Shown here piece after piece: positions 1 through 64,000 of a stretch of DNA of 64,000 nt. The stretch lies in the NCBI RefSeq assembly GCF_900114765.1, contig NZ_FOUD01000008.1, positions 62,001-126,000 on the forward strand, written 5' to 3'. Source of the DNA: Halopseudomonas pachastrellae (GTDB lineage Bacteria > Pseudomonadota > Gammaproteobacteria > Pseudomonadales > Pseudomonadaceae). The translations under genes were made by a program, and so were the position numbers. The notes under the pieces are model-generated. The model worked only from the letters and a program-made list of their open reading frames with translations, had not been told where the DNA came from and searched no databases. Position 1 is the first letter of the stretch, and the number at the start of each line of letters is the position of its first letter.

Positions 1-912
1 GGCCTGGGCACCGTGCTGCGCAAAGGCGCAGAGCTTTACATGGAAGAGGCCAAGAACGAGGAAACCCTGCGCATCTACGGCAAGAACTGCCCCGATGACT
101 GGATTGAGCGCAACCTTTACAGCCGCTTCCCGATTGCCGGCGTCACGCTGATGGCCATTATCGATCTGGCGCTGTTCGGCGTGCTCGGCATCACCGTCTG
201 GGCGGTACAGATGATGTGGATTCCCGTGCTCGCTGCCGGCGTCATCAACGGGCTGGGCCATGCCCTGGGCTATCGCAACTTCGAGTGCCGTGACGCGGCC
301 ACCAACATCCTGCCCTGGGGCATCCTGATTGGCGGCGAAGAGCTGCACAACAACCACCATACCTACCCCAACTCGGCCAAGCTGTCGGTCAAGAAGTGGG
401 AGTTCGACATGGGCTGGCTGTGGATTCGCCTGTTCAGCCTGCTCGGCCTGGCCGAGGTACGCCGCACCGCGCCCATCGCCCACCGCGTCGAGGGCAAGCA
501 GACCCTGGATATGGACACCGCCATGGCGATCCTCAACAACCGCTTCCAGATCATGGCCCAGTACCGCAAGCTGGTCATCAAGCCTGCGGTACGCAGCGAA
601 CTGGCGCGCATGGATGAATCGGTTCGCCACCTGTTCCGCCGCGCCAAGCGCCTGCTCAGCCGCGAAACCACCCTGCTGGACGACCGCCACCAGGCGCGCA
701 TTCAGACCATGCTGGAGCATAGCCAGGCTCTCAAGGTGATCTACGAGAAGCGCCTGGCGCTGCAGCAGATCTGGGGACGCACCAGCGCCAACAGCCACGA
801 GATGCTGCAGGCCCTGAAAGACTGGTGTAACCAGGCCGAAGAAAGCGGTATCAAGGCGCTGCAGGAGTTTGCCGACTCGCTGCGCACCTATTCCCTGCGC
901 CCGGCCAGCTGA
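1..912 (+). CDS. Acyl-lipid/fatty acid desaturase, C-terminal part (5' end outside window)
   Basis: The reading frame is open from base 1, so the N-terminus is missing and only about 303 residues are visible. Membrane di-iron desaturases introduce a double bond into acyl chains of membrane lipids. Directly visible are two hydrophobic segments (VTLMAIIDLALFGVLGITVW region), the GHALGYRNFE segment and the third histidine box EELHNNHHTYPNSAK, all typical of DesA-type delta-9 desaturases of Pseudomonas. The last ~130 residues are a charged, helical extension that follows the catalytic core. The first two histidine boxes would lie upstream of the window. The family is secure; the exact regiospecificity cannot be read. 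Confidence 0.85.
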   Translation, partial: GLGTVLRKGAELYMEEAKNEETLRIYGKNCPDDWIERNLYSRFPIAGVTLMAIIDLALFGVLGITVWAVQMMWIPVLAAGVINGLGHALGYRNFECRDAATNILPWGILIGGEELHNNHHTYPNSAKLSVKKWEFDMGWLWIRLFSLLGLAEVRRTAPIAHRVEGKQTLDMDTAMAILNNRFQIMAQYRKLVIKPAVRSELARMDESVRHLFRRAKRLLSRETTLLDDRHQARIQTMLEHSQALKVIYEKRLALQQIWGRTSANSHEMLQALKDWCNQAEESGIKALQEFADSLRTYSLRPAS

Positions 913-988
913 CAGATGCAGGTCGCCATGGCCCGCGTTCAGCGCTAGACTCGCCAGAAAGCACTAATCACAACAAAGGTAGCAGCGG

Positions 989-1876
989 ATGCGTGCCTTA
1001 CTGCCAACCCTCTTGCTGGTCAGCCCCCTGGCGCTGGCCGGCAATATCTATAAGTACACCGATGCCAACGGTGTCACCACCTATACCGACCAACGCGTGG
1101 CCGGTGCACAGGTTATTGTCTTTCGCGATGCCATGGTGGAGAACGTCGACCGCGAGGTCTATGTGACCAAGAAGCGCCATGCCGGCGGAGAGACGCTGAT
1201 TGTCCACAACGACCTTTATGCACCGGTCGAAATTCGCCTGACCATCAGCAATGCCCAGAATGTGCTTGGCGCACCCAGCGAACCCATCAACTGGGTATTG
1301 CCGCCACGCCAACAGATCCGTCTGGTCACCCTGCAGCCCACCGCTGATGGCGCACCCAGTTATGACTACCGGCTGGAGCACGCCCTTGGCGACCCCCGCG
1401 CCCAGCAAACCCTGACCCACTACCCACTGCCCTGGCGCGGCGGCCCCTTCCGCATGACCCAGGGCCCGGGCGGGCGCTACAGCCACACCGGCGTCAAGGG
1501 CCGCTATGCCTTTGACATCGCCATGCCCGAGGGCACCCCCATCGTGGCAGCGCGCGCCGGCCAGGTGGTCAAGATCGAGAACAACCAGAGCGGCCGCGGC
1601 ACCAACCCCTCGGGCAACTTTGTGCGCCTGCTGCACGACGACGGCACCATGGGCGTCTACCTGCACCTCAAGCGCGGCTCGGTTGAAGTGCGTGAAGGCC
1701 AGCGCGTCAATCCCGGCCAGCAGCTCGCACTGTCCGGTAACACCGGCAACAGTACCGGTCCGCACCTGCACTTTGTCATACAGAAGAACGTTGGCCTGCA
1801 GACGGTTTCCATCCCCTTCGAGTTCGCCCAGCCCGTCGACAGCCTGCCGAACTTCGCCATCGGCGGCGAGCCGTAG
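989..1876 (+). CDS. Secreted M23 family metallopeptidase with N-terminal DUF4124 segment
   Basis: A 295-residue protein with a signal peptide (residues 1-17, cleavage near ALA-G). A short DUF4124-like module follows (IYKYTDANGVTTYTD, about 20-40), then a beta-rich middle, then an M23 LytM peptidase domain (about 150-265). Expected zinc ligands are visible: H166 and D176 in HTGVKGRYAFD, and the HLH pair at 259-261 in TGPHLHF. Such enzymes cleave peptidoglycan cross-links in the periplasm. The ATG at 989 follows AAAGGTAGCAGCGG. It is a single-gene unit closed by a strong terminator shared with the convergent rpmG. Confidence 0.9.
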   Translation: MRALLPTLLLVSPLALAGNIYKYTDANGVTTYTDQRVAGAQVIVFRDAMVENVDREVYVTKKRHAGGETLIVHNDLYAPVEIRLTISNAQNVLGAPSEPINWVLPPRQQIRLVTLQPTADGAPSYDYRLEHALGDPRAQQTLTHYPLPWRGGPFRMTQGPGGRYSHTGVKGRYAFDIAMPEGTPIVAARAGQVVKIENNQSGRGTNPSGNFVRLLHDDGTMGVYLHLKRGSVEVREGQRVNPGQQLALSGNTGNSTGPHLHFVIQKNVGLQTVSIPFEFAQPVDSLPNFAIGGEP

Positions 1877-1904
1877 AGGCTGCCGCACGCTGAATCACAG
1901 GCAA

Positions 1905-1934
1905 CAAAAAACCCGCTCGAGAGCGGGTTTTTTG
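1905..1934. terminator. Bidirectional intrinsic terminator
   Basis: Perfect palindrome with 14-bp arms (CAAAAAACCCGCTC / GAGCGGGTTTTTTG) and a 2-nt centre, with A and T tracts on the two sides. It lies between the convergent M23 peptidase gene and rpmG and can serve both strands. Confidence 0.9.
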
Positions 1935-1950
1935 TCAGCAAGCGAAGATC

Positions 1951-2106
1951 TTATTTGATCTTGGCTTCCTTGTAAGTCACGTGCTTACGTACGACCGGAT
2001 CGAATTTCTTGATTTCGATCTTGTCGGGAGTGGTGCGCTTGTTCTTGTCGGTAGTGTAGAAGTGACCAGTACCGGCAGAAGACACCAAACGAATCAATTC
2101 ACGCAT
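1951..2106 (-). CDS. rpmG: 50S ribosomal protein L33
   Basis: A 51-residue protein beginning [19 protein letters not shown] and ending EAKIK, the full length for a bacterial L33. This copy lacks the zinc-binding cysteine pairs and so is the Cys-minus type. It lies 11 bp downstream of rpmB on the same strand, the usual rpmB-rpmG operon. The gene is too short for most ORF cut-offs and was read directly from the sequence. Confidence 0.95.
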
Positions 2107-2117
2107 GATGATGCTCC

Positions 2118-2354
2118 TTAGACTTTTTCGCCGCGGGCGCGGATTTCAGTCAGCACGGCATCAATGCCGCGCTTGTCGATGATGCGCATGCCCTTGGCGG
2201 AAGTGCGCAGACGAACGAAACGCTTTTCCGACTCAACCCAAAAACGATGGTACTGCAGGTTAGGCAGAAAACGACGTTTGGTTTTGTTGTTAGCGTGGGA
2301 AACGTTGTTCCCAGTAACCGGGCCCTTGCCGGTCACCTGACATACTCGAGACAT
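2118..2354 (-). CDS. rpmB: 50S ribosomal protein L28
   Basis: 78 residues starting [20 protein letters not shown], a canonical L28 N-terminus, with [14 protein letters not shown] in the middle. The frame stays open upstream, but the ATG at 2354 gives the conserved start and length. It is first gene of the rpmB-rpmG unit; the promoter must lie in the 186 bp between this start and the radC stop. Confidence 0.95.
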
Positions 2355-2540
2355 GGTTAACCCTCTCCAACCACTTGCCCAACCCAAACTGGTTGGAAGC
2401 CATAAAAGAATCTGTTGTCCAGCCGGGGCGAGTGGATTTAACCCGCCTGAAAACACACATTACAGGCGCAGCCCCGAGAAGAGCGGAGCTTTATACCAAA
2501 AAGCGTCAACACAGGCAACGACTTTTCCAGCGCAATGTCG

Positions 2541-3215
2541 TTACAGCAACCCGCGCTCGGCCATGGAAACCGGGTCACCATCGCCAATCACCAGATGGTC
2601 GAGCACCCGAATATCCAGCAGCGCCAGACTCTCGCGCAGGCGCCGGGTCAGCTGCAGGTCGGCCTGGCTTGGCTCGGCTACACCCGACGGATGGTTGTGG
2701 GTCAGGATCAGCGCCGCCGCATTGTGCGCCAGCGCCCGCTTGAGCACCTCACGCGGATAGACGCTGGCGCTGTCGATGGTGCCGCGAAACAACTCCTCAA
2801 AGGCAATCACCCGATGCTGGTTGTCCAGAAACAGGCAGGCGAAGACCTCGTGCGGTAGCGCGGCCAGCCGACTGCGCAAAAACGCCCGCACCGCACCCGG
2901 CGAGGTCAGCGCATCGCCGCGCTTGAGATCCTCGAATAAATGTCGCCGTCCCATTTCCAGCACCGCCTGCAACTGCGCGTACTTGGCCGGCCCGAGCCCG
3001 GCATGGGCCGAAAACTGACGCAAATCAGCCTGCAGCAGAGCGCGCAAACTGCCAAAACTGGTCAACAGCTGACGCGCCAGGTCCACCGCGCTGCAACCGG
3101 GCAGGCCGGTGCGCAAAAAAATCGCCAGCAATTCGGCGTCAGACAGCGCCGGCGCACCCTGACTCAACAGCTTTTCTCGCGGTCGTTCACTGACCGGCCA
3201 ATCGGTAATCGGCAT
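2541..3215 (-). CDS. radC: DNA repair protein RadC (JAB/MPN metalloprotease-like)
   Basis: 224 residues from [17 protein letters not shown]. An N-terminal helix-hairpin-helix region (about 15-80) precedes the RadC JAB domain with the zinc-type motif [16 protein letters not shown]. The start at 3215 is preceded by GGGAGAG; a longer frame to 3323 runs into the divergent coaBC control region and is not needed. The name is historical: a role in recombinational repair has not been firmly shown for the family. It is divergent from coaBC. Confidence 0.92.
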
Positions 3216-3338
3216 GGACTCTCCCTGTCGTGCAACAGCACCGTGCTGCGCAGCGCCACACATGGCGGCTGTGCTATCGTAGCGGGCATTTCGTGGGGTC
3301 TCCAAAGACGCCGCGCGCAGCATGAGGGCGAGTTCACA

Positions 3339-4547
3339 ATGCAGTCGTTATTCAACAAGCAGGTGGTGCTGGGTGTCAGTGGTGGCATCGCCGCCTATAA
3401 AAGCGCAGAGCTGATTCGCCGCCTGCGCGATGCGGGCGCCGAGGTCCGGGTAGTGATGACCAACGCCGCCCGCGAATTCATCACGCCCCTGACCCTGCAG
3501 GCGCTGTCCGGCCACCCGGTGCACGGCGACCTGCTGGACCCGGAAGCAGAAGCGGCTATGGGGCATATTGAGCTGGCCCGTTGGGCCGATCTGGTGCTGA
3601 TCGCGCCTGCTACGGCTGACCTGATGGCGCGCCTGGCCCAGGGCCGCGGCGACGACCTGCTCACCACGCTGGTGCTGGCGACCGACGCGCCCATCGCTAT
3701 CGCGCCCGCCATGAACCAGGCCATGTGGCGCGATGCCGCCACACAACACAACCTCACGCAGCTGCTGGAGCGCGGCGTAAAAGTGTTCGGCCCCGGCGAC
3801 GGCGGACAGGCCTGCGGCGACGTCGGGCCCGGTCGGATGCTGGAGCCGACCGATATCGCCGCCCGGGCCAGCGACTGTTTCGAGCGCGGCCTGCTCAGCG
3901 GCCGCCATGTGTTGATCAACGCCGGCCCCACCCGCGAGGCCATCGACCCGGTGCGCTACATTTCCAACCACAGCTCCGGCAAGATGGGTTTCGCCCTGGC
4001 TGAGGCCGCCGCCGAAGCGGGCGCGCGGGTCACCCTGGTGGCCGGGCCGGTCAACCTGCCCACCCCTGCCCGCGTTCAGCGTATCGACGTGACCAGCGCG
4101 CAGGACATGCTCGACGCCTGCCTGGCCGCGCTACCGGCGGATATCTTTATTGCCTCGGCGGCGGTGGCGGACTACCGCCCGGCCAGCGCTGCCGACCAGA
4201 AGATGAAGAAGGACACCGCCAACGAAGACGGGCTGACCCTGACGCTGGTGCGCAACCCCGACATCCTCGCTACGCTGGCCGAGCATAGCCAGCGCCCCGA
4301 CTGCTGCGTCGGCTTTGCCGCCGAAACCCACGACGTACTCAACTATGCTGCCGACAAGCTGCAGCGCAAAAAACTGGACCTGATCGTCGCCAATGATGTC
4401 AGCCAGAGCGGGATCGGCTTTAATAGTGACGATAACGCCGTCACCCTGATTGACCGCCAGCTCGAGCGCTGCAGCCTGCCGCAGGCCAGCAAGCAAAAGC
4501 TGGCTCGCCAGATCATCGCCCGAATCGCCGGGCAACTGAATCACTAA
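3339..4547 (+). CDS. coaBC: Bifunctional phosphopantothenoylcysteine decarboxylase / phosphopantothenate-cysteine ligase
   Basis: 402 residues. The N-terminal flavoprotein half (CoaC, about 1-185) shows [16 protein letters not shown] and the PAMNQAMW active-site segment. The C-terminal half (CoaB) starts near [18 protein letters not shown] and carries SSGKMG. The protein makes 4'-phosphopantetheine precursors for coenzyme A: CTP-dependent ligation of cysteine to phosphopantothenate, then decarboxylation. The ATG at 3339 gives the normal family length; the frame extends further upstream only through the divergent radC promoter region. dut follows 9 bp downstream. Confidence 0.96.
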
Positions 4548-4556
4548 GGACCCCTG

Positions 4557-5012
4557 ATGCACGCGCTGCAAGCAAAAGTACTGGACGCCCGCCTGGGCCA
4601 AGAATGGCCACTGCCGAGCTACGCCACCGAAGGCTCCGCCGGCCTTGACCTGCGCGCCATGCTGGAGGCCCCGCTGACTCTGGCCCCTGGCCAGACAGAG
4701 CTGCTGCCCACCGGGCTGGCCATTCACATCGCCGACCCTGGTCTGGCCGCCATGATCCTGCCGCGCTCGGGCATGGGCCACAAACACGGCATCGTGCTGG
4801 GCAACCTGGTCGGGCTGATCGATTCCGACTACCAGGGCCAACTGATGGTCTCCTGCTGGAACCGCAGCAACAGCGCCTTTACCATCAACCCGGGCGAGCG
4901 CATCGCACAGCTGGTTCTGGTCCCGGTCTTGCAGGCTCAACTGCAGATTGTCGAGGAGTTTGACGACAGCCAGCGCGGCGCCGGTGGATTTGGCCACACA
5001 GGGACTCACTGA
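4557..5012 (+). CDS. dut: dUTP diphosphatase
   Basis: 151 residues, the usual size for trimeric dUTPase. All five motifs are visible: [33 protein letters not shown] (catalytic Asp), [11 protein letters not shown] and the C-terminal [11 protein letters not shown]-loop-like motif. It hydrolyses dUTP to dUMP, preventing uracil misincorporation and feeding dTMP synthesis. The coaBC-dut-algC-argB order is conserved in Pseudomonas. Confidence 0.96.
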
Positions 5013-5053
5013 CCGTCATACCCGATCATGTTCGCAGGGAGGCAAACAAGAAG

Positions 5054-8507
<3,454 letters not shown>

Positions 8508-8508
<1 letters not shown>

Positions 8509-8969
8509 TGCTAAAGAGCGACTTTCGATTCAGCACGCCGCTGCGCGTGCGCTGGTCCGAGGCCGACCCGCAGGGTATCGTCTTCAACGGCCACTACCTC
8601 AACTACGTCGACGTGGGCGTGACCGAGTACTACCGCGCTTTGCGCGCAGCAGCGGGGGCACAACCGGGTGAGGGGCTCGATGGCAGCGAGTTTTTCGCCG
8701 CCAAGACGGTGCTGGAGTACAAGGCACCGGCGCTGTTCGACGACCTGCTGGATGTGCACATGCGGGTGGCCTACTTCGGCAACAGCAGCATGCGCTTTGT
8801 CGCAGCGATCTACCGCGGCGATGAACTGCTGCTGAGCGGCGAAGTGGTTTACGTGCACGCCGATCAGACCACGCGCCGGCCAACGCCCATTCCCGACAGC
8901 TTCAAGCAGAACGTTACGACATTCGAGTGTGTGGCGCCGGAGCAGGCTGCGCCGGCCGTGCAGGGCTGA
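8508..8969 (+). CDS. Acyl-CoA thioesterase, YbgC/4HBT hotdog family
   Basis: 153 residues. The N-terminal VRWSEADPQGIVFNGHYLNY matches the 4-hydroxybenzoyl-CoA thioesterase signature with the catalytic Asp at about position 20 and the GHYLNY helix. The substrate is unknown; relatives hydrolyse short-chain or aromatic acyl-CoAs. The ATG overlaps the argB stop, implying translational coupling. Confidence 0.85.
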
Positions 8970-9002
8970 AAAGACAGGCCGCCCGCGTGACAGCGGTGCG
9001 GC

Positions 9003-9593
9003 TCAGTCGCCGAGCAGAAACTCCAGCCGCTCGCGCTTGCGGGCAAAGTCCTCGCGTACCTTGACCGTCTCTTCCTCCTGGCGCTGGATCAACCGCTGCA
9101 GGCGGCCAGTCTCGGCATCCACGGCAGCCAGCTGATCAAGAATCGACTGATCGACGGACTTGCCGGCGCGTTCCTGGTTCGCGGCGCGCGACTGCAGAGT
9201 CTCGCGCTCATCGCGCAACTCGGAAATATTGGTTTTGGCCGCTGTGATCTGGTTGTCGATCTGCTGCAGCTGACGTTGCTGCGCCCGGTCCAGATCGGCA
9301 ACACTGCTGTACAGGCGCAGCAGCGTGGCATCTGCGGCGTCACGCTGCGCCTGCTCTTGCAGCGCCGCGCGGCGCGCATCGCGCTCTGCCGGAGTCGGCG
9401 CCGCCGGCACCACCAGCTTGACCCGCCCATGGGCGTCGAGCACTTCGTAACCACGGCTGATGAACTTGGGCGGCACCCGGCTATCGAGCACGGTGACACC
9501 CTTGTCATCGACATAGCGATAAAGCTCGGCCATCGTCTGCGTCGACCACAGCAGGGTCAGCGCCAGCGCAGCGTTTGTTATCTTCCATTTCAT
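9003..9593 (-). CDS. DUF4124 domain-containing exported protein with coiled coil
   Basis: 196 residues with a signal peptide (MKWKITNAALALTLLWSTQTMA). A DUF4124 module follows (ELYRYVDDKGVTVLDSRVPP, about 22-60), then a long heptad-like charged helix (about 75-190, ISELRDERETLQSRAANQE). It is probably periplasmic. Function is unknown; DUF4124 is common at the N-terminus of secreted proteins of this group, as in the M23 peptidase at 989. It is convergent with the thioesterase gene. Confidence 0.8.
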   Translation of the reverse strand: MKWKITNAALALTLLWSTQTMAELYRYVDDKGVTVLDSRVPPKFISRGYEVLDAHGRVKLVVPAAPTPAERDARRAALQEQAQRDAADATLLRLYSSVADLDRAQQRQLQQIDNQITAAKTNISELRDERETLQSRAANQERAGKSVDQSILDQLAAVDAETGRLQRLIQRQEEETVKVREDFARKRERLEFLLGD

Positions 9594-9723
9594 CGCAGGC
9601 GGTTCCTTTCCGTTCCCGAGGCGTTCAGCGTGAACCGTATCAGGTTAATGGCCAGTTGGCACTATATCGACCCGTAGCAGCGTTGATCACAACCACTATA
9701 GCCGCCGCCTGCGCAAACGTGGA

Positions 9724-10368
9724 TCAGATACCGAACTCGGCGCGGTAGGCCTGAACCGCCGGCAGGTGCTGCTGCAGCTCAGCGTCGTCCTTGATGAAGT
9801 CCATCACCTGATTCAGGCTGACTATGCTGATCACCGGAATGCCAAAGTCCCGCTCGACTTCCTGAATCGCCGACAGCTCGCCCTGGCCGCGCTCCTGACG
9901 ATCCAGCGCGATCATCACCGCAGCCGGGGTAGCGCCTGCCTGCTGAATGATCTGCATGACCTCGCGCACGGCGGTGCCGGCCGTGATCACATCGTCGATG
10001 ATCAGCACGCGGCCTTCCAGCGGCGCGCCGACCAGCGTGCCGCCCTCGCCGTGGTCCTTGGCTTCCTTGCGATTGAAACAATAGGGCAGATCACGGTCAA
10101 AGCTGTCAGCCAGGGCAACGGCGGTCACGGCCGCCAGCGGGATGCCCTTGTAGGCCGGGCCAAAGATGACATCTACTTCGGGCAAATCGCTGTGCACCAG
10201 CGCCTGGGCGTAAAAGCGTCCGAGCCGGCTCAGCGAGCCGCCATCGTTAAACAGGCCAGCGTTGAAAAAATAGGGGCTTTTACGGCCCGATTTGAGGGTA
10301 AATTCGCCAAATCGCAAGACATTGCGATCCAGGGCAAAACGAATGAATTCCCGCTGATATTCGTGCAT
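9724..10368 (-). CDS. pyrE: Orotate phosphoribosyltransferase
   Basis: 214 residues starting [20 protein letters not shown]. Family features are [14 protein letters not shown] (substrate loop), [10 protein letters not shown] and the PRPP-binding motif [13 protein letters not shown]. It converts orotate plus PRPP to OMP in pyrimidine synthesis. The start at 10368 is preceded by GAGGGT at a good spacing and gives the family length; the frame remains open upstream across the divergent crc gene, which is a shadow. It is divergent from crc, the same arrangement as in P. aeruginosa. Confidence 0.96.
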
Positions 10369-10440
10369 CTGCACCCTCATCATTAACAAAACTACATAAA
10401 GGTCGGGTATCATACACCCTGCTTTTTTGGGGAGCCACGC

Positions 10441-11220
10441 ATGCGAATCATCAGTCTCAACGTCAATGGAGTGAAGGCCGCCGCCGAGCGAGGCCTGTTT
10501 GACTGGCTGCGCACCCAGGACGCTGATGTAATCTGCCTGCAGGACATTCGCGTTACCGCCCCCGAACTCGAGCAGGACCCTTACTGGCTGGACGGCTACT
10601 GGCAGTACTGCTTTGAAGCCGAAACCCCCTCCCAGGGCGGCGTCGCCATCTACACCCGCACCGCGCCCAAGGCCATCATCATGGGCCTGGGCTTTGAGAC
10701 CGCCGACCGCTACGGTCGCTTCATGCAAGCCGATTTCGATAAGGTCAGCATCGCCTCGCTGCTGCTGCCGTCCGGCCGTGACGGCGACGCCGACCTGAAC
10801 CAGAAATTCAAGTTCATGGATGACTTTGCCGGCTACCTGAACAAGCAGCGCCGCAAGCGCCGCGAGTTCATCTACTGCGGCTCGCTGTACGTGGCGCACC
10901 TCAAGCTGGATGTAAAGAACTGGCGCGACTGCCAGAACGAGCCTGGCTTCATGGCGCCCGAGCGCGCCTGGATGGACGAGATTTTCGGCACTATGGGTTA
11001 CGTCGATGCGACCCGCGAGGTGACGCGTGAGTCAGAGCTGTACAGCTGGTGGCCCAACAGCGAGCAGGCTGAAAACCTCAACCTTGGCCTGCGCTTTGAC
11101 TATCAGTTCCTGACGCCCGGGCTGCGCCGCTTCGTCAAGCAGGCAAAAATTCCGCGTAACGTACGCTTCTCCCAGCACGCACCGGTCATCATCGACTACG
11201 ACTGGACGCTGTCCATCTAA
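10441..11220 (+). CDS. crc: Catabolite repression control protein Crc
   Basis: 259 residues, the exact length of P. aeruginosa Crc. Diagnostic segments are [50 protein letters not shown]-like [19 protein letters not shown] and the C-terminal DYDWTLSI. It has the ExoIII/endonuclease fold, but the LQE metal-binding position is LQD and the usual GDxN motif is absent (YCGSLY). That fits the known non-nuclease role: Crc acts with Hfq as a translational repressor of catabolic mRNAs. The start follows GGGGAGCC. Confidence 0.95.
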
Positions 11221-11224
11221 AGCT

Positions 11225-11248
11225 CACTGCCCGGCGCACCGGGCAGTG
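11225..11248 (+). terminator. Hairpin terminator candidate after crc
   Basis: Perfect 10-bp stem (CACTGCCCGG / CCGGGCAGTG) with a CGCA loop, 4 nt after the crc stop and before the convergent transporter stop. The 3' side is only weakly T-rich (TCTTGC), so termination efficiency is uncertain. Confidence 0.6.
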
Positions 11249-11256
11249 TCTTGCGC

Positions 11257-12573
11257 TCAGAACAGGCCAAGCCCCCAGGCCACAGCGAACAGCACCAGCG
11301 AAAAGCCCCACATCCACCACAGCGCGTAACGGATGTGCCGCCCCAGATCCAGGCCGGCCAGGCCCAACGCCAGCCACAGCGCCGGTGAGAATGGGCTGAT
11401 AAAGGTGCCGATAATGTTGCCGATGGTCAGTGCATAAACCACGCTGGCCGGCTCCACACCCAGACCACTCACCACCTCCAGGGTTACCGGCAGCAAACCG
11501 AAGTAATAGGCATCGGTGCTCAGCATCAGCTCCATCGGCAGGCCGAACAGCCCAAGAATGATGTGCAACTGGCCAACCAGCGGGGCCGGCAGCACCTGCA
11601 CCAGATCCTTGGCGATAGAGGTCAGCATGCCGGTACCCGTCAGCACGCCCAGCATCGAACCGGCCGCCAGGATGATCATGCCCATACTCAGCGCTGCCGG
11701 GGCATGGGCAGCAATGCGCTGCATCTGCGCCTTGCTGCTGCGGTAGTTAAGCATCAGAACCAGACACAGACCAATCATGAAGATATAGCCGGCCGGCAAT
11801 ACCCCACTGAACAGCGCCGCCAGCACAACCAGAAACAGCGCCGCGTTGAACCACATCATCTGCGGGCGCTCCAACTCGCGCTCCTCGGCACTGGGCTCGT
11901 GCAGATCGGTACCAGTTTCCACCAGCACGCCCTCGTCTGCGCACTGGCCTGCAGCAATTCGCCGCTGCTCACGCCAGCCCAGCAACGCCGCCAATGCCAG
12001 CAGCAGCACAACGCCCACCACCTGCACGGCAATCAGCGGGCGCCACAGCTCGGTCACATCCACGCCAGTGACCGCCGAGGCGCGCCCCAGCGGGCCAGCC
12101 CAGGGCAGCATATTGAATACACCAGCGCCCAGCGCCAGCAACAGCAGCATCAGATACGGGCTCATACGCAGCTTTCTGTACAGCGGCAGCAAGGCAGGAA
12201 TCGTCAGCAGAAAGGTGGTCGCGCCTGCGCCATCGAGGTGCGCCAGCATGCCGATCAAAGCCGTCGCCACGGTCACGGCAATCACGTTACCGCGGGTCAA
12301 ACGGACCATGCCGCCAATCAACGGCCGAAACAGGCCGGTGTCCTGCAACACACCAAAGAAGGTAATGGCGAACACGAACATGGTGGCAATGGCGGTCACC
12401 CGGCCAATACCATCGGTAAAGAACCCGGAAATCGCTTCCGGACCAAAGCCCGCGAAAAGCGCCCCCAGCAGCGGCACCACAATCAACGGCAGAATGGGCG
12501 AGGTACGCCCGACAAGCAGCAGCACAACCAGGCTGCCAATGGTCAGCAGACCAATCAGGGTCAACACAGTCAC
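11257..12573 (-). CDS. CitMHS-family citrate/organic acid transporter
   Basis: 438 residues and about 11-12 hydrophobic segments in two halves, an inner-membrane secondary carrier. Segments such as LAHLDGAGATTFLLTIPALLPLYRKL and GAGVFNMLPWAGPLGRASA are characteristic of CitMHS (citrate-Mg/Ca:H+ symport) proteins. The exact substrate cannot be read. It starts with GTG at 12573 behind AAGAGGACT. No regulator is adjacent; Crc next door may be coincidence. Confidence 0.85.
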   Translation of the reverse strand: MTVLTLIGLLTIGSLVVLLLVGRTSPILPLIVVPLLGALFAGFGPEAISGFFTDGIGRVTAIATMFVFAITFFGVLQDTGLFRPLIGGMVRLTRGNVIAVTVATALIGMLAHLDGAGATTFLLTIPALLPLYRKLRMSPYLMLLLLALGAGVFNMLPWAGPLGRASAVTGVDVTELWRPLIAVQVVGVVLLLALAALLGWREQRRIAAGQCADEGVLVETGTDLHEPSAEERELERPQMMWFNAALFLVVLAALFSGVLPAGYIFMIGLCLVLMLNYRSSKAQMQRIAAHAPAALSMGMIILAAGSMLGVLTGTGMLTSIAKDLVQVLPAPLVGQLHIILGLFGLPMELMLSTDAYYFGLLPVTLEVVSGLGVEPASVVYALTIGNIIGTFISPFSPALWLALGLAGLDLGRHIRYALWWMWGFSLVLFAVAWGLGLF

Positions 12574-12735
12574 AGTCCTCTTTATTCTCGTAGCGCGCCA
12601 CGCAGCCTGGCGCCAAGGGCTTCAGGTTGCAGTCACGGTCAATGCGGCACGGACCCTAGCGCGCCAACCTTTCACCAACCTGTGGTCCACGGCGGTATAA
12701 ACAGGGGAAATGTGAGGGGATGTGTTGCGGGCAAT

Positions 12736-12768
12736 AAAAAGGCCGAAGACAGTTTCCCGTCTTCGGCC
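12736..12768 (-). terminator. Intrinsic terminator after the DUF4870 gene
   Basis: Read on the minus strand: 10-bp perfect stem GGCCGAAGAC / GTCTTCGGCC with an 8-nt loop followed by TTTTTATT. It lies about 20 nt past the DUF4870 stop. Confidence 0.85.
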
Positions 12769-12787
12769 TTGTCAGCGCAGGCTGCCG

Positions 12788-13180
12788 CTACTTGATCAGG
12801 CGCCAGCAGAAGGGATAGCGATACGCGGTGCCTTCATTGGACTTGATGGCAGCGATGATCACCAGCACCAGGGCGGCAATGCCAACCACCCAGGCCAGCA
12901 AAATACCGATCAACACCAGCATCAGCAGCACGCAAACCACCAGCATCAGGGTGACGGTGATCTGGAAGTTCAGTGCTTCCTTGCCCTGATCGTCAACAAA
13001 GGGGTCCATATCCTTCTTCAGCTGCCAGACAATCAGCGGACCGATCAGGTTACCGAACGGCAGGACAAAACCCAGCAGAGCAGACACATGGGCGATCAGC
13101 GCCCACTGACGGGCCTCTGAGTTGGGCGTGCCTGGCGGCGGAGCAGGGGCTTCTACGGCAGGATCGACAGGATCAGTCAT
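12788..13180 (-). CDS. DUF4870 domain-containing membrane protein
   Basis: 130 residues. A proline-rich N-terminus (about 1-20) precedes a DUF4870 region with hydrophobic segments: WALIAHVSALLGFVLPFGN, then MLVVCVLLMLVLIGILLAW, then GIAALVLVIIAAI. Family function is unknown. From memory a homologous small gene lies between crc and rph in P. aeruginosa, so this is backbone. Confidence 0.85.
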   Translation of the reverse strand: MTDPVDPAVEAPAPPPGTPNSEARQWALIAHVSALLGFVLPFGNLIGPLIVWQLKKDMDPFVDDQGKEALNFQITVTLMLVVCVLLMLVLIGILLAWVVGIAALVLVIIAAIKSNEGTAYRYPFCWRLIK

Positions 13181-13262
13181 GGGGCACTCCTTGCATAGAT
13201 AGTCAACAAATGAGAATGCCCCTTTTTAACAGACTTGCAGGTCACTGCCTACCGACGCCGTC

Positions 13263-13982
13263 TCAGTCTGCCAATGCTGCCTGCTGCAGGCTGAACAGCT
13301 GCTCACAGCCCTGACGCGCCAGCGCCAGCATGGCGTTCAGATCATCGGCGCTGAAAGGGGCCGCCTCAGCGGTGCCCTGCACTTCGATAAAGCCGCCCTT
13401 GTCGGTCATCACGACGTTCAGATCGGTATCGGCAGAGGAATCTTCCGGGTAGTCCAGATCCAGCACCGGCACACCCTGATAGATGCCCACGGAAATGGCG
13501 GCGATCATCTGCACCTCAGGCACCTTCTTGATAGCACCGCGCTGCTTCATGGCACGCAGGGCATCGACCAGCGCCACACAGGCACCGGTGATCGATGCGG
13601 TGCGAGTGCCGCCGTCGGCCTGAATCACATCGCAGTCGATATACAGGGTGTTTTCACCTAGGGTCTTGAGATCAACCGCAGCGCGCAGCGAGCGGCCGAT
13701 AAGGCGCTGAATCTCCAGGGTACGACCACCCTGCTTGCCACGGCTGGACTCACGCTGCATGCGCGAGCCGGTCGAGCGCGGCAGCATGCCGTACTCGGCA
13801 GTAATCCAGCCCTGGCCGCTGCCGCGCAAGAAGCGCGGTACGCCAGCCTCAACGCTGACAGTGCAGATCACCTTGGTATCGCCAAACTCGACCAGCACGG
13901 AGCCTTCGGCGTGCTTGGTGTAGTGACGGGTCAGGCTGACCTGTCGCATCTGGTCGGCGGCACGTTCGCTGGGGCGTTTCAT
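13263..13982 (-). CDS. rph: Ribonuclease PH
   Basis: 239 residues from [20 protein letters not shown]. Visible are [50 protein letters not shown] and the phosphate-site region [19 protein letters not shown]. It is a phosphorolytic 3'-5' exoribonuclease that trims tRNA 3' ends. The start at 13982 matches the family; an adjacent in-frame ATG at 13985 would add one Met and sits nearer the AAGGA. It is divergent from the yicC homologue. Confidence 0.96.
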
Positions 13983-14133
13983 CATCAGGGTCCTTGTACA
14001 GCGGGGAGGAAATGCGCGGAGTATAGCAGGCATGCGCCTGCCGCCGCTGCGCTGTCGAAGATTGCCCAGGCGCCGCTCCCCGGGGTTACAATGCCGATCG
14101 ATCCACCGACTACCGACAGGGAAGCAAGACACC

Positions 14134-15000
14134 ATGGCCAACAGCATGACCGCCTTTGCGCGCAGCGAACTCAGTACCGATCAGGGCAACCTGGCCTGGG
14201 AGCTGCGCTCGGTCAATCATCGCTATCTGGAGGTCACCCTGCGCCTGCCCGAAGCCTTCCGCGAACTGGAAGGCCCGCTGCGCGAGCTGCTGCGCAAGCA
14301 AGTGGCCCGTGGCAAGGTCGAATGCACCCTGCGCTTCAACCCGGCCGAGCAGCAGTCCAGTGAACTCAGCCTGAACAAGCCACTGCTCGACCAGTTGATC
14401 CGCACCACCGAGCAGCTTGGCGCCCGGCTGCACAACGCCGGCCCGATCAACCCGCTGGAGCTGCTGGCCTGGCCGGGTGTGGTGCTGGGTGAAAAGACCG
14501 ACCAGGACGACCTGGTCAAACAGGCCCGCTCGCTGTTCGATCAAGCCCTCAAAGAGCTGAAAGAGCACCGCGCCCGCGAAGGTGCCGAACTCAAGCAACT
14601 GATCATCGAGCGCCTGGACAACATCAGCGACCGCACCGCAATCCTGCGCGAGATGATGCCCACCCTGCTCACCGCCCACCGGCGGAAGCTGATCGATCGC
14701 TTCAACGATGCCAAGCTGGAGCTCGACAGCACGCGAGTCGAACAGGAAATCGTGCTGCTGGCCCAAAAGATCGACGTGGCCGAAGAACTCGACCGCCTCG
14801 ACACCCACGTGGTCGAAACCCGCCGCGTACTCGACAGCAAGGACGCCATCGGCCGCCGCCTGGACTTTCTGATGCAGGAGTTCAACCGCGAAGCCAACAC
14901 CCTCGGCTCCAAGGCCATCGATACCCGCAGCACCCAGGCCGCAGTGGATCTGAAGGTGTTTATCGAGCAAATGCGCGAGCAGATTCAGAATATCGAGTAA
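14134..15000 (+). CDS. YicC family endoribonuclease-like protein
   Basis: 288 residues with the conserved N-terminus [10 protein letters not shown], the [12 protein letters not shown] segment and the C-terminal DUF1732 portion ([20 protein letters not shown]). YicC-type proteins of E. coli have been linked to RNA turnover as an endoribonuclease family. The divergent rph and downstream gmk-type genes are the usual neighbourhood, here split by the 15046-22139 insertion. The ATG at 14134 is behind CAGGGAAGC. Confidence 0.92.
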
Positions 15001-15045
15001 GCCGACACCGCTCCGTTGCGAAGCGGTATCACCCTTAGCGCCGGG

Positions 15046-15546
15046 TTACTCCAGGGTAACCCGGATGGCGATGGGGTACTCATCGCAGTTGTGCCCGGCA
15101 CCACCGCGATCGACCACCAGAAACTCTCCTTCACGGTCCAGCACCGACTGAATCGCGTGCCAGGTGCCGATCCGGTAGTTGACGCCCTGACGGCCATCGG
15201 TGATGAAGGCGCGTACCTCGGCCGGATCAATCACATCGCCCGGCGGCGCCACCACAATCAGAAATTGCTCTTCGTGCATCGGCACGAAGGCCTGACTGCC
15301 CAGCGGGTGACGTTCCAGAAAGGTCAGCTCCAGCGGTACGGTGACCGGTTGGCTGACAAAGATGCTGATCAGCACCCGTGGTGAGTCACCGGCCACCTCG
15401 ACCTTGGCCAAGTCGTGATGCCGACGCGTGCGACCCGAGTTGATCATGAAGTGCTCGGAGGTGCGCGAATCGATCACCTCACCGAAGGCCGCGAAGGCCT
15501 CCGATGTCAGGGGCTGGGCCGTCAGTTGCAATACGTCGGTGCTCAT
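15046..15546 (-). CDS. allA: Ureidoglycolate lyase
   Basis: 166 residues, AllA family: LTSEAFAAFGEVID, INSGRTRRHHDLAKV, GSQAFVPMHEEQFLIVVAP and the GTWHAIQSVLD segment. It splits (S)-ureidoglycolate to glyoxylate and urea, the last step of allantoin degradation. The start at 15546 follows GAGGAGCAGGGG; the longer frame to 15567 would overlap the upstream gene. It is last gene of the minus-strand puuE-allE-allA unit. Confidence 0.93.
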   Translation of the reverse strand: MSTDVLQLTAQPLTSEAFAAFGEVIDSRTSEHFMINSGRTRRHHDLAKVEVAGDSPRVLISIFVSQPVTVPLELTFLERHPLGSQAFVPMHEEQFLIVVAPPGDVIDPAEVRAFITDGRQGVNYRIGTWHAIQSVLDREGEFLVVDRGGAGHNCDEYPIAIRVTLE

Positions 15547-15556
15547 CCCCTGCTCC

Positions 15557-16402
15557 TCAACGGCCAAAGGTCGGCAGTTTCATGTGGCGGTTGACGTCTT
15601 TGTACAGCAGGTAGCGGAACGGACCGGGGCCACCGGCGTAGCAGGCCTGCGGGCAGAAGGCGCGCAGCCACATGTAGTCACCGGCCTCAACCTCGACCCA
15701 ATCCTTGTTCAGCAGGTAAACCGCCTTGCCTTCCAGCACATAGAGGCCGTGCTCCATGACGTGGGTTTCGGCGAAGGGAATCGCACCGCCCGGCTGGAAG
15801 TTGACGATGTTCACGTGCATGTCATGGCGCATGTCGCTCATGTCGACAAAGCGGGTGGTACTCCAGGCACCATCGGTGCCGGGCATTTCCAGCGGGGTGA
15901 TGTCGTTTTCGTTGGTGACGAAGGCTTCCGGCACGTCAACGCCGTCGACTTTCTCGTAGGCCTTGCGCACCCAGTGGAAACGCACCACGGCGCCACTGTT
16001 GTTGTGCAACTGCCAGTCGCTGCTCGGAGGGATAAAGGCGTAGCCGCCCTCTTTCATCTGGTGCTGCTGACCGTTGAGGGTCAGGGTCATTTCACCTTCC
16101 ACCACGAACAGCACGCCCTCGGCGGTCGGATCGGTTTCCGGCTTGTCGCTGCCGCCGCCCGACTGCACTTCCATGATGTACTGCGAGAAGGTCTCGGCAA
16201 AACCGGAGAGCGGACGCGACAGCACCCACAAGCGGGTACCGGTCCAGAACGGCAGATGGCTGGTAACGATATCGCGCATCACGCCCTTGGGGATCACTGC
16301 GTACGCTTCGGTAAATACCGCGCGGTCAGTGGTCAGCTGGGACTGCGGCGGATGACCGCCGGTGGGCGCATAGTAGCTGCGGGGTTCAGATTGCTTGGCC
16401 AT
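15557..16402 (-). CDS. allE: (S)-ureidoglycine aminohydrolase, bicupin
   Basis: 281 residues with two cupin domains. The first (about 60-130) contains EGVLFVVEGEMTLTL; the second (about 190-265) contains PFAETHVMEHGLYVLEG, the Mn-binding His/Glu cluster expected for AllE (YlbA). It releases ammonia from (S)-ureidoglycine to give (S)-ureidoglycolate. Start is the ATG at 16402, 2 bp after the puuE stop; allA begins 10 bp after its stop, so the three genes are one operon. Confidence 0.92.
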   Translation of the reverse strand: MAKQSEPRSYYAPTGGHPPQSQLTTDRAVFTEAYAVIPKGVMRDIVTSHLPFWTGTRLWVLSRPLSGFAETFSQYIMEVQSGGGSDKPETDPTAEGVLFVVEGEMTLTLNGQQHQMKEGGYAFIPPSSDWQLHNNSGAVVRFHWVRKAYEKVDGVDVPEAFVTNENDITPLEMPGTDGAWSTTRFVDMSDMRHDMHVNIVNFQPGGAIPFAETHVMEHGLYVLEGKAVYLLNKDWVEVEAGDYMWLRAFCPQACYAGGPGPFRYLLYKDVNRHMKLPTFGR

Positions 16403-16404
16403 GC

Positions 16405-17340
16405 TTACTCCTGAGGTTGAACCGGGTGGTGGGTGGCCCAGTGGTGGGCGATATCGACACGGCGTGTCACCCACACCCGGTCATGGGATTCGATGTAATC
16501 AAGAAAGCGCTGCAGCGCACGGAACCGACCCGGGCGGCCAATCAGGCGGCAATGCAGGCCGATCGATAGCATCTTTGGCGCGTCTTCACCTTCGGCATAG
16601 AGCACATCGAAGGCATCTTTCAGATACTGGAAGAAGTGGTCGCCGGTGTTGAAGCCCTGGGGGGCGGCAAAGCGCATGTCGTTGGTATCCAGGGTATAGG
16701 GCACGATCAGGTGATTGTGCAGCTGGCCCTGGCTGTCGGCCTCGCGGGTCCAGAACGGCAGGTCATCGCCATAATAATCGCTGTCGTAGGTAAAACCACC
16801 ATGGTCCAGCAGCAGACGGCGCGTATTGGGGCTGTCGCGGCCGGTGTACCAACCTTCCGGCTGGGCACCGTAGAGGCGCTGGAAGATATCCATGGCGCGC
16901 TGCAGGTGCTCGCGCTCTACCGCCTCGGGGATGTTCTGGTAGTGAATCCAGCGCCAGCCGTGGCAGGCCACCTCATGCCCTAGCTCAACAAAGGCCTGGG
17001 CCAGCTCCGGGTGGCGCTCCAGCGCCATCGCCACGCCAAATACCGTCAGCGGCAGGCCGCGGCGTTCAAATTCATTAAGGATGCGCCAGACGCCCGTGCG
17101 GGAGCCGTACTCGTAGATCGACTCCATGCTCATGTGGCGGTCATCAAAGGCCGCCGCACCGATAATCTCGGACAGAAACTGCTCGGAGTGGCTGTCGCCG
17201 TGCAGGACGCAGTTCTCGCCGCCCTCCTCATAGTTGAGCACAAACTGAACGGCGATCCGCGCCTTACCGGGCCAGTTGGCGTGCGGCGGGGTACGGCCGT
17301 AGCCCACCAGGTCGCGGGGATAATCTGCGCTCTGAACCAT
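16405..17340 (-). CDS. puuE: Allantoinase PuuE (polysaccharide-deacetylase fold)
   Basis: 311 residues, a cofactor-independent allantoinase of the NodB/polysaccharide-deacetylase superfamily. Typical segments are PRDLVGYGRTPPHANWPG, VLNYEEGGENCVLHGD, GHEVACHGWRWIHYQ and GWYTGRDSPNTRRLL. It hydrolyses (S)-allantoin to allantoate. It is first in the minus-strand operon; its promoter faces that of the racemase across a 137-bp region holding two palindromic operator candidates. Confidence 0.94.
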   Translation of the reverse strand: MVQSADYPRDLVGYGRTPPHANWPGKARIAVQFVLNYEEGGENCVLHGDSHSEQFLSEIIGAAAFDDRHMSMESIYEYGSRTGVWRILNEFERRGLPLTVFGVAMALERHPELAQAFVELGHEVACHGWRWIHYQNIPEAVEREHLQRAMDIFQRLYGAQPEGWYTGRDSPNTRRLLLDHGGFTYDSDYYGDDLPFWTREADSQGQLHNHLIVPYTLDTNDMRFAAPQGFNTGDHFFQYLKDAFDVLYAEGEDAPKMLSIGLHCRLIGRPGRFRALQRFLDYIESHDRVWVTRRVDIAHHWATHHPVQPQE

Positions 17341-17431
17341 GAGAAATCACCTCTGCAATTAAAAGAAAAGCACCAGCGGCGGCTGTTAATCGACATAACC
17401 GCTACTGATTGGAGGTCGTAGCTGCCGCCGA

Positions 17432-17464
17432 TTGTATACAATTAATCAGTTTCGTTGTGTACAA
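17432..17464. promoter_or_regulatory. Paired palindromic operators for a GntR/FCD regulator
   Basis: Two copies, TTGTATACAA at 17432-17441 and TTGTGTACAA at 17455-17464, with centres 23 bp apart, in the divergent region between puuE and the racemase gene. TnGTnnACnA-type palindromes are typical for FadR/FCD-subfamily GntR proteins, and one such gene lies at 19732-20487. Assigning the site to that regulator is inference. Confidence 0.7.
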
Positions 17465-17477
17465 ACAGGTTTCCAGC

Positions 17478-18221
17478 ATGCATATACGCGTTATCAACCC
17501 CAATACCACCCAGGCCATGACCGATACCATCGGCACCGCTGCCAAGGCCGTCGCCGCTTCAGGTACACGCATCAGCGCAACCCAGCCCGACAGCGGCCCG
17601 GTATCCATCGAAAGCCACTTTGATGAAGCCGTTAGCGTACTCGGTGTGCTGGATGAGATCCGCGCCGGCGAGCGCGAAAACGTCGATGCCTACATCATCG
17701 CCTGCTTTGGCGACCCCGGCCTGAACGCCGCGCGCGAGCTCACCCGCGCGCCGGTGATCGGCATTGCCGAGGCGGCCTTCCACGCCGCCACCCTGATCAG
17801 CACCCGCTTCTCGGTGGTCACCACTCTGCCGCGCACTACCATTATTGCCGAGCATCTGCTCGACAGCTATGGCATGGCAAGTCGCTGCCGCCGAGTTAGA
17901 GCGGCCGACATCCCGGTACTGGAGCTGGAAGCCAACCCGGACCTGGCGCTGGAACGCATCATCGAGGAGTGCCTGAAGGCCAAACAGGAAGATGGCATCG
18001 GCGCTATCGTGCTGGGTTGTGGCGGCATGGCCGACCTCACTCCGCAAATCAGCGCCGCGGTCGGCCTGCCGATCGTCGAGGGCGTGACGGCCGCCGTCAA
18101 ACTGGCCGAGGCCCTAGTTGGCCTGGGACTGCAGACCAGCAAGCACGGGGACCTGGACTTCCCGCTTCCGAAACCTTTCACCGGACGTTTTGCCGAGTAT
18201 TCGAACCTGACGCCCGACTGA
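17478..18221 (+). CDS. Aspartate/glutamate/hydantoin racemase family protein, probable allantoin racemase
   Basis: 247 residues from MHIRVINPNTTQAMTD, the standard opening of the hydantoin racemase family. The two catalytic cysteines are present as C76 (IIACFGDPGL) and C181 (VLGCGGMADL). It probably interconverts R- and S-allantoin so that PuuE can act on both, judged from its position; hydantoin racemase is the alternative. It is divergent from puuE, and the permease follows on the same strand 111 bp downstream. The frame extends upstream through the operator region, but the ATG at 17478 fits the family. Confidence 0.88.
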   Translation: MHIRVINPNTTQAMTDTIGTAAKAVAASGTRISATQPDSGPVSIESHFDEAVSVLGVLDEIRAGERENVDAYIIACFGDPGLNAARELTRAPVIGIAEAAFHAATLISTRFSVVTTLPRTTIIAEHLLDSYGMASRCRRVRAADIPVLELEANPDLALERIIEECLKAKQEDGIGAIVLGCGGMADLTPQISAAVGLPIVEGVTAAVKLAEALVGLGLQTSKHGDLDFPLPKPFTGRFAEYSNLTPD

Positions 18222-18231
18222 GAACACCACG

Positions 18232-18256
18232 CCGGGGCCGGCGTGGGCGGCCCCGG
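18232..18256 (+). other. GC hairpin between racemase and permease genes
   Basis: Perfect 8-bp stem CCGGGGCC / GGCCCCGG with a 9-nt loop, just after the racemase stop. There is no T-tract, so it is more likely an mRNA-stabilising or attenuating structure than a terminator. Confidence 0.45.
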
Positions 18257-18332
18257 ATGTGGATGACAACCACCGACCGATCACAGAATCGCGGGAGACA
18301 ATAATGCGCATCACACATCAACTGGGGGCCGT

Positions 18333-19691
18333 ATGAGCACTGATATCAGCAGCGCAACGGCCAGCGAGCTGCCGGCACAGGGCGGCAAGGCCGCCGGGGA
18401 CGAGTCCCTGGCCCCTCAACAGGTCCGCATCATGGGCCGCTTCTCCTACCTGCTGGCCTGGTTTGGCGGCTGTGTCGCCATCGGCACCTTCACCATGGGC
18501 TCCAGCGTGGTTGGCACCCTGAACCTGATTCAGGCCACCCTGGCCATCGCCATCGGCTGTTTTGTGATCGGCATTGCGCTGGCCCTCAATGGCGCCGCCG
18601 GCTACAAATACGGCATTCCCTTCGTGGTGCAGGCGCGTAGCGCCTTCGGCTTTACCGGCACCCGCCTGCCGGGCCTGGTACGCGCGGTACCAGCGATCGT
18701 CTGGTACGGCTTTCAGAGCTGGATTGGCGCCGGCGCGCTGAACATGGTCTCGGCCACACTGTTCGGCTTCGACAATCTGGTGTTCTTCTTCATCGCCTTC
18801 CAGTTTCTGCAGATTGGCCTGTCGGTGATGGGCTTTCAGGGCATCAAGTGGCTGGAGAACGTGGGCAGCGCCTTTATCCTGGCCTCGCTGGTGTACATGT
18901 TCTACAGCACGGTGCAGCGCTACGGTGACGAGCTGTCGATGAGCCTGCTGACCATGCAAGGCTCCTGGGGCCTGCCGTTCTGGAGCGCAACCATGCTGTT
19001 CCTCGGCATCTACAGCACCATGATCCTCAACGTCAGTGATTACTCGCGCGAGCACAGGCAGGGCACCAGCCCTGGGCTGCTGACCACCATTTACTCGATG
19101 TCGATTCTGCCGTGCACCCTGTTCATGGGCCTGATCGGCTATATGGTGTCCGAGGCCACCGGTGTCGCCGACCCCATCGAGGTCTTTGCCAACGCCGTGG
19201 ACAACACGCCGCTGCTGATGTGCACCCTGCTGTTTATCGCCTTTGCGCAGGTCACCACCAACGTGCTGAACAACGTGGTGCCGCCGACCTACGTGCTGAT
19301 GGATGTGTTCAAGCTGAAATTCCGCCCGGCCACGGTGATCGTCGGCCTGCTGGCCTTTGCCACCTTCCCCTGGAAGCTGGTCAGCGCGGACTCGGCTGAA
19401 GGTCTGCAGGTGTTTGTGCAGACCTACTCGGCGTTCCTGGGACCGATCTTTGCCATTCTGGTGGTGGACTACTACCTGATTCGCAAGCGCACCCTGAACC
19501 TGCAGCACCTGTACGATGCCAACGGCCCCTATCGCGGCGTCAACTACGCGGCACTGGTAGCCACGGCGATCGGTGTGGCCGCAGCGCTGAGCATCTCCAG
19601 CATCTCCTGGTACGCCAGCCTGATCCCCGCCGGCCTGAGCTACTACCTGCTGATGCAGTACTGGCCTGCCTGCGCACGCTTCAGACAGTAA
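18333..19691 (+). CDS. NCS1 family nucleobase/allantoin permease
   Basis: 452 residues and about 12 TM segments, inner membrane. Purine-cytosine-permease/NCS1 features are visible: GRFSYLLAWFGGCVAIGTF, the helix-1 break, GYKYGIPFVVQARSAFGFTG, and NVSDYSREHRQG. It probably imports allantoin or a related purine breakdown product, from its place in the allantoin cluster. Start ATG 18333 follows CTGGGGGCCGT. Cytosine or uracil import cannot be excluded. Confidence 0.88.
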   Translation: MSTDISSATASELPAQGGKAAGDESLAPQQVRIMGRFSYLLAWFGGCVAIGTFTMGSSVVGTLNLIQATLAIAIGCFVIGIALALNGAAGYKYGIPFVVQARSAFGFTGTRLPGLVRAVPAIVWYGFQSWIGAGALNMVSATLFGFDNLVFFFIAFQFLQIGLSVMGFQGIKWLENVGSAFILASLVYMFYSTVQRYGDELSMSLLTMQGSWGLPFWSATMLFLGIYSTMILNVSDYSREHRQGTSPGLLTTIYSMSILPCTLFMGLIGYMVSEATGVADPIEVFANAVDNTPLLMCTLLFIAFAQVTTNVLNNVVPPTYVLMDVFKLKFRPATVIVGLLAFATFPWKLVSADSAEGLQVFVQTYSAFLGPIFAILVVDYYLIRKRTLNLQHLYDANGPYRGVNYAALVATAIGVAAALSISSISWYASLIPAGLSYYLLMQYWPACARFRQ

Positions 19692-19698
19692 GCCTGGT

Positions 19699-19743
19699 TA
19701 TCGCCGCTGAGTTAAGAAAGCACTGATTAATTCAGCGGCGATA
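19699..19743. terminator. Inverted repeat between convergent permease and GntR genes
   Basis: 12-bp perfect arms TATCGCCGCTGA (19699-19710) and TCAGCGGCGATA (19732-19743) around a 21-nt AT-richer loop. The right arm contains the stop codon of the GntR gene. It may terminate transcription of both convergent genes; U-tracts are lacking. Confidence 0.5.
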
Positions 19744-20487
19744 CCCGGCAAACACATCCTGCAGATCAGGCACCGCCTGCGGCTCATCCCCGATCGACAG
19801 CGACGCTTCAATGGCATCCAGATGCTTTGCCATGAAGTCAGCGGCTGCCTTGCCATCCCCTTGCTCAAGCAGCGCCAGCAATTGCTGGTGATCCGTGCAG
19901 TCACAGCCGAGATTGCCGGCGTTACCGTAGACCGCCAGGATCAGCGACGAGCGCGAACACAGCTGCACCACAAAAGTGGCCAGGGTCTCGTTGCCGGCCA
20001 GCGCCGCCAACGCACTGTGAAACTTCGCTGAGCACTGAATCGCCTCACTCTGCTCACCGGCCTCAAGCGCCACCTGTTCCTGCGCGGCCAGCGCCCGCAA
20101 CTGCTCCACGCCCTTGGCGTCCAACACCTGCGCCAGGGGCTGCATGAGGCCACCCTCAACCAGCCGCCGCGCCTCGAAGACTTCCCGCGCTTCCTCGGCC
20201 GAGGGCCGGGTAACGCTGGCACCCTTGCCCGGCGTGAGCGTAATCAGCTGATCCATCGCCAGACGTTGCAGCACCTTGCGAATGCCGGTGCGACTGACGC
20301 CGAACACCTCCGCAAGCGCGTCCTCACGCAGGCGCGCGCCCGGCTGCAGGCGATGTTCGATGATCGCCGAGCTGATGGCCTGATAGATTCGCTCATGGCG
20401 CTGTGCGCCGGCCCCCGTGGCAGGGCTGGAGGTGGCTGATCCTTTATCGGCGGCGCGCAACACGGATGCGACCCGGCGGGCTGTCAT
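19732..20487 (-). CDS. GntR family transcriptional regulator, FCD subfamily
   Basis: 251 residues. After a ~30-residue leader the winged helix (about 35-95) includes RLREDALAEVFGVSRTGIRKVLQRL; the FCD ligand domain (about 105-240) includes EVFEARRLVEGGLM and the Asp/His metal-ligand type pattern. It is the likely local regulator of the allantoin genes through the TTGTxTACAA sites near 17432-17464. Whether the signal is allantoin or another intermediate is unknown. Confidence 0.9.
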   Translation of the reverse strand: MTARRVASVLRAADKGSATSSPATGAGAQRHERIYQAISSAIIEHRLQPGARLREDALAEVFGVSRTGIRKVLQRLAMDQLITLTPGKGASVTRPSAEEAREVFEARRLVEGGLMQPLAQVLDAKGVEQLRALAAQEQVALEAGEQSEAIQCSAKFHSALAALAGNETLATFVVQLCSRSSLILAVYGNAGNLGCDCTDHQQLLALLEQGDGKAAADFMAKHLDAIEASLSIGDEPQAVPDLQDVFAGYRR

Positions 20488-20536
20488 CAGGGAAATCCTC
20501 GGTCTGGTGAAAAGTAAGGCGCGCTATTGTAGCCGT

Positions 20537-20848
20537 TTAGGCAATCACCTGACTGATGGTAACGGTGGGCACGATGTCGCTGTAGTTGGCCATATCCTCG
20601 TTGAGGACCTTGCCACCGGCAGCAAACGCCGCCTGAAACTGCGCCAAATCGGCAAAGAACAGGTGAGCCGCAGCCAGTGTTTGCGGCGCCTTGCCGGCAC
20701 CATCGGCCAGACACTGGTCAATTTCCAGCTTGAGCAGACCATGGGCGTCGAGCTGTTCGTGGATCAGACGAGCATGCTGCTGTTGGTAGTAGCTGTGGTC
20801 GAAACGCGCATTTGCCTGAGCGGGATAGCTGACAGTGACACGAATCAT
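20537..20848 (-). CDS. EthD family protein
   Basis: 103 residues, a small alpha/beta ferredoxin-like protein: MIRVTVSYPAQANARFDHSYYQQQHARLIHEQL is the EthD/DUF4286-like pattern, read here in pieces, with the YYQQQHARL helix typical for the family. EthD proteins are dimeric and of unclear role, often near catabolic genes. It stands alone between the GntR and DUF2254 genes, all on the minus strand. Confidence 0.8.
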   Translation of the reverse strand: MIRVTVSYPAQANARFDHSYYQQQHARLIHEQLDAHGLLKLEIDQCLADGAGKAPQTLAAAHLFFADLAQFQAAFAAGGKVLNEDMANYSDIVPTVTISQVIA

Positions 20849-20891
20849 GGGGCGGTTCTCCTGTTGTTGGGGGTTGGCACCATAGCATGCC

Positions 20892-22139
20892 TCAGCCGAG
20901 CAGCGTCTCTACCTGCTCACGCAGGCGCTGGCGATCCACCTCCAGCACCAGCGCCTGCTCGCCCAGCGCCAGCGCTTCGCGCGCCAGGCGGCGTGCCGGC
21001 GCGGCAAAACAGGCACCTTGCGCGGCCAGTGCCTGCAGCGACTTGACCAGGCGCAGCTGCACATCGATACGCCCGGCACCGTCGCGGGCAATCGGGCCAA
21101 ACAGGTCGTCGAACAAATCATCCAGCGCCAGCGGTGTCAGCCACACGCCCTGACAGGACACCTCCGCCTCCTGCGCTGCCGGCCCCTGCGCCCAGGGAGC
21201 GAACAGGCGCACGCCCCGCCCCAGGATATCGATTGCCGTACCCGGATCATTGACCGCCGGCGACAACGCCCGCGAGGCAATCTCCGACAGCACCGAGCAG
21301 CCAAACCGCGGGTCCTGATCAAAGGAGCGCAGACTGTCGAGGGTAAAGCAGTCACACAGCGCGCACTGCAGATCCTCATCCAGTTGCCCGTGCACCCACA
21401 GCAGCGGCTCGGCCGGATGCACAAAGGCGCCGGGCTGCACCGGCACGTAGAGCGCCAGCTGGTGCTCCTCGGCCAGTTCGGAGAGGGTCAGCACATCCAG
21501 ATGCTGCAGATAAAAGCTGTCGGCCGGATACAGCGGGCGGCAGCCGGCTGGCACCTCACCATCCCAGCAGTGAGCGCCGAAACAGGGGTTGGCAATGCGC
21601 TCGCTCAACGCCCGCGTGGTGACCTGCTCGACCCGCTCGGTGGTGTCGCCAACCCGGCCAAAGCGCGACAGGTGTTCAATCCAGCGCAGAATCGTCGCCA
21701 CGATCAGAGCAATCACCAACAGGGTGATGGCAAACAGGATGACGCGGCCACTTTCACCATAAGCCCCGGTGCTCAGCGCCACCAGGCCCACCAGGCTGAA
21801 CAGAAAGGCACCGATAAAGGTACCCAGCACGTTCTGGGTGGTGGTGTCCTGCATCAGCAGGCGGGTGGCGCGGGGCGTCACATTGGTGGTCGCTGTACTG
21901 TAGGCCGCGACCATGACGCTCAGCGAAAAGGTGGTGACCGCCAGCATGCTGGAGGCCAGGATATCGAGAATGCGATCTACCGCGTCGGCGCCGATATCGA
22001 TCGGCAGCGGCCCGGGCAGCAGGCGCTCGATCAACACGGCCAGCAGCGCCGCCGCCAGCGCCAGCACCACGTAGAGCGTGGCGCGAATCCACAGCGTCCG
22101 TGTCAGCTGCGCCAGCAGCCATTGCCATTTCGAAATCAT
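20892..22139 (-). CDS. DUF2254 family membrane protein
   Basis: 415 residues from MISKWQWLLAQLTRTLWIRA. Four hydrophobic segments occupy the first ~165 residues (ATLYVVLALAAALLAVLI, ILASSMLAVTTFSLSVMV, LGTFIGAFLFSLVGLVAL, VILFAITLLVIALIVATI). A soluble region follows with SEIASRALSPAVNDPGTA, a hallmark of DUF2254. Function is unknown. The ATG at 22139 is preceded by GGGGGCGTGGG; the frame continues upstream across the gmk promoter and is not coding there. Confidence 0.88.
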   Translation of the reverse strand: MISKWQWLLAQLTRTLWIRATLYVVLALAAALLAVLIERLLPGPLPIDIGADAVDRILDILASSMLAVTTFSLSVMVAAYSTATTNVTPRATRLLMQDTTTQNVLGTFIGAFLFSLVGLVALSTGAYGESGRVILFAITLLVIALIVATILRWIEHLSRFGRVGDTTERVEQVTTRALSERIANPCFGAHCWDGEVPAGCRPLYPADSFYLQHLDVLTLSELAEEHQLALYVPVQPGAFVHPAEPLLWVHGQLDEDLQCALCDCFTLDSLRSFDQDPRFGCSVLSEIASRALSPAVNDPGTAIDILGRGVRLFAPWAQGPAAQEAEVSCQGVWLTPLALDDLFDDLFGPIARDGAGRIDVQLRLVKSLQALAAQGACFAAPARRLAREALALGEQALVLEVDRQRLREQVETLLG

Positions 22140-22181
22140 CCCACGCCCCCATACCGGTGAAGTCCACAGCTTACCGCACCC

Positions 22182-22869
<688 letters not shown>

Positions 22870-22897
22870 GGCACCACCCGGTAGACTGTCAGGTCCT

Positions 22898-22916
22898 GCG
22901 CCCCTGCTCGGGGCGC
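22898..22916 (+). other. GC hairpin in the gmk-rpoZ spacer
   Basis: 7-bp perfect stem GCGCCCC / GGGGCGC with a 5-nt loop, followed by CTTGCGTTC and not by a U-run. It may act as a processing or partial attenuation site between gmk and rpoZ. Confidence 0.4.
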
Positions 22917-22952
22917 CTTGCGTTCAATTGTTTATCCTTTCCGGAGTACCCC

Positions 22953-23216
22953 ATGGCTCGCGTTACCGTTGAAGACTGCCTGGAAAATGTAGAAAACCGT
23001 TTTGAGCTGGTCATGCTGGCCTCCAAGCGCGCCCGTCAGCTGGCCACCGGTGGCAAAGACGCCAAGGTAGCCTGGGAAAACGACAAACCGACCGTGGTGG
23101 CACTGCGCGAAGTGGCCGAAGGTCTGGTCACCAACGCCATCCTGGCTGAAGAAGCCCTGCAGGATCAGCAGGAGCCGCTGTACTCGCTGGAAGCGACCGA
23201 CGAGCCGGCCGAGTAA
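22953..23216 (+). CDS. rpoZ: RNA polymerase omega subunit
   Basis: 87 residues: [20 protein letters not shown] and [14 protein letters not shown] are the invariant omega N-terminus. It assists RNA polymerase assembly and forms part of a ppGpp-binding site. RBS CCGGAGTACCCC. spoT follows 74 bp downstream. Confidence 0.97.
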
Positions 23217-23290
23217 GAAACAGGTTTGCTGTTGCGCAGGCCGGGCATCCCCGAGGTCACCACTCGCGTTGGCGGGTGCGGGAGAGCTGC

Positions 23291-25438
23291 ATGTCTGCGA
23301 TAGAAGTATTTGCCGACAATCTGGGTAACTACCTTGAGCCGGAGCAGGTCAACCTGGTCCGGCGCGCCTATTTCTACGCCGAGCAGGCCCACGACGGGCA
23401 GACCCGCCGCAGTGGCGAGCCCTACGTCACCCACCCGCTGGCGGTAGCCCACATCCTGGCCGACATGCACATGGACCATCAGAGCCTGATGGCCGCCATG
23501 CTGCATGACGTGATCGAAGATACCGGCATTCCGAAGGACGCTCTGATCGAGCAGTTCGGCGACACCGTGGCCGAGCTGGTGGACGGGGTCAGCAAGCTGA
23601 CCCAGATGACCTTCGAGACCAAGGCCGAGGCGCAGGCCGAGAACTTCCAGAAAATGGCGCTGGCCATGGCCCGCGACATCCGCGTGATTCTGGTCAAGCT
23701 GGCCGACCGCCTGCACAACATGCGCACTTTGGGCGCACTGGCCCCGGAAAAACGCCGTCGCATCGCCAAGGAAACCCTGGAGATCTACGCGCCGATCGCC
23801 AACCGTCTGGGCATGCACAGCCTGAGCACCGAGTTTGAAGACCTTGGCTTCAAGGCCATGTACCCGATGCGCTCGATGCTGATCGACCGCGCCGTGCGCA
23901 ACGCCCGGGGCAACCGCAAGGAACTGCTCAACCGCATTCTCGAGTCGCTGCAGGCCTGCCTGGAGCGCGAAGGGCTGCAGGGCAAGGTGATGGGCCGCGA
24001 GAAGCACCTGTACGGCATCTACCAGAAGATGCGCGGCAAGAAGAAGTCGTTCAACGAGATCATGGACGTCTACGCCTTCCGCATCATCGTCGACAAGCCC
24101 GATACCTGCTACCGCGTGCTCGGCGCCGTGCACAGCCTGTACAAGCCCTTCCCGGGCCGCTTCAAGGACTACATTGCGATTCCCAAGGCCAACGGCTACC
24201 AGTCCCTGCATACCACCCTGTTCGGCATGCACGGGGTACCGATCGAAATTCAGATCCGTACCGAAGAGATGGAAGAGCTGGCCAACAACGGCATTGCCGC
24301 GCACTGGGTCTACAAGTCCAAGGACGACGTGATCAACGGCAACCACGCGCGCACTCGCCAATGGCTGAAGAGCGTGCTGGAGCTGCAGCAGAACGCCGGC
24401 AACTCGCTGGAGTTCATTGAAAACGTCAAGATTGACCTGTTCCCCGACGAAGTCTACATCTTCACCCCAAAAGGCCGCATCATGGAGCTGCCCAAGGGCT
24501 CCACGCCGGTCGACTTCGCCTACGCCGTACACACCGACATCGGCAACAGCTGTATCGCCTGCCGCGTCAACCGACGCCTGGCGCCGCTGTCCGAGCCGCT
24601 GGAAAGCGGTGAAACCGTCGAGATCATCACCGCGCCAGGCGCACGCCCCAACCCGGCCTGGCTCAGCTTTGTCATCACTGGCAAGGCACGCAGCAATATC
24701 CGCCACTTCCTCAAGCATCAGCGCCACTCCGAGTCCATCGCGCTCGGCGAACGCCTGCTCGACAAGGTGCTGGCCAGCTTTGACACCCAGCTTAGCGCCA
24801 TTCCCGAGGCCCGCATTCAGGCCGTGCTGAACGATTGCGGCATGGAGCTGATGGAAGACCTGCTGGCCGATATCGGCCTGGGCAACCGCATGGCCTACGT
24901 TGTCGCCCGCCGCCTGCTGGCCAGCGGCGACGGCACCAGCGAAGACGAGCCGCAAAAGGTCGACCAGCCGGCCAGCGCCGAAGACAGCGGCGAGAAACCG
25001 CTGGCCATCCGCGGCACCGAAGGCCTGGTGGTCAGCTTTGCGCGCTGCTGTAACCCGATTCCCGGCGACCCGATTGTCGGTTACCTGTCCTCCGGCAAGG
25101 GCATGGTCATCCACCAGGAAAACTGTCGCAATCTGGCTGAACTGCGCCACAACAGCGAGAAGACGCTGCACCTGACGTGGGACAAGGATGTCAGCGGCGA
25201 ATTTACCATCGAGCTGCGCGTCGAGCTGGAACACCAGCGCGGCATCATCGCCCAGCTTGCCACCGGCATTACCGTGGCCGACGCCAGCATCGACAAGATC
25301 AGCGTCGATGAGCGCGATGGCCGCGTCAGCGTGGTACAACTGGTGGTGCGTGTACGCGACCGCCTGCACCTCTCGCAACTGATCAAACGCATCCGCAACC
25401 TCAAAGGCGTGATGCGCATAACCCGCCTCAAGAACTGA
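23291..25438 (+). CDS. spoT: Bifunctional (p)ppGpp synthetase/hydrolase SpoT
   Basis: 715 residues from [15 protein letters not shown]. In order: HD hydrolase domain with [14 protein letters not shown] and [11 protein letters not shown]; synthetase domain with [19 protein letters not shown] and [16 protein letters not shown] domain ([20 protein letters not shown]); and a C-terminal ACT domain. It controls alarmone levels in the stringent response. A Met five codons upstream is possible, but GGGAGAGCTGC sits correctly before 23291. A 762-residue open frame on the opposite strand is only a GC-bias shadow. Confidence 0.96.
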
Positions 25439-25455
25439 CTGCCGTCGGAGCATTC

Positions 25456-25836
25456 ATGAACAAGCAAGTCATCACCAGCGAACAGGCCCCTTCGGCCATC
25501 GGCCCCTACTCCCAGGCCATCAAGGTGGGCAACACCGTCTACCTGTCCGGCCAGATCCCGCTGGACCCGGCCACCATGGAGGTCGTTGAAGGCTTTGAAG
25601 CGCAAGTCTGCCGCGTGTTCGACAACCTCAGCGCGGTGGCCGAAGCGGCCGGCGGCAAGCTGCAGGACATCGTCAAGCTGAACATCTTCCTGACCGACCT
25701 GGGCAACTTTGCCACCGTCAACGAGATCATGGAACGCTACTTCGAAAAGCCCTACCCCGCCCGCGCCGCCATCGGCGTCGCCGCACTGCCCAAGGGCGTG
25801 CCGGTCGAGATGGACGGGATTATGGTGGTGGGCTAA
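25456..25836 (+). CDS. ridA: RidA family reactive intermediate/imine deaminase
   Basis: 126 residues with [24 protein letters not shown] split across the N-terminus and the C-terminal signature [19 protein letters not shown] containing the catalytic Arg. It hydrolyses 2-aminoacrylate and related enamine/imine intermediates. It is 17 bp after spoT, the conserved spoT-ridA pair. Confidence 0.95.
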
Positions 25837-25837
25837 C

Positions 25838-25853
25838 GCTGGAAGCTGGAAGC
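25838..25853. repeat. Left arm of a heptad-repeat intergenic element
   Basis: GCTGGAAGCTGGAAGC, two tandem copies of GCTGGAA, immediately after ridA. It is nearly the reverse complement of the heptad array at 26009-26033, so the two flank the ridA-osmC spacer as inverted arms. Confidence 0.55.
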
Positions 25854-25939
25854 CAAGAGCTTGCGCGAATAGCTGAGCCAAGAGCAGGACCTTTGCCAAG
25901 GCAGCCTCTGACTTACAGCCCGAACGCAACCTGCTGTAG

Positions 25940-25959
25940 GGACGCGACATGTCGCGTCC
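25940..25959. repeat. 20-bp perfect palindrome (REP-like)
   Basis: GGACGCGACATGTCGCGTCC, a perfect 10+10 palindrome in the ridA-osmC spacer. Such dispersed palindromes are common intergenic repeats in high-GC gammaproteobacteria; copy number elsewhere cannot be judged here. Confidence 0.65.
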
Positions 25960-25971
25960 ACTGCCTCTGAC

Positions 25972-26008
25972 AAAAAAACCGCGCGAGAGAATACTCGTGC
26001 GGTTTTTT
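25972..26008. terminator. Bidirectional terminator between ridA and the OsmC gene
   Basis: Arms AAAAAACCGCGCGAG and CTCGTGCGGTTTTTT (14 of 15 positions pair, one G:T) around a short AGAATA loop, with A and T tracts on the outer ends. It lies between convergent genes. Confidence 0.85.
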
Positions 26009-26033
26009 GCTTCTAGCTTCTAGCTTCTAGCTT
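26009..26033. repeat. Tandem heptad repeat (GCTTCTA)x3
   Basis: Three exact copies of GCTTCTA at 26009-26029 followed by GCTTG. It is the right-hand inverted counterpart of 25838-25853. Confidence 0.7.
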
Positions 26034-26045
26034 GCCAGGCTCGGT

Positions 26046-26468
26046 TCAACCGAGCTTCGCCTCAAGACTGATATCAGCGTTCAGCAGCTTGGAGATCGGG
26101 CAGCCCTGCTTCGCCTTGTCGGCGATGTCTTCAAAGGTGCTCTGGTCAATACCGGGGATGGCGGCGTTCATGGTCAGCGCCACCGCAGTCACGGCAAAGC
26201 CGTCGTCCTGCTTGCTGAGGGTAACCTCGGCTTTGGTGTCGATGCTGCTCGGGGTGTAGCCGGCCTCACCCAACAGCATGGAAAAGGCCATTGAGAAGCA
26301 GCCGGCGTGCGCGGCACCAATCAGCTCCTCCGGGTTGGTGCCGGGCTGATCCTCGAAGCGGGTATTAAACCCGTAGGGGTTGGCCTTGAGAGCGCCACTT
26401 TCGGTGGAGATGGTGCCCTTGCCTTCCTTCAGTGAACCTTCCCAATGAGCGGATGCTGATTTTTTCAT
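26046..26468 (-). CDS. OsmC family peroxidase
   Basis: 140 residues. The OsmC/Ohr fold is recognisable from NPEELIGAAHAGCFSMAFS, with the first catalytic Cys, and DIADKAKQGCPISKLLN with the second Cys. N-terminal AHWEGSLKEGKGTISTESG is typical of OsmC rather than Ohr. It reduces organic hydroperoxides. Not linked to oxyR, which lies 1.1 kb away. Confidence 0.9.
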   Translation of the reverse strand: MKKSASAHWEGSLKEGKGTISTESGALKANPYGFNTRFEDQPGTNPEELIGAAHAGCFSMAFSMLLGEAGYTPSSIDTKAEVTLSKQDDGFAVTAVALTMNAAIPGIDQSTFEDIADKAKQGCPISKLLNADISLEAKLG

Positions 26469-26557
26469 CTGCGCCTCCTCGTGTGCGGTTACAGGTTTGT
26501 GCTACTCACCTTGCGACCCACACGGCGGGCAGATAATTCCCCTCAATTTTTACGCCG

Positions 26558-27397
26558 CTAGTCGAGCAGCGCCGCATAGCCCTCGCGGTAGCTCGGGTAC
26601 TGCGGCACCCAGCCGGACTCGCGCGCCAGTGCGTTGCTGCAGCGTTTGCTGCCCACGCGGGTGCTGGTGGGGCCGTCGGGCTGGGGGCTGGCGCCGAGCT
26701 GCTGCTGCAGCCAGCCGACCACCTCGTGCAAGGGGGCCGGCTCATCGTCCACACCCAGGTAGCAGGGCGCCAGCAGCTCACGCTGCTCGGCTTGCAGCAG
26801 CAGGTGCGCCAAGAGCCCCGCTGCATCATCGCGGTGTATCCGGTTGGTGTACTGCGGCGGCTCGGCGGGCACGTTCATACCGGCTCTGGCCTGCTCGATC
26901 AGTCGATTGCGCCCGGGGCCGTAGATGCCGGTCAGGCGCACCACCGACGCCGGATGACCGCTGCGCAGCGCCACATCTTCGGCGGCCAGCAAGGCACTAG
27001 AGCTGCCGCTGTCGGCCAGCGCCGGGCTGTTCTCGGTGACCCATTCCCCCTCTTGCTGGGCATACACCCCGGAGCTGGACACCTGCAGCAGGTGACGCAA
27101 CGGCCGCTTGCGCTCGCCCAGCCAGCTCAGCGCGTGCTGCAGCCCCTCGACGTACAGGCGCTGATAGAGGTCTGCGTCGCGCTTGCCCGCCGCCGGGCAG
27201 TAGACCATGTAGTCCAGCTGGGCCGGCCAGTCTGCCGGGCGCTCGGCGGCACACAGATCGCCCGCCACCGGCACCACGCCGGCCGGCAACCCCGCCGTAT
27301 CGCGGCGCAGCCCATACACCTGCCAGCCCTCAGCCAGCAGGCGCCGGGCCAGCTCGCTCCCCACATCGCCGCACCCGGCAATCATCACACTCGGCAT
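26558..27397 (-). CDS. NAD-dependent epimerase/dehydratase (SDR superfamily) protein
   Basis: 279 residues from MPSVMIAGCGDVGSELARRLL, a Rossmann GxGxxG start. SSSGVYAQQEGEWVTE supplies the YxxxK-region equivalent of atypical SDRs, followed by RLTGIYGPGRNRL and NRIHRDDAAGLL. Similar proteins are annotated YeeZ-like; the substrate is unknown. The frame extends upstream to 27532, but the ATG at 27397 starts the nucleotide-binding strand. Confidence 0.87.
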   Translation of the reverse strand: MPSVMIAGCGDVGSELARRLLAEGWQVYGLRRDTAGLPAGVVPVAGDLCAAERPADWPAQLDYMVYCPAAGKRDADLYQRLYVEGLQHALSWLGERKRPLRHLLQVSSSGVYAQQEGEWVTENSPALADSGSSSALLAAEDVALRSGHPASVVRLTGIYGPGRNRLIEQARAGMNVPAEPPQYTNRIHRDDAAGLLAHLLLQAEQRELLAPCYLGVDDEPAPLHEVVGWLQQQLGASPQPDGPTSTRVGSKRCSNALARESGWVPQYPSYREGYAALLD

Positions 27398-27575
27398 GGC
27401 AATCGCGCCTCCTCTTGAATCAGTTGGCGCCCACTTTAACAGGCTCGCAGCCTGCTGACGCAGCGCGATGAGCAAGGCATCAAACATCGCCTCGCACGGC
27501 GTGCAGTACGATTGTTTTACTCTATTAGACAACGGGCTATGCTAGCGTCTATTGCCCATTACAGAACGACCGCCG

Positions 27576-28490
27576 ATGACACTGACCGAACTCCGCTACA
27601 TCGTCACCCTTGCCCAGGAGCAGCATTTTGGCCACGCGGCCGAGCGTTGCCATGTTTCACAGCCGACGCTCAGTGTCGGCGTGAAGAAGCTGGAGGAAGA
27701 GCTCGGCGTGATGATTTTTGAACGCAGCAAGAGTGCGGTGCGTGTCACGCCAATCGGCGAGCGCATCGTCGCCCAGGCGCAGAAAGTGCTGGAAGAAGCC
27801 CTGGGTATTCGCGAGCTGGCCAGCGCCGGCAAGAACCAGCTGGCAGCACCGCTGAAGGTCGGCGCCATCTACACCATCGGCCCGTACCTGTTTCCGCACC
27901 TGGTGCCGCAGTTGCACCGGGTCGCGCCGGAGATGCCGCTGTATATCGAAGAGAACTTTACCCACGTGCTGCGCGACAAGCTGCGCAACGGCGAGCTGGA
28001 CGCGATCATCATCGCGCTACCCTTCCAGGAGCCGGACGTGCTGACCCGCACCCTGTATGACGAGCCGTTCAGCCTGCTGCTGCCGGCCAGCCACCCCTGG
28101 GCCAAACGTGACAGCGTCACCCTCGACGAGCTGGACGACAGCAAGTTGCTGCTGCTGGGCGAAGGTCACTGCTTCCGCGATCAGGTGCTCGAAGCCTGCC
28201 CGACCCTGCAAAAGGGCGATCAGCAACACAAGCACACCACCGTAGAGTCCAGCTCGCTGGAAACCATCCGCCATATGGTGGCCTCGGGTATCGGCATGAC
28301 GGTACTACCCATGTCTGCCGCCGACGACCGCTATTACAGCTCCGACCTGCTGGTGACCAAGCCCTTCAAGACGCCGGCACCCTATCGCACCGTAGCCGTT
28401 GCCTGGCGAGCCAGCTTCCCGCGGCCCAAGGCCATCGAACTGCTCAGCGACTCGATCCGTCTGTGCTCGGTAGGTCAGCCGCCCCAGTGA
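27576..28490 (+). CDS. oxyR: Hydrogen peroxide-inducible LysR-type regulator OxyR
   Basis: 304 residues. The HTH (about 1-60) begins MTLTELRYIVTLAQEQHFGHA. The redox cysteines fall exactly at C199 and C208 (LGEGHCFRDQVLEAC), the E. coli OxyR numbering, so it can form the regulatory disulphide. It senses peroxide and activates catalase and alkyl-hydroperoxide reductase genes. The start at 27576 is chosen over an upstream Met for the family N-terminus. recG overlaps its stop by 4 bp. Confidence 0.96.
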   Translation: MTLTELRYIVTLAQEQHFGHAAERCHVSQPTLSVGVKKLEEELGVMIFERSKSAVRVTPIGERIVAQAQKVLEEALGIRELASAGKNQLAAPLKVGAIYTIGPYLFPHLVPQLHRVAPEMPLYIEENFTHVLRDKLRNGELDAIIIALPFQEPDVLTRTLYDEPFSLLLPASHPWAKRDSVTLDELDDSKLLLLGEGHCFRDQVLEACPTLQKGDQQHKHTTVESSSLETIRHMVASGIGMTVLPMSAADDRYYSSDLLVTKPFKTPAPYRTVAVAWRASFPRPKAIELLSDSIRLCSVGQPPQ

Positions 28491-30562
28491 CCGAATACAC
28501 CCCGCTGACCGTTCTCAAGGGCATCGGACCGGCGCTGGCCGACAAGCTCGACCGGCTGGGCCTGGGCTCGGTCCAGGACCTGCTGTTTCACCTGCCGCTG
28601 CGCTATCAGGACCGTACCCGCGTCACCCCCATCGGCGCCCTGCAACCGGGTCTGGACGCCGTGGTGGAAGGCACGGTGCTGGCCGCAGAGGTGGTCATGG
28701 GCCGGCGTCGCAGCCTGCTGTGCCGCTTGCAGGACGGCAGCGGCACGCTGAGCCTGCGCTTTTACTACTTTTCCGCCGCGCTCAAGGCGAGCCTGAGCCG
28801 TGGTAGCCACTGGCGCTGTTACGGTGAGGTGCGGCCCGGTGCGTCCGGCCTTGAGATCTATCACCCGGAGCTGCACAACCTGGATAACGCCCAGGCGCTG
28901 CCCGTGAGCGACACCCTCACGCCCATCTACCCGGCCACCGAGGGGTTGTCCCAGCAACGCCTGCGCAGCCTGACCGACGGCGCCCTGGCCTGGCTGGCCC
29001 AAGGCAACCACCTGACCGAGTGGCTGCCCGCGCCGCTGGCCGAGGAATATCGGCTGCCGCCGCTGCGTGAGGCAGTCCAACTGCTGCATCGCCCACCACC
29101 GGATATCGACCTGGAAGCCCTGCAGGACGGCCGCCACTGGGCACAGCACCGCCTGGCCTTTGAAGAGCTGATGGCGCACCAGTTGGCCATGCTGCGCCTA
29201 CGCGCCCAGATGCGCGCCCACAAGGCCCCGGCGATGCGCGCCGCCGGCGAACTGGCGGACCGCTTTGTCGCCCAGCTCGGGTTTCCGCTGACCGGCGCCC
29301 AGCGCCGGGTGGCTGACGAGATTCTGCTCGATCTGGCCCAGCCGCGGCCAATGCTGCGGCTGGTGCAGGGTGATGTTGGCGCCGGCAAGACAGTGGTCGC
29401 CGCGCTCGCAGCGCTGCAGGCCATCGAAGCGGGTTGGCAGGTAGCGCTCATGGCGCCAACCGAGATTCTGGCCGAGCAGCACTTCAACAACTTCCAGCGC
29501 TGGTTCAGTGCCCTGGGGCTGTCGGTGGCCTGGGTAGCGGGCAAGCTCAAGGGCAAGGCGCGCGCCAACCAGCTGCAACTGATCGCCTCCGGCGAGGCCG
29601 CCATGATTGTCGGCACCCACGCGCTGTTTCAGGATGACGTGCAGTTTCGCAACCTCGGGCTGGCCATCATCGACGAGCAGCACCGCTTCGGCGTGCAGCA
29701 ACGCCTGGCGCTGCGCGACAAGGGCGCAGCGGGTGGCGTGTCGCCGCACCAGTTGATCATGACCGCCACGCCGATTCCGCGCACCCTGGCGATGAGCACC
29801 TACGCCGACCTGGACACCTCGGTGCTGGATGAGCTGCCGCCGGGCCGCACGCCGGTCAATACCGTGCTGATCGCCGACAGCCGCCGCGCCGAGGTCATTG
29901 AGCGCGTGCGCGCCGGATGCGCCGAGGGCCGACAGGCCTACTGGGTCTGCACCCTGATCGAAGAATCCGAGCAGTTGCAGGCGCAGGCCGCCGAGGCAAC
30001 CTGGGAGTCGCTTTGCGATGCTCTGCCGGGCCTGTCCATCGGGCTGATCCACGGCCGCATGAAAGCGGCGGAAAAGGCCGAGATCATGGCCGCCTTCAAG
30101 GCTGGCGACCTGCATCTGCTGGTCGCCACCACCGTGATCGAGGTGGGTGTGGATGTGCCCAACGCCAGCCTGATGATCATCGAGAATCCGGAACGCCTCG
30201 GCCTGGCTCAGCTGCACCAGCTGCGCGGCCGGGTGGGTCGCGGCAGCGCCGCCAGCCACTGTGTGCTGCTGTACCACGCGCCACTGTCAGCTTTGGGGCG
30301 CGAGCGCCTGGGCATCATGCGCGAAAGCACAGACGGGTTTGTGATTGCCGAAAAGGATCTGGCCCTGCGCGGGCCGGGCGAAGTGCTCGGCACCCGCCAG
30401 ACCGGCGTGGTGCAATTTCGCGTCGCCGATCTGATACGCGACGCCGACCTGCTGCCCGATGTGCAGCAGGCCGCCCAGCAGCTGGCCCGCCAATACCCGG
30501 ATCATGTACAACCATTGCTTGACCGCTGGATAGCCCAAGGCCAGCATTTTGCCCAGGTATGA
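28487..30562 (+). CDS. recG: ATP-dependent DNA helicase RecG
   Basis: 691 residues if started at the GTG 28487, which overlaps the oxyR stop as GTGA and gives the N-terminus MTEYTPLTVLKGIGPALADK. Wedge/OB region about 1-180 (LLFHLPLRYQDRTR), helicase motifs GDVGAGKTVVA (Walker A), DEQHRFGVQQR (DEAH-type), MTATPIPRTLAM, and the C-terminal QLRGRVGRG. It remodels stalled forks and branch-migrates Holliday junctions. A GTG at 28463 would add 8 residues and is less likely. Confidence 0.95.
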   Translation: MTEYTPLTVLKGIGPALADKLDRLGLGSVQDLLFHLPLRYQDRTRVTPIGALQPGLDAVVEGTVLAAEVVMGRRRSLLCRLQDGSGTLSLRFYYFSAALKASLSRGSHWRCYGEVRPGASGLEIYHPELHNLDNAQALPVSDTLTPIYPATEGLSQQRLRSLTDGALAWLAQGNHLTEWLPAPLAEEYRLPPLREAVQLLHRPPPDIDLEALQDGRHWAQHRLAFEELMAHQLAMLRLRAQMRAHKAPAMRAAGELADRFVAQLGFPLTGAQRRVADEILLDLAQPRPMLRLVQGDVGAGKTVVAALAALQAIEAGWQVALMAPTEILAEQHFNNFQRWFSALGLSVAWVAGKLKGKARANQLQLIASGEAAMIVGTHALFQDDVQFRNLGLAIIDEQHRFGVQQRLALRDKGAAGGVSPHQLIMTATPIPRTLAMSTYADLDTSVLDELPPGRTPVNTVLIADSRRAEVIERVRAGCAEGRQAYWVCTLIEESEQLQAQAAEATWESLCDALPGLSIGLIHGRMKAAEKAEIMAAFKAGDLHLLVATTVIEVGVDVPNASLMIIENPERLGLAQLHQLRGRVGRGSAASHCVLLYHAPLSALGRERLGIMRESTDGFVIAEKDLALRGPGEVLGTRQTGVVQFRVADLIRDADLLPDVQQAAQQLARQYPDHVQPLLDRWIAQGQHFAQV

Positions 30563-30652
30563 CAGCCGCTATGCTCAAGCTGTCAGGCCCAGTTCACATG
30601 CAAGACTGCTACGCTGAAACAGGCAGACTGCCGTCAGCGCAAGGAAGAGTTC

Positions 30653-32059
30653 ATGAATAGCCAAACGGCCCCAGAGCAGCACGCCGCCACCCTGCCCGAT
30701 CTGATCGAAAAGCTGCTGCAGCAACAAGGCATCGCCTACCAGCTCAGGCCAACCAGCGACAGCTGGCCAGCCGCCCAGCAAGTTCAGGCAAGCCTGCTGT
30801 GTGATGCCGTCGGCACGGTACTGACACTGATTCCCAAGGACCACCTGCTGGACCTGAAGGTACTGGGTGCGCTGCTCGGCCGTGAGCTTGAGCCGGTGCG
30901 CGACCAGCAGCTGCAACGCATCCTCAGCAAGCACCAGTTGAACCAGCTGCCAGGCCTGCCGATCCTGTTCAATTCGCCCTGCGTGTGCGAGCAAAGCCTG
31001 CTGGAGCACAGCGAAGTCTGTCTGGACAGCGGCCTGACCGGCTGGAGCCTGGTGATCAGCCAGGATGGCGCCCGCACCCTCATGGGCAAGGCCAGCCTGG
31101 CGCGCTTTGCCGTCCCAATGGCCGGACTGAGCATGGTATCCAGCGGTATCGAGCAGGACGGCAGGGACTTCAGCGACGCGGTGCAGAACTTCACCGCCCT
31201 GCGCATGAAGCAGCGCCTGGAAGAAACCATCGAGATTCCCCCGCTGCCCGAGTCCGCACAAAAGATCATGAAGCTGCGGGTAGACCCCGACGCCGACATC
31301 GCCGATCTGGCCGATGTGGTCGAAACCGACCCCAGCCTGGCCGCGCAAGTCGTCAGCTGGGCCGCCTCCCCCTACTACGCCGCCCCCGGCAAAATCCGCT
31401 CGGTGGAAGACGCCATCGGCCGGGTACTGGGCTTTGATCTGGTCATCAACCTGGCTGTCGGACTGGCGCTGGGCAAAACCTTCCGTCTACCGGGCGATGC
31501 CCCGGAGCGCAGCACGCCTTACTGGGAGCAGGCCATCTACACCGCCGCCGTGATCGAGGGGCTGGCCAAGGCGATGCCGCGTGAGCGCCGGCCCGAGCTG
31601 GGCCTGAACTACCTGGGTGGCCTGCTGCATAACTTTGGCTACCTGGTGCTGGCGTATATCTTCCCGCCTTACTTCAAGCTGATCTGCCGGCATATCGAAG
31701 CCAACCCCCACGTGCCCCCGCACCTGATCGAGCAGCACCTGATCGGCGTCAGCCGTGATCAGGTTGGCAGCTGGCTGATGCACTACTGGGACATGCCGGA
31801 AGAAATCTGCACCGCCTTGCGCCAGCAGCACAACCCGCTATATCAGGGCCAGGATCACACCTACGCCAACCTGATCTACCTGAGTCTGGCGTTGCTCAGC
31901 CAGCACGATATTGGCTGCGGTCCACGCATGCCTATCCCCGACACGCTACTCGCCCGTCTGGGGCTCGATCGTGCGCAGGCTGATGCGGCGGTAGACAAGG
32001 TGCTGGATGCGCGCGATGCGCTGCGCTCGCTGGTCAACAAGTACCAGACGCAGAAGTAG
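30653..32059 (+). CDS. Fused YbaK/aminoacyl-tRNA deacylase-like and HDOD domain protein
   Basis: 468 residues. Residues about 15-155 resemble the YbaK/ProX editing fold (LLCDAVGTVLTLIPKDHLLDL, LPILFNSPCVCEQSLL). An HDOD domain follows (about 190-400: IPPLPESAQKIMKLRVDPDA, ETDPSLAAQVVSWAASPYY, LGGLLHNFGYLVLAY). HDOD proteins are non-enzymatic HD relatives in signalling. From memory an equivalent gene follows recG in P. aeruginosa. The combined role is unknown. Confidence 0.85.
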   Translation: MNSQTAPEQHAATLPDLIEKLLQQQGIAYQLRPTSDSWPAAQQVQASLLCDAVGTVLTLIPKDHLLDLKVLGALLGRELEPVRDQQLQRILSKHQLNQLPGLPILFNSPCVCEQSLLEHSEVCLDSGLTGWSLVISQDGARTLMGKASLARFAVPMAGLSMVSSGIEQDGRDFSDAVQNFTALRMKQRLEETIEIPPLPESAQKIMKLRVDPDADIADLADVVETDPSLAAQVVSWAASPYYAAPGKIRSVEDAIGRVLGFDLVINLAVGLALGKTFRLPGDAPERSTPYWEQAIYTAAVIEGLAKAMPRERRPELGLNYLGGLLHNFGYLVLAYIFPPYFKLICRHIEANPHVPPHLIEQHLIGVSRDQVGSWLMHYWDMPEEICTALRQQHNPLYQGQDHTYANLIYLSLALLSQHDIGCGPRMPIPDTLLARLGLDRAQADAAVDKVLDARDALRSLVNKYQTQK

Positions 32060-32095
32060 ACAGGGGCTCGGATGAGCCCCTGTCAGACAGCGGAA

Positions 32096-32368
32096 TCAGT
32101 TGACGGCGTCGCGCAGGCTCTTGCCGGGTTTGAAGGATACGGTGTTGCTGGCCTTGATCTTGACCGGCGCGCCAGTCTGAGGGTTTTTGCCGGTACGCGC
32201 GCCACGGTGGCGCTGCAGGAAGGTGCCGAACCCCACCAGGGTAACCGAGTCTTTCTCGCTCAGGGCCTTGGTGATTTCGTCCAGCACGGCGTTGAGTACC
32301 CGGTTCGCCTGATCCTTGCTCAGGTCGGCCTTGTCGGCGATCGCCGCCGCGAGATCTGGTTTACGCAT
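32096..32368 (-). CDS. hupB: DNA-binding protein HU-beta-like
   Basis: 90 residues, the full HU length: MRKPDLAAAIADKADLSKDQ, the VTLVGFGTF turn and the DNA-arm segment RTGKNPQTGAPVKIKA. A nucleoid protein that bends DNA. The start at 32368 is behind GAGGCTTC; four extra upstream codons in frame are not part of the family. Confidence 0.94.
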   Translation of the reverse strand: MRKPDLAAAIADKADLSKDQANRVLNAVLDEITKALSEKDSVTLVGFGTFLQRHRGARTGKNPQTGAPVKIKASNTVSFKPGKSLRDAVN

Positions 32369-32555
32369 ATGAAGCCTCATTGTCTGTTGTTTTTGTTTTG
32401 ACCGCCGCGTCCTCGCAGCGGGCTTGCCAGAGCATCTGCGTCAATGCCACAGGCTCCATCGAAGCCCGGCCAGCATGGCACGACTGAGCCAGATGCGCCA
32501 GCCGTCTCACCCCTGAAGCGGCAGCCTATCACGCAATTTCCCGACAAATGGCCCG

Positions 32556-33710
32556 TTAGGACAACCAGGCCGGCAATTCACGGGTCAGCAGAGCCTTTTC
32601 AGATACCGCCGCGCCAGTCAGAGCAAAGCCCTGCAGCTGCCCCGTCTGATCGATAAAGACCGCCCGCAGGTCCTCCCCTTCACCGCTGATCTGCCACTCG
32701 CCGCTGACGCCGGCAAGCGGCGGCGATACCACCAGCGGACACGCCGGCGTCTTGACCATGATCGGCATGGCTGGATAGCTGACGGCAGCGGGCGTGCCTG
32801 CCAGGGTTTTGGCCAACGCGCGGGCCGAGGTCATCAGCGGCATCACGTACATGAGATTCAGCCCCGCCACCTCGGCGCAGTCGCCCAGCGCATAAATGTG
32901 CGGGTCGCTGCTGCGTAGTTGCGCATCGACCAGCACACCGCGCCCGACGCTCAGGCCGGCCGCAGCGGCCAAATCGGTGCGCGGTGCCAGACCAATGGCC
33001 GAGAGCCCCTGATCGGCATGCACTTCGCTGCCGTCATCAAGCAGCGCCAGCAGGGCATCATCACTGGCCGCCAGTTCACGAATGCCACAGCCCAGATGAA
33101 AGGTCACGCCCAACGCTTCGAGGCGGCGTTGTACCGCCGCCGCGACCGGCTCCGGCAGCAGCTGAGGCATCAACCAGGGGTCGGTAGCCACCACCGTCAC
33201 CTCAAAGCCGCCCAGACTCAGGTCATTGGCAAACTCGCAACCAATCAGCCCGGCGCCGATGATCAGCACCTTTTTGCGCCCGGCCAGCGCCGCGCGGAAA
33301 CGCCCGTAGTCCGTCAGATCGTTGATCGACAGCAGGCGCTCACCCAACTGCTCACGCCAGGGCAAGGCGCGCACCTCGGCCCCCAGCGCCAGCACCAGAT
33401 CGCTATAGGCTTGCTCGCGATCACCCAGAGTCAGGGTGCGCTCAGCCGGATCGATGGCGCTGACAGGCACGCCGGTGAGCACTTCTGCGCCAATCTGAGC
33501 GGCCATCGCTGCGGCGTCCTGCATGGCCAGCTCATCGGCTTCCTTGCCCTTGGCAAAGCCGGTCGAGAGCAACGGTTTGGAATAAAAACGGCCGTCATCG
33601 GCACTGACCAGCAGCATGGGGCGCTGATTATCCAACTTGCGAAATTCCTTGGCCAGGTTGTAGCCGGCCAGGCCGGTTCCGACAATAACCAGCGGGGCGG
33701 TGTCTGCCAC
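32556..33710 (-). CDS. rubB: Rubredoxin-NAD(+) reductase
   Basis: 384 residues, the same length as P. aeruginosa rubredoxin reductase. FAD-binding LVIVGTGLAGYNLAKEFRKL, NAD-binding VLIIGAGLIGCEFANDL and the second FAD motif IYALGDCAEV are present. It passes electrons from NADH to rubredoxin, which serves alkane hydroxylases or oxidative-stress reductases. It lies 43 bp downstream of rubA on the same strand. Confidence 0.94.
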   Translation of the reverse strand: MADTAPLVIVGTGLAGYNLAKEFRKLDNQRPMLLVSADDGRFYSKPLLSTGFAKGKEADELAMQDAAAMAAQIGAEVLTGVPVSAIDPAERTLTLGDREQAYSDLVLALGAEVRALPWREQLGERLLSINDLTDYGRFRAALAGRKKVLIIGAGLIGCEFANDLSLGGFEVTVVATDPWLMPQLLPEPVAAAVQRRLEALGVTFHLGCGIRELAASDDALLALLDDGSEVHADQGLSAIGLAPRTDLAAAAGLSVGRGVLVDAQLRSSDPHIYALGDCAEVAGLNLMYVMPLMTSARALAKTLAGTPAAVSYPAMPIMVKTPACPLVVSPPLAGVSGEWQISGEGEDLRAVFIDQTGQLQGFALTGAAVSEKALLTRELPAWLS

Positions 33711-33753
33711 GGGTAGGGGTCTCCTGCAGGGGGTATCAGTCAGCGCGGCGGAT

Positions 33754-33921
33754 TCAACCGATCTCGATCATCTCGAAATCTTCCTTGCCTACGCCGCAAT
33801 CGGGGCACATCCAGTCCGCCGGAACGTCTTCCCAGCGGGTACCCGGAGCAATACCGTCATCCGGCCAGCCCTCGGCTTCGTCATAGATGTACCCACACAC
33901 GATGCATTGCCACTTCTTCAT
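33754..33921 (-). CDS. rubA: Rubredoxin
   Basis: 55 residues read directly from the sequence. Iron ligands are C6 and C9 ([14 protein letters not shown]) and C39 and C42 ([13 protein letters not shown]). A small one-electron carrier that pairs with the RubB reductase encoded immediately downstream. RBS GAGAAG. The P. aeruginosa locus from memory has two tandem rubredoxins; only one is present here. Confidence 0.96.
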
Positions 33922-34163
33922 ACTTGCTTCTCACGGTGTTCGGATGTTGTTCTCGGGGGTCAAGTCAGACAGGACAATATGACAGTGCGGCCTGAAAATG
34001 GCACCTGTTGGCAACTGCACGCCAGCCTGACGCAAACAGACCCTACCGTAACCGCCCTGCAAGTCCAAGGCCAACCCCCCGGCACAGCAGCGCCCGAAAC
34101 AGAGGGCTTTCATGGTACCCTTGCCGGCACCTTTACCCTCTGCTCAGACCTTGCGATTACCGA

Positions 34164-34685
34164 ATGTTGCCCGACTGGTATCCTGCCGACCAACACCCCG
34201 CGCCACCGCCCGAGCCGCTGTTCGACTGGCTCTGCCATGAGGGCTCGCTGACCCAGCGACTGACCGAAGCCGGCGACCGGGACTTTCGCGTCGAACTGCT
34301 GCAACAAGCCCCCCAACCGGCTCGCGAAGACGAAGCCCAGGCCCTGGGTCTGGCCACCGGCGCCCCAGTCTGGACCAGAGAAGTAGTGCTGCACACTGCC
34401 GGTGCACCGCGGGTCTACGCCCGCTCGGTGGCGCCGCCCAGCGCGCTTGGCAACGCCGAGATGGCGCTCGACAACCTGGGCACCACCAGTCTGGGACATC
34501 TGCTGTTTCGCAACCCGCAGATCCAGCGCGGCCCCATCGAGATCAGCCGCTACCCGGCGGCCTGGCTGCCGACGGCCTGGCGTGCCGAGGGCCTGTGGGC
34601 CCGCCGCTCGCACTTCTCCGACGGTGCATTGCAGCTGCTGGTGTGTGAAGTATTCTTGCAGGGCTGGCCCGCCGCCGGCACCTGA
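34164..34685 (+). CDS. ubiC: Chorismate lyase
   Basis: 173 residues. LFDWLCHEGSLTQRL, EDEAQALGLATGAPVWTREV and YARSVAPPSAL match UbiC. It cleaves chorismate to 4-hydroxybenzoate, the first committed step of ubiquinone synthesis. The ATG at 34164 begins MLPDWYPADQ; the longer frame upstream has no family similarity. ubiA follows 27 bp downstream. Confidence 0.9.
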   Translation: MLPDWYPADQHPAPPPEPLFDWLCHEGSLTQRLTEAGDRDFRVELLQQAPQPAREDEAQALGLATGAPVWTREVVLHTAGAPRVYARSVAPPSALGNAEMALDNLGTTSLGHLLFRNPQIQRGPIEISRYPAAWLPTAWRAEGLWARRSHFSDGALQLLVCEVFLQGWPAAGT

Positions 34686-34712
34686 GCCCCCGCTACTGAC
34701 TGGAGAACTGCC

Positions 34713-35603
34713 TTGCTCGGTCTGCTGATCAAACCTCTGGTACGCCTGCATCCACGGGCCAAGGACTACATCGAGCTGATGCGTCTGGATCGCCCGATCG
34801 GCACCTACCTGCTGCTCTGGCCGACGCTCTGGGCGTTGTGGCTGGCCGCCGAAGGTGTGCCGGATATCAGCACCCTGATCATCTTTGTCCTCGGCGTCAT
34901 CCTGATGCGCGCGGCCGGCTGTGTGATCAACGATTACGCCGACCGCGACTTTGACGGCCACGTCGAGCGCACACGCGAGCGCCCGCTGGCGACCGGCCGA
35001 ATCAGTGCCCGTCAGGCGCTGATTGCCTTTGCCATGCTGGTAGGCCTGAGCGGCCTGCTGGTGCTGCTGACCAACGCCCTGACCATTCAGCTGGCCTTTG
35101 TCGGTGTGGGCCTTGCGGCGCTGTACCCCTTCTGCAAACGCTTCACCTTTTACCCTCAGGTGGTGCTCGGCGCAGCCTTCTCCTGGGCGATTCCAATGGC
35201 CTTTGCCGCCCAGGCCGGCACGCTGCCGATGCCCCTGTGGCTGCTGTTTATCGCCAATCTGCTGTGGACCGTGGCCTACGACACCGAATACGCCATGTGC
35301 GACCGCGAAGACGACCTGCGCATCGGCATCAAGTCCACCGCCATCCTGTTTGGCGACGCTGATCGGCTGATCATCGGCCTGCTGCAGGGGCTGACGCTGG
35401 TCTGCCTGCTGCTGGTCGGCGCGCGCTTTGACCTGGGCCTGTATTACTACCTGGGCCTGCTCGGCATGACCCTGGGCTTTGCCTGGCAGCACTGGCTGAT
35501 GCGCGAGCGTGAGCGCCTTGCCTGCCTGCAAGCCTTTCTGTCCAATCACTGGGCCGGCATGCTGGTGTTTATCGGCCTGGCTCTGGACTACGCGCTGCGC
35601 TGA
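34713..35603 (+). CDS. ubiA: 4-hydroxybenzoate polyprenyltransferase
   Basis: 296 residues and about 8-9 TM segments. Prenyl-diphosphate motifs are [15 protein letters not shown] and [12 protein letters not shown]. It attaches the polyprenyl tail to 4-hydroxybenzoate in the inner membrane. It starts with TTG at 34713 behind TGGAGAACTGCC, an unusual but RBS-supported start. ubiC-ubiA is the standard operon. Confidence 0.95.
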
Positions 35604-35651
35604 TGCAGCCCAGCCATGCTGCAACAGACTTGCCCTTGCCGCGTAATACAA

Positions 35652-35669
35652 CTGAAATAAAAGTGTTAT
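35652..35669 (+). promoter_or_regulatory. Candidate Pho box upstream of phoB
   Basis: CTGAAAT-AAAA-GTGTTAT, two 7-bp half-sites spaced by 4 bp, 43 bp before the phoB start. It resembles the CTGTCAT-N4-CTGTCAT consensus with several mismatches, so autoregulation is plausible but not certain. Confidence 0.4.
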
Positions 35670-35711
35670 CTAATCGGCGCATGACTCATATCTGCAACGA
35701 GACGGAAAACC

Positions 35712-36401
<690 letters not shown>

Positions 36402-36426
36402 GGTGTCGCTCAGGGAAGATCACGCA

Positions 36427-36772
36427 AGGGTCTGTTGACGCTTCGTTCACACGCCTGTTGCTGCCTGTAAAGCCGCCAATCAAGGAGCGAGGAGCGTAGT
36501 TTGTTCAGCACATCCCTGTGCTTCACCCCTTCGGGGCTGGCGCGCAAAAACGCTCCCGGCGTTTTTGTGGTTATTCCAAATAAACGACGAGCGACGCAGA
36601 GTGGCGGCTTTACAGGCGCAACCTCGGCGGCCCCACCCGAAGGGCCGGGCCATTTTTCGGCCATGCTGCGTTGTCGGTCCCTTATGTGGAATAACCACAC
36701 TGCACTCCCTCCGCCTTGCCTGGCCGGAAAATGGCCTTCGGCAGGCGAGCGAACGAAACGTCAACAGACCCT
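36427..36772. repeat. Inverted-repeat element between phoB and phoR (MITE-like)
   Basis: The 386-bp phoB-phoR gap is mostly this element. Terminal inverted repeats at 36427-36448 and 36751-36772 match at 21 of 22 positions (AGGGTCTGTTGACG then TTCGTTC). Inside are 16-bp arms GCCTGTAAAGCCGCCA (36463-36478) and their exact complement at 36602-36617, and 12-bp arms GTGGTTATTCCA (36567-36578) with the exact complement at 36687-36698. Short open frames cross it on both strands but look like no protein. No transposase. The right end is 15 bp from the phoR start. Confidence 0.75.
36545..36567 (+). terminator. Terminator-like hairpin inside the phoB-phoR element
   Basis: Perfect 9-bp stem CAAAAACGC / GCGTTTTTG with a TCCCG loop; the right arm carries five T. 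It could reduce read-through from phoB into phoR. Confidence 0.5.
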
Positions 36773-36787
36773 AGATGAGCGTATTCA

Positions 36788-38080
36788 GTGACCAGACATA
36801 GTTTCAGCCGCGTGCTTAGTCAATTGCTGCTACTGGTGCTGGTCTGCCTGCTGGTCGGCTGGATAGTTGGGCAGCCCGCCTGGGTGTTGGTGGTGGGCTT
36901 AGGCTGCTATCTGGCCTGGACCCTGCGCCAGATGTCACGCTTCTACCACTGGTTGAGCAGCCACCCCAATGATCCGCCACCCGAAGCGCGCGGCATCTGG
37001 GGCGAAATTTTCGACAGTATCTACCACATGCAGCGCCGCGACGGCCGCATGCGCGCGCGCCTGCAAGCGGTGATCGACCGCATTCAGGCCTCCACTGCCG
37101 CCCTGCGCGAAGCGGTGGTTATGGTTGACCGTGATGGTCACCTGGAGTGGTGGAACCACGCTGCCGAGCGGCTGATCGGTCTGCGCAGTCCGGACGACAG
37201 CGGCCAGCACGTTGCCAACCTGATCCGCGACCCGCGTTTTATCGAGTACTTCGAGCAGGGCGACTTTCGCGAGCCGCTGGAAATCCCCGCGCCGGCCGAC
37301 ATAAACATCCAGCTGCAGTACGCGATTACCCGCTACGGGCCGGGCGACCGCCTGATGGTGGTACGCGACGTCACGCGGCTGCACAACCTGGAACAGATGC
37401 GTAAGGACTTTGTCGCCAACGTCTCCCATGAACTGCGCACGCCACTAACTGTGGTGGTGGGCTATCTGGAGACCATGCTCGACCTGGACGACGACCTCAA
37501 CCCGCGCTGGAAACGGCCGCTGCAGCAGATGCAGCAGCAGGCCAGCCGCATGCAGGCCCTGCTCAACGACCTTTTGCTGCTGGCGCGCCTGGAAACCTCA
37601 GACAACCCGAGCGAAGACGAGCTGGTCGATGTGCGCCCGCTGCTGGAGCACATCCGCAAGGACGCTGAAGCCCTGTCCGGCGAACGAGGCCACCACATCA
37701 GTCTGCACATTGACGGCAATACCCGCCTGCACGGGATTGAGGGGGAGCTGCGTAGCGCCTTCTCCAACCTCGCCTTCAATGCAGTGAAATACACCGCCGA
37801 TGGCGGCGAAATAACCCTGCGCTGGCACAGCGACGCACAGGGCCAGCACTTGAGCGTGATCGACAATGGCGAAGGGATTGCGCCGCAGCACCTGATGCGC
37901 CTGACCGAGCGCTTCTACCGGGTGGATACCAGCCGCAACAGCACCACCGGTGGCACCGGTCTGGGCCTGGCGATCGTCAAGCATGTGCTGCTGCGCCACC
38001 AAGGCAAGCTGGAGATAAAGAGCGAGGTTGGCAAGGGCAGCAACTTCAGCTGCCACTTCCCGCCTGAGCGGAGCGTCTGA
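36788..38080 (+). CDS. phoR: Phosphate regulon sensor histidine kinase PhoR
   Basis: 430 residues. Two TM helices (about 10-45) with almost no periplasmic loop, a PAS-like domain (about 95-200: EAVVMVDRDGHLEWWNHAAERLIG), the dimerisation box with H214 (NVSHELRTPLTVV), and the HATPase domain with TGGTGLGLAIVKH. It phosphorylates PhoB at low phosphate and is controlled through PstSCAB-PhoU. It starts with GTG at 36788; the upstream ribosome-binding site is weak and lies next to the repeat element. Confidence 0.93.
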   Translation: MTRHSFSRVLSQLLLLVLVCLLVGWIVGQPAWVLVVGLGCYLAWTLRQMSRFYHWLSSHPNDPPPEARGIWGEIFDSIYHMQRRDGRMRARLQAVIDRIQASTAALREAVVMVDRDGHLEWWNHAAERLIGLRSPDDSGQHVANLIRDPRFIEYFEQGDFREPLEIPAPADINIQLQYAITRYGPGDRLMVVRDVTRLHNLEQMRKDFVANVSHELRTPLTVVVGYLETMLDLDDDLNPRWKRPLQQMQQQASRMQALLNDLLLLARLETSDNPSEDELVDVRPLLEHIRKDAEALSGERGHHISLHIDGNTRLHGIEGELRSAFSNLAFNAVKYTADGGEITLRWHSDAQGQHLSVIDNGEGIAPQHLMRLTERFYRVDTSRNSTTGGTGLGLAIVKHVLLRHQGKLEIKSEVGKGSNFSCHFPPERSV

Positions 38081-38085
38081 GCAAC

Positions 38086-39009
<924 letters not shown>

Positions 39010-39339
39010 AAGGGCGTTATCCTCACTTATTAAGCGTACTTTACCCCAGAGAGCCCGCCTGGCGACAACCGACATGCAAATGGCCACCATTGACAGTGTA
39101 ATGACCTGAGCTAACGTAAGAGCTGAGCAGTTACTTTCATCCTGAATCGTCGGACACCCATTGCGGTGTCGCAGTCGTCGATACCCGACACGGAGGTGTG
39201 GGTTTTGACGAATTTCATGCAGTGGAGCGCGGCCGAGCGCCGACCTCCAGACATACCCCAACCCTTGCCTTGTTCCGTTGCGGCCAGCCCGCCGTTGCTG
39301 CGGCTTCCTGCCGCGCCACCACGCTGACGGAGCAACGCC
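39010..39339 (+). other. Control region ahead of the 39340-48048 gene cluster
   Basis: 330 bp without a convincing gene, between divergent transcription units. A TTGACA at 39090-39095 is followed 16 bp later by TAACGT (39112-39117), a weak sigma-70 pair. GACGGAGCAACGCC just before 39340 is a good ribosome-binding site. Nothing else recognisable was seen. Confidence 0.35.
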
Positions 39340-40455
39340 ATGCCAACCCTGAGCCCGACGGCCCTCGCGCCGTCACAGCGGGTCGTGGTCGAATCCATCG
39401 GCTCCGCCCGTCCGGCCCTCGCTGGCTTACTGGCCAGCCAGTTAGGGCTGCCAGCCAATCAGGTCGCCAACGCCCTGTACAAGGCCCCCTCGGTTCTGCT
39501 TGAAGCGCTGCCGCAGGAGCAGGCCTGTGGGCTGGCCAACATACTGCAACAGGCAGGTCTGTCGGTGCGGGTCGAACCCAACAACGTGCCCCGACCTGCA
39601 GCGGCAGCCACCTTCGACATTGCCCTTTACGTCAGCGACGTGGCGGACCTGCCGGCCTGCTGCGAGCGCCTTGCAGGCTTCCTTGGCTGTCTCCCGGTCG
39701 CCGTGCTGGGCCTGCTAAGCAGCCCGCCCGGCGTCATCATTGGTGAGGTCAGCGCCGCCACCTGCGCCGCGCTGGAACAACAGCTTGAGGGCCTCGCCGC
39801 AGAGCTGGTCTGCTCGCGACGCGATCAGGCGCGCTACCAGCTGCTGATCGAACGCGACCCCGGCCCCTCGCTCGACAGCCTGCTGCATGACCTGCGCCAG
39901 CTTGGCCTGACGCCAGACCCGCACACGGGTCAGCCGCAGGGCACGCTGGATCACACCAGTGCCCAGCAGCTGTGGCGCCGTCATCAGGCCGGCGGTGGGC
40001 TGCGCCTGCTCGACACCGCCTTTTTGCGCTACGACCTGTCACTGGAGGCAGTGGATGCGGGCAGCCAGACCGACCGCCTGCCCGAGCTCGCCGGCCTGCC
40101 GGCCGAGCTGATCGACTGTGTACTGGAAAACCTGCCGGTGGTGGTCGAGGAAGGCGTAGCCCATAGCGCCCTGCAAGACCGGCTGCAGCGCTGGCAAGCC
40201 GCCGGCATGCCGGTACGGCCGCAGGTCGCCAGCCTGCGCCGCTGCCGCTTGCGTATACCGGCCGGCAGCCAGCTTGCGCCCGCGCTGGGCCTGCTGCAGC
40301 AAAGCGGCCTGCTGCCGCCGGACAGCCCTGTGCCACGTCTGCCGTGGCAATCCCCCGTGCTGCACGGCGAGCTGCTGCCACGCTGGCTGCAGCAGGGCCT
40401 GGAGCAACTCGACATCCCCATCGAATGGCAGGAACTGGATCATGAACAGCACTGA
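39340..40455 (+). CDS. Unrecognised protein with two L7/L12-like domains; first gene of the novel cluster
   Basis: 371 residues, not assignable to a known function. Residues about 14-80 match the ribosomal L7/L12 C-terminal (ClpS-like) pattern: LASQLGLPANQVANAL, KAPSVLLEALPQEQA, LQQAGLSVRVEP. Residues about 247-295 repeat it: AGLPAELIDCVLENLP, VVVEEGVAHSALQDRL, AAGMPVRPQ. The 91-165 segment may be a third, more diverged copy. No signal peptide or TM. GGAG lies 8 nt before the ATG. Its stop overlaps the next gene by 14 bp. The fold suggests a binding or adaptor role, which is inference. Confidence 0.8.
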   Translation: MPTLSPTALAPSQRVVVESIGSARPALAGLLASQLGLPANQVANALYKAPSVLLEALPQEQACGLANILQQAGLSVRVEPNNVPRPAAAATFDIALYVSDVADLPACCERLAGFLGCLPVAVLGLLSSPPGVIIGEVSAATCAALEQQLEGLAAELVCSRRDQARYQLLIERDPGPSLDSLLHDLRQLGLTPDPHTGQPQGTLDHTSAQQLWRRHQAGGGLRLLDTAFLRYDLSLEAVDAGSQTDRLPELAGLPAELIDCVLENLPVVVEEGVAHSALQDRLQRWQAAGMPVRPQVASLRRCRLRIPAGSQLAPALGLLQQSGLLPPDSPVPRLPWQSPVLHGELLPRWLQQGLEQLDIPIEWQELDHEQH

Positions 40456-41020
40456 CAAGGCGCACCAGTTGCATCTGGGTATCGCCGAACAGGGCAAGGT
40501 GCTGGCCTTGGCCGGGCGCCACGCCGATGCCCTGCAGCATTATCAAGAAGCCCTGCGCATGGCGGTCAGCAGCCGCGCACCGGAGGTGTTCTTCCGCCAC
40601 TACACCCAATGCGTGATGGAAAGCCTGGAGCTGAGCGGCGAGCTGGACAGCGTACTGCGTTACTGCAACGAGGCCGAGGCGCACTACGCCCGGCTGGACT
40701 CACCGCTGCCACTGGTCGCCCGCGACCGCGCCGAGAACCTGCAGCGCCGTGGCTGCATCCAGCTGCGCCAGGGCCAGCTTGCTGACGCACTGGCCAGCCT
40801 GCAGCAGGCCATCGCCCTGGTGCAGCCACCGGAACTGCCGTTGGCCCGCGCACTAGTCGGCTGGGCCGCCCGCGGCCTGAGTATCGGTGAGCGACAGCTG
40901 CGCGACGCGCAGCAGCGCCATGCGTATTTCATTGTCCGCAAGGGGCTGGTCGAGCCCAAACGGGCCATCCCCCTGCCGCCCGAGCGCCTGCGCAGCGCCC
41001 ACGCGGCCTCACTTGTTTGA
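40442..41020 (+). CDS. TPR-repeat protein of the novel cluster
   Basis: 192 residues from MNSTDKAHQLHLGIAEQGK. TPR-like helix pairs are visible at about 10-45 (GKVLALAGRHADALQHYQEAL) and about 95-130 (RRGCIQLRQGQLADALASLQQAI), with a helical segment between. No signal peptide. TPR proteins usually hold complexes together. The ATG lies inside the end of the preceding gene (14-bp overlap), indicating translational coupling; the next gene is 16 bp away. Confidence 0.82.
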   Translation: MNSTDKAHQLHLGIAEQGKVLALAGRHADALQHYQEALRMAVSSRAPEVFFRHYTQCVMESLELSGELDSVLRYCNEAEAHYARLDSPLPLVARDRAENLQRRGCIQLRQGQLADALASLQQAIALVQPPELPLARALVGWAARGLSIGERQLRDAQQRHAYFIVRKGLVEPKRAIPLPPERLRSAHAASLV

Positions 41021-41036
41021 ATAACAGGAGCCAGGC

Positions 41037-42761
41037 ATGAGTGACTACAACGGTCTTCGCCCCGGACAGGTGCTGGCCGACGCCAGCGTCGCCGACTTTA
41101 TCTCCAGCCTCGGACTCGGCATCGCCCGCGCCCAGCAGGCGCTGGATACCAACTCCATCGAGCAACTGGACGCCTTTATCCAACCGATACCCGGGCTTGG
41201 CGGCAAGACGCTGATCGAGATGGGCTTCAGCCCCGCCTTCTACCACTACCAGCACGCCGACATCAGTTGCTCGATGAACCTGCACCTGCGGGTGGAAGAG
41301 TCTACCGGCGTCGACTTCGGCATCAACGGCGCCTACAACAACGCCGAAACCAGCAACGACGACAGCGACAGCAGCTCGTCGAGCAGCAGCAGCGGGAGTC
41401 GCAGCGAAACCCGTAACCGTGAGGCCAGCCTGCAAATCACCGCGCAGTCGGCCGGCGAGGTGCGCATCAACGACAATCGCGTGGCGCTCAGCGGCGCCGA
41501 CCTGGAGAGCCGTCTGGCCAGCCTGGTCGATGGCCTGGCCGGCAATGCCGACATCAGCGCCGTGGCCTTCGAGCGCAGCGAAACCCCGATCAACCCGACC
41601 ACCGATGCCAGCCCGCAGCAAGTCATCGTTTCACCCAATGCCGTCGCCTTCCGCGCCTTTGGCTACGCGGGCGGCGTGATTCGCATTGCCAGCAACAGCG
41701 ATACCACCTTTGTCGCCAACCCCGACACCAGCCTCAGCGTCACCCGCTCCAACAGCGTGGCCAACTACGCTCGCAAGGTAAAAACCGCCTTCGAGGATGC
41801 CGGCTTTGAGGTGACCCACTGGCCGCCGGGCGAGCCAATTCATGAAGTGCTGTTTGATATCGACCGTAACCATATCCGCGCCGATCAGCGCGACGCCCTG
41901 CAGGAGAACGCGCAGATGCTGGCCCGCGCCGGCGTCCCCTTTCGCCTGGTTGGCCACGCCGACGCGCCGGCCAGCCCCGGCTACAACCTGGGGCTGTCGC
42001 AGCGCCGGGTGGACGAGGTCAAACGTCAACTGATTGCCAACGGGGTGGACCCAGCGCAGATCACCTCTGCGGTCGGCGAAGGCGAAGCCGCCGCCAACCC
42101 CGGCGGCGCCGAAGGTGTCCCGCATGATCAGGCCCACCGCCGGGTACAGATTCTGCTGGATGTCGACCTGCTGGTGATCGAGGGCGCCGATGGCCAGGTG
42201 ATCAGCGGCGTCGAGCCCGACCGCCGCGATCACGCCGAGTCAGCCAGCAACGGCTGGATTCACACCTTTGATGCCAACGACATGAGCGGTGTGAACGGCA
42301 AGCAGGTCAGCGCCGAGGGCCGCAGTTGGACGCTGTCAGGCAGCGCGGTGGACGGCCACGCCGCCGACAGCCCGCAGGCCTTTGCAAAAAACCTGGCCAA
42401 CAGCATCAATGCCGACGAGGGGAGCCAGGTCAGCGCCTCCGCCGGCGGCGCGGTCTGCAACCTGGCGCGCAAGAGCGACCCGATACAGCTGCACCTGATC
42501 AGCACCTCCAGCCGCGACCTGCGCATGACCAGCAGCGAGAGCATCACCATCAACGAGCAGTTTGCCAACAGCAGCAGCGAGCGCGAGACCACCCGCCGCA
42601 CCGGCAACAGCACAGTCGCCTTTGGCGCCACCTTGGATGTCCGTCATGCCAAGCAGTTCGAGCTGGATGTCACCGGCAACTCGTCGATCTCCGCCCGCCT
42701 GGTGTCGATTCCTGCGCCGCCGGAATTCCTCGACACCATCCGCAGCTATCTGGGGAGCTAG
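41037..42761 (+). CDS. Cluster paralogue with an inserted OmpA-like domain
   Basis: 574 residues. N-terminal half-domain (about 15-85): FISSLGLGIARAQQALDTNS and LIEMGFSPAFYHY, shared with the genes at 42765, 43275, 43994 and 47389. A poly-Ser stretch (112-119) follows. An OmpA-like domain lies at about 268-376 (VLFDIDRNHIRADQRDAL, GHADAPASPGYNLGLSQRRV, HRRVQILLD). The last ~50 residues (VAFGATLDVRHAKQFELDV, SIPAPPEFLDTIRSYL) align with the C-terminal half of the other paralogues. OmpA-like domains bind peptidoglycan, yet no signal peptide is visible. RBS AGGAG. Confidence 0.85.
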   Translation: MSDYNGLRPGQVLADASVADFISSLGLGIARAQQALDTNSIEQLDAFIQPIPGLGGKTLIEMGFSPAFYHYQHADISCSMNLHLRVEESTGVDFGINGAYNNAETSNDDSDSSSSSSSSGSRSETRNREASLQITAQSAGEVRINDNRVALSGADLESRLASLVDGLAGNADISAVAFERSETPINPTTDASPQQVIVSPNAVAFRAFGYAGGVIRIASNSDTTFVANPDTSLSVTRSNSVANYARKVKTAFEDAGFEVTHWPPGEPIHEVLFDIDRNHIRADQRDALQENAQMLARAGVPFRLVGHADAPASPGYNLGLSQRRVDEVKRQLIANGVDPAQITSAVGEGEAAANPGGAEGVPHDQAHRRVQILLDVDLLVIEGADGQVISGVEPDRRDHAESASNGWIHTFDANDMSGVNGKQVSAEGRSWTLSGSAVDGHAADSPQAFAKNLANSINADEGSQVSASAGGAVCNLARKSDPIQLHLISTSSRDLRMTSSESITINEQFANSSSERETTRRTGNSTVAFGATLDVRHAKQFELDVTGNSSISARLVSIPAPPEFLDTIRSYLGS

Positions 42762-42764
42762 GCC

Positions 42765-43244
42765 ATGAGCGAGACCACCACTGTCACCCGCTCGCTGGTC
42801 AGCGCACCCCTACCGCAGATCATCGAGCGCCTGGGCCTGTCGATCGCCCAGGCCCAGGCCGCACTGGACAACAACTCGGTCAAGGTCGCCCAGGCCATGG
42901 CCGAGACGCCGGTCGAGCTGGGCGGCCAGACCTACAACCTGCTGACGCTGGGCTTTACCCCCAGTTTCTACGCGTTCACCGAGGCCACGGTGGAGGCCAA
43001 GCTGTCGTTCAGTATGTCTGAAACCACCGAAACCTCGGTATCGGCCGGGGTCACCGCCAAGGTCAATTACGGCGTCGTCATGGTCGCGGCCAGCGTCGAT
43101 GTCTCCTACGCACGCAAGTTTTCTGTCTCCGCCGAAGGGTCCAGCTCGATTGCCGCTCGTCTGGTATCGCTGCCTGCCCCTGAAGCCTTCAATGAAGTCC
43201 TGCGGCGCCTGTACGACGACGGGCTGCCCGGAGCCGACAACTGA
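42765..43244 (+). CDS. Minimal paralogue of the novel cluster (159 aa)
   Basis: The simplest form of the repeated domain. Helix 18-45 (IIERLGLSIAQAQAALDNNS), LLTLGFTPSFYAF at 59-71, a strand pair with EAKLSFSMSE and VDVSYARKFSVSAEGSSS, and a C-terminal VSLPAPEAFNEVLRRLY helix. No signal peptide, TM segment or catalytic motif. Only 3 bp separate it from the previous stop, and GGGAG precedes it. Architecture recalls DUF2589-type proteins (helical N-terminus, beta pair, C-terminal helix), a weak resemblance from memory. Confidence 0.83.
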   Translation: MSETTTVTRSLVSAPLPQIIERLGLSIAQAQAALDNNSVKVAQAMAETPVELGGQTYNLLTLGFTPSFYAFTEATVEAKLSFSMSETTETSVSAGVTAKVNYGVVMVAASVDVSYARKFSVSAEGSSSIAARLVSLPAPEAFNEVLRRLYDDGLPGADN

Positions 43245-43274
43245 TCCGTCGATATCCCAACAAGGAGCAACACC

Positions 43275-43982
43275 ATGAGTATTGGACGAGAGCTGTTGAA
43301 CGTGCCGATGGGCGACATGATTCGCCAGATGGCCTTCGCCATCGCCGAGGCGCAGGTCAAGCTGGACGAAAGCTCGATCGAAGTCGCCGAGATGATGGGC
43401 GGCCTGCGCACCGTATACGACGACGAGGGCAATATCGCCTTTGACGATAGCCGCATCTTCTTCGGCCATGAGTATATGACCCCCTCCGAGGCCGACTCCC
43501 TCGTCGCGCTTGATCCGGGCTACGGCGAGATCGTCACCGCCGCCAAGAAGCACCAGACCGACAACGGCCAGATTCGCGTGCCCACCCGCCTATCCATGCT
43601 GGAGCTGGGCTTTACCCCGGTGTTCTACAACTTTGTCGACACCATCATCGAGGTGAAGATCGCCATCAAGATCACCCGTAGCAGCGAGTACAGCCGTACC
43701 TCCAGTAACAAGACCACCAAAAACAGCGCCAGCAAGAAGGGCAGCGGCCTGTTCGGCAAGGTCTTCGGTGGCCGCGATAGCAACCGCTCCAGTGTCTCAA
43801 CCAGCCAGGTGGACGCCAGCTACGCCTCCAAATACTCCTACTCTGCAGAAGGCTCCAGCCTGCTGCGCACCAAGCTGTCACCCGTGCCGCCGCCGCCGAT
43901 CCTCGAAGAGCGCATTCGCGCGATGATGGAAGAGGCCGAAGCCCGCCGGCAACCGGCGCCCGCGCCGGAAGATGACGACTGA
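43275..43982 (+). CDS. Paralogue of the novel cluster with long acidic insert (235 aa)
   Basis: Starts MSIGRELLNVPMGDMIRQM and has AFAIAEAQVKLDESS. A ~60-residue insert (about 45-105) rich in acidic residues precedes MLELGFTPVFYNFVDTIIE. A Lys/Ser-rich loop (about 135-172) separates the two beta segments. The tail is SYASKYSYSAEGSSLLRTKL and PPPPILEERIRAMMEE. Closest relative is the next gene, with near-identical MLELGFTP and VDT-IE segments. RBS AAGGAGCAACACC. Function unknown. Confidence 0.83.
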   Translation: MSIGRELLNVPMGDMIRQMAFAIAEAQVKLDESSIEVAEMMGGLRTVYDDEGNIAFDDSRIFFGHEYMTPSEADSLVALDPGYGEIVTAAKKHQTDNGQIRVPTRLSMLELGFTPVFYNFVDTIIEVKIAIKITRSSEYSRTSSNKTTKNSASKKGSGLFGKVFGGRDSNRSSVSTSQVDASYASKYSYSAEGSSLLRTKLSPVPPPPILEERIRAMMEEAEARRQPAPAPEDDD

Positions 43983-43993
43983 GGAGACCCGCC

Positions 43994-44524
43994 ATGAGTG
44001 TCGGATCAGAACTGCTCAACGCGCCCTTCCCGCTGATCGTGCGCAACCTCGGCGTGGGCATTGCCGAGGCCCAGTTGGAGCTGGACCTGGTGTCGCTGCG
44101 CATCGCGCGCATGATGGCGGGCTTCCCTACCGGCAGCGACGAAGAGGAAGACGGCCCCGAGGCCCCCTACAAGGTCGAGTTCAGCAACGGCAAGTCCTAC
44201 AGCCTGCTGGAGCTGGGCTTTACCCCCAGCTTCTACCAGTTTGTCGACACTGTGATCGAGCTGAAGCTGTCGATCAGCATCAACAGTGAGCGCAGCTCGA
44301 CCCACAAGCGCAGTCAGGTCAAATCCAGCGCCAAGGGGGTGGGCTTGCCCTTCTTTGCCGCTGGCTCGGTCAGCGCCAGCTCGGTCAGTGCCAGCTACGC
44401 CAGCAAGTACCAGTATTCGGCCGAAGGCAGCTCGGTGATGCGAACCAAACTGGTGCCGGTGCCCGCGCCGGCGATTTTGGAGGAGCGCATCCGCGCCCTG
44501 ATCGACGCCGAGGCCGACGAATGA
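43994..44524 (+). CDS. Paralogue of the novel cluster (176 aa)
   Basis: MSVGSELLNAPFPLIVRNLG, GIAEAQLELDLVSLRIARMM, LLELGFTPSFYQFVDTVIE, a short Ser/Lys loop (about 98-128), then SASYASKYQYSAEGSSVMRT and VPVPAPAILEERIRALID. It is the best match to the family consensus and likely a recent duplicate of the 43275 gene. RBS GAGGAGACCCGCC, 11 bp after the previous stop. Its stop overlaps the next start (ATGA). Confidence 0.83.
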   Translation: MSVGSELLNAPFPLIVRNLGVGIAEAQLELDLVSLRIARMMAGFPTGSDEEEDGPEAPYKVEFSNGKSYSLLELGFTPSFYQFVDTVIELKLSISINSERSSTHKRSQVKSSAKGVGLPFFAAGSVSASSVSASYASKYQYSAEGSSVMRTKLVPVPAPAILEERIRALIDAEADE

Positions 44525-45273
44525 GCCGCAAGACCTGGCGCGATCTGGCCCGGCAACAAGGCAGCCCCCAGCCTGCGCCCGCCAGCCCCGACCTGCAGCA
44601 GCTGGCAGGTCAGGTGCCCGGCTTGCAACGCCTGCTTGAGCAGCGTGACACCCTGCAGCAGCAGATGCGCCGCCTGGGCGGTCAGGGTGATGACAGTGCC
44701 CCTGCCGACCGACGGTATCCGGTAGCCAGCGCCAGCGAGCGGCGCGCCGAGCACGCCGCCTGGGAGCGCCAGCGCGATGGCCAGAAGGCGCCGGCAGCGC
44801 TGGCACAGGTGCGCCAGGCAGCGGGAGCCGCGCGCCGCTGGCAGCAACAACGCGAACGTCAGCAACAGCAGGCCGGCAGTCGTGCAGGCCAACAGGCGCA
44901 GCAGCAACGCGCACTGATGCAGCGGCTGGACGAGCGCGTCGAGCAGGCCCGCAGCTGCGCCCGTGAGCGACCGCGCGAGACCCTTGCCGAGCCGCTGCTG
45001 CGCCCCCTGCACGACCGCCTGGACGGCGCCTTTCAGGCGCCCCCAGCCGTCACCTCCCTGAGTGACTTCGACAACCGTTACCAACGCCGCCAACACCGAC
45101 TGCTGGGCGTGGACACCGGCTCGCTGGAAAACCTGCAGGAGCGCGCAGAGCAATTGGCCGAACGCCGCCAGCAGGCGCGCCGGGACGCGCGTCAGGCCGA
45201 GCGCCAGCAGGAACGACAACAGGCCCGCGCCGACGAACGCCGCCGCCAGCGCCCACACCTGAGCACCGACTGA
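44521..45273 (+). CDS. Gln/Arg-rich coiled-coil protein of the novel cluster
   Basis: 250 residues, dominated by Q, R, A and E. Helical coiled coil probable at about 80-145 (RRWQQQRERQQQQAGSRAG) and 195-245 (LQERAEQLAERRQQARRDA). The N-terminus (MSRKTWRDLARQQGSPQPAP) and a central DFDNRYQRRQHRLLGVDTGS segment are not low complexity. Strongly basic; might bind nucleic acid or act as scaffold, which is inference. Translationally coupled to the previous gene by ATGA. Confidence 0.8.
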   Translation: MSRKTWRDLARQQGSPQPAPASPDLQQLAGQVPGLQRLLEQRDTLQQQMRRLGGQGDDSAPADRRYPVASASERRAEHAAWERQRDGQKAPAALAQVRQAAGAARRWQQQRERQQQQAGSRAGQQAQQQRALMQRLDERVEQARSCARERPRETLAEPLLRPLHDRLDGAFQAPPAVTSLSDFDNRYQRRQHRLLGVDTGSLENLQERAEQLAERRQQARRDARQAERQQERQQARADERRRQRPHLSTD

Positions 45274-45288
45274 TCAAGAGCCCTGAAC

Positions 45289-46017
45289 ATGACCCAATCC
45301 AGTAAATTCGTCGCCAACTCGGTCGAGCAGATACTGCTCGGACTGGCCCGCGGTCTGCGCGACGCCCAGGCCGTGCTGGACGACCTGCCCCCGACCGACG
45401 CCTTTGGCCGGCCCCAACCGGGCTATCACCTGCCGTACCTGGACTTCAACATCAAAGCCACCGTGCAGGCCCAGCTGGACGCAGCCGAGGCCAGCAGCGG
45501 CATGAGCGTACTGCCCGGCACTCTGCGCAAGGCCCGGCCCATCCCGCAGCTGCAGCTCGCCCTGCCCAACCCCAAAAAGGCCCCGAGTGAGGCCAGCGGC
45601 AATACCGAGCTGATCAGCACCTTCAGCGGCCGGCTGGTGTCGGTACCGCCCAGCAACGCGCTGCCGGTGTTGCGCCTGGCCGCACGCAGCCTGGTCAAGA
45701 AGCCGGCCAAGCCTAGAGAACAGCAACTGCTGGTCACCCTGTCCAACAGCGCCGGCCAACTGATCAGTGACGCCGCCGTCGAGCTCAATCTGGATATCGA
45801 CGCCAGCCTGGCGCTGAGCGAGGCCGCCGGAGCCAATGGCCTGACCGCCGAGCAGCTGCGCAGCGGCCTGCAACTCGGCAGCCGGCTGCTGCTGACCGAC
45901 CAGCAAGGCAGCGCCAGCTGCGACCTCACGCTGGCTGCCGGCCTGCCCGCCAGTAGCCAACTGGTGCTGCTGGTCAGCAGCGGCGCCACCCTGACCCAGC
46001 TCATCCTGACCACATAG
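45289..46017 (+). CDS. Diverged paralogue with C-terminal beta domain (242 aa)
   Basis: The N-terminal helix ILLGLARGLRDAQAVLDDLP keeps the family pattern, but the GFTPSFY motif is replaced by GYHLPYLDFNIKATVQAQL. A GRLVSVPPSNALPVLRLA segment (about 117-135) corresponds to the family tail. The last ~95 residues (LLVTLSNSAGQLISDAAVEL ... LTDQQGSASCDLTL) look like an Ig-like beta sandwich. No signal peptide. 15 bp after the coiled-coil gene. Confidence 0.8.
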   Translation: MTQSSKFVANSVEQILLGLARGLRDAQAVLDDLPPTDAFGRPQPGYHLPYLDFNIKATVQAQLDAAEASSGMSVLPGTLRKARPIPQLQLALPNPKKAPSEASGNTELISTFSGRLVSVPPSNALPVLRLAARSLVKKPAKPREQQLLVTLSNSAGQLISDAAVELNLDIDASLALSEAAGANGLTAEQLRSGLQLGSRLLLTDQQGSASCDLTLAAGLPASSQLVLLVSSGATLTQLILTT

Positions 46018-46027
46018 GATTCACCCC

Positions 46028-47377
46028 ATGCAATGGAGCATTACCGGCACCCTCTTTGAGCCCGACGGCAAGGCCGCCAGTGGTCAAGTGGAAATTCAAA
46101 CCTTCGAGCTGGCTCGCCGCCAGTGGCGCAGCGTTGCCAAGGCGCGACTGGATGCCAAGGGTAACTTCGCGATCAACCTGAACCTGGGCGACGGCCCTCA
46201 GCTGCCCGCCGTACGCCTGTGCGAAACGGTCAAGGCCAGGGAGACGCCTCGCGTACTGGCCGAAGGGGCGCTGGTGCAGGTTGAACCCGGCAAGCGAGTC
46301 CACCTGGCCTTTGGCGACATTGAGCGGCTGGGCGATCAGGCCGTTGCCCGGCGCGAGCGCAGCGCGCCCTTCAGCGCCACCGACGACTACCTGCTGGCAG
46401 GCACGCCCCGCGCCGTCGCCCAACTGACCGTCAACATGGCCGCGTTGCGGGTGAACCCGCAGCTGGTTACCCGCGCTCAGCCCGCCAGTACGCAGCTCAA
46501 GACCCAGGCAGCCTTGAGCAAGCAACTGGAAGCGCAATCGGTTGAGCTGAACCAGAAGGTGCTGCTGATCAACAATCTGGAGCGCGAGAAGCAAACCCAA
46601 GCCAACGAGCTGAAACAGGCGCAGCTGAAAATCAGCACGTTGGAAAAGCAGCTCAAGGACAAGCCTGCCGCTGCCGGCAACGAACAGATTGAGCTGGCGA
46701 CCCAGCAGATCCGCCTGCACCTCAACGAGCAGATTCTCAAACAGGCGACCGAGTTCGAGCTAAAAGAAAGCGATCTGCAGCGCACCCTCAACCTGCGCAA
46801 CCAGGAAATAGCGCAATTCTCCGAGCGCATCCGCGACCTCACCAAGGCCTCCCGTGAGGCAGCCGAGGAAGCAGCTCGCGCCCGGGAGGAAAGCGAAGAG
46901 CTGAAAGCGCAGCTCGATACCCAGGTCGATGCCGATCAGCTGTACGGCAACATCGCCCGTCAACTGCAACAGGCGCAGACCCAGCTCAGCAAGGATGGCG
47001 TGCCCTATCGCCTGGGCCGCGTCTCGCTCAACCTCAAGACCCTGGTCACCGGCAATAGCCTGACCCTGCCGACGCTCTCCGACCTGAAGAACAAGGGCAG
47101 CGCCGGCCTGTTCACCGATGTCGCGCTGGAATATCTGCCGGAGATGGACGACGGACCCGACACCGCCCCGGCCGGTATTACCGTGCCGGACTTCAGCGAC
47201 CTGACCGAAACCCTCGCCCGCCGCCTGGCCCGCGACCTGGGCCTGGAGCTGGAGGCGGCCTACCAGAGTGTCGGCGACAGCGGCCAGCCGGTCGGTCAGG
47301 CCGTGCGCCAGTTGCCTGCCAAGGGCAGTGAAGTGGCGCTCGGCGAACGTGTACTGGTGGTATTCACTCAAACCTGA
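46028..47377 (+). CDS. Beta domain - coiled coil - PASTA-like protein of the novel cluster
   Basis: 449 residues. N-terminal beta domain about 1-95 (ITGTLFEPDGKAASGQVEI, transthyretin-like), a long coiled coil about 155-310 (LEREKQTQANELKQAQLKI), a short YRLGRVSLNLKTLVTGNSL segment, and a C-terminal PASTA-like repeat at about 383-449 (ITVPDFSDLTETLARRLAR, VRQLPAKGSEVALGERVLV). PASTA modules bind peptidoglycan or beta-lactams when extracellular; no signal peptide or TM is visible here. The repeated family domain is not evident. Confidence 0.82.
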   Translation: MQWSITGTLFEPDGKAASGQVEIQTFELARRQWRSVAKARLDAKGNFAINLNLGDGPQLPAVRLCETVKARETPRVLAEGALVQVEPGKRVHLAFGDIERLGDQAVARRERSAPFSATDDYLLAGTPRAVAQLTVNMAALRVNPQLVTRAQPASTQLKTQAALSKQLEAQSVELNQKVLLINNLEREKQTQANELKQAQLKISTLEKQLKDKPAAAGNEQIELATQQIRLHLNEQILKQATEFELKESDLQRTLNLRNQEIAQFSERIRDLTKASREAAEEAARAREESEELKAQLDTQVDADQLYGNIARQLQQAQTQLSKDGVPYRLGRVSLNLKTLVTGNSLTLPTLSDLKNKGSAGLFTDVALEYLPEMDDGPDTAPAGITVPDFSDLTETLARRLARDLGLELEAAYQSVGDSGQPVGQAVRQLPAKGSEVALGERVLVVFTQT

Positions 47378-47388
47378 AGGACAGCCCC

Positions 47389-48048
47389 ATGCCCACCATC
47401 AAGGAACTGGTCAGCGACGTCATGGCAGCGCCTATCGGCGAGCTTATTGCTGCCGTCGGCCAGGGCGTCGCCGATGCCCAGCAGGCGCTGGACCGTGGCT
47501 CGCTGGCGCAGATACTGGAGATCTACAGCCACGCCGACAGCGACGAACTCAAGCTGCTGCAGCAGATCGGCTATCAGCCCACCTTTTACGCTCTGCCGGA
47601 AACCACCGGCGAGATTCAGGTCGCTCTCAGCCTCAGCGGACAGCAGACGCCGGCGGCCACCCCTGCGCCAAAGCCGTTGCAGACCGTCTCGCTGGCCAGC
47701 CACCTGCGCACCAGCCTGCCGACCGCCCGCGTGTACGCCGCCCCGGTGAACGCCGACCTGACCAACCGCTACGGTTTTCAGGCAAACGCAGCGGCCAAGA
47801 TTCAGTTCAAGATCGTGCCGATACCGGCGCCGGGCCAGGCCAGCGACATCCGTGTTGCCCCCAACCTGACCGGCATGCAGCTGGCGGCCGCCGAACAGCT
47901 CGGCAACCAGCTGGACATCAGCCTGGAGGTCGTCGACCAGCAGGGCAACCCGGTGTCTGACCCCGCGTCTACCGGCAAGATCAGCGCCCAGCAGCCAGAG
48001 GCAGGGGAAATCATGCTCGCCGGCGCGGTCATACAGGTCGAGCTGTAG
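47389..48048 (+). CDS. Paralogue of the novel cluster with PASTA-like C-terminus (219 aa)
   Basis: MAAPIGELIAAVGQGVADAQ with QALDRGS and LLQQIGYQPTFYALPET give the family N-terminal half. RYGFQANAAAKIQFKIVPIP gives the tail with the PIPAPG motif. Residues about 154-219 are PASTA-like (VAPNLTGMQLAAAEQLGNQ, ISAQQPEAGEIMLAGAVIQV). Last gene of the ten-gene run; a repeat remnant and a terminator follow. No signal peptide. Confidence 0.82.
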   Translation: MPTIKELVSDVMAAPIGELIAAVGQGVADAQQALDRGSLAQILEIYSHADSDELKLLQQIGYQPTFYALPETTGEIQVALSLSGQQTPAATPAPKPLQTVSLASHLRTSLPTARVYAAPVNADLTNRYGFQANAAAKIQFKIVPIPAPGQASDIRVAPNLTGMQLAAAEQLGNQLDISLEVVDQQGNPVSDPASTGKISAQQPEAGEIMLAGAVIQVEL

Positions 48049-48054
48049 TTAGGG

Positions 48055-48068
48055 CCAACAGACCCTAG
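48055..48068. repeat. Remnant of the phoB-phoR element end
   Basis: CCAACAGACCCTAG shares CAACAGACCCTAG (13 nt) with the right terminus of the element at 36427-36772. It lies 6 bp after the stop of the last cluster gene; no matching left end was seen nearby. Confidence 0.5.
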
Positions 48069-48081
48069 TGGACGCGCATAA

Positions 48082-48109
48082 AAAACCCGCTCGGCAACGA
48101 GCGGGTTTT
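48082..48109. terminator. Bidirectional terminator closing the novel cluster
   Basis: 12-bp perfect stem AAAACCCGCTCG / CGAGCGGGTTTT with a GCAA tetraloop, between the convergent cluster and alcohol dehydrogenase genes. Confidence 0.88.
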
Positions 48110-48160
48110 GCGTCTTAACGGTCGGGCGCAGGCCCGACCAATCAACTCAGCGCGGAGGCA

Positions 48161-49315
48161 TCACAGCTCGCCGCGCAGCGCCTTGAGGAAGATCGCCTGA
48201 TACTGCGCGGCGTCATAACGCTGGGGGTTGGTCTTGCCGGCCACGTCCTTGGCCGACATGGCACCGATGGTCTCGGCTTGGGCGTCATCGATGTTGATGT
48301 CCGCCAGGGTGTGCGGAATACCCAGCTCGGCGCGCAGATCCAGAACCCAGTCCAGCATGCCATCGAAGTTCTGCTTGGGCAGATCAAGGTAGCGAGCAGC
48401 GCGCGCCATCTCGTCTTCAATCACCGGGCGGTTGGCTTGCAGCATGTACGGCATGACAATCGCGTTCAGCAGACCGTGGTGCGCGTCATAAACGGCGCCC
48501 AGGCTGTGGGATACCGCGTGAATGCCGCCCAGACCACGCTGGAAGGCCACCGCGCCCATGCTGGAGGCCACCTGCATCTGCAGACGGGCGTCGATATCGT
48601 CGCCCTGCTTGGTTGCGCGCGGCAGGAAGTCCTTAACCAGACGCATGCCTTCCAGCGCGATACCCTCGGCCATCGGGTGATATACCGGGGCGCAGAACGC
48701 CTCGAGGTTATGCGCCAGTGCGTCCATACCGGTCGCAGCGGTCAGCTTGGCCGGCAGGCCAACGGTCAGCTCAGGGTCCAGAATCACGATGGCAGGCACC
48801 ATCTTCTGGTGGAAGATAACGCGTTTGACGTGGCTTTCATCGTCGGTGATAACCACTGCCTGGCCAACTTCCGAGCCGGTACCGGCGGTGGTGGGCACAG
48901 CGACAACCGGCAGCATCTTGCTGGCATCTACGGTGCCGGGGCCTGCTTCCCACAGCGTGCACTCCTGGTGTGCAACCAGTGCGATAGCCTTGGCGGCATC
49001 AATGGCAGAGCCACCACCGAAGGCAATCACGCCGTCGTGCTGACCCGCTTTCAGCGCAGCGACGCCGTCGGCCACGTTGCCACCGGTGGGGTTGCCCTTC
49101 ACGGCACTGAACAGACCGGCCTGCAGGCCCGCGTCACGGCACAGCTGCAGCGAGGCCTCAACCATCGGCAGTGCGGCCAGGCCAGGGTCAGTCACCAGCA
49201 GCGGAGACGTCATGCCCAACTGGCGGCAGGCTTTGGGCAGCTCACTGATACGACCTGCCCCCACGCGCACGGCGGTGGGGTAGTGCCAGTTCATGCTGTA
49301 GGACTTGATCTCCAT
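48161..49315 (-). CDS. Iron-containing alcohol dehydrogenase
   Basis: 384 residues, family III ADH. NAD-binding GVIAFGGGSAIDAAKAIAL, PTTAGTGSEVG, and metal ligands in ATGMDALAHNLEAF and GGIHAVSHSLGAVYDAHHG. It oxidises a primary alcohol or reduces an aldehyde; substrate unknown. The start at 49315 is behind GGAGATACC. A well-separated upstream region contains an inverted repeat at 49451-49494. Confidence 0.92.
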   Translation of the reverse strand: MEIKSYSMNWHYPTAVRVGAGRISELPKACRQLGMTSPLLVTDPGLAALPMVEASLQLCRDAGLQAGLFSAVKGNPTGGNVADGVAALKAGQHDGVIAFGGGSAIDAAKAIALVAHQECTLWEAGPGTVDASKMLPVVAVPTTAGTGSEVGQAVVITDDESHVKRVIFHQKMVPAIVILDPELTVGLPAKLTAATGMDALAHNLEAFCAPVYHPMAEGIALEGMRLVKDFLPRATKQGDDIDARLQMQVASSMGAVAFQRGLGGIHAVSHSLGAVYDAHHGLLNAIVMPYMLQANRPVIEDEMARAARYLDLPKQNFDGMLDWVLDLRAELGIPHTLADINIDDAQAETIGAMSAKDVAGKTNPQRYDAAQYQAIFLKALRGEL

Positions 49316-49450
49316 GGTATCTCCGAATCTCTCAGGTTTTTGTAGGTGCAGGCGCATTGAGGCCCGCATTCTTGTATGAATCTTCGGCTGCGGGCAGACA
49401 CAAGATACAAAATGAACTTATGTCCCGCAATGTACGCATATTTGCGACTT

Positions 49451-49494
49451 TGGTGCTGACACTCTGCGACAAATGAGCACTTGTCAAAGCACCA
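49451..49494. promoter_or_regulatory. Inverted repeat upstream of the alcohol dehydrogenase gene
   Basis: Arms TGGTGCTGACA (49451-49461) and TGTCAAAGCACCA (49482-49494), equal apart from a 2-nt insertion, separated by 20 bp. It lies 136-179 bp upstream of the dehydrogenase start and 87-130 bp upstream of the divergent cytochrome start. Spacing suits an activator-binding site; the regulator is unknown. Confidence 0.4.
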
Positions 49495-49580
49495 TGGCCG
49501 GTCCATCTTGATGAAAGCAACAGCACCTTCACAACGACACAAGCAGGACCACCTGCAACCATGGCCCGTGAGGAACAACG

Positions 49581-49892
49581 ATGAAACGCTTTATGATCAC
49601 TGCCCTCAGCGCTGCCGCGCTGCTCAGCTCTGGCTCCCTGTTCGCCACAGACGGCGAGACCCTGTACAAAACCAAGGCCTGCGTAGCCTGCCATCAGATC
49701 GACACCAAGGTAGTCGGTCCTTCCTACAAGGAAGTAGCAGCCAAGTATGCCGGGCAGGACGGCGCGGTGGAAACCGTGGCCGACCACATCAAGAATGGTG
49801 TCTCCGGAATTTGGGGGCCGATTCCCATGCCTGCCAACCAGGTAACCGACGAAGAAGCCCGAATTCTGGCCGAGTGGGTGCTCAGCCAGTAA
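49581..49892 (+). CDS. Cytochrome c551-type monohaem cytochrome
   Basis: 103 residues with a signal peptide (1-22, cleavage near LFA). Haem motif CVACH and the Met ligand region [13 protein letters not shown]. The pattern [20 protein letters not shown] closely follows Pseudomonas c551 (NirM). A periplasmic electron carrier. No nitrite reductase genes are nearby, so it may serve another oxidase, a peroxidase or the neighbouring dehydrogenase. RBS GAGGAACAACG. Confidence 0.93.
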
Positions 49893-49906
49893 TAACAAAC
49901 CTCCAA

Positions 49907-49936
49907 CAAAAAACCCGCCGTTTGGCGGGTTTTTTG
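49907..49936. terminator. Bidirectional terminator between cytochrome c551 and phoU
   Basis: 13-bp perfect stem CAAAAAACCCGCC / GGCGGGTTTTTTG with a GTTT loop between convergent genes. Confidence 0.9.
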
Positions 49937-49952
49937 TCAGCTGAAGCAGACC

Positions 49953-50690
49953 TTACTCGTCGGCCGCGCTGCTTCCCTTGACCTCGGCTTCCATGCGCTT
50001 GAGGCCAATATGACGCACATCGGTGCCCTTGACCAGGTAGATCACATGCTCGGCTACGTTGCGCGCATGATCGCCCACCCGTTCCAGTGAGCGCAGCACC
50101 CAGAGGATGTTGAGCACACGGCCGATGGAGCGCGGGTCTTCCATCATGAAGGTGACCATTTCACGCATGGCGGTCTTGTACTCCTGGTCCACCGCTTTGT
50201 CTTCGCGAGCAACCGAGAAGGCCTGCTCGGTGTCCATGCGGGCGAAGGCATCCAACGCCTCCTGCACCATGCGACGCACGTGGTGGCCAATATGGCGGCA
50301 CTCGACATAGCCGCGCGGCGCCTGACCGTCTTCGGCCAGATCCCGCGCACGCTTGGCGATCTTCGAGGCTTCGTCACCGATGCGCTCCAGATCGACAATG
50401 ATCTTGCTGATGCTGACCACCAGACGCAGGTCACTGGCTGCCGGCTGACGCCGCGCCAGGATGCGCAGGCACTCCTGGTCGATATCCAGCTCCATCTGGT
50501 TGATGGCGTCGTCCTTCTCGCGCACCTGCTGCGCCAGCTTGGCATCGCCCTCGATCAGGGCAACGATGGCGTCATTGATCTGTTTCTCGACCAGACCGCC
50601 CATCTCCAGCAACTGGGTGCGAATTTCCTCAAGTTCGTCATTGAACTGCTGGGAAATATGCTGATTGAACAATTCTTTATCTGAGGGCAT
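49953..50690 (-). CDS. phoU: Phosphate signalling/transport regulator PhoU
   Basis: 245 residues with two PhoU three-helix repeats. RIGDEASKIAKRARDLAEDG and LERVGDHARNVAEHVIYLVKG carry the conserved E/D metal-binding motifs. It links the Pst transporter to PhoR and represses the regulon at high phosphate. Last gene of the pstC-pstA-pstB-phoU run, 17 bp after pstB. Confidence 0.96.
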   Translation of the reverse strand: MPSDKELFNQHISQQFNDELEEIRTQLLEMGGLVEKQINDAIVALIEGDAKLAQQVREKDDAINQMELDIDQECLRILARRQPAASDLRLVVSISKIIVDLERIGDEASKIAKRARDLAEDGQAPRGYVECRHIGHHVRRMVQEALDAFARMDTEQAFSVAREDKAVDQEYKTAMREMVTFMMEDPRSIGRVLNILWVLRSLERVGDHARNVAEHVIYLVKGTDVRHIGLKRMEAEVKGSSAADE

Positions 50691-50707
50691 GGCGCAGCGC
50701 TCCCGGG

Positions 50708-51541
50708 TTAACCGTAACGGCCGGTGATGTAGTCTTCCGTCTGTTTCTTAGACGGGTTGGTGAACAGCGTATTGGTGTCACCGAACTCGATCAGTTCACC
50801 CATATACATGAAGGCAGTGTAGTCCGACACGCGGGCCGCCTGCTGCATGTTGTGGGTCACGATGACGATGGTGAACTTGGACTTCAGTTCGTTGATCAGC
50901 TCTTCGATCTTCAGGGTGGAGATCGGGTCGAGGGCCGAGGCCGGCTCGTCGAGCAGCAGCACTTCCGGCTCGACCGCAATGGTGCGGGCAATACACAGAC
51001 GCTGCTGCTGACCACCGGACATGCCCAGCGCAGACTCGTTCAGACGGTCCTTGACCTCATCCCACAGCGCCGCGCCCTTGAGCGCCCACTCGACCACTTC
51101 ATCCAGCGTGCGCTTGTTGTTGACGCCCTGAATGCGCAGACCGTAGGCAACGTTCTCGTAGATCGACTTGGGGAACGGGTTGGGCTTCTGGAATACCATG
51201 CCAACGCGGCGACGCAGTTCGGTCACGTTGACGTCCTTGCCGTAGATGTCCTTGCCGTCGAGCAGAATTTCGCCGTCCACGCGGCAGCTGTCGACCAGAT
51301 CGTTCATCCGGTTGAAGCAGCGCAGCAGGGTGGACTTGCCGCAGCCACTGGGACCGATAAACGCGGTCACGCGGTTGCGTGGAATCTTGATATTGACGTC
51401 GTGCAGCGCCTGCTTGGTGTCGTAGAACAGCGAGAGGCCAGGCACTTCCAGCGCGATGGACTCCTTGTCCATGTTCAGCTCCTGCTGGGAGCGGCCCAGG
51501 GCGCTCATATCCATTGCATGGGTCTTGGTCGTATTAGACAT
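50708..51541 (-). CDS. pstB: Phosphate ABC transporter ATP-binding protein PstB
   Basis: 277 residues. Walker [13 protein letters not shown], signature [18 protein letters not shown], Walker [16 protein letters not shown]-loop [18 protein letters not shown]. Residues 1-25 are an N-terminal extension. It energises phosphate uptake with PstAC and also signals to PhoU/PhoR. Confidence 0.97.
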
Positions 51542-51568
51542 AGTCGTGCGTCCGCATAAAAAGGGTTA

Positions 51569-53239
51569 TCAGTTTTCCAGTGCCTTGTACTTTTCGCGCA
51601 GGTGGTTACGGATGGAGACCGCTGCAAAGTTCAGCGCAGCGATAACCCCCACCAGCAACAGCGCAGTGGCGTACACCAGCGGACGAGCCGCTTCGACGTT
51701 GGGGCTCTGGAAGCCGACGTCATAGATGTGGAAGCCCAGGTGCATGAACTTCTGGTCCAGGTGCAGATAAGGGTAGTTGCCGTTGACCGGCAGGCTCGGT
51801 GCCAACTTGACCACACCCACCAGCATCAGCGGTGCCACCTCACCGGCAGCGCGGGCCACGGCGAGAATCAGGCCGGTCATCATGGCCGGGCTGGACATCG
51901 GCAGGATCACCTTCCACAGGGTTTCCGACTTGGTCGCACCCAGGGCCAGCGAGCCTTCACGCAGCGAGCGCGGAATCCGGGTCAGACCTTCTTCGGTGGC
52001 CACGATCACCACCGGCACGGTCAGCAGGGCCAGGGTCAGCGATGCCCAGAGCATACCGCCGGTACCCAGTGTCGGCGACGGGAGGGCCTCGGGGAAGAAC
52101 AGCTGGTCGATGCTGCCACCAAGCAAATAGATGAAGAAACCCAGACCAAATACGCCGTAAACGATGGAGGGAACACCGGCGAGGTTGTTCACCGCGATGC
52201 GAATGGTGCGGGTCACCACACCCTGCTTGGCGTATTCACGCAGGTAAACCGCAGCCAGTACACCAAACGGGGTGACGATGATCGACATCAGCAGCACCAT
52301 CATCACGGTACCGAAGATCGCCGGGAACACACCGCCTTCAGTATTCGCTTCGCGCGGCTCGTCGCTGACGAACTCCCACAGCTTGCTGAAGTAGTGACCG
52401 ATCTTGGCGCTAACGCCCATGGCATTGGGACGGAACACCCGCACGACCTTGCTCAGGCTGACATCAACCTCGCGGCCATCCATCGAGCGCAGGTGCACGC
52501 TGTCGCGGTTGAACTCGCGGTACAGGCCCACCAGTTGCGCCTCTAGCTCGGCGTACAGGTCATGCTGCACCTTGCGTTCGGCATCCAGCTCAGCCTGCAG
52601 CTCCGGGGTCAGAGCGTTGTCCAGTTCCAGACCACGCTCGCGCAGACGGATGCGCTCCAGCTGGGAGTTGATTTTGCCAATGGCACCGGTTTCCAGCGCG
52701 TGGATATCGCTGTAGATCTCCAGCGCACGGTCCACCGCCGGCTGCAACGCCTGCCAGGCTTGATCACCTTCGGCGATCACCTCGCCGTCCTGCTTGACCT
52801 GCTGGACATAGCCATAGAAGTTACCCCACTCGCGGCGTTCAACCACCACGATGTCTTCGGGATAACGCTCGTCTGTCAGCCAATCAGCAACAATCCAGCG
52901 GAAATCGGCACCATTGAGGTCACGGTTGCCCACCTTGAGCAGTTCGCGGTCCATGAACTCGGTCTGCTCCGGATCCACCGGCAGGCCGGCACTGTGCAGA
53001 CGCTCGGTCGGCACCTGCTCACGGGTGGTTACCTCGCCGATCAGCGTGATGGCGGGCTGGCCCGGGATGGTGTACTCGGCTTCGACCACATCGGCCGGCC
53101 AGAAGTGGCTCAGACCACGCACGGCGATCATTGCCAGCAGACCGAGCGTCATGATCACGGCAATCGCGACCGCGCCGCCGTTCATCCAGATCCAGGGGGT
53201 GCCGGATTTGAACCAGGTTGTGAAGTTACCTTGTTTCAC
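51569..53239 (-). CDS. pstA: Phosphate ABC transporter permease PstA, long form
   Basis: 556 residues. One N-terminal TM helix (about 18-40), a large periplasmic part (about 45-290) with a helical coiled segment, then the permease domain with the EAA loop region EEGLTRIPRSLREGSLALGAT. About twice the E. coli length, the long form usual in Pseudomonas. GTG start at 53239 with CAGGGGA upstream. 27 bp before pstB, 17 bp after pstC. Confidence 0.95.
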   Translation of the reverse strand: MKQGNFTTWFKSGTPWIWMNGGAVAIAVIMTLGLLAMIAVRGLSHFWPADVVEAEYTIPGQPAITLIGEVTTREQVPTERLHSAGLPVDPEQTEFMDRELLKVGNRDLNGADFRWIVADWLTDERYPEDIVVVERREWGNFYGYVQQVKQDGEVIAEGDQAWQALQPAVDRALEIYSDIHALETGAIGKINSQLERIRLRERGLELDNALTPELQAELDAERKVQHDLYAELEAQLVGLYREFNRDSVHLRSMDGREVDVSLSKVVRVFRPNAMGVSAKIGHYFSKLWEFVSDEPREANTEGGVFPAIFGTVMMVLLMSIIVTPFGVLAAVYLREYAKQGVVTRTIRIAVNNLAGVPSIVYGVFGLGFFIYLLGGSIDQLFFPEALPSPTLGTGGMLWASLTLALLTVPVVIVATEEGLTRIPRSLREGSLALGATKSETLWKVILPMSSPAMMTGLILAVARAAGEVAPLMLVGVVKLAPSLPVNGNYPYLHLDQKFMHLGFHIYDVGFQSPNVEAARPLVYATALLLVGVIAALNFAAVSIRNHLREKYKALEN

Positions 53240-53256
53240 TGTCTCGATTCCCCTGC

Positions 53257-55533
53257 TCAGAGTGACGCGTATTTCTTGCGCAGACGCTGACGAATCAGTT
53301 CTGCGGCCGTGTTCATCAGGAAGGTGAAGCTCAGCAACACCAGCGCAGCGAGGAACAGCAGTCGGTAATGGGTACTGCCCACCTCGGACTCCGGCATCTC
53401 GACGGCGATGTTGGCCGACAGGGTGCGCATGCCCTCAAAGATGTTCCAGTCCATGATCGGCGTGTTGCCGGTGGCCATCAGCACGATCATGGTTTCACCT
53501 ACGGCGCGGCCCATACCGATCATGACCGCCGAGAAGATCCCGGGGCTGGCGGTCAGGATGACCACGCGGCTGAGGGTCTGCCAGGGCGAGGCGCCCAGCG
53601 CCAGCGAGCCTTGGGTGAGGTGGCGCGGCACGCTGAAGACGGCATCTTCGGCAATCGAGAAGATGGTCGGAATCACCGCAAAGCCCATGGCCAGACCCAC
53701 CACCAGCGAGTTGCGCTGGTCAAAGTTGATGCCCATGTCGCGGGTCAGGAACACGCGCATGTCACCACCGAAGAACCAGGCCTCGACGTACACACTCATG
53801 GTGAAGCAGAACCAGCCCAGCACGATCAGCAGCGGAATCAGCAGCGCCGCCTCCCAGCCATCAGGCACACGCTGGCGCAGCTTGGGCGGTGCCAGGCTCC
53901 ACAGGTAGGCAAACAGGATGAAGGCAATCGGCGTGAGAATCAGCAGCGAGACGATGCCCGGCAGGTTGTCCTCCAGCAGCGGCGCCAGCCAGAGACCGGC
54001 CAAAAAGCCCAGAATCACCGTTGGCAGCGCTTCCATCAACTCGATCACCGGCTTGACCTTGCGGCGCATCGCCGGGGCCATGAAGTACGCGGTGTAAACA
54101 GCGGCAGCAATGGCAATCGGGGTGGCCAGCAGCATCGCGTAGAACGCGGCCTTCAGCGTACCGAAGGTCAGCGGCGCCAGGCTCAGCTTGGGCTCAAATT
54201 CGGAGGTAGCCGAGGTGGACTGCCAGACGTAATCAGGCTCAGGGTAGCTCTCGTACCAGACCTTACCCCAGAGTGAACTCCAGGACACTTCCGGGTGCTC
54301 GTTGTGCACATCCCAGTAGCTCAGCTGGCCGTTATCGTGCTCAACCAGCAGGTGGTCGGCGCGCGGGCCGATGGCAAAGGCCTGTACCTGCTCACCACCA
54401 AGCGGCTCGACCAGCAGGTTGTTGTGGGCGGTCGAGTTGTAGACGCCCAGCTGGCCCTCGGCATCCAGAGAGAGGAATACCTTGCGGCGTTCTTCCGGCT
54501 GAACCAGGGCAATGGCACTGCCCTCTTGCTGGTCAAACTCACGCACCCGGGTCAGCTGCGGATTGCCATTGCCACGCACCATAAACCACTGCGCCAGGCC
54601 ACCGCTGCTGTCGCCGACAATCAGCGAAATGCCGCCCAGCATCAGGTTGGCCGACGTTATCGACTTACCGGAACCTTCGAGCACGCGGTAGCGGCCATTC
54701 AGCTCACCACCCTTGCGCAGCGCCAGCACGTCTACATACTGCTCGCCATTGACCACATACATCCACTGACGCAGCGGGTCGATCAGAATCTGCCGCACCT
54801 CGCCCGTCGCCGGCTCCAACGTCAGGGCACGCTCATTGCGGGTTTCCGCACCGGTCATCAGGTTGCGGGTAACACTCACGGTGATGCCCACCAGCTCGCG
54901 GCCCACGCTGGCAGCCAGCACCAGGCCGTCGCTGTCGCCGCTCATGGCCACCTGGCTCAGCGCGCGACCCTGCTCATCCAGGGTGATAGGCGCATCGCCA
55001 TAGGGAAAGACCAGGCTCGGGGTAATCAGGCGAACATCATCGGGGTAAGTCACCTTGTAGTTGTGCTGGGCAATCAGCACCTGGCCATTACTCAGGCCGA
55101 CTACAAAGCGACGGGAATTGGGGGTTTCGACGCTGAAGCTGGTTACTTCCACGCCAGCCGGAATCGGCAGTTGCTGCTGCAGAACCGGTTGTCCGTCCTG
55201 CGCCTTGAAGAAACTCACCTGACCACTGCGGGCCACACGAATAGCGACCTCGCCCTGCTCTTCCATCGCCAGCATCAACGGCGGGTCGTTGGCCTGCACC
55301 CAGCTTGCGCTGTAGCGCTCCTGCTCTTCGATCTCGGCACCACCAAACAGCGGCAGCACCTCGTACAGCAGGTAAAGGAAGATCAACAGAACGGCCACAA
55401 TGACGCCCAGACCGCCCACCGCAACATACCAGCGGGTGAGATGGTCCTTGAAATGACGCGCCGCCCGGTGGCGTTGCATCGCTGGCGTATTGAAGTCCAC
55501 GCGAGAGGTTTTGGGTGGGGATTGAGTAGTCAT
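53257..55533 (-). CDS. pstC: Phosphate ABC transporter permease PstC, long form
   Basis: 758 residues. N-terminal TM (about 40-62), a ~400-residue periplasmic beta-rich region (FVVGLSNGQVLIAQHNYKV, WDVHNEHPEVSW), then the permease core with EAA loop AVFSVPRHLTQGSLALGAS. Start taken as ATG 55533; a GTG three codons upstream is possible. It is separated from pstS by 114 bp with a terminator. Confidence 0.94.
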   Translation of the reverse strand: MTTQSPPKTSRVDFNTPAMQRHRAARHFKDHLTRWYVAVGGLGVIVAVLLIFLYLLYEVLPLFGGAEIEEQERYSASWVQANDPPLMLAMEEQGEVAIRVARSGQVSFFKAQDGQPVLQQQLPIPAGVEVTSFSVETPNSRRFVVGLSNGQVLIAQHNYKVTYPDDVRLITPSLVFPYGDAPITLDEQGRALSQVAMSGDSDGLVLAASVGRELVGITVSVTRNLMTGAETRNERALTLEPATGEVRQILIDPLRQWMYVVNGEQYVDVLALRKGGELNGRYRVLEGSGKSITSANLMLGGISLIVGDSSGGLAQWFMVRGNGNPQLTRVREFDQQEGSAIALVQPEERRKVFLSLDAEGQLGVYNSTAHNNLLVEPLGGEQVQAFAIGPRADHLLVEHDNGQLSYWDVHNEHPEVSWSSLWGKVWYESYPEPDYVWQSTSATSEFEPKLSLAPLTFGTLKAAFYAMLLATPIAIAAAVYTAYFMAPAMRRKVKPVIELMEALPTVILGFLAGLWLAPLLEDNLPGIVSLLILTPIAFILFAYLWSLAPPKLRQRVPDGWEAALLIPLLIVLGWFCFTMSVYVEAWFFGGDMRVFLTRDMGINFDQRNSLVVGLAMGFAVIPTIFSIAEDAVFSVPRHLTQGSLALGASPWQTLSRVVILTASPGIFSAVMIGMGRAVGETMIVLMATGNTPIMDWNIFEGMRTLSANIAVEMPESEVGSTHYRLLFLAALVLLSFTFLMNTAAELIRQRLRKKYASL

Positions 55534-55590
55534 GGCGCACACCCTACAGGGTCAATATGACGGATTGGTTACAGCCAGGTGACGGCAAAA

Positions 55591-55617
55591 AAGGGGCGTG
55601 TCGTCGACACACCCCTT
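55591..55617 (-). terminator. Terminator/attenuator between pstS and pstC
   Basis: On the minus strand, 13-nt arms AAGGGGTGTGTCG and CGACACGCCCCTT (one G:T-type mismatch) followed by a run of T after the pstS stop. It would make pstS transcripts exceed those of pstCAB-phoU. Confidence 0.75.
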
Positions 55618-55647
55618 CTTCTGGCATCCGTGCCGAAAAGCTGCGGC

Positions 55648-56616
55648 TTAGAAGCCCAGTTCCTGATGGACGTTGTCCACGGCACGCTTGGGCATCGGCA
55701 CATAACCGTCCTTGAAAACCACTTCCTGGCCTTGCTTGGACAGCATCAGCTTGACGAACTCGCGCTCCAGCGGAGCCAGCTCGCCATTCGGCGCCTTGTT
55801 CACGTAAACGTAGAGGAAGCGCGACAGCGGGTAAGTACCGGCGATGGCGTTCTCTTCGTTGGCTTCGATGAAGGGCTGGCCTTCTTCAGCTGCCAGCGGA
55901 ACAGCGCGAACGCTGGAGGTCTTGTAACCCAGACCGGAGTAACCAACTGCGTTCAGCGACTGGCTGACAGACTGAACAACAGAAGCAGAACCGGGCTGCT
56001 CGTTCACGCCGCTGCGGAAGTCACCTTTGCACAGTGCGTTTTCTTTGAAGTAACCGTAGGTGCCGGAAACCGAGTTACGGCCGTACAGCTGGATGTCACG
56101 GTCAGCCCAGGCGCCGGTCAGACCCAGCTTGCCCCAAGTGTCCAGATCTTCGCCACCGCACAGGCGGGTAGCAGAGAAGATGCCGTCAACCTGAGCCATG
56201 GTCAGGCCTTCGATCGGGTTGTCTTTGTGTGCGAAGACAGCCAGGGCATCGATGGCAACCGGAATAGCGGTCGGCTTGTAGCCATAACGCTCTTCGAAAG
56301 CCTGGATTTCGCTGTCTTTCATCATGCGGCTCATCGGAGCCAGGTTCGACGTACCTTCAGTCAGTGCCGGCGGCGCAGTGGAAGAACCAGCAGCCTGGAT
56401 CTGTACGTTGACGTTGGGGTACATACGCTTAAATTCTTCGGCCCACAGGGTCATCATGTTGGCCAGAGTATCGGAACCAACGCTGGACAGGTTGCCGGAT
56501 ACGCCACCAACGCGCTGGTAGTCTTCCAGCGCCGGGTCAACGGCGGCGAAGCTGGTGCCGGCAACCAGGCCGGTAGCAGCGAAAGTAACGGCAGCGAACA
56601 AGCGCTTGAGTTTCAT
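55648..56616 (-). CDS. pstS: Phosphate-binding periplasmic protein PstS
   Basis: 322 residues with signal peptide (1-24, [20 protein letters not shown], cleavage at SFA-AV). Phosphate ligand segments are [26 protein letters not shown], and [14 protein letters not shown]. It captures phosphate for PstCAB. RBS AGGAGAATGAC before ATG 56616. It is under a strong Pho box at 56673-56701. Confidence 0.96.
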
Positions 56617-56656
56617 GTCATTCTCCTGTTGAGGTAGTGTTTGCAACACGCGACTC

Positions 56657-56701
56657 AGTATCAGAGCGGGTTGTGACAACTCTATTCACGAATTATGACA
56701 A
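56657..56701 (-). promoter_or_regulatory. Pho box and -10 of the pstS promoter
   Basis: Read on the minus strand: TTGTCAT, CGTGAAT and TTGTCAC start exactly 11 bp apart (plus-strand positions 56695-56701, 56684-56690, 56673-56679). That is the direct-repeat geometry of PhoB sites, here three repeats. A GATACT -10 candidate (56657-56662) lies 10 nt downstream, as expected when the Pho box replaces the -35. Confidence 0.85.
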
Positions 56702-56850
56702 TTGTGTGAAGCGCAGAATTTGCAGCAGAACGCTGCCAGACAATGATTGAGAGGCAGGCGGCAATCCCTTACCATAGGCGGCTTGCCGCGTAACGGGCTC
56801 GCGCCGGGGCACGGCACAACAAATACAATAGACCATTACCGAGTCTACCA

Positions 56851-57243
56851 ATGCACGATTTAGATACCGATCCCGTGCCGCAGGGTGAACTGGCTCTCAA
56901 AATCACCGCTCTGCCACGCGACTGCAACAGCTTTGGCGACATCTATGGGGGTTGGCTGGTGGCACAGATGGACGCCGCCGGCACCAGCATCGCAGCACGC
57001 ATTGCCCGTGGCCGCGTTGCCACGGTAGCCATCGACCGCATGGGCTTCATGGTCCCGGTGCCGGTGGGTGCGCAGCTGGCCTTCCACGGCGAAGTGCTGG
57101 ATATCGGCCGCAGCTCGATCAAGATTCTGGTCGAAGTCTGGAGCGAAGACCTGGCCCACGATGAAAGCCGCAAGGTTACCGAAGCCACCTTTGTCTTCGT
57201 CGCCATTGATGACCGTGGTCGTACCCGGGTGATTCCGTCCTGA
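56851..57243 (+). CDS. Acyl-CoA thioesterase, YciA-like hotdog
   Basis: 130 residues with DCNSFGDIYGGWLVAQMDAAG, the BFIT/BACH-type catalytic motif containing the Asn/Asp and Gly-rich helix start. YciA relatives hydrolyse a broad range of acyl-CoAs. Divergent from pstS; 40 bp before dctQ, so it might be cotranscribed with the TRAP genes. Confidence 0.87.
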   Translation: MHDLDTDPVPQGELALKITALPRDCNSFGDIYGGWLVAQMDAAGTSIAARIARGRVATVAIDRMGFMVPVPVGAQLAFHGEVLDIGRSSIKILVEVWSEDLAHDESRKVTEATFVFVAIDDRGRTRVIPS

Positions 57244-57283
57244 GCAGGTTGGCATCCCCAACTCCCTGACGGACACCTGCTAC

Positions 57284-57844
57284 ATGACCCAACGCTTTCT
57301 TTCCGCCGGGCTTGGCCTTGCCAGGCATATAGACCGTGGCACCAGCCTGCTCGGCCGCGCGGTCGCCTGGCTGACGCTATTGATGGTGCTGCTGACCTGC
57401 GCCGTGGTACTGCTGCGCTACGGTTTCAGCATTGGCGCCACCGCCACCCAGGAAGTCATCCTCTACGCCCACTCACTGGTCTTTCTCGGCGCAGCCGCCT
57501 GGGCCTTGCAGCGTGATGCCCATGTGCGCGTGGATATCTTTTACCGGCGCATGGGCAATCACGGCAAGGCGCTGATCGATCTGCTCGGCAGCCTGCTTTT
57601 TCTGTTGCCAATGTGCCTGTTTCTGGCGTGGAACTGCTGGGATTACGTTGCCATGTCCTGGCAGCGCCAGGAGCGCTCGGCCGATGCCGGCGGCCTGCCC
57701 TGGGTCTACCTGCACAAGAGTTTCATTCTGCTGCTGGTCGCCAGCCTGCTGCTGCAGGGCATTGCGCAGCTGCTCAAGACCCTGGCGGTGCTGGGTGGTG
57801 TACAAGGCACGCACCTGCCGGCAAGCCATGAGGAGCATCTGTGA
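57284..57844 (+). CDS. dctQ: TRAP transporter small permease (DctQ-like)
   Basis: 186 residues, four TM helices: AVAWLTLLMVLLTCAVVLLR, EVILYAHSLVFLGAAAWAL, LLGSLLFLLPMCLFLAW, SFILLLVASLLLQGIAQLL. HVRVDIFYRRM between helices 2 and 3 is the family signature. It forms the membrane unit with DctM. No DctP solute-binding gene is adjacent. Confidence 0.9.
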   Translation: MTQRFLSAGLGLARHIDRGTSLLGRAVAWLTLLMVLLTCAVVLLRYGFSIGATATQEVILYAHSLVFLGAAAWALQRDAHVRVDIFYRRMGNHGKALIDLLGSLLFLLPMCLFLAWNCWDYVAMSWQRQERSADAGGLPWVYLHKSFILLLVASLLLQGIAQLLKTLAVLGGVQGTHLPASHEEHL

Positions 57845-59220
57845 TGGGTGGCGAATTCATGGCTATTGCCCTGTTCGTGTGTCTCTGCCTGGCACTGATG
57901 GCGGGCTTCCCGGTGGCCTTTACCCTGGGCGGCGTCTCCCTGCTGTTTGCCGGCATCGGTATCCTTTTCAACCTGTTTGAACCGAGCTTTCTCGGCGCCC
58001 TGCCTAGCCGCCTGTACGGCACCATGACCAACCAGACGCTGATGGCGGTGCCGCTGTTCGTGTTCATGGGCGTAATGCTGGAGAAATCGCGCATTGCCGA
58101 AGACCTGCTCGATGCCATGGCCCGGCTGTTCGGCGGGCTGCGCGGCGGGCTGGCGTTTTCGGTCTGCATCGTCGGCGCGTTGCTGGCGGCCAGCACCGGC
58201 ATTGTTGGCGCCACCGTGGTGACCCTTGGCCTGCTGGCGCTGCCGACCATGCTGCGCCGCGGCTATGACCCGGCGCTGGCGACCGGCACGCTGGCAGCCA
58301 CCGGCACGCTGGGGCAGATCATTCCGCCCTCGATTATTCTGGTGCTGCTGGGCGATGTCCTCGCCAACGCCTACCAGCAGGCGCAGCAAAAACTCGGCAT
58401 CTTCTCGCCCAAGACCGTGACCGTCAGTGACCTGTTCGTCGGCGCGCTGCTGCCCGGCCTGCTGCTGGTGGTGCTGTACCTGCTGTATCTGGCCTTTGTC
58501 GCCCTGCGCCAGCCGGAGAAACTGCCGGCACCGAGCCCGGAAGATAGCGCTGGCGTGTCGGTCGCCCAGCTGCTGCGCAGTCTGTTGCCGCCGCTGCTGC
58601 TGATCATGGCGGTACTGGGGTCGATTCTGGGCGGCGTTGCGACGCCCACCGAAGCCGCTGCCGTCGGCGCGCTGGGCGCCGGCATTCTGGCCCTGTTCAA
58701 GCGCCAGCTGAGTGTCGGCAAACTCCGTGAGGTGGCCCAGGCGACCGCCGAAATCAGCGCCATGGTGTTCATGATCCTGCTGGGCGCGTCCATCTTCTCG
58801 CTGGTGTTCCGCGGCTTTGGCGGCGATGAGCTGATCCATGACCTGTTCCACTCGCTGCCCGGCGGCACCTTTACCGCCGTGCTGGTAGTAATGCTGGCGA
58901 TCTTCCTGCTGGGCTTTATCCTCGACTTTATCGAGATCACCTTTGTGGTGGTGCCGATTGTCGGTCCGGTGCTGCTGAGCATGGGCGTTGATCCGGTCTG
59001 GCTGGGCGTGATGATCGCCCTCAACCTGCAGACCTCTTTCCTGACGCCGCCCTTTGGCCTGTCGCTGTTCTATCTGCGCAGCGTCACCCCAGCCAGCATA
59101 CCGACGTCGGCGATCTACCGTGGCGTGCTGCCCTTTATTGTCATTCAACTGCTGATGCTCGCCATTGCCGCCTGCTGGCCCGGCCTGGTGACCTGGCTGC
59201 CGAGCGTATTGGCTCAGTGA
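57844..59220 (+). CDS. dctM: TRAP transporter large permease (DctM-like)
   Basis: 458 residues and about 12-13 TM segments. DctM family features: AGFPVAFTLGGVSLLF, MTNQTLMAVPLFVFMGVML, GATVVTLGLLALPTMLRRGYD, LAATGTLGQIIPPSIILVLL. It drives Na+-coupled organic acid uptake with DctQ. The ATG overlaps the dctQ stop (TGATG); GAGGAG lies 8-9 nt upstream. The long variant with cytoplasmic loop near 215-240 resembles mannitol/chloroaromatic or C4-dicarboxylate-like TRAPs; substrate unknown. Confidence 0.92.
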   Translation: MGGEFMAIALFVCLCLALMAGFPVAFTLGGVSLLFAGIGILFNLFEPSFLGALPSRLYGTMTNQTLMAVPLFVFMGVMLEKSRIAEDLLDAMARLFGGLRGGLAFSVCIVGALLAASTGIVGATVVTLGLLALPTMLRRGYDPALATGTLAATGTLGQIIPPSIILVLLGDVLANAYQQAQQKLGIFSPKTVTVSDLFVGALLPGLLLVVLYLLYLAFVALRQPEKLPAPSPEDSAGVSVAQLLRSLLPPLLLIMAVLGSILGGVATPTEAAAVGALGAGILALFKRQLSVGKLREVAQATAEISAMVFMILLGASIFSLVFRGFGGDELIHDLFHSLPGGTFTAVLVVMLAIFLLGFILDFIEITFVVVPIVGPVLLSMGVDPVWLGVMIALNLQTSFLTPPFGLSLFYLRSVTPASIPTSAIYRGVLPFIVIQLLMLAIAACWPGLVTWLPSVLAQ

Positions 59221-59225
59221 CAACC

Positions 59226-59253
59226 AGACGGCCGGGCCGTTGCCCGGCCGTCT
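59226..59253. terminator. Hairpin between convergent dctM and sulfatase genes
   Basis: 12-bp perfect stem AGACGGCCGGGC / GCCCGGCCGTCT with a CGTT loop, directly after the dctM stop. No T-tract, so efficiency is uncertain. Confidence 0.55.
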
Positions 59254-59260
59254 GCCTCGC

Positions 59261-61324
59261 TCAGCCGCGCTTGCCGGTCGCCACATCTACACCCACCTTG
59301 TCCTCCAGCAGCGCGCTGGTTGCGGTTTGCACATACGCCTTCAGTGCGTCTCGCAGCTCCGCCGACACCCCGGGTTGTTCGCTCACCGTCGCCTCCGGCC
59401 CAAGCTGGTAGCGATACGCGCGGGGCTGCTCGCCACGCGGCTGCACCACCAGTTCATCGCCACGCAGTAGGCCCACCGTCTGACCGCCACCGGACGGTTT
59501 GATAACCCCGAAGCCGGGGGCGTTCGCCGGCAGCGCCAGCAGGTCGCGGCCCCAGCACTGGTGCTGCACCTCACCACCCAGCCGCCCCATGATGGTCGGC
59601 ACCACATCCACCTGGGTACCGACAGTGTCGTTACGCGCGCCAAAGCGATCGGTGATACCGGGGGCAATCAGCACCATGGGTACGTTGAAGCGCAGCAAGT
59701 CCAGATCGGTCAGCTGACGCGGGGTGCCAAAACCGTGATCACCAATCACCACAAACAGCGTGTCCTGGTACCAGGGCTCGTTACGTACCTGGTCGAAGAA
59801 GCGGCCCAGCGCCCAGTCCGAATAGCGCATGGCGGTCAGGTGTTCGTCGTTGGCGCCCTGGCCACTGACAGCATCCACCGGCAGCGGGCTCGGCAGAGCA
59901 TACGGCGTGTGGTTGGACAGGGTCTGCAGCAGTGCATAGAACGGGCGGTCATGATCCAACGCGTTCAGCTCGGTTACCGCCCGATCGAACATGTCCTGAT
60001 CGGATACGCCCCAGGTCGGGTCGGAGAACACCGGGTTGACGTAATCGCTGCGGCCGATGAAGTGGCGCATGCCCTGCTTGCCGAAGAAACCCTTCTGGTT
60101 ATCCCATGCAAAATCGCCGTTGTAGACGTAGAGGTCGTCGAAACCGCGCTTGCTCAGCAGTTGCGGCAAGCCGGAGAAAGCGTGCCCACCCTCCGGTTCC
60201 TGCATCAGATACTCGAAGCCCGGCAGGTTGGGGAAGCAGGCCATGGTCGCGAACATGCCCTGATGAGTATGGGTGCCGTTGGAGAAGTAGCGGGTGAACA
60301 GCAGCCCCTCTTTGCTCAGCTTGTCGAACTCCGGGGTAATCCCCAGCGGCGAGCCGAGCGCACCGGTGTAGTAACCGGAGAAGCTTTCCATCAGTACCAC
60401 CACCACGTTGCGCACCGGCAGCGTGGTATCGGCGGGCGACATGGAGACGCGGCGCACCGGTGCCTGGTCAGCATCAATCAGTTGATCGTTAGCGGTCAGC
60501 AGCAGATCGCGGGTGATTGCCGTTGCCTTGCCGTCATCCATCAGACCTAGCCAGGCATTGTCACGATGATCCGAGAACTGCGCCTTGGCCGCCGCATACA
60601 GGGTCAGCGCCGGAGTCAGGCCAAGCTGATTGGCAAAAGTCGACTCCGTGGTGAAGGCGTCGCCCCAACGCAGCGGCGGGCCCTGACGCAAGGTGCCACG
60701 GGCAAGCACCGTGGAGCTGACCAGCAACAGCAGCAGCACCGACACCCGGGCGGCCAGCGCGCCCATCTGGCTGCGCTGCCGATTGTCGGCCGTGGCCGGC
60801 AGACGCGTACGCCGGTCCAGCCAGCGGTAGCTGCGATACATCAGCCAGCTGACCAGCGCCAGCCCCAGCAGCAACCGCAGCACCGGAAAGCCGTACCAGA
60901 GCATACTCAGCACCGTGGCCGGGTCTTCCTGCAGGTACTGGAACACCAGGGTATTCAGACGCTGGTGAAACTCCTGATAAAAACTCAACTCAGTCGTGCC
61001 CAGCAGACACAGCAGCACGGTGGCAAGCGTCAGCCACACACACTGCAGACCGCGCAGCGCCATCAGCCGTGCGCTCAATACCGTCAGCATCAGCGGCGCA
61101 CCGACGATCACCACCACCCGCAAGTCGAACCGCAAGCCGTTAAAGAAGGCTTCCAGCAAGTCGCCACGGCTGACCTCGGCGGCCAACTCCCAGTTCCACG
61201 CCAGCAACGCGCCACGCAACAACGTCAGCATCAGGGTCAGCGCGCCAAGCGAGCCAAGAATGAACAACAGCTGGCCACGCAGGCCAGCCACCGGCCGGGC
61301 GGCCGAGGCAGTAGACAGGGTCAT
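59261..61324 (-). CDS. LTA synthase-like sulfatase / phosphoglycerol transferase family protein
   Basis: 687 residues. About five TM helices in the first 210 residues, then an extracytoplasmic sulfatase-fold domain. VVVLMESFSGYYTGALGS starts the metal-binding core, FSNGTHTHQGMFATMACF holds the Thr nucleophile, and LFVVIGDHGFGTPRQ a metal-binding D/H pair. Relatives transfer phosphoglycerol from phosphatidylglycerol to glucans or envelope polymers, leaving diacylglycerol. The start at 61324 has GGAAG upstream. dgkA precedes it by 27 bp. Confidence 0.88.
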   Translation of the reverse strand: MTLSTASAARPVAGLRGQLLFILGSLGALTLMLTLLRGALLAWNWELAAEVSRGDLLEAFFNGLRFDLRVVVIVGAPLMLTVLSARLMALRGLQCVWLTLATVLLCLLGTTELSFYQEFHQRLNTLVFQYLQEDPATVLSMLWYGFPVLRLLLGLALVSWLMYRSYRWLDRRTRLPATADNRQRSQMGALAARVSVLLLLLVSSTVLARGTLRQGPPLRWGDAFTTESTFANQLGLTPALTLYAAAKAQFSDHRDNAWLGLMDDGKATAITRDLLLTANDQLIDADQAPVRRVSMSPADTTLPVRNVVVVLMESFSGYYTGALGSPLGITPEFDKLSKEGLLFTRYFSNGTHTHQGMFATMACFPNLPGFEYLMQEPEGGHAFSGLPQLLSKRGFDDLYVYNGDFAWDNQKGFFGKQGMRHFIGRSDYVNPVFSDPTWGVSDQDMFDRAVTELNALDHDRPFYALLQTLSNHTPYALPSPLPVDAVSGQGANDEHLTAMRYSDWALGRFFDQVRNEPWYQDTLFVVIGDHGFGTPRQLTDLDLLRFNVPMVLIAPGITDRFGARNDTVGTQVDVVPTIMGRLGGEVQHQCWGRDLLALPANAPGFGVIKPSGGGQTVGLLRGDELVVQPRGEQPRAYRYQLGPEATVSEQPGVSAELRDALKAYVQTATSALLEDKVGVDVATGKRG

Positions 61325-61351
61325 CAAAACAGCTTCCACAGGCGGGCCCGC

Positions 61352-61756
61352 TCAGGCGGGCGAGAACAGAATCAGGCTCCAGACACTGGTGATCAGCAGC
61401 AACGCGAGCATCTGCGCGGCACTGCCCAGATCCTTGGCGCGTTTGGACAGCGGGTGCAGCTCCAGGGAAATACGGTCAACCACGGCCTCAATCGCCGAGT
61501 TGATCAGCTCGACGATCAGCGCCAGCAGCACCACGCCAACCATCAGCGCGCGCTCGACGCCCGTGACCGGCAGCCAGAACGCCAGCGGAATCAGCGCCGC
61601 CGCCAGCAGCAACAGCTGACGAAACGCCGCCTCATGAATAAAGGCGGCGCGCAGGCCGGCGAGCGAGTAGCCCGCGGCCTTGAATACACGCACCACGCCG
61701 CCGCGGCTCTTGAGCTTCAGAGCGTCCTGCCCGCCCGACAACGAGTCAGGCTGCAT
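61352..61756 (-). CDS. dgkA: Diacylglycerol kinase
   Basis: 134 residues and three TM helices. AAFIHEAAFRQLLLLAAAL, LIVELINSAIEAVVDRIS (catalytic Glu/Asn motif) and HPLSKRAKDLGSAAQM identify DgkA. It recycles diacylglycerol to phosphatidate in the inner membrane. Starts inside the end of the InaA-like gene (11-bp overlap). Confidence 0.93.
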   Translation of the reverse strand: MQPDSLSGGQDALKLKSRGGVVRVFKAAGYSLAGLRAAFIHEAAFRQLLLLAAALIPLAFWLPVTGVERALMVGVVLLALIVELINSAIEAVVDRISLELHPLSKRAKDLGSAAQMLALLLITSVWSLILFSPA

Positions 61757-62456
61757 GGCGGCTGCCTCCGTTGCCGTCAGCGAGGCTGTGGTAGCAGGCC
61801 AGCAGGTACTGCCAGTCGCTCTCCGGCATGCCCTCGCGGCGGCGATAGAGCTGTTCGAGGTCATGACGAACCGCACGTCCGCGCAGCAGGCGGCGACGGC
61901 TTTTCTCCAGGTCGAGCAAGGCCACCTCGGCACGCTCGCCCTCAACCCGAACATAAATGTGCTTGGCATACAGACAGCCGTGCTGACGGCGGCCGCTGTG
62001 CAAGCGCTTGAGCACACACGCCAGTTGCTGCAGCACGGCGCGGCGCTGAGTAAGACTCGCATCACGCTGATACCAGTGGCCGAGGCTGACGTAGCCACTC
62101 AGCTCCTCGGTCACCAGCAGTCCCTGCCACTGGCCTTCATGCTGGCGAGCAGCACAGAACACCAGTTTGGGTACCGGCACGCCCAGGGCCTCGCAGGCGC
62201 GCAGCGCCAGCTCTTCACGCAGCACCGTCGGGCGGCCAAAGGGATGCAGCCAAGTACGGTAGATATGCCCCACCTGACGCTTACTGTAGAGCCGCGGCAT
62301 ATCACGGCCCTGCGCCGGCAGCAGCTTTACACCGCTCTCGCCACCGCGACGCTGATTGGGAGCCTCAACCCATTTACCCTCCAGATCCCACCAGCGCTCG
62401 AAGCGCGCCTGGCCAAATGACGGCAGCCGGCCTTGGGCCGAGATAACGGCGCTCAT
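61746..62456 (-). CDS. inaA: InaA-type lipopolysaccharide kinase family protein
   Basis: 236 residues, Kdo/WaaP-like kinase fold. REELALRACEALGVPVPKLV, LKRLHSGRRQHGCLYAKHIYV (catalytic-loop equivalent) and VALLDLEKSRRRL (DxE metal motif). Probably phosphorylates an LPS-core sugar or acts in envelope stress. ATGA overlap with the upstream methyltransferase. From memory the P. aeruginosa order colS-methyltransferase-inaA is the same. Confidence 0.85.
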   Translation of the reverse strand: MSAVISAQGRLPSFGQARFERWWDLEGKWVEAPNQRRGGESGVKLLPAQGRDMPRLYSKRQVGHIYRTWLHPFGRPTVLREELALRACEALGVPVPKLVFCAARQHEGQWQGLLVTEELSGYVSLGHWYQRDASLTQRRAVLQQLACVLKRLHSGRRQHGCLYAKHIYVRVEGERAEVALLDLEKSRRRLLRGRAVRHDLEQLYRRREGMPESDWQYLLACYHSLADGNGGSRHAA

Positions 62457-63145
62457 GCGTTCACCTTGCGTAGCACGTACACCCGCCACATGGCATAGCC
62501 CGGCAGGAAATCGTGATGGCTGACTTCGCTGAAACCGGCTTCGCGGAACTCGGCTTCAATCACATCACGCGCAACCACAAAGCGATTCTGGTTTTGTCCG
62601 GCGCGCCCTTTTTGCGCCCGGCGTGCTTCCAGCCGGGCGCGCTTCCAGGCTTTGTAGTTGCCATCCACCCAAAGCGAAATGATCAGCGTGTCACGGGTTA
62701 CCCGGGCGCACTCGCGCAGCAGCGCCAAGCGGTGCTCGTGGTCAGCCACATGGTGAATCAGACGCATGCAGAAGATGCTGTCGACCGCGTTGTCGCCCAA
62801 GTCGATGTCAAAGGCCGAGGTCTGGAAGGGTTTGACCCGCGCCACCACCTCCGCTGGCTGGCCAGCGACGGCGGTGCGAATCATGTCGGCTGAGTTGTCG
62901 GCCGCCAGAATCACCCGGTTAGGTGCTTCGGCCAGCAACGGCCAGAAACGACCAGCACCGCAGGGCAGGTCCAGTACCAGGTTGGGCTCACCGGCGTCTT
63001 TCAGCGCACGTCGCGCGAGCTGCATGTCGCGCCAACTGGAAAGGCGGCGCGAGAGCCCGCTCCGGTGCTTGTCCAAATACTGCTGGGAGTGATCGCGGTC
63101 GTACTTGTCGGAGAACGCGAGCTCGATCGGTTTGCCTTCAGACAT
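62453..63145 (-). CDS. Class I SAM-dependent methyltransferase
   Basis: 230 residues. Motif I LVLDLPCGAGRFWPLL, post-I AADNSADMIRTA, and CMRLIHHVADHEHRLALLRE. Acceptor unknown; the neighbouring InaA-like kinase suggests an envelope or LPS-linked role, and an LPS-related regulatory homologue has been described in P. aeruginosa (memory). Start ATG 63145 behind CAGGGTAACC. Downstream of a two-component sensor. Confidence 0.85.
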   Translation of the reverse strand: MSEGKPIELAFSDKYDRDHSQQYLDKHRSGLSRRLSSWRDMQLARRALKDAGEPNLVLDLPCGAGRFWPLLAEAPNRVILAADNSADMIRTAVAGQPAEVVARVKPFQTSAFDIDLGDNAVDSIFCMRLIHHVADHEHRLALLRECARVTRDTLIISLWVDGNYKAWKRARLEARRAQKGRAGQNQNRFVVARDVIEAEFREAGFSEVSHHDFLPGYAMWRVYVLRKVNA

Positions 63146-63274
63146 GACGGTTACCCTGACAGTGATAAGTGCTGTCAGGTTATTCACCGACGGATCAAGA
63201 CCCCGTCAAAGGGATGTCAAAATTTCGTGAAATAGCAATTGATCGCTCTGCAATCGGGGTTACACCACCCGCTA

Positions 63275-64000
63275 TCAGCCAAGGGTTACTTCAAAGCAGC
63301 TGCCGCCCGAGGCCGGCGACCGCATGCTCACCGACCAGCCCTGGTGGGCACAGATACGCTTGACCAGCGACAGGCCAAGCCCCAGCCCTTCGCCCCGCGC
63401 TTCGCTGCCCCGCACAAAAGGCTCGAATATCTCGCTCTGCTGCTCAGAGGGTACACCGGGGCCGGTGTCTTCCACCCGAAATCCGCCCCGTTGCAACACC
63501 AACCGCACGTGACCTTGCTCGGTATAGTGCAAGGCATTGCGCAGCAGATTGGACATCACCGTTGCCAGCAGCCCCGGATGGTAGCTTCCCGCATCCTCTG
63601 CCTCGACAATCAGATTAAAAGAAAGCCCCTTGTCAGCAAAACCTCGCTGCCAGCGTTCGGTCTGTTCACGCGCAATATCCAGCAACCGTGAACTACCAGT
63701 CAGGCGCACTGCCTGGTCCTTGGCACGCGCCAGCAACATGAAGGTGCCCACCAGCTCGTTCATTTCCTCGGCAGCACGGGCAATACGATCCACCTGTCTG
63801 CGCTCACGCTCACCCAGATCACTGGCATCCAGCAGCTCGGTCGAGGTGGCAATGATCATCAACGGCGTGCGCAGCTCATGGCTGACGTCGCCGGTGAACA
63901 GGCGCTCGCGCTCCAGCGTACGACGTAACTGGCTGAGGGTCGCGTCGAACGCCTCGGCCAGGTGTCCGACCTCATCATCGGCGTAATCCGCGGCCAGCGG
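63275..64000 (-). CDS. colS: ColS-like sensor histidine kinase, C-terminal part (runs off the window)
   Basis: The frame is open to the window end, giving about 241 C-terminal residues. From the visible N-side: HAMP-like end (AADYADDEVGHLAEAFD), H-box GDVSHELRTPLMII with the phospho-accepting His, N-box MSNLLRNALHYTEQG, and G-boxes VEDTGPGVPSEQ and GLGLGLSLVKRICAHQG. Identification as ColS rests on gene order with the methyltransferase and inaA; another envelope sensor is possible. Confidence 0.75.
   Translation of the reverse strand, partial: PLAADYADDEVGHLAEAFDATLSQLRRTLERERLFTGDVSHELRTPLMIIATSTELLDASDLGERERRQVDRIARAAEEMNELVGTFMLLARAKDQAVRLTGSSRLLDIAREQTERWQRGFADKGLSFNLIVEAEDAGSYHPGLLATVMSNLLRNALHYTEQGHVRLVLQRGGFRVEDTGPGVPSEQQSEIFEPFVRGSEARGEGLGLGLSLVKRICAHQGWSVSMRSPASGGSCFEVTLG

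Follow-up and report, generated by a model that had tools for sequence, protein, structure and literature searches.

Gas vesicle loci carry several paralogues (GvpA, GvpJ, GvpS and GvpM) in one operon, and Pal and OmpA are exported proteins. Tailocins and extracellular contractile injection systems combine leaderless structural paralogues with a wall-binding module and nearby lysis enzymes. We found a single paper that mentions the family DUF2589 (PF11655); its Archaeoglobus relatives AF0414-AF0417 are reported as upregulated in growth with lactate.

Here we compare with these systems a ten-gene cluster from Halopseudomonas pachastrellae (GCF_900114765.1, contig NZ_FOUD01000008.1). The stretch analyzed, called the window, is 64,000 nt long (positions 62,001-126,000, forward strand), and all coordinates are counted within it. 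A first-pass annotation had proposed a self-assembling complex, offering gas-vesicle and tail-tube loci as analogies. The co-conserved autonomous unit, the structural-looking paralogues and the wall-binding parts of that interpretation stand, but no gas-vesicle or tail-tube family was assigned to any of the ten proteins. The cassette boundaries, the link to DUF2589, the hairpin model and the peptidoglycan enzymes at cluster edges, with one holin, are new. The cluster appears to encode an undescribed assembly of related hairpin-shaped proteins aimed at the cell wall. Five of the proteins (D-H) fall below every Pfam and NCBIfam cut-off, and the cluster is a concrete target for structural work.

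The ten-gene cassette and its distribution

Ten same-strand open reading frames, genes A-J, fill positions 39340-48048 (Table 1). The gene coordinates of the first-pass annotation were confirmed, with gene B starting at 40442, and its nine spacers (-14, 16, 3, 30, 11, -4, 15, 10 and 11 bp) are exact. The hairpin following gene J is likely the operon end. Rfam gave no match in 35000-50000 of the window, and a sigma-70-type scan found no promoter-like site.

Table 1. Features of the cluster, in window coordinates
Feature	Position	Strand	Basis
Inserted cassette	39011..48159	+	Two relatives without the cluster show no similarity over this interval
Gene A, 371 aa, L7/L12 C-terminal-domain-like	39340..40455	+	Profile vs PDB
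Gene B, 192 aa, TPR protein	40442..41020	+	Pfam TPR_2, E 6e-8
Gene C, 574 aa, paralogue module whose two long-strand regions are separated by a large insert	41037..42761	+	Profile-profile paralogy; alignment of C proteins
OmpA/Pal-type domain within C, aa 272-353	41850..42095	+	Pfam OmpA, E 5e-14
Gene D, 159 aa, minimal paralogue, remote DUF2589 relative	42765..43244	+	hhalign; AlphaFold2 model
Long beta-hairpin predicted in D, strands aa 67-92 and 113-137 joined by a tip loop	42963..43175	+	AlphaFold2 model
Gene E, 235 aa, paralogue	43275..43982	+	Profile-profile comparison
Gene F, 176 aa, paralogue	43994..44524	+	Alignment of 38 F proteins; profile-profile comparison
Gene G, 250 aa, basic, coiled-coil-like, fast-evolving	44521..45273	+	Profile search; residue counts
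Gene H, 242 aa, divergent paralogue whose C-terminal half looks Ig/Big-like by eye	45289..46017	+	H-J and H-C profile matches
Gene I, 449 aa, beta domain (by eye), coiled coil, probable divergent module, PASTA	46028..47377	+	Pfam PASTA, E 1e-7; I-J match
Gene J, 219 aa, paralogue module and PASTA (aa 158-218)	47389..48048	+	Pfam PASTA, E 4e-9; D-J E 7e-25
Terminator-like hairpin and short T run directly 3' of J	48086..48109	+	Sequence; scan lists stem on - strand only

Similarity of the flanks to two cluster-less relatives (L146 and L147) stops at 39010 and restarts at 48160. In cluster-less relatives a response-regulator gene and an Fe-ADH gene adjoin, and many relatives are arranged in this way (synteny of 30 genus loci). 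The ten-gene block is a discrete cassette with approximately the boundaries given in Table 1.

We compared 79 homologous loci, several of them metagenome bins, with phylum-level groups assigned by record title; their existence rules out a lineage-specific orphan operon. Co-occurrence of the neighbours across genomes, on which the first-pass annotation had staked its proposal, was found: all ten genes lie in the original order on a single strand in 56 of the 68 untruncated loci. The loci come from eight groups (Pseudomonadota, Bacteroidota, Planctomycetota, Acidobacteriota, Gemmatimonadota, SAR324, Polyangia and Latescibacterota), and persistence of the order across them makes strong selection as one machine likely. 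Carriers make up 8 of 37 genus members, none of 59 other family or order genomes and one of 398 Pseudomonadota, the source genome itself. A tree of five genes, from which 12 of the 79 loci are omitted (eight by choice, four lacking one of the five genes), gave placements across classes and phyla. The flanks of the loci contained neither a universal eleventh gene nor a widely shared partner, membrane or other; the most widespread flank family, shared by 13 loci, resembles a signalling family and is probably generic. The operon is best explained as horizontally spread and self-contained. A viral origin was unsupported: scans of viral_contigs with alignments A5 and A1 and an SAR324 F protein gave no confirmed relative, a degenerate pattern had no match in the same set, and tblastn searches of phages with F and D as queries had none.

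The shared module and its predicted hairpin

By profile-profile comparison, one module is common to C, D, E, F, H and J, as the first reading had recognized, H being the weaker case (D-E, E 3e-33; D-F, 9e-47; E-F, 7e-67; C-D, 5e-28; D-J, 7e-25; H-J, 1e-8; H-C, 2e-5; D-H, 4e-4). Reversed-profile controls for these eight pairs gave E values from 0.034 to 0.69; the near-copies L016 and L017 were dropped from the gene profiles and most alignments. A divergent seventh copy is probably present in gene I: I matched J in two profile comparisons (E 2e-9 and 2e-10), the match starting about 26 residues ahead of the PASTA domain in I, and its helix against D gave E 0.031, not significant alone. A, B and G are separate from the module, with best E values of 0.01 (A-J, reversed 0.33) and 0.028 (B-H). 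The 37 other rows of the F alignment are 38 to 91% identical to the window protein. The six or seven paralogues look structural.

The AlphaFold2 model of D (m3fed02463559; pLDDT 68.6, pTM 0.51) consists of one helix and a very long beta-hairpin, the distal half of which is of low confidence; at the tip pLDDT is below 50, and the geometry there is a prediction. Residue alternation marks strand 1 as amphipathic (127 of 20,000 shuffles equally strong), and strand 2 shows no significant alternation (3,795 of 20,000). A model of F (pLDDT 59.8) resolved helices only and was set aside. Foldseek found no match of the D model in the PDB at E <= 0.001. Among BFVD models of viral proteins, that of A0A516MP19 resembles D at E 2e-6 and TM 0.53.

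Compared by hhalign with an alignment of DUF2589 proteins, D is a remote relative of this family over the whole domain, with a collinear match at E 1e-4 and a probability of 57% across 152 columns (0.055 in the reversed control). The values for E (0.0026, reversed 0.0069) and F (0.02, reversed 0.031) are unconvincing alone. A DUF2589 profile run against 7,842 ORFs gave 16 matches (E 0.004-0.03), 15 to D and one to F of this cluster, some of which are the same gene in overlapping loci. The Pfam model PF11655 itself matched neither the ten window proteins (E 1) nor the 38 F proteins (E 10), and a search of the source genome, in which no control match was obtained either, returned none. By eye, DUF2589 shares with the module, in this order, an AQ-containing helix, a long strand, a variable loop, a second long strand and a C-terminal helix. 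Its genes likewise stand several in a row; unlike in the cluster, there are about three in the loci examined, and no other cluster family was found beside them, apart from generic matches to OmpA and coiled coils in L121. The peptidoglycan and lysis genes described below offer a functional lead for this superfamily.

Predicted wall-binding domains and neighbouring genes

A profile of 39 A proteins matched L7/L12 C-terminal domains in the PDB (1ctf, E 1.5e-6, profile 8-78), in keeping with the earlier description of A; the single-sequence Pfam match is weak, the matched repeat is the first, and further repeats were seen by eye. The descriptions of B as a TPR protein and of G as basic (K+R 47, D+E 33) also held, and G was profile-detected in 72 of the 79 loci. 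Among the wall-binding parts, the PASTA domain of I had been noticed, but that of J and the OmpA domain of C had been overlooked.

The closest PDB relative of the OmpA domain is Pal (2hqs, E 1e-21, profile of 38 C proteins). The N..L...R motif is present in 32 of the 38 proteins, and the Asp is kept in 29 of these 32; the Arg is no evidence because it belongs to the searched motif and is present by construction. Unlike Pal and OmpA, the domain is here an insert, mapping to the predicted hairpin tip of the module, in a protein without a visible signal peptide. Judged from sequence, the OmpA and PASTA modules would be expected to bind peptidoglycan. A simple hydropathy scan agreed with the first reading that the ten proteins have no signal peptide or convincing transmembrane helix (top 19-residue window 1.79, in A), and, again as first read, Pfam recognized no catalytic domain in any of them.

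Mutually unrelated peptidoglycan enzymes or binders lie at the cluster edge in 15 of the 79 loci, and no such gene was found at the edges in the window or in the 64 other loci, some of which are truncated there. They include CHAP (L019, L082), Amidase_2 (L020, L021), M15 (L063), a partial M74 (L072) and, in L049, GH108 with the holin GTA_holin_3TM (E 2e-17). The L049 holin is directly followed by an M28-like peptidase gene, and no phage gene was recognized by eye across 4.4 kb; the 14 other loci have no holin. Three of the 15 (L069, L084 and L032) show a binding or SH3 domain and no recognized catalytic domain, the CHAP match of L034 is under Pfam's cut-off, and the amidase of L021, L022 and L024 is fused to CobU and may be a host gene. 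Of the Pfam families in the 128 nearest neighbour genes (<=1.2 kb), PG_binding_1 has the most members (8 genes); Amidase_2 occurs in 5 genes, and CHAP and SH3_3 occur in 3 each. All four families lay outside the 25 commonest in a control of 140 of the 243 more distant neighbours, a comparison that covers those 25 families, so that up to two members of a family could escape notice, and from which the second peptidoglycan-binding genes of L072 and L084 are by chance absent.

A candidate assembly and its alternatives

As the best explanation we tentatively propose a cytosol-assembled, multi-paralogue beta-hairpin particle or tube that would act on peptidoglycan and be released or deployed with lysis enzymes, following tailocin-like logic with unrelated parts; the assembly, its lysis-linked release and its target are what we infer. 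Each of its subunits (C, D, E, F, H and J, and probably also I) would contribute a helix at its base and a long beta-hairpin, and together they would pack side by side into a particle, a stack of rings or a tube. Hairpin tips and C-termini would bear exchangeable modules, some Ig-like and others, of the OmpA and PASTA types, that would bind peptidoglycan, and A (L12-like), B (TPR) and G (basic coil) would serve as assembly or docking factors. Since none of the ten has a signal peptide, the wall would be reached through lysis of the producer or by action from outside on a target cell, with the assistance of endolysin-like enzymes whose genes lie at the edge of the cluster or in other parts of the genome. 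With less confidence still, we consider that this may be a bacterial nanomachine of a new class, non-contractile and independent of phages, in which up to seven paralogues would form a hetero-oligomeric tube or particle of beta-hairpins with interchangeable peptidoglycan-binding tips and endolysin-type release or deployment; DUF2589 clusters would be its small cousins.

The best fold matches of D, none of them significant, include many long-hairpin proteins that form rings or barrels (the pore stems of iota Ib, CDTb and PA, the FliF beta-collar, SpoIIIAG, lysenin and the P68 lower collar). Together with the known occurrence of Pal-type and PASTA domains in the periplasm or at the cell surface, they fit a trans-envelope conduit or ring for secretion or uptake, in which the hairpins would stand upright as a beta-barrel or collar, with the OmpA and PASTA modules anchoring it in peptidoglycan. 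We find this unlikely: export of the signal-less proteins would need an unknown route, Pfam recognized no ATPase domain among the ten, no widely shared flanking partner was found, and the VIA matches of the D model (best Z 3.4, below significance) are intermixed with unrelated proteins. Aerolysin-like, PA-like, FliF and SpoIIIAG fold identities were all below significance and are leads only.

Rather more doubtful is an intracellular scaffold or organelle of gas-vesicle-like logic, in which the OmpA, PASTA and L12 folds would be reused structurally and make no contact with peptidoglycan. The cytosolic look of all ten window proteins, the multi-paralogue arrangement and the dispensability of the OmpA motif, absent in 6 of 38 aligned members, agree with it, but retention of the motif Asp and the recurring peptidoglycan enzymes at the edges argue against it. 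Gas vesicles proper are like the cluster in having several paralogues of one building block per operon and unlike it in that the module here has a long hairpin in the D model; no GvpA-family or other Gvp match was found (Pfam and NCBIfam, E 1).

An anti-phage or abortive-lysis system, with paralogues sensing infection or forming a pore and edge enzymes lysing the cell, is improbable: the very patchy, cassette-like spread, the tree placements and the holin with endolysin of L049 would suit it, but Pfam recognized no sensor, nucleotide-binding, nuclease or other effector domain among the ten, most loci show no lysis gene at the edge, and PADLOC returned coiled-coil-type and MotB-type background (the best match, LmuB at E 2e-4, fell on the coiled coil of I, and ZorB/MotB matched C at 0.027).

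Searches of family libraries placed none of the ten in a gas vesicle, contractile tail or known defence system. Tailocins and extracellular contractile injection systems resemble in logic the lysis-deployed particle or tube that we favour. Among the ten, no family of sheath, tube, baseplate or AAA+ proteins was assigned (Pfam and NCBIfam at E 1; PHROGs), and eight of the 12 carrier genomes tested, the source genome included, had no Phage_sheath_1 match. The titles and abstract openings retrieved in literature searches for this domain set and for lysis and tailocins contain nothing about this cluster. In PHROGs, the coiled coil of I weakly matches tape-measure families (best E 0.001), and in L172 a contractile tail cluster has a DUF2589 gene as its neighbour.

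Composition and paralogy of the ten-gene set

The ten genes A–J lie on the same strand, with exactly the spacers that the first-pass annotation gave (-14, 16, 3, 30, 11, -4, 15, 10 and 11 bp). Pfam cut-offs were passed only by the TPR repeats of B, the OmpA domain of C and the PASTA domains of I and J. NCBIfam and PHROGs added nothing firm for D–H, the single NCBIfam match of D (E = 3e-4) being below cut-off. The same annotation had called A L12-like, rightly so, since a profile of 39 A proteins matches L7/L12 C-terminal domains. The closest named record found for the F protein was that of Pseudomonas abyssi MT5 (100% identity).

In an all-against-all comparison of profiles, C, D, E, F, H and J formed a single family, and the reversed-profile controls scored far worse. 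A, B and G fell outside this family, the weakest separation being A–J (E = 0.01). The I–J match begins about 26 residues ahead of the PASTA domain and is preceded by a D-like helix, suggesting that I probably joins the family via its C-terminal half; the D–I comparison by itself was not significant (E = 0.031). Because profile comparison groups six proteins and the I–J match adds I, we assign the module firmly to six of the ten proteins and probably to seven. D was modelled from an alignment of 100 rows, drawn from D, F and J proteins. The model shows a helix of 32 residues and a small hairpin, then two long strands (67–92 and 113–137) and a C-terminal helix; its base scores well, and its tip has pLDDT below 50. 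Polar and apolar positions alternate in strand 1, with no significant alternation in strand 2. In the alignment, the insert of C that holds the OmpA domain falls between the regions of the two long strands. The model had no significant match among solved structures; many of the insignificant fold matches were long-hairpin ring or barrel proteins, with unrelated proteins interspersed.

Conservation and distribution

When genome contigs were scanned with F, the best 80 of 81 confirmed matches gave at least 79 distinct loci, assigned by record titles to Alpha-, Beta- and Gammaproteobacteria, Bacteroidota, Planctomycetota, Acidobacteriota, Gemmatimonadota, SAR324, Polyangia and one Latescibacterota bin. 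Co-occurrence of the neighbours, on which the proposal of a single system had depended, was borne out: all ten genes were ordered on one strand in 56 of 68 untruncated loci (those whose cluster genes all lie more than 300 bp from either end), and the median intergenic gap was at most 31 bp at 9 of 9 junctions. Among the 12 others, F was scored as D in L082, L085, L087, L089 and L091, G was undetectable in L066, L072 and L084, I and J were absent within the stretch in L079 and L086, L048 held C–G only, and L093 was rearranged. G is fast-evolving, yet its position is mostly kept. The unit looks complete in ten genes, as no widely common neighbour gene was found in the flanks.

Within the genus, 8 of 37 genomes carry F, the source genome included; in the remainder of the family and order, 0 of 59 do. 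The D profile found 1 of 398 Pseudomonadota genomes (the source genome) and 2 of 198 Bacteroidota genomes, one of them the centre genome, picked for carrying the cluster. The response-regulator gene adjoining the cassette, the inserted block that holds A–J, occurs in 37 of 37 genus genomes. Across the 30 loci listed for this gene, the next conserved gene was A in 7 (about 1.1 kb off in L156), Fe-ADH in 17 and cyt c/phoU in 4, the remaining 2 being unclear. Flank similarity to two empty sites ends at 39010 and restarts at 48160. Since phoR and the regulator occur with or without the cassette, this neighbourhood is probably incidental.

A tree of genes A, B, D, E and F from 67 loci (12 left out), made by a quick method with SH-aLRT and no bootstrap and with long branches flagged, clusters by phylum, but Gemmatimonadota fall with Halomonas, and Paracoccaceae adjoin Marinobacterium and Saccharospirillum, both with strong SH-aLRT. 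These placements are most simply read as transfer, the alternatives being binning errors and paralogy.

Peptidoglycan link and proposed function

The OmpA domain of C is nearest Pal (2hqs, E = 1e-21). The motif N..L...R, chosen for the search, is found in 32 of 38 C proteins, preceded by Asp in 29 of these and by Ser in L020, L033 and L054; the roles of the motif and its Asp we assume from Pal/OmpA work. C is without the insert in L066, L072, L084 and L092, and the motif is also missing from C of L049 and L076.

The 128 nearest neighbours of the cluster include PG_binding_1 (8), Amidase_2 (5), CHAP (3) and SH3_3 (3), none of which is among the 25 commonest families of 140 remoter neighbours, used as control. 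Peptidoglycan enzymes or binders stand at the edge of 15 of 79 loci (see table), with a recognised catalytic domain in 12 (L034 included). In 11 of the 15, the edge gene shares the strand of a cluster gene, or of the extra paralogue of the cluster, and lies at most 71 bp from it. Judged by eye, the edge enzymes lack signal peptides. As their families are unrelated and sit in different branches (for loci present in the tree), recruitment looks repeated. After the holin of L049, no phage gene was recognised by eye in the 4.4 kb covered. The Amidase_2 domain joined to CobU (cobinamide kinase) after J in L021, L022 and L024 is an odd combination.

Edge genes, and positions of the cluster, its variants and DUF2589 loci
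Locus	Position	Strand	Content
Window	39340–48048		genes A–J
Window	38086–39261	-	flank of cassette: phoB- and phoR-like and response-regulator genes (with next row)
Window	35712–38080		as above
L019, L082			edge: CHAP+PG_binding_1
L020			edge: Amidase_2+SH3
L021			edge: Amidase_2 fused to CobU
L032			edge: SH3, TM segment by eye
L034			edge: PG_binding_1, CHAP below cut-off
L049	after J	same as J	extra paralogue, GH108 endolysin, GTA-type holin
L063			edge: PG_binding_1+M15
L069			edge: PG_binding_1
L072			edge: PG_binding_1, partial M74
L084			edge: PG_binding_1; first gene slightly under cut-off, second over
L022, L024, L025, L058			edge: counted by homology
L072	14284–18062		large uncharacterised genes
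L084	14313–19819		large uncharacterised genes
L092	14048–17161		large uncharacterised genes
L116 (Sphaerotilus sulfidivorans plasmid)	8643–11422		row of five small hypothetical genes
G490 (Bacteroidota)	C3:4199–5240		two adjacent module genes
L172	7914–10588		DUF2589 genes, M15-type endolysin, patatin-like gene (by eye)
L122	7056–11537		DUF2589 genes, M15-type endolysin, patatin-like gene (by eye)

The combination of leaderless paralogues, peptidoglycan-binding modules and endolysin-like genes captured repeatedly, once with a holin, most likely fits an assembly that would be built in the cytosol from structural paralogues and, like tailocins, released or deployed through lysis. However, no tail protein was found among the ten, and 8 of the 12 carrier genomes have no match to Phage_sheath_1. 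Readings of the cluster as a conduit, a scaffold or a defence system stand as rivals to the proposed lysis-released assembly. No description of the ten-gene set turned up in family libraries, in PADLOC, in searches of the PDB with profiles of A, C, D, F and H, or in a literature search limited to open-access journal papers; its novelty means only absence from these sources.

Variant clusters and DUF2589 relatives

Divergent loci (L049, L076, L086, L093 and L094) carry extra E- or F-like paralogues ahead of A or past J, and L093 has cluster genes on two strands. In L072, L084 and L092, where C is without OmpA, the operon continues into large genes; the second of these in L092 has an OmpA-like end by eye and no Pfam match, as if the wall module had shifted into its own gene. 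The second gene of the L116 row is weakly like F (34% across 65% of F), and the row is possibly a reduced version of the cluster. In G490, the D profile finds only the two module genes (E = 9e-36 and 2e-18).

The sole remote sequence relative found was DUF2589 (PF11655), to which D aligns across 152 columns. Its profile gave 16 matches against 7,842 ORFs, 15 D and one F of the cluster, some counted twice via overlapping loci. DUF2589 loci (L117–L124, L114) are often trios that combine DUF2589 with, as second member, a helix-plus-strand protein outside any Pfam family, and with either a further DUF2589 or some other third gene. The helix-plus-strand protein has weak hhalign matches to D (E = 0.0024) and to DUF2589 (E = 0.0027), the reversed controls being at about 0.5. 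In L172, a DUF2589 gene comes after the endolysin and patatin-like genes, and DUF2589 genes adjoin contractile tail genes (sheath, tape measure and baseplate hub); in L121 (Bacteroidota), a DUF2589 trio adjoins a CHAP gene. The neighbours in L172 and L121 offer a side hint for the lysis-linked reading.
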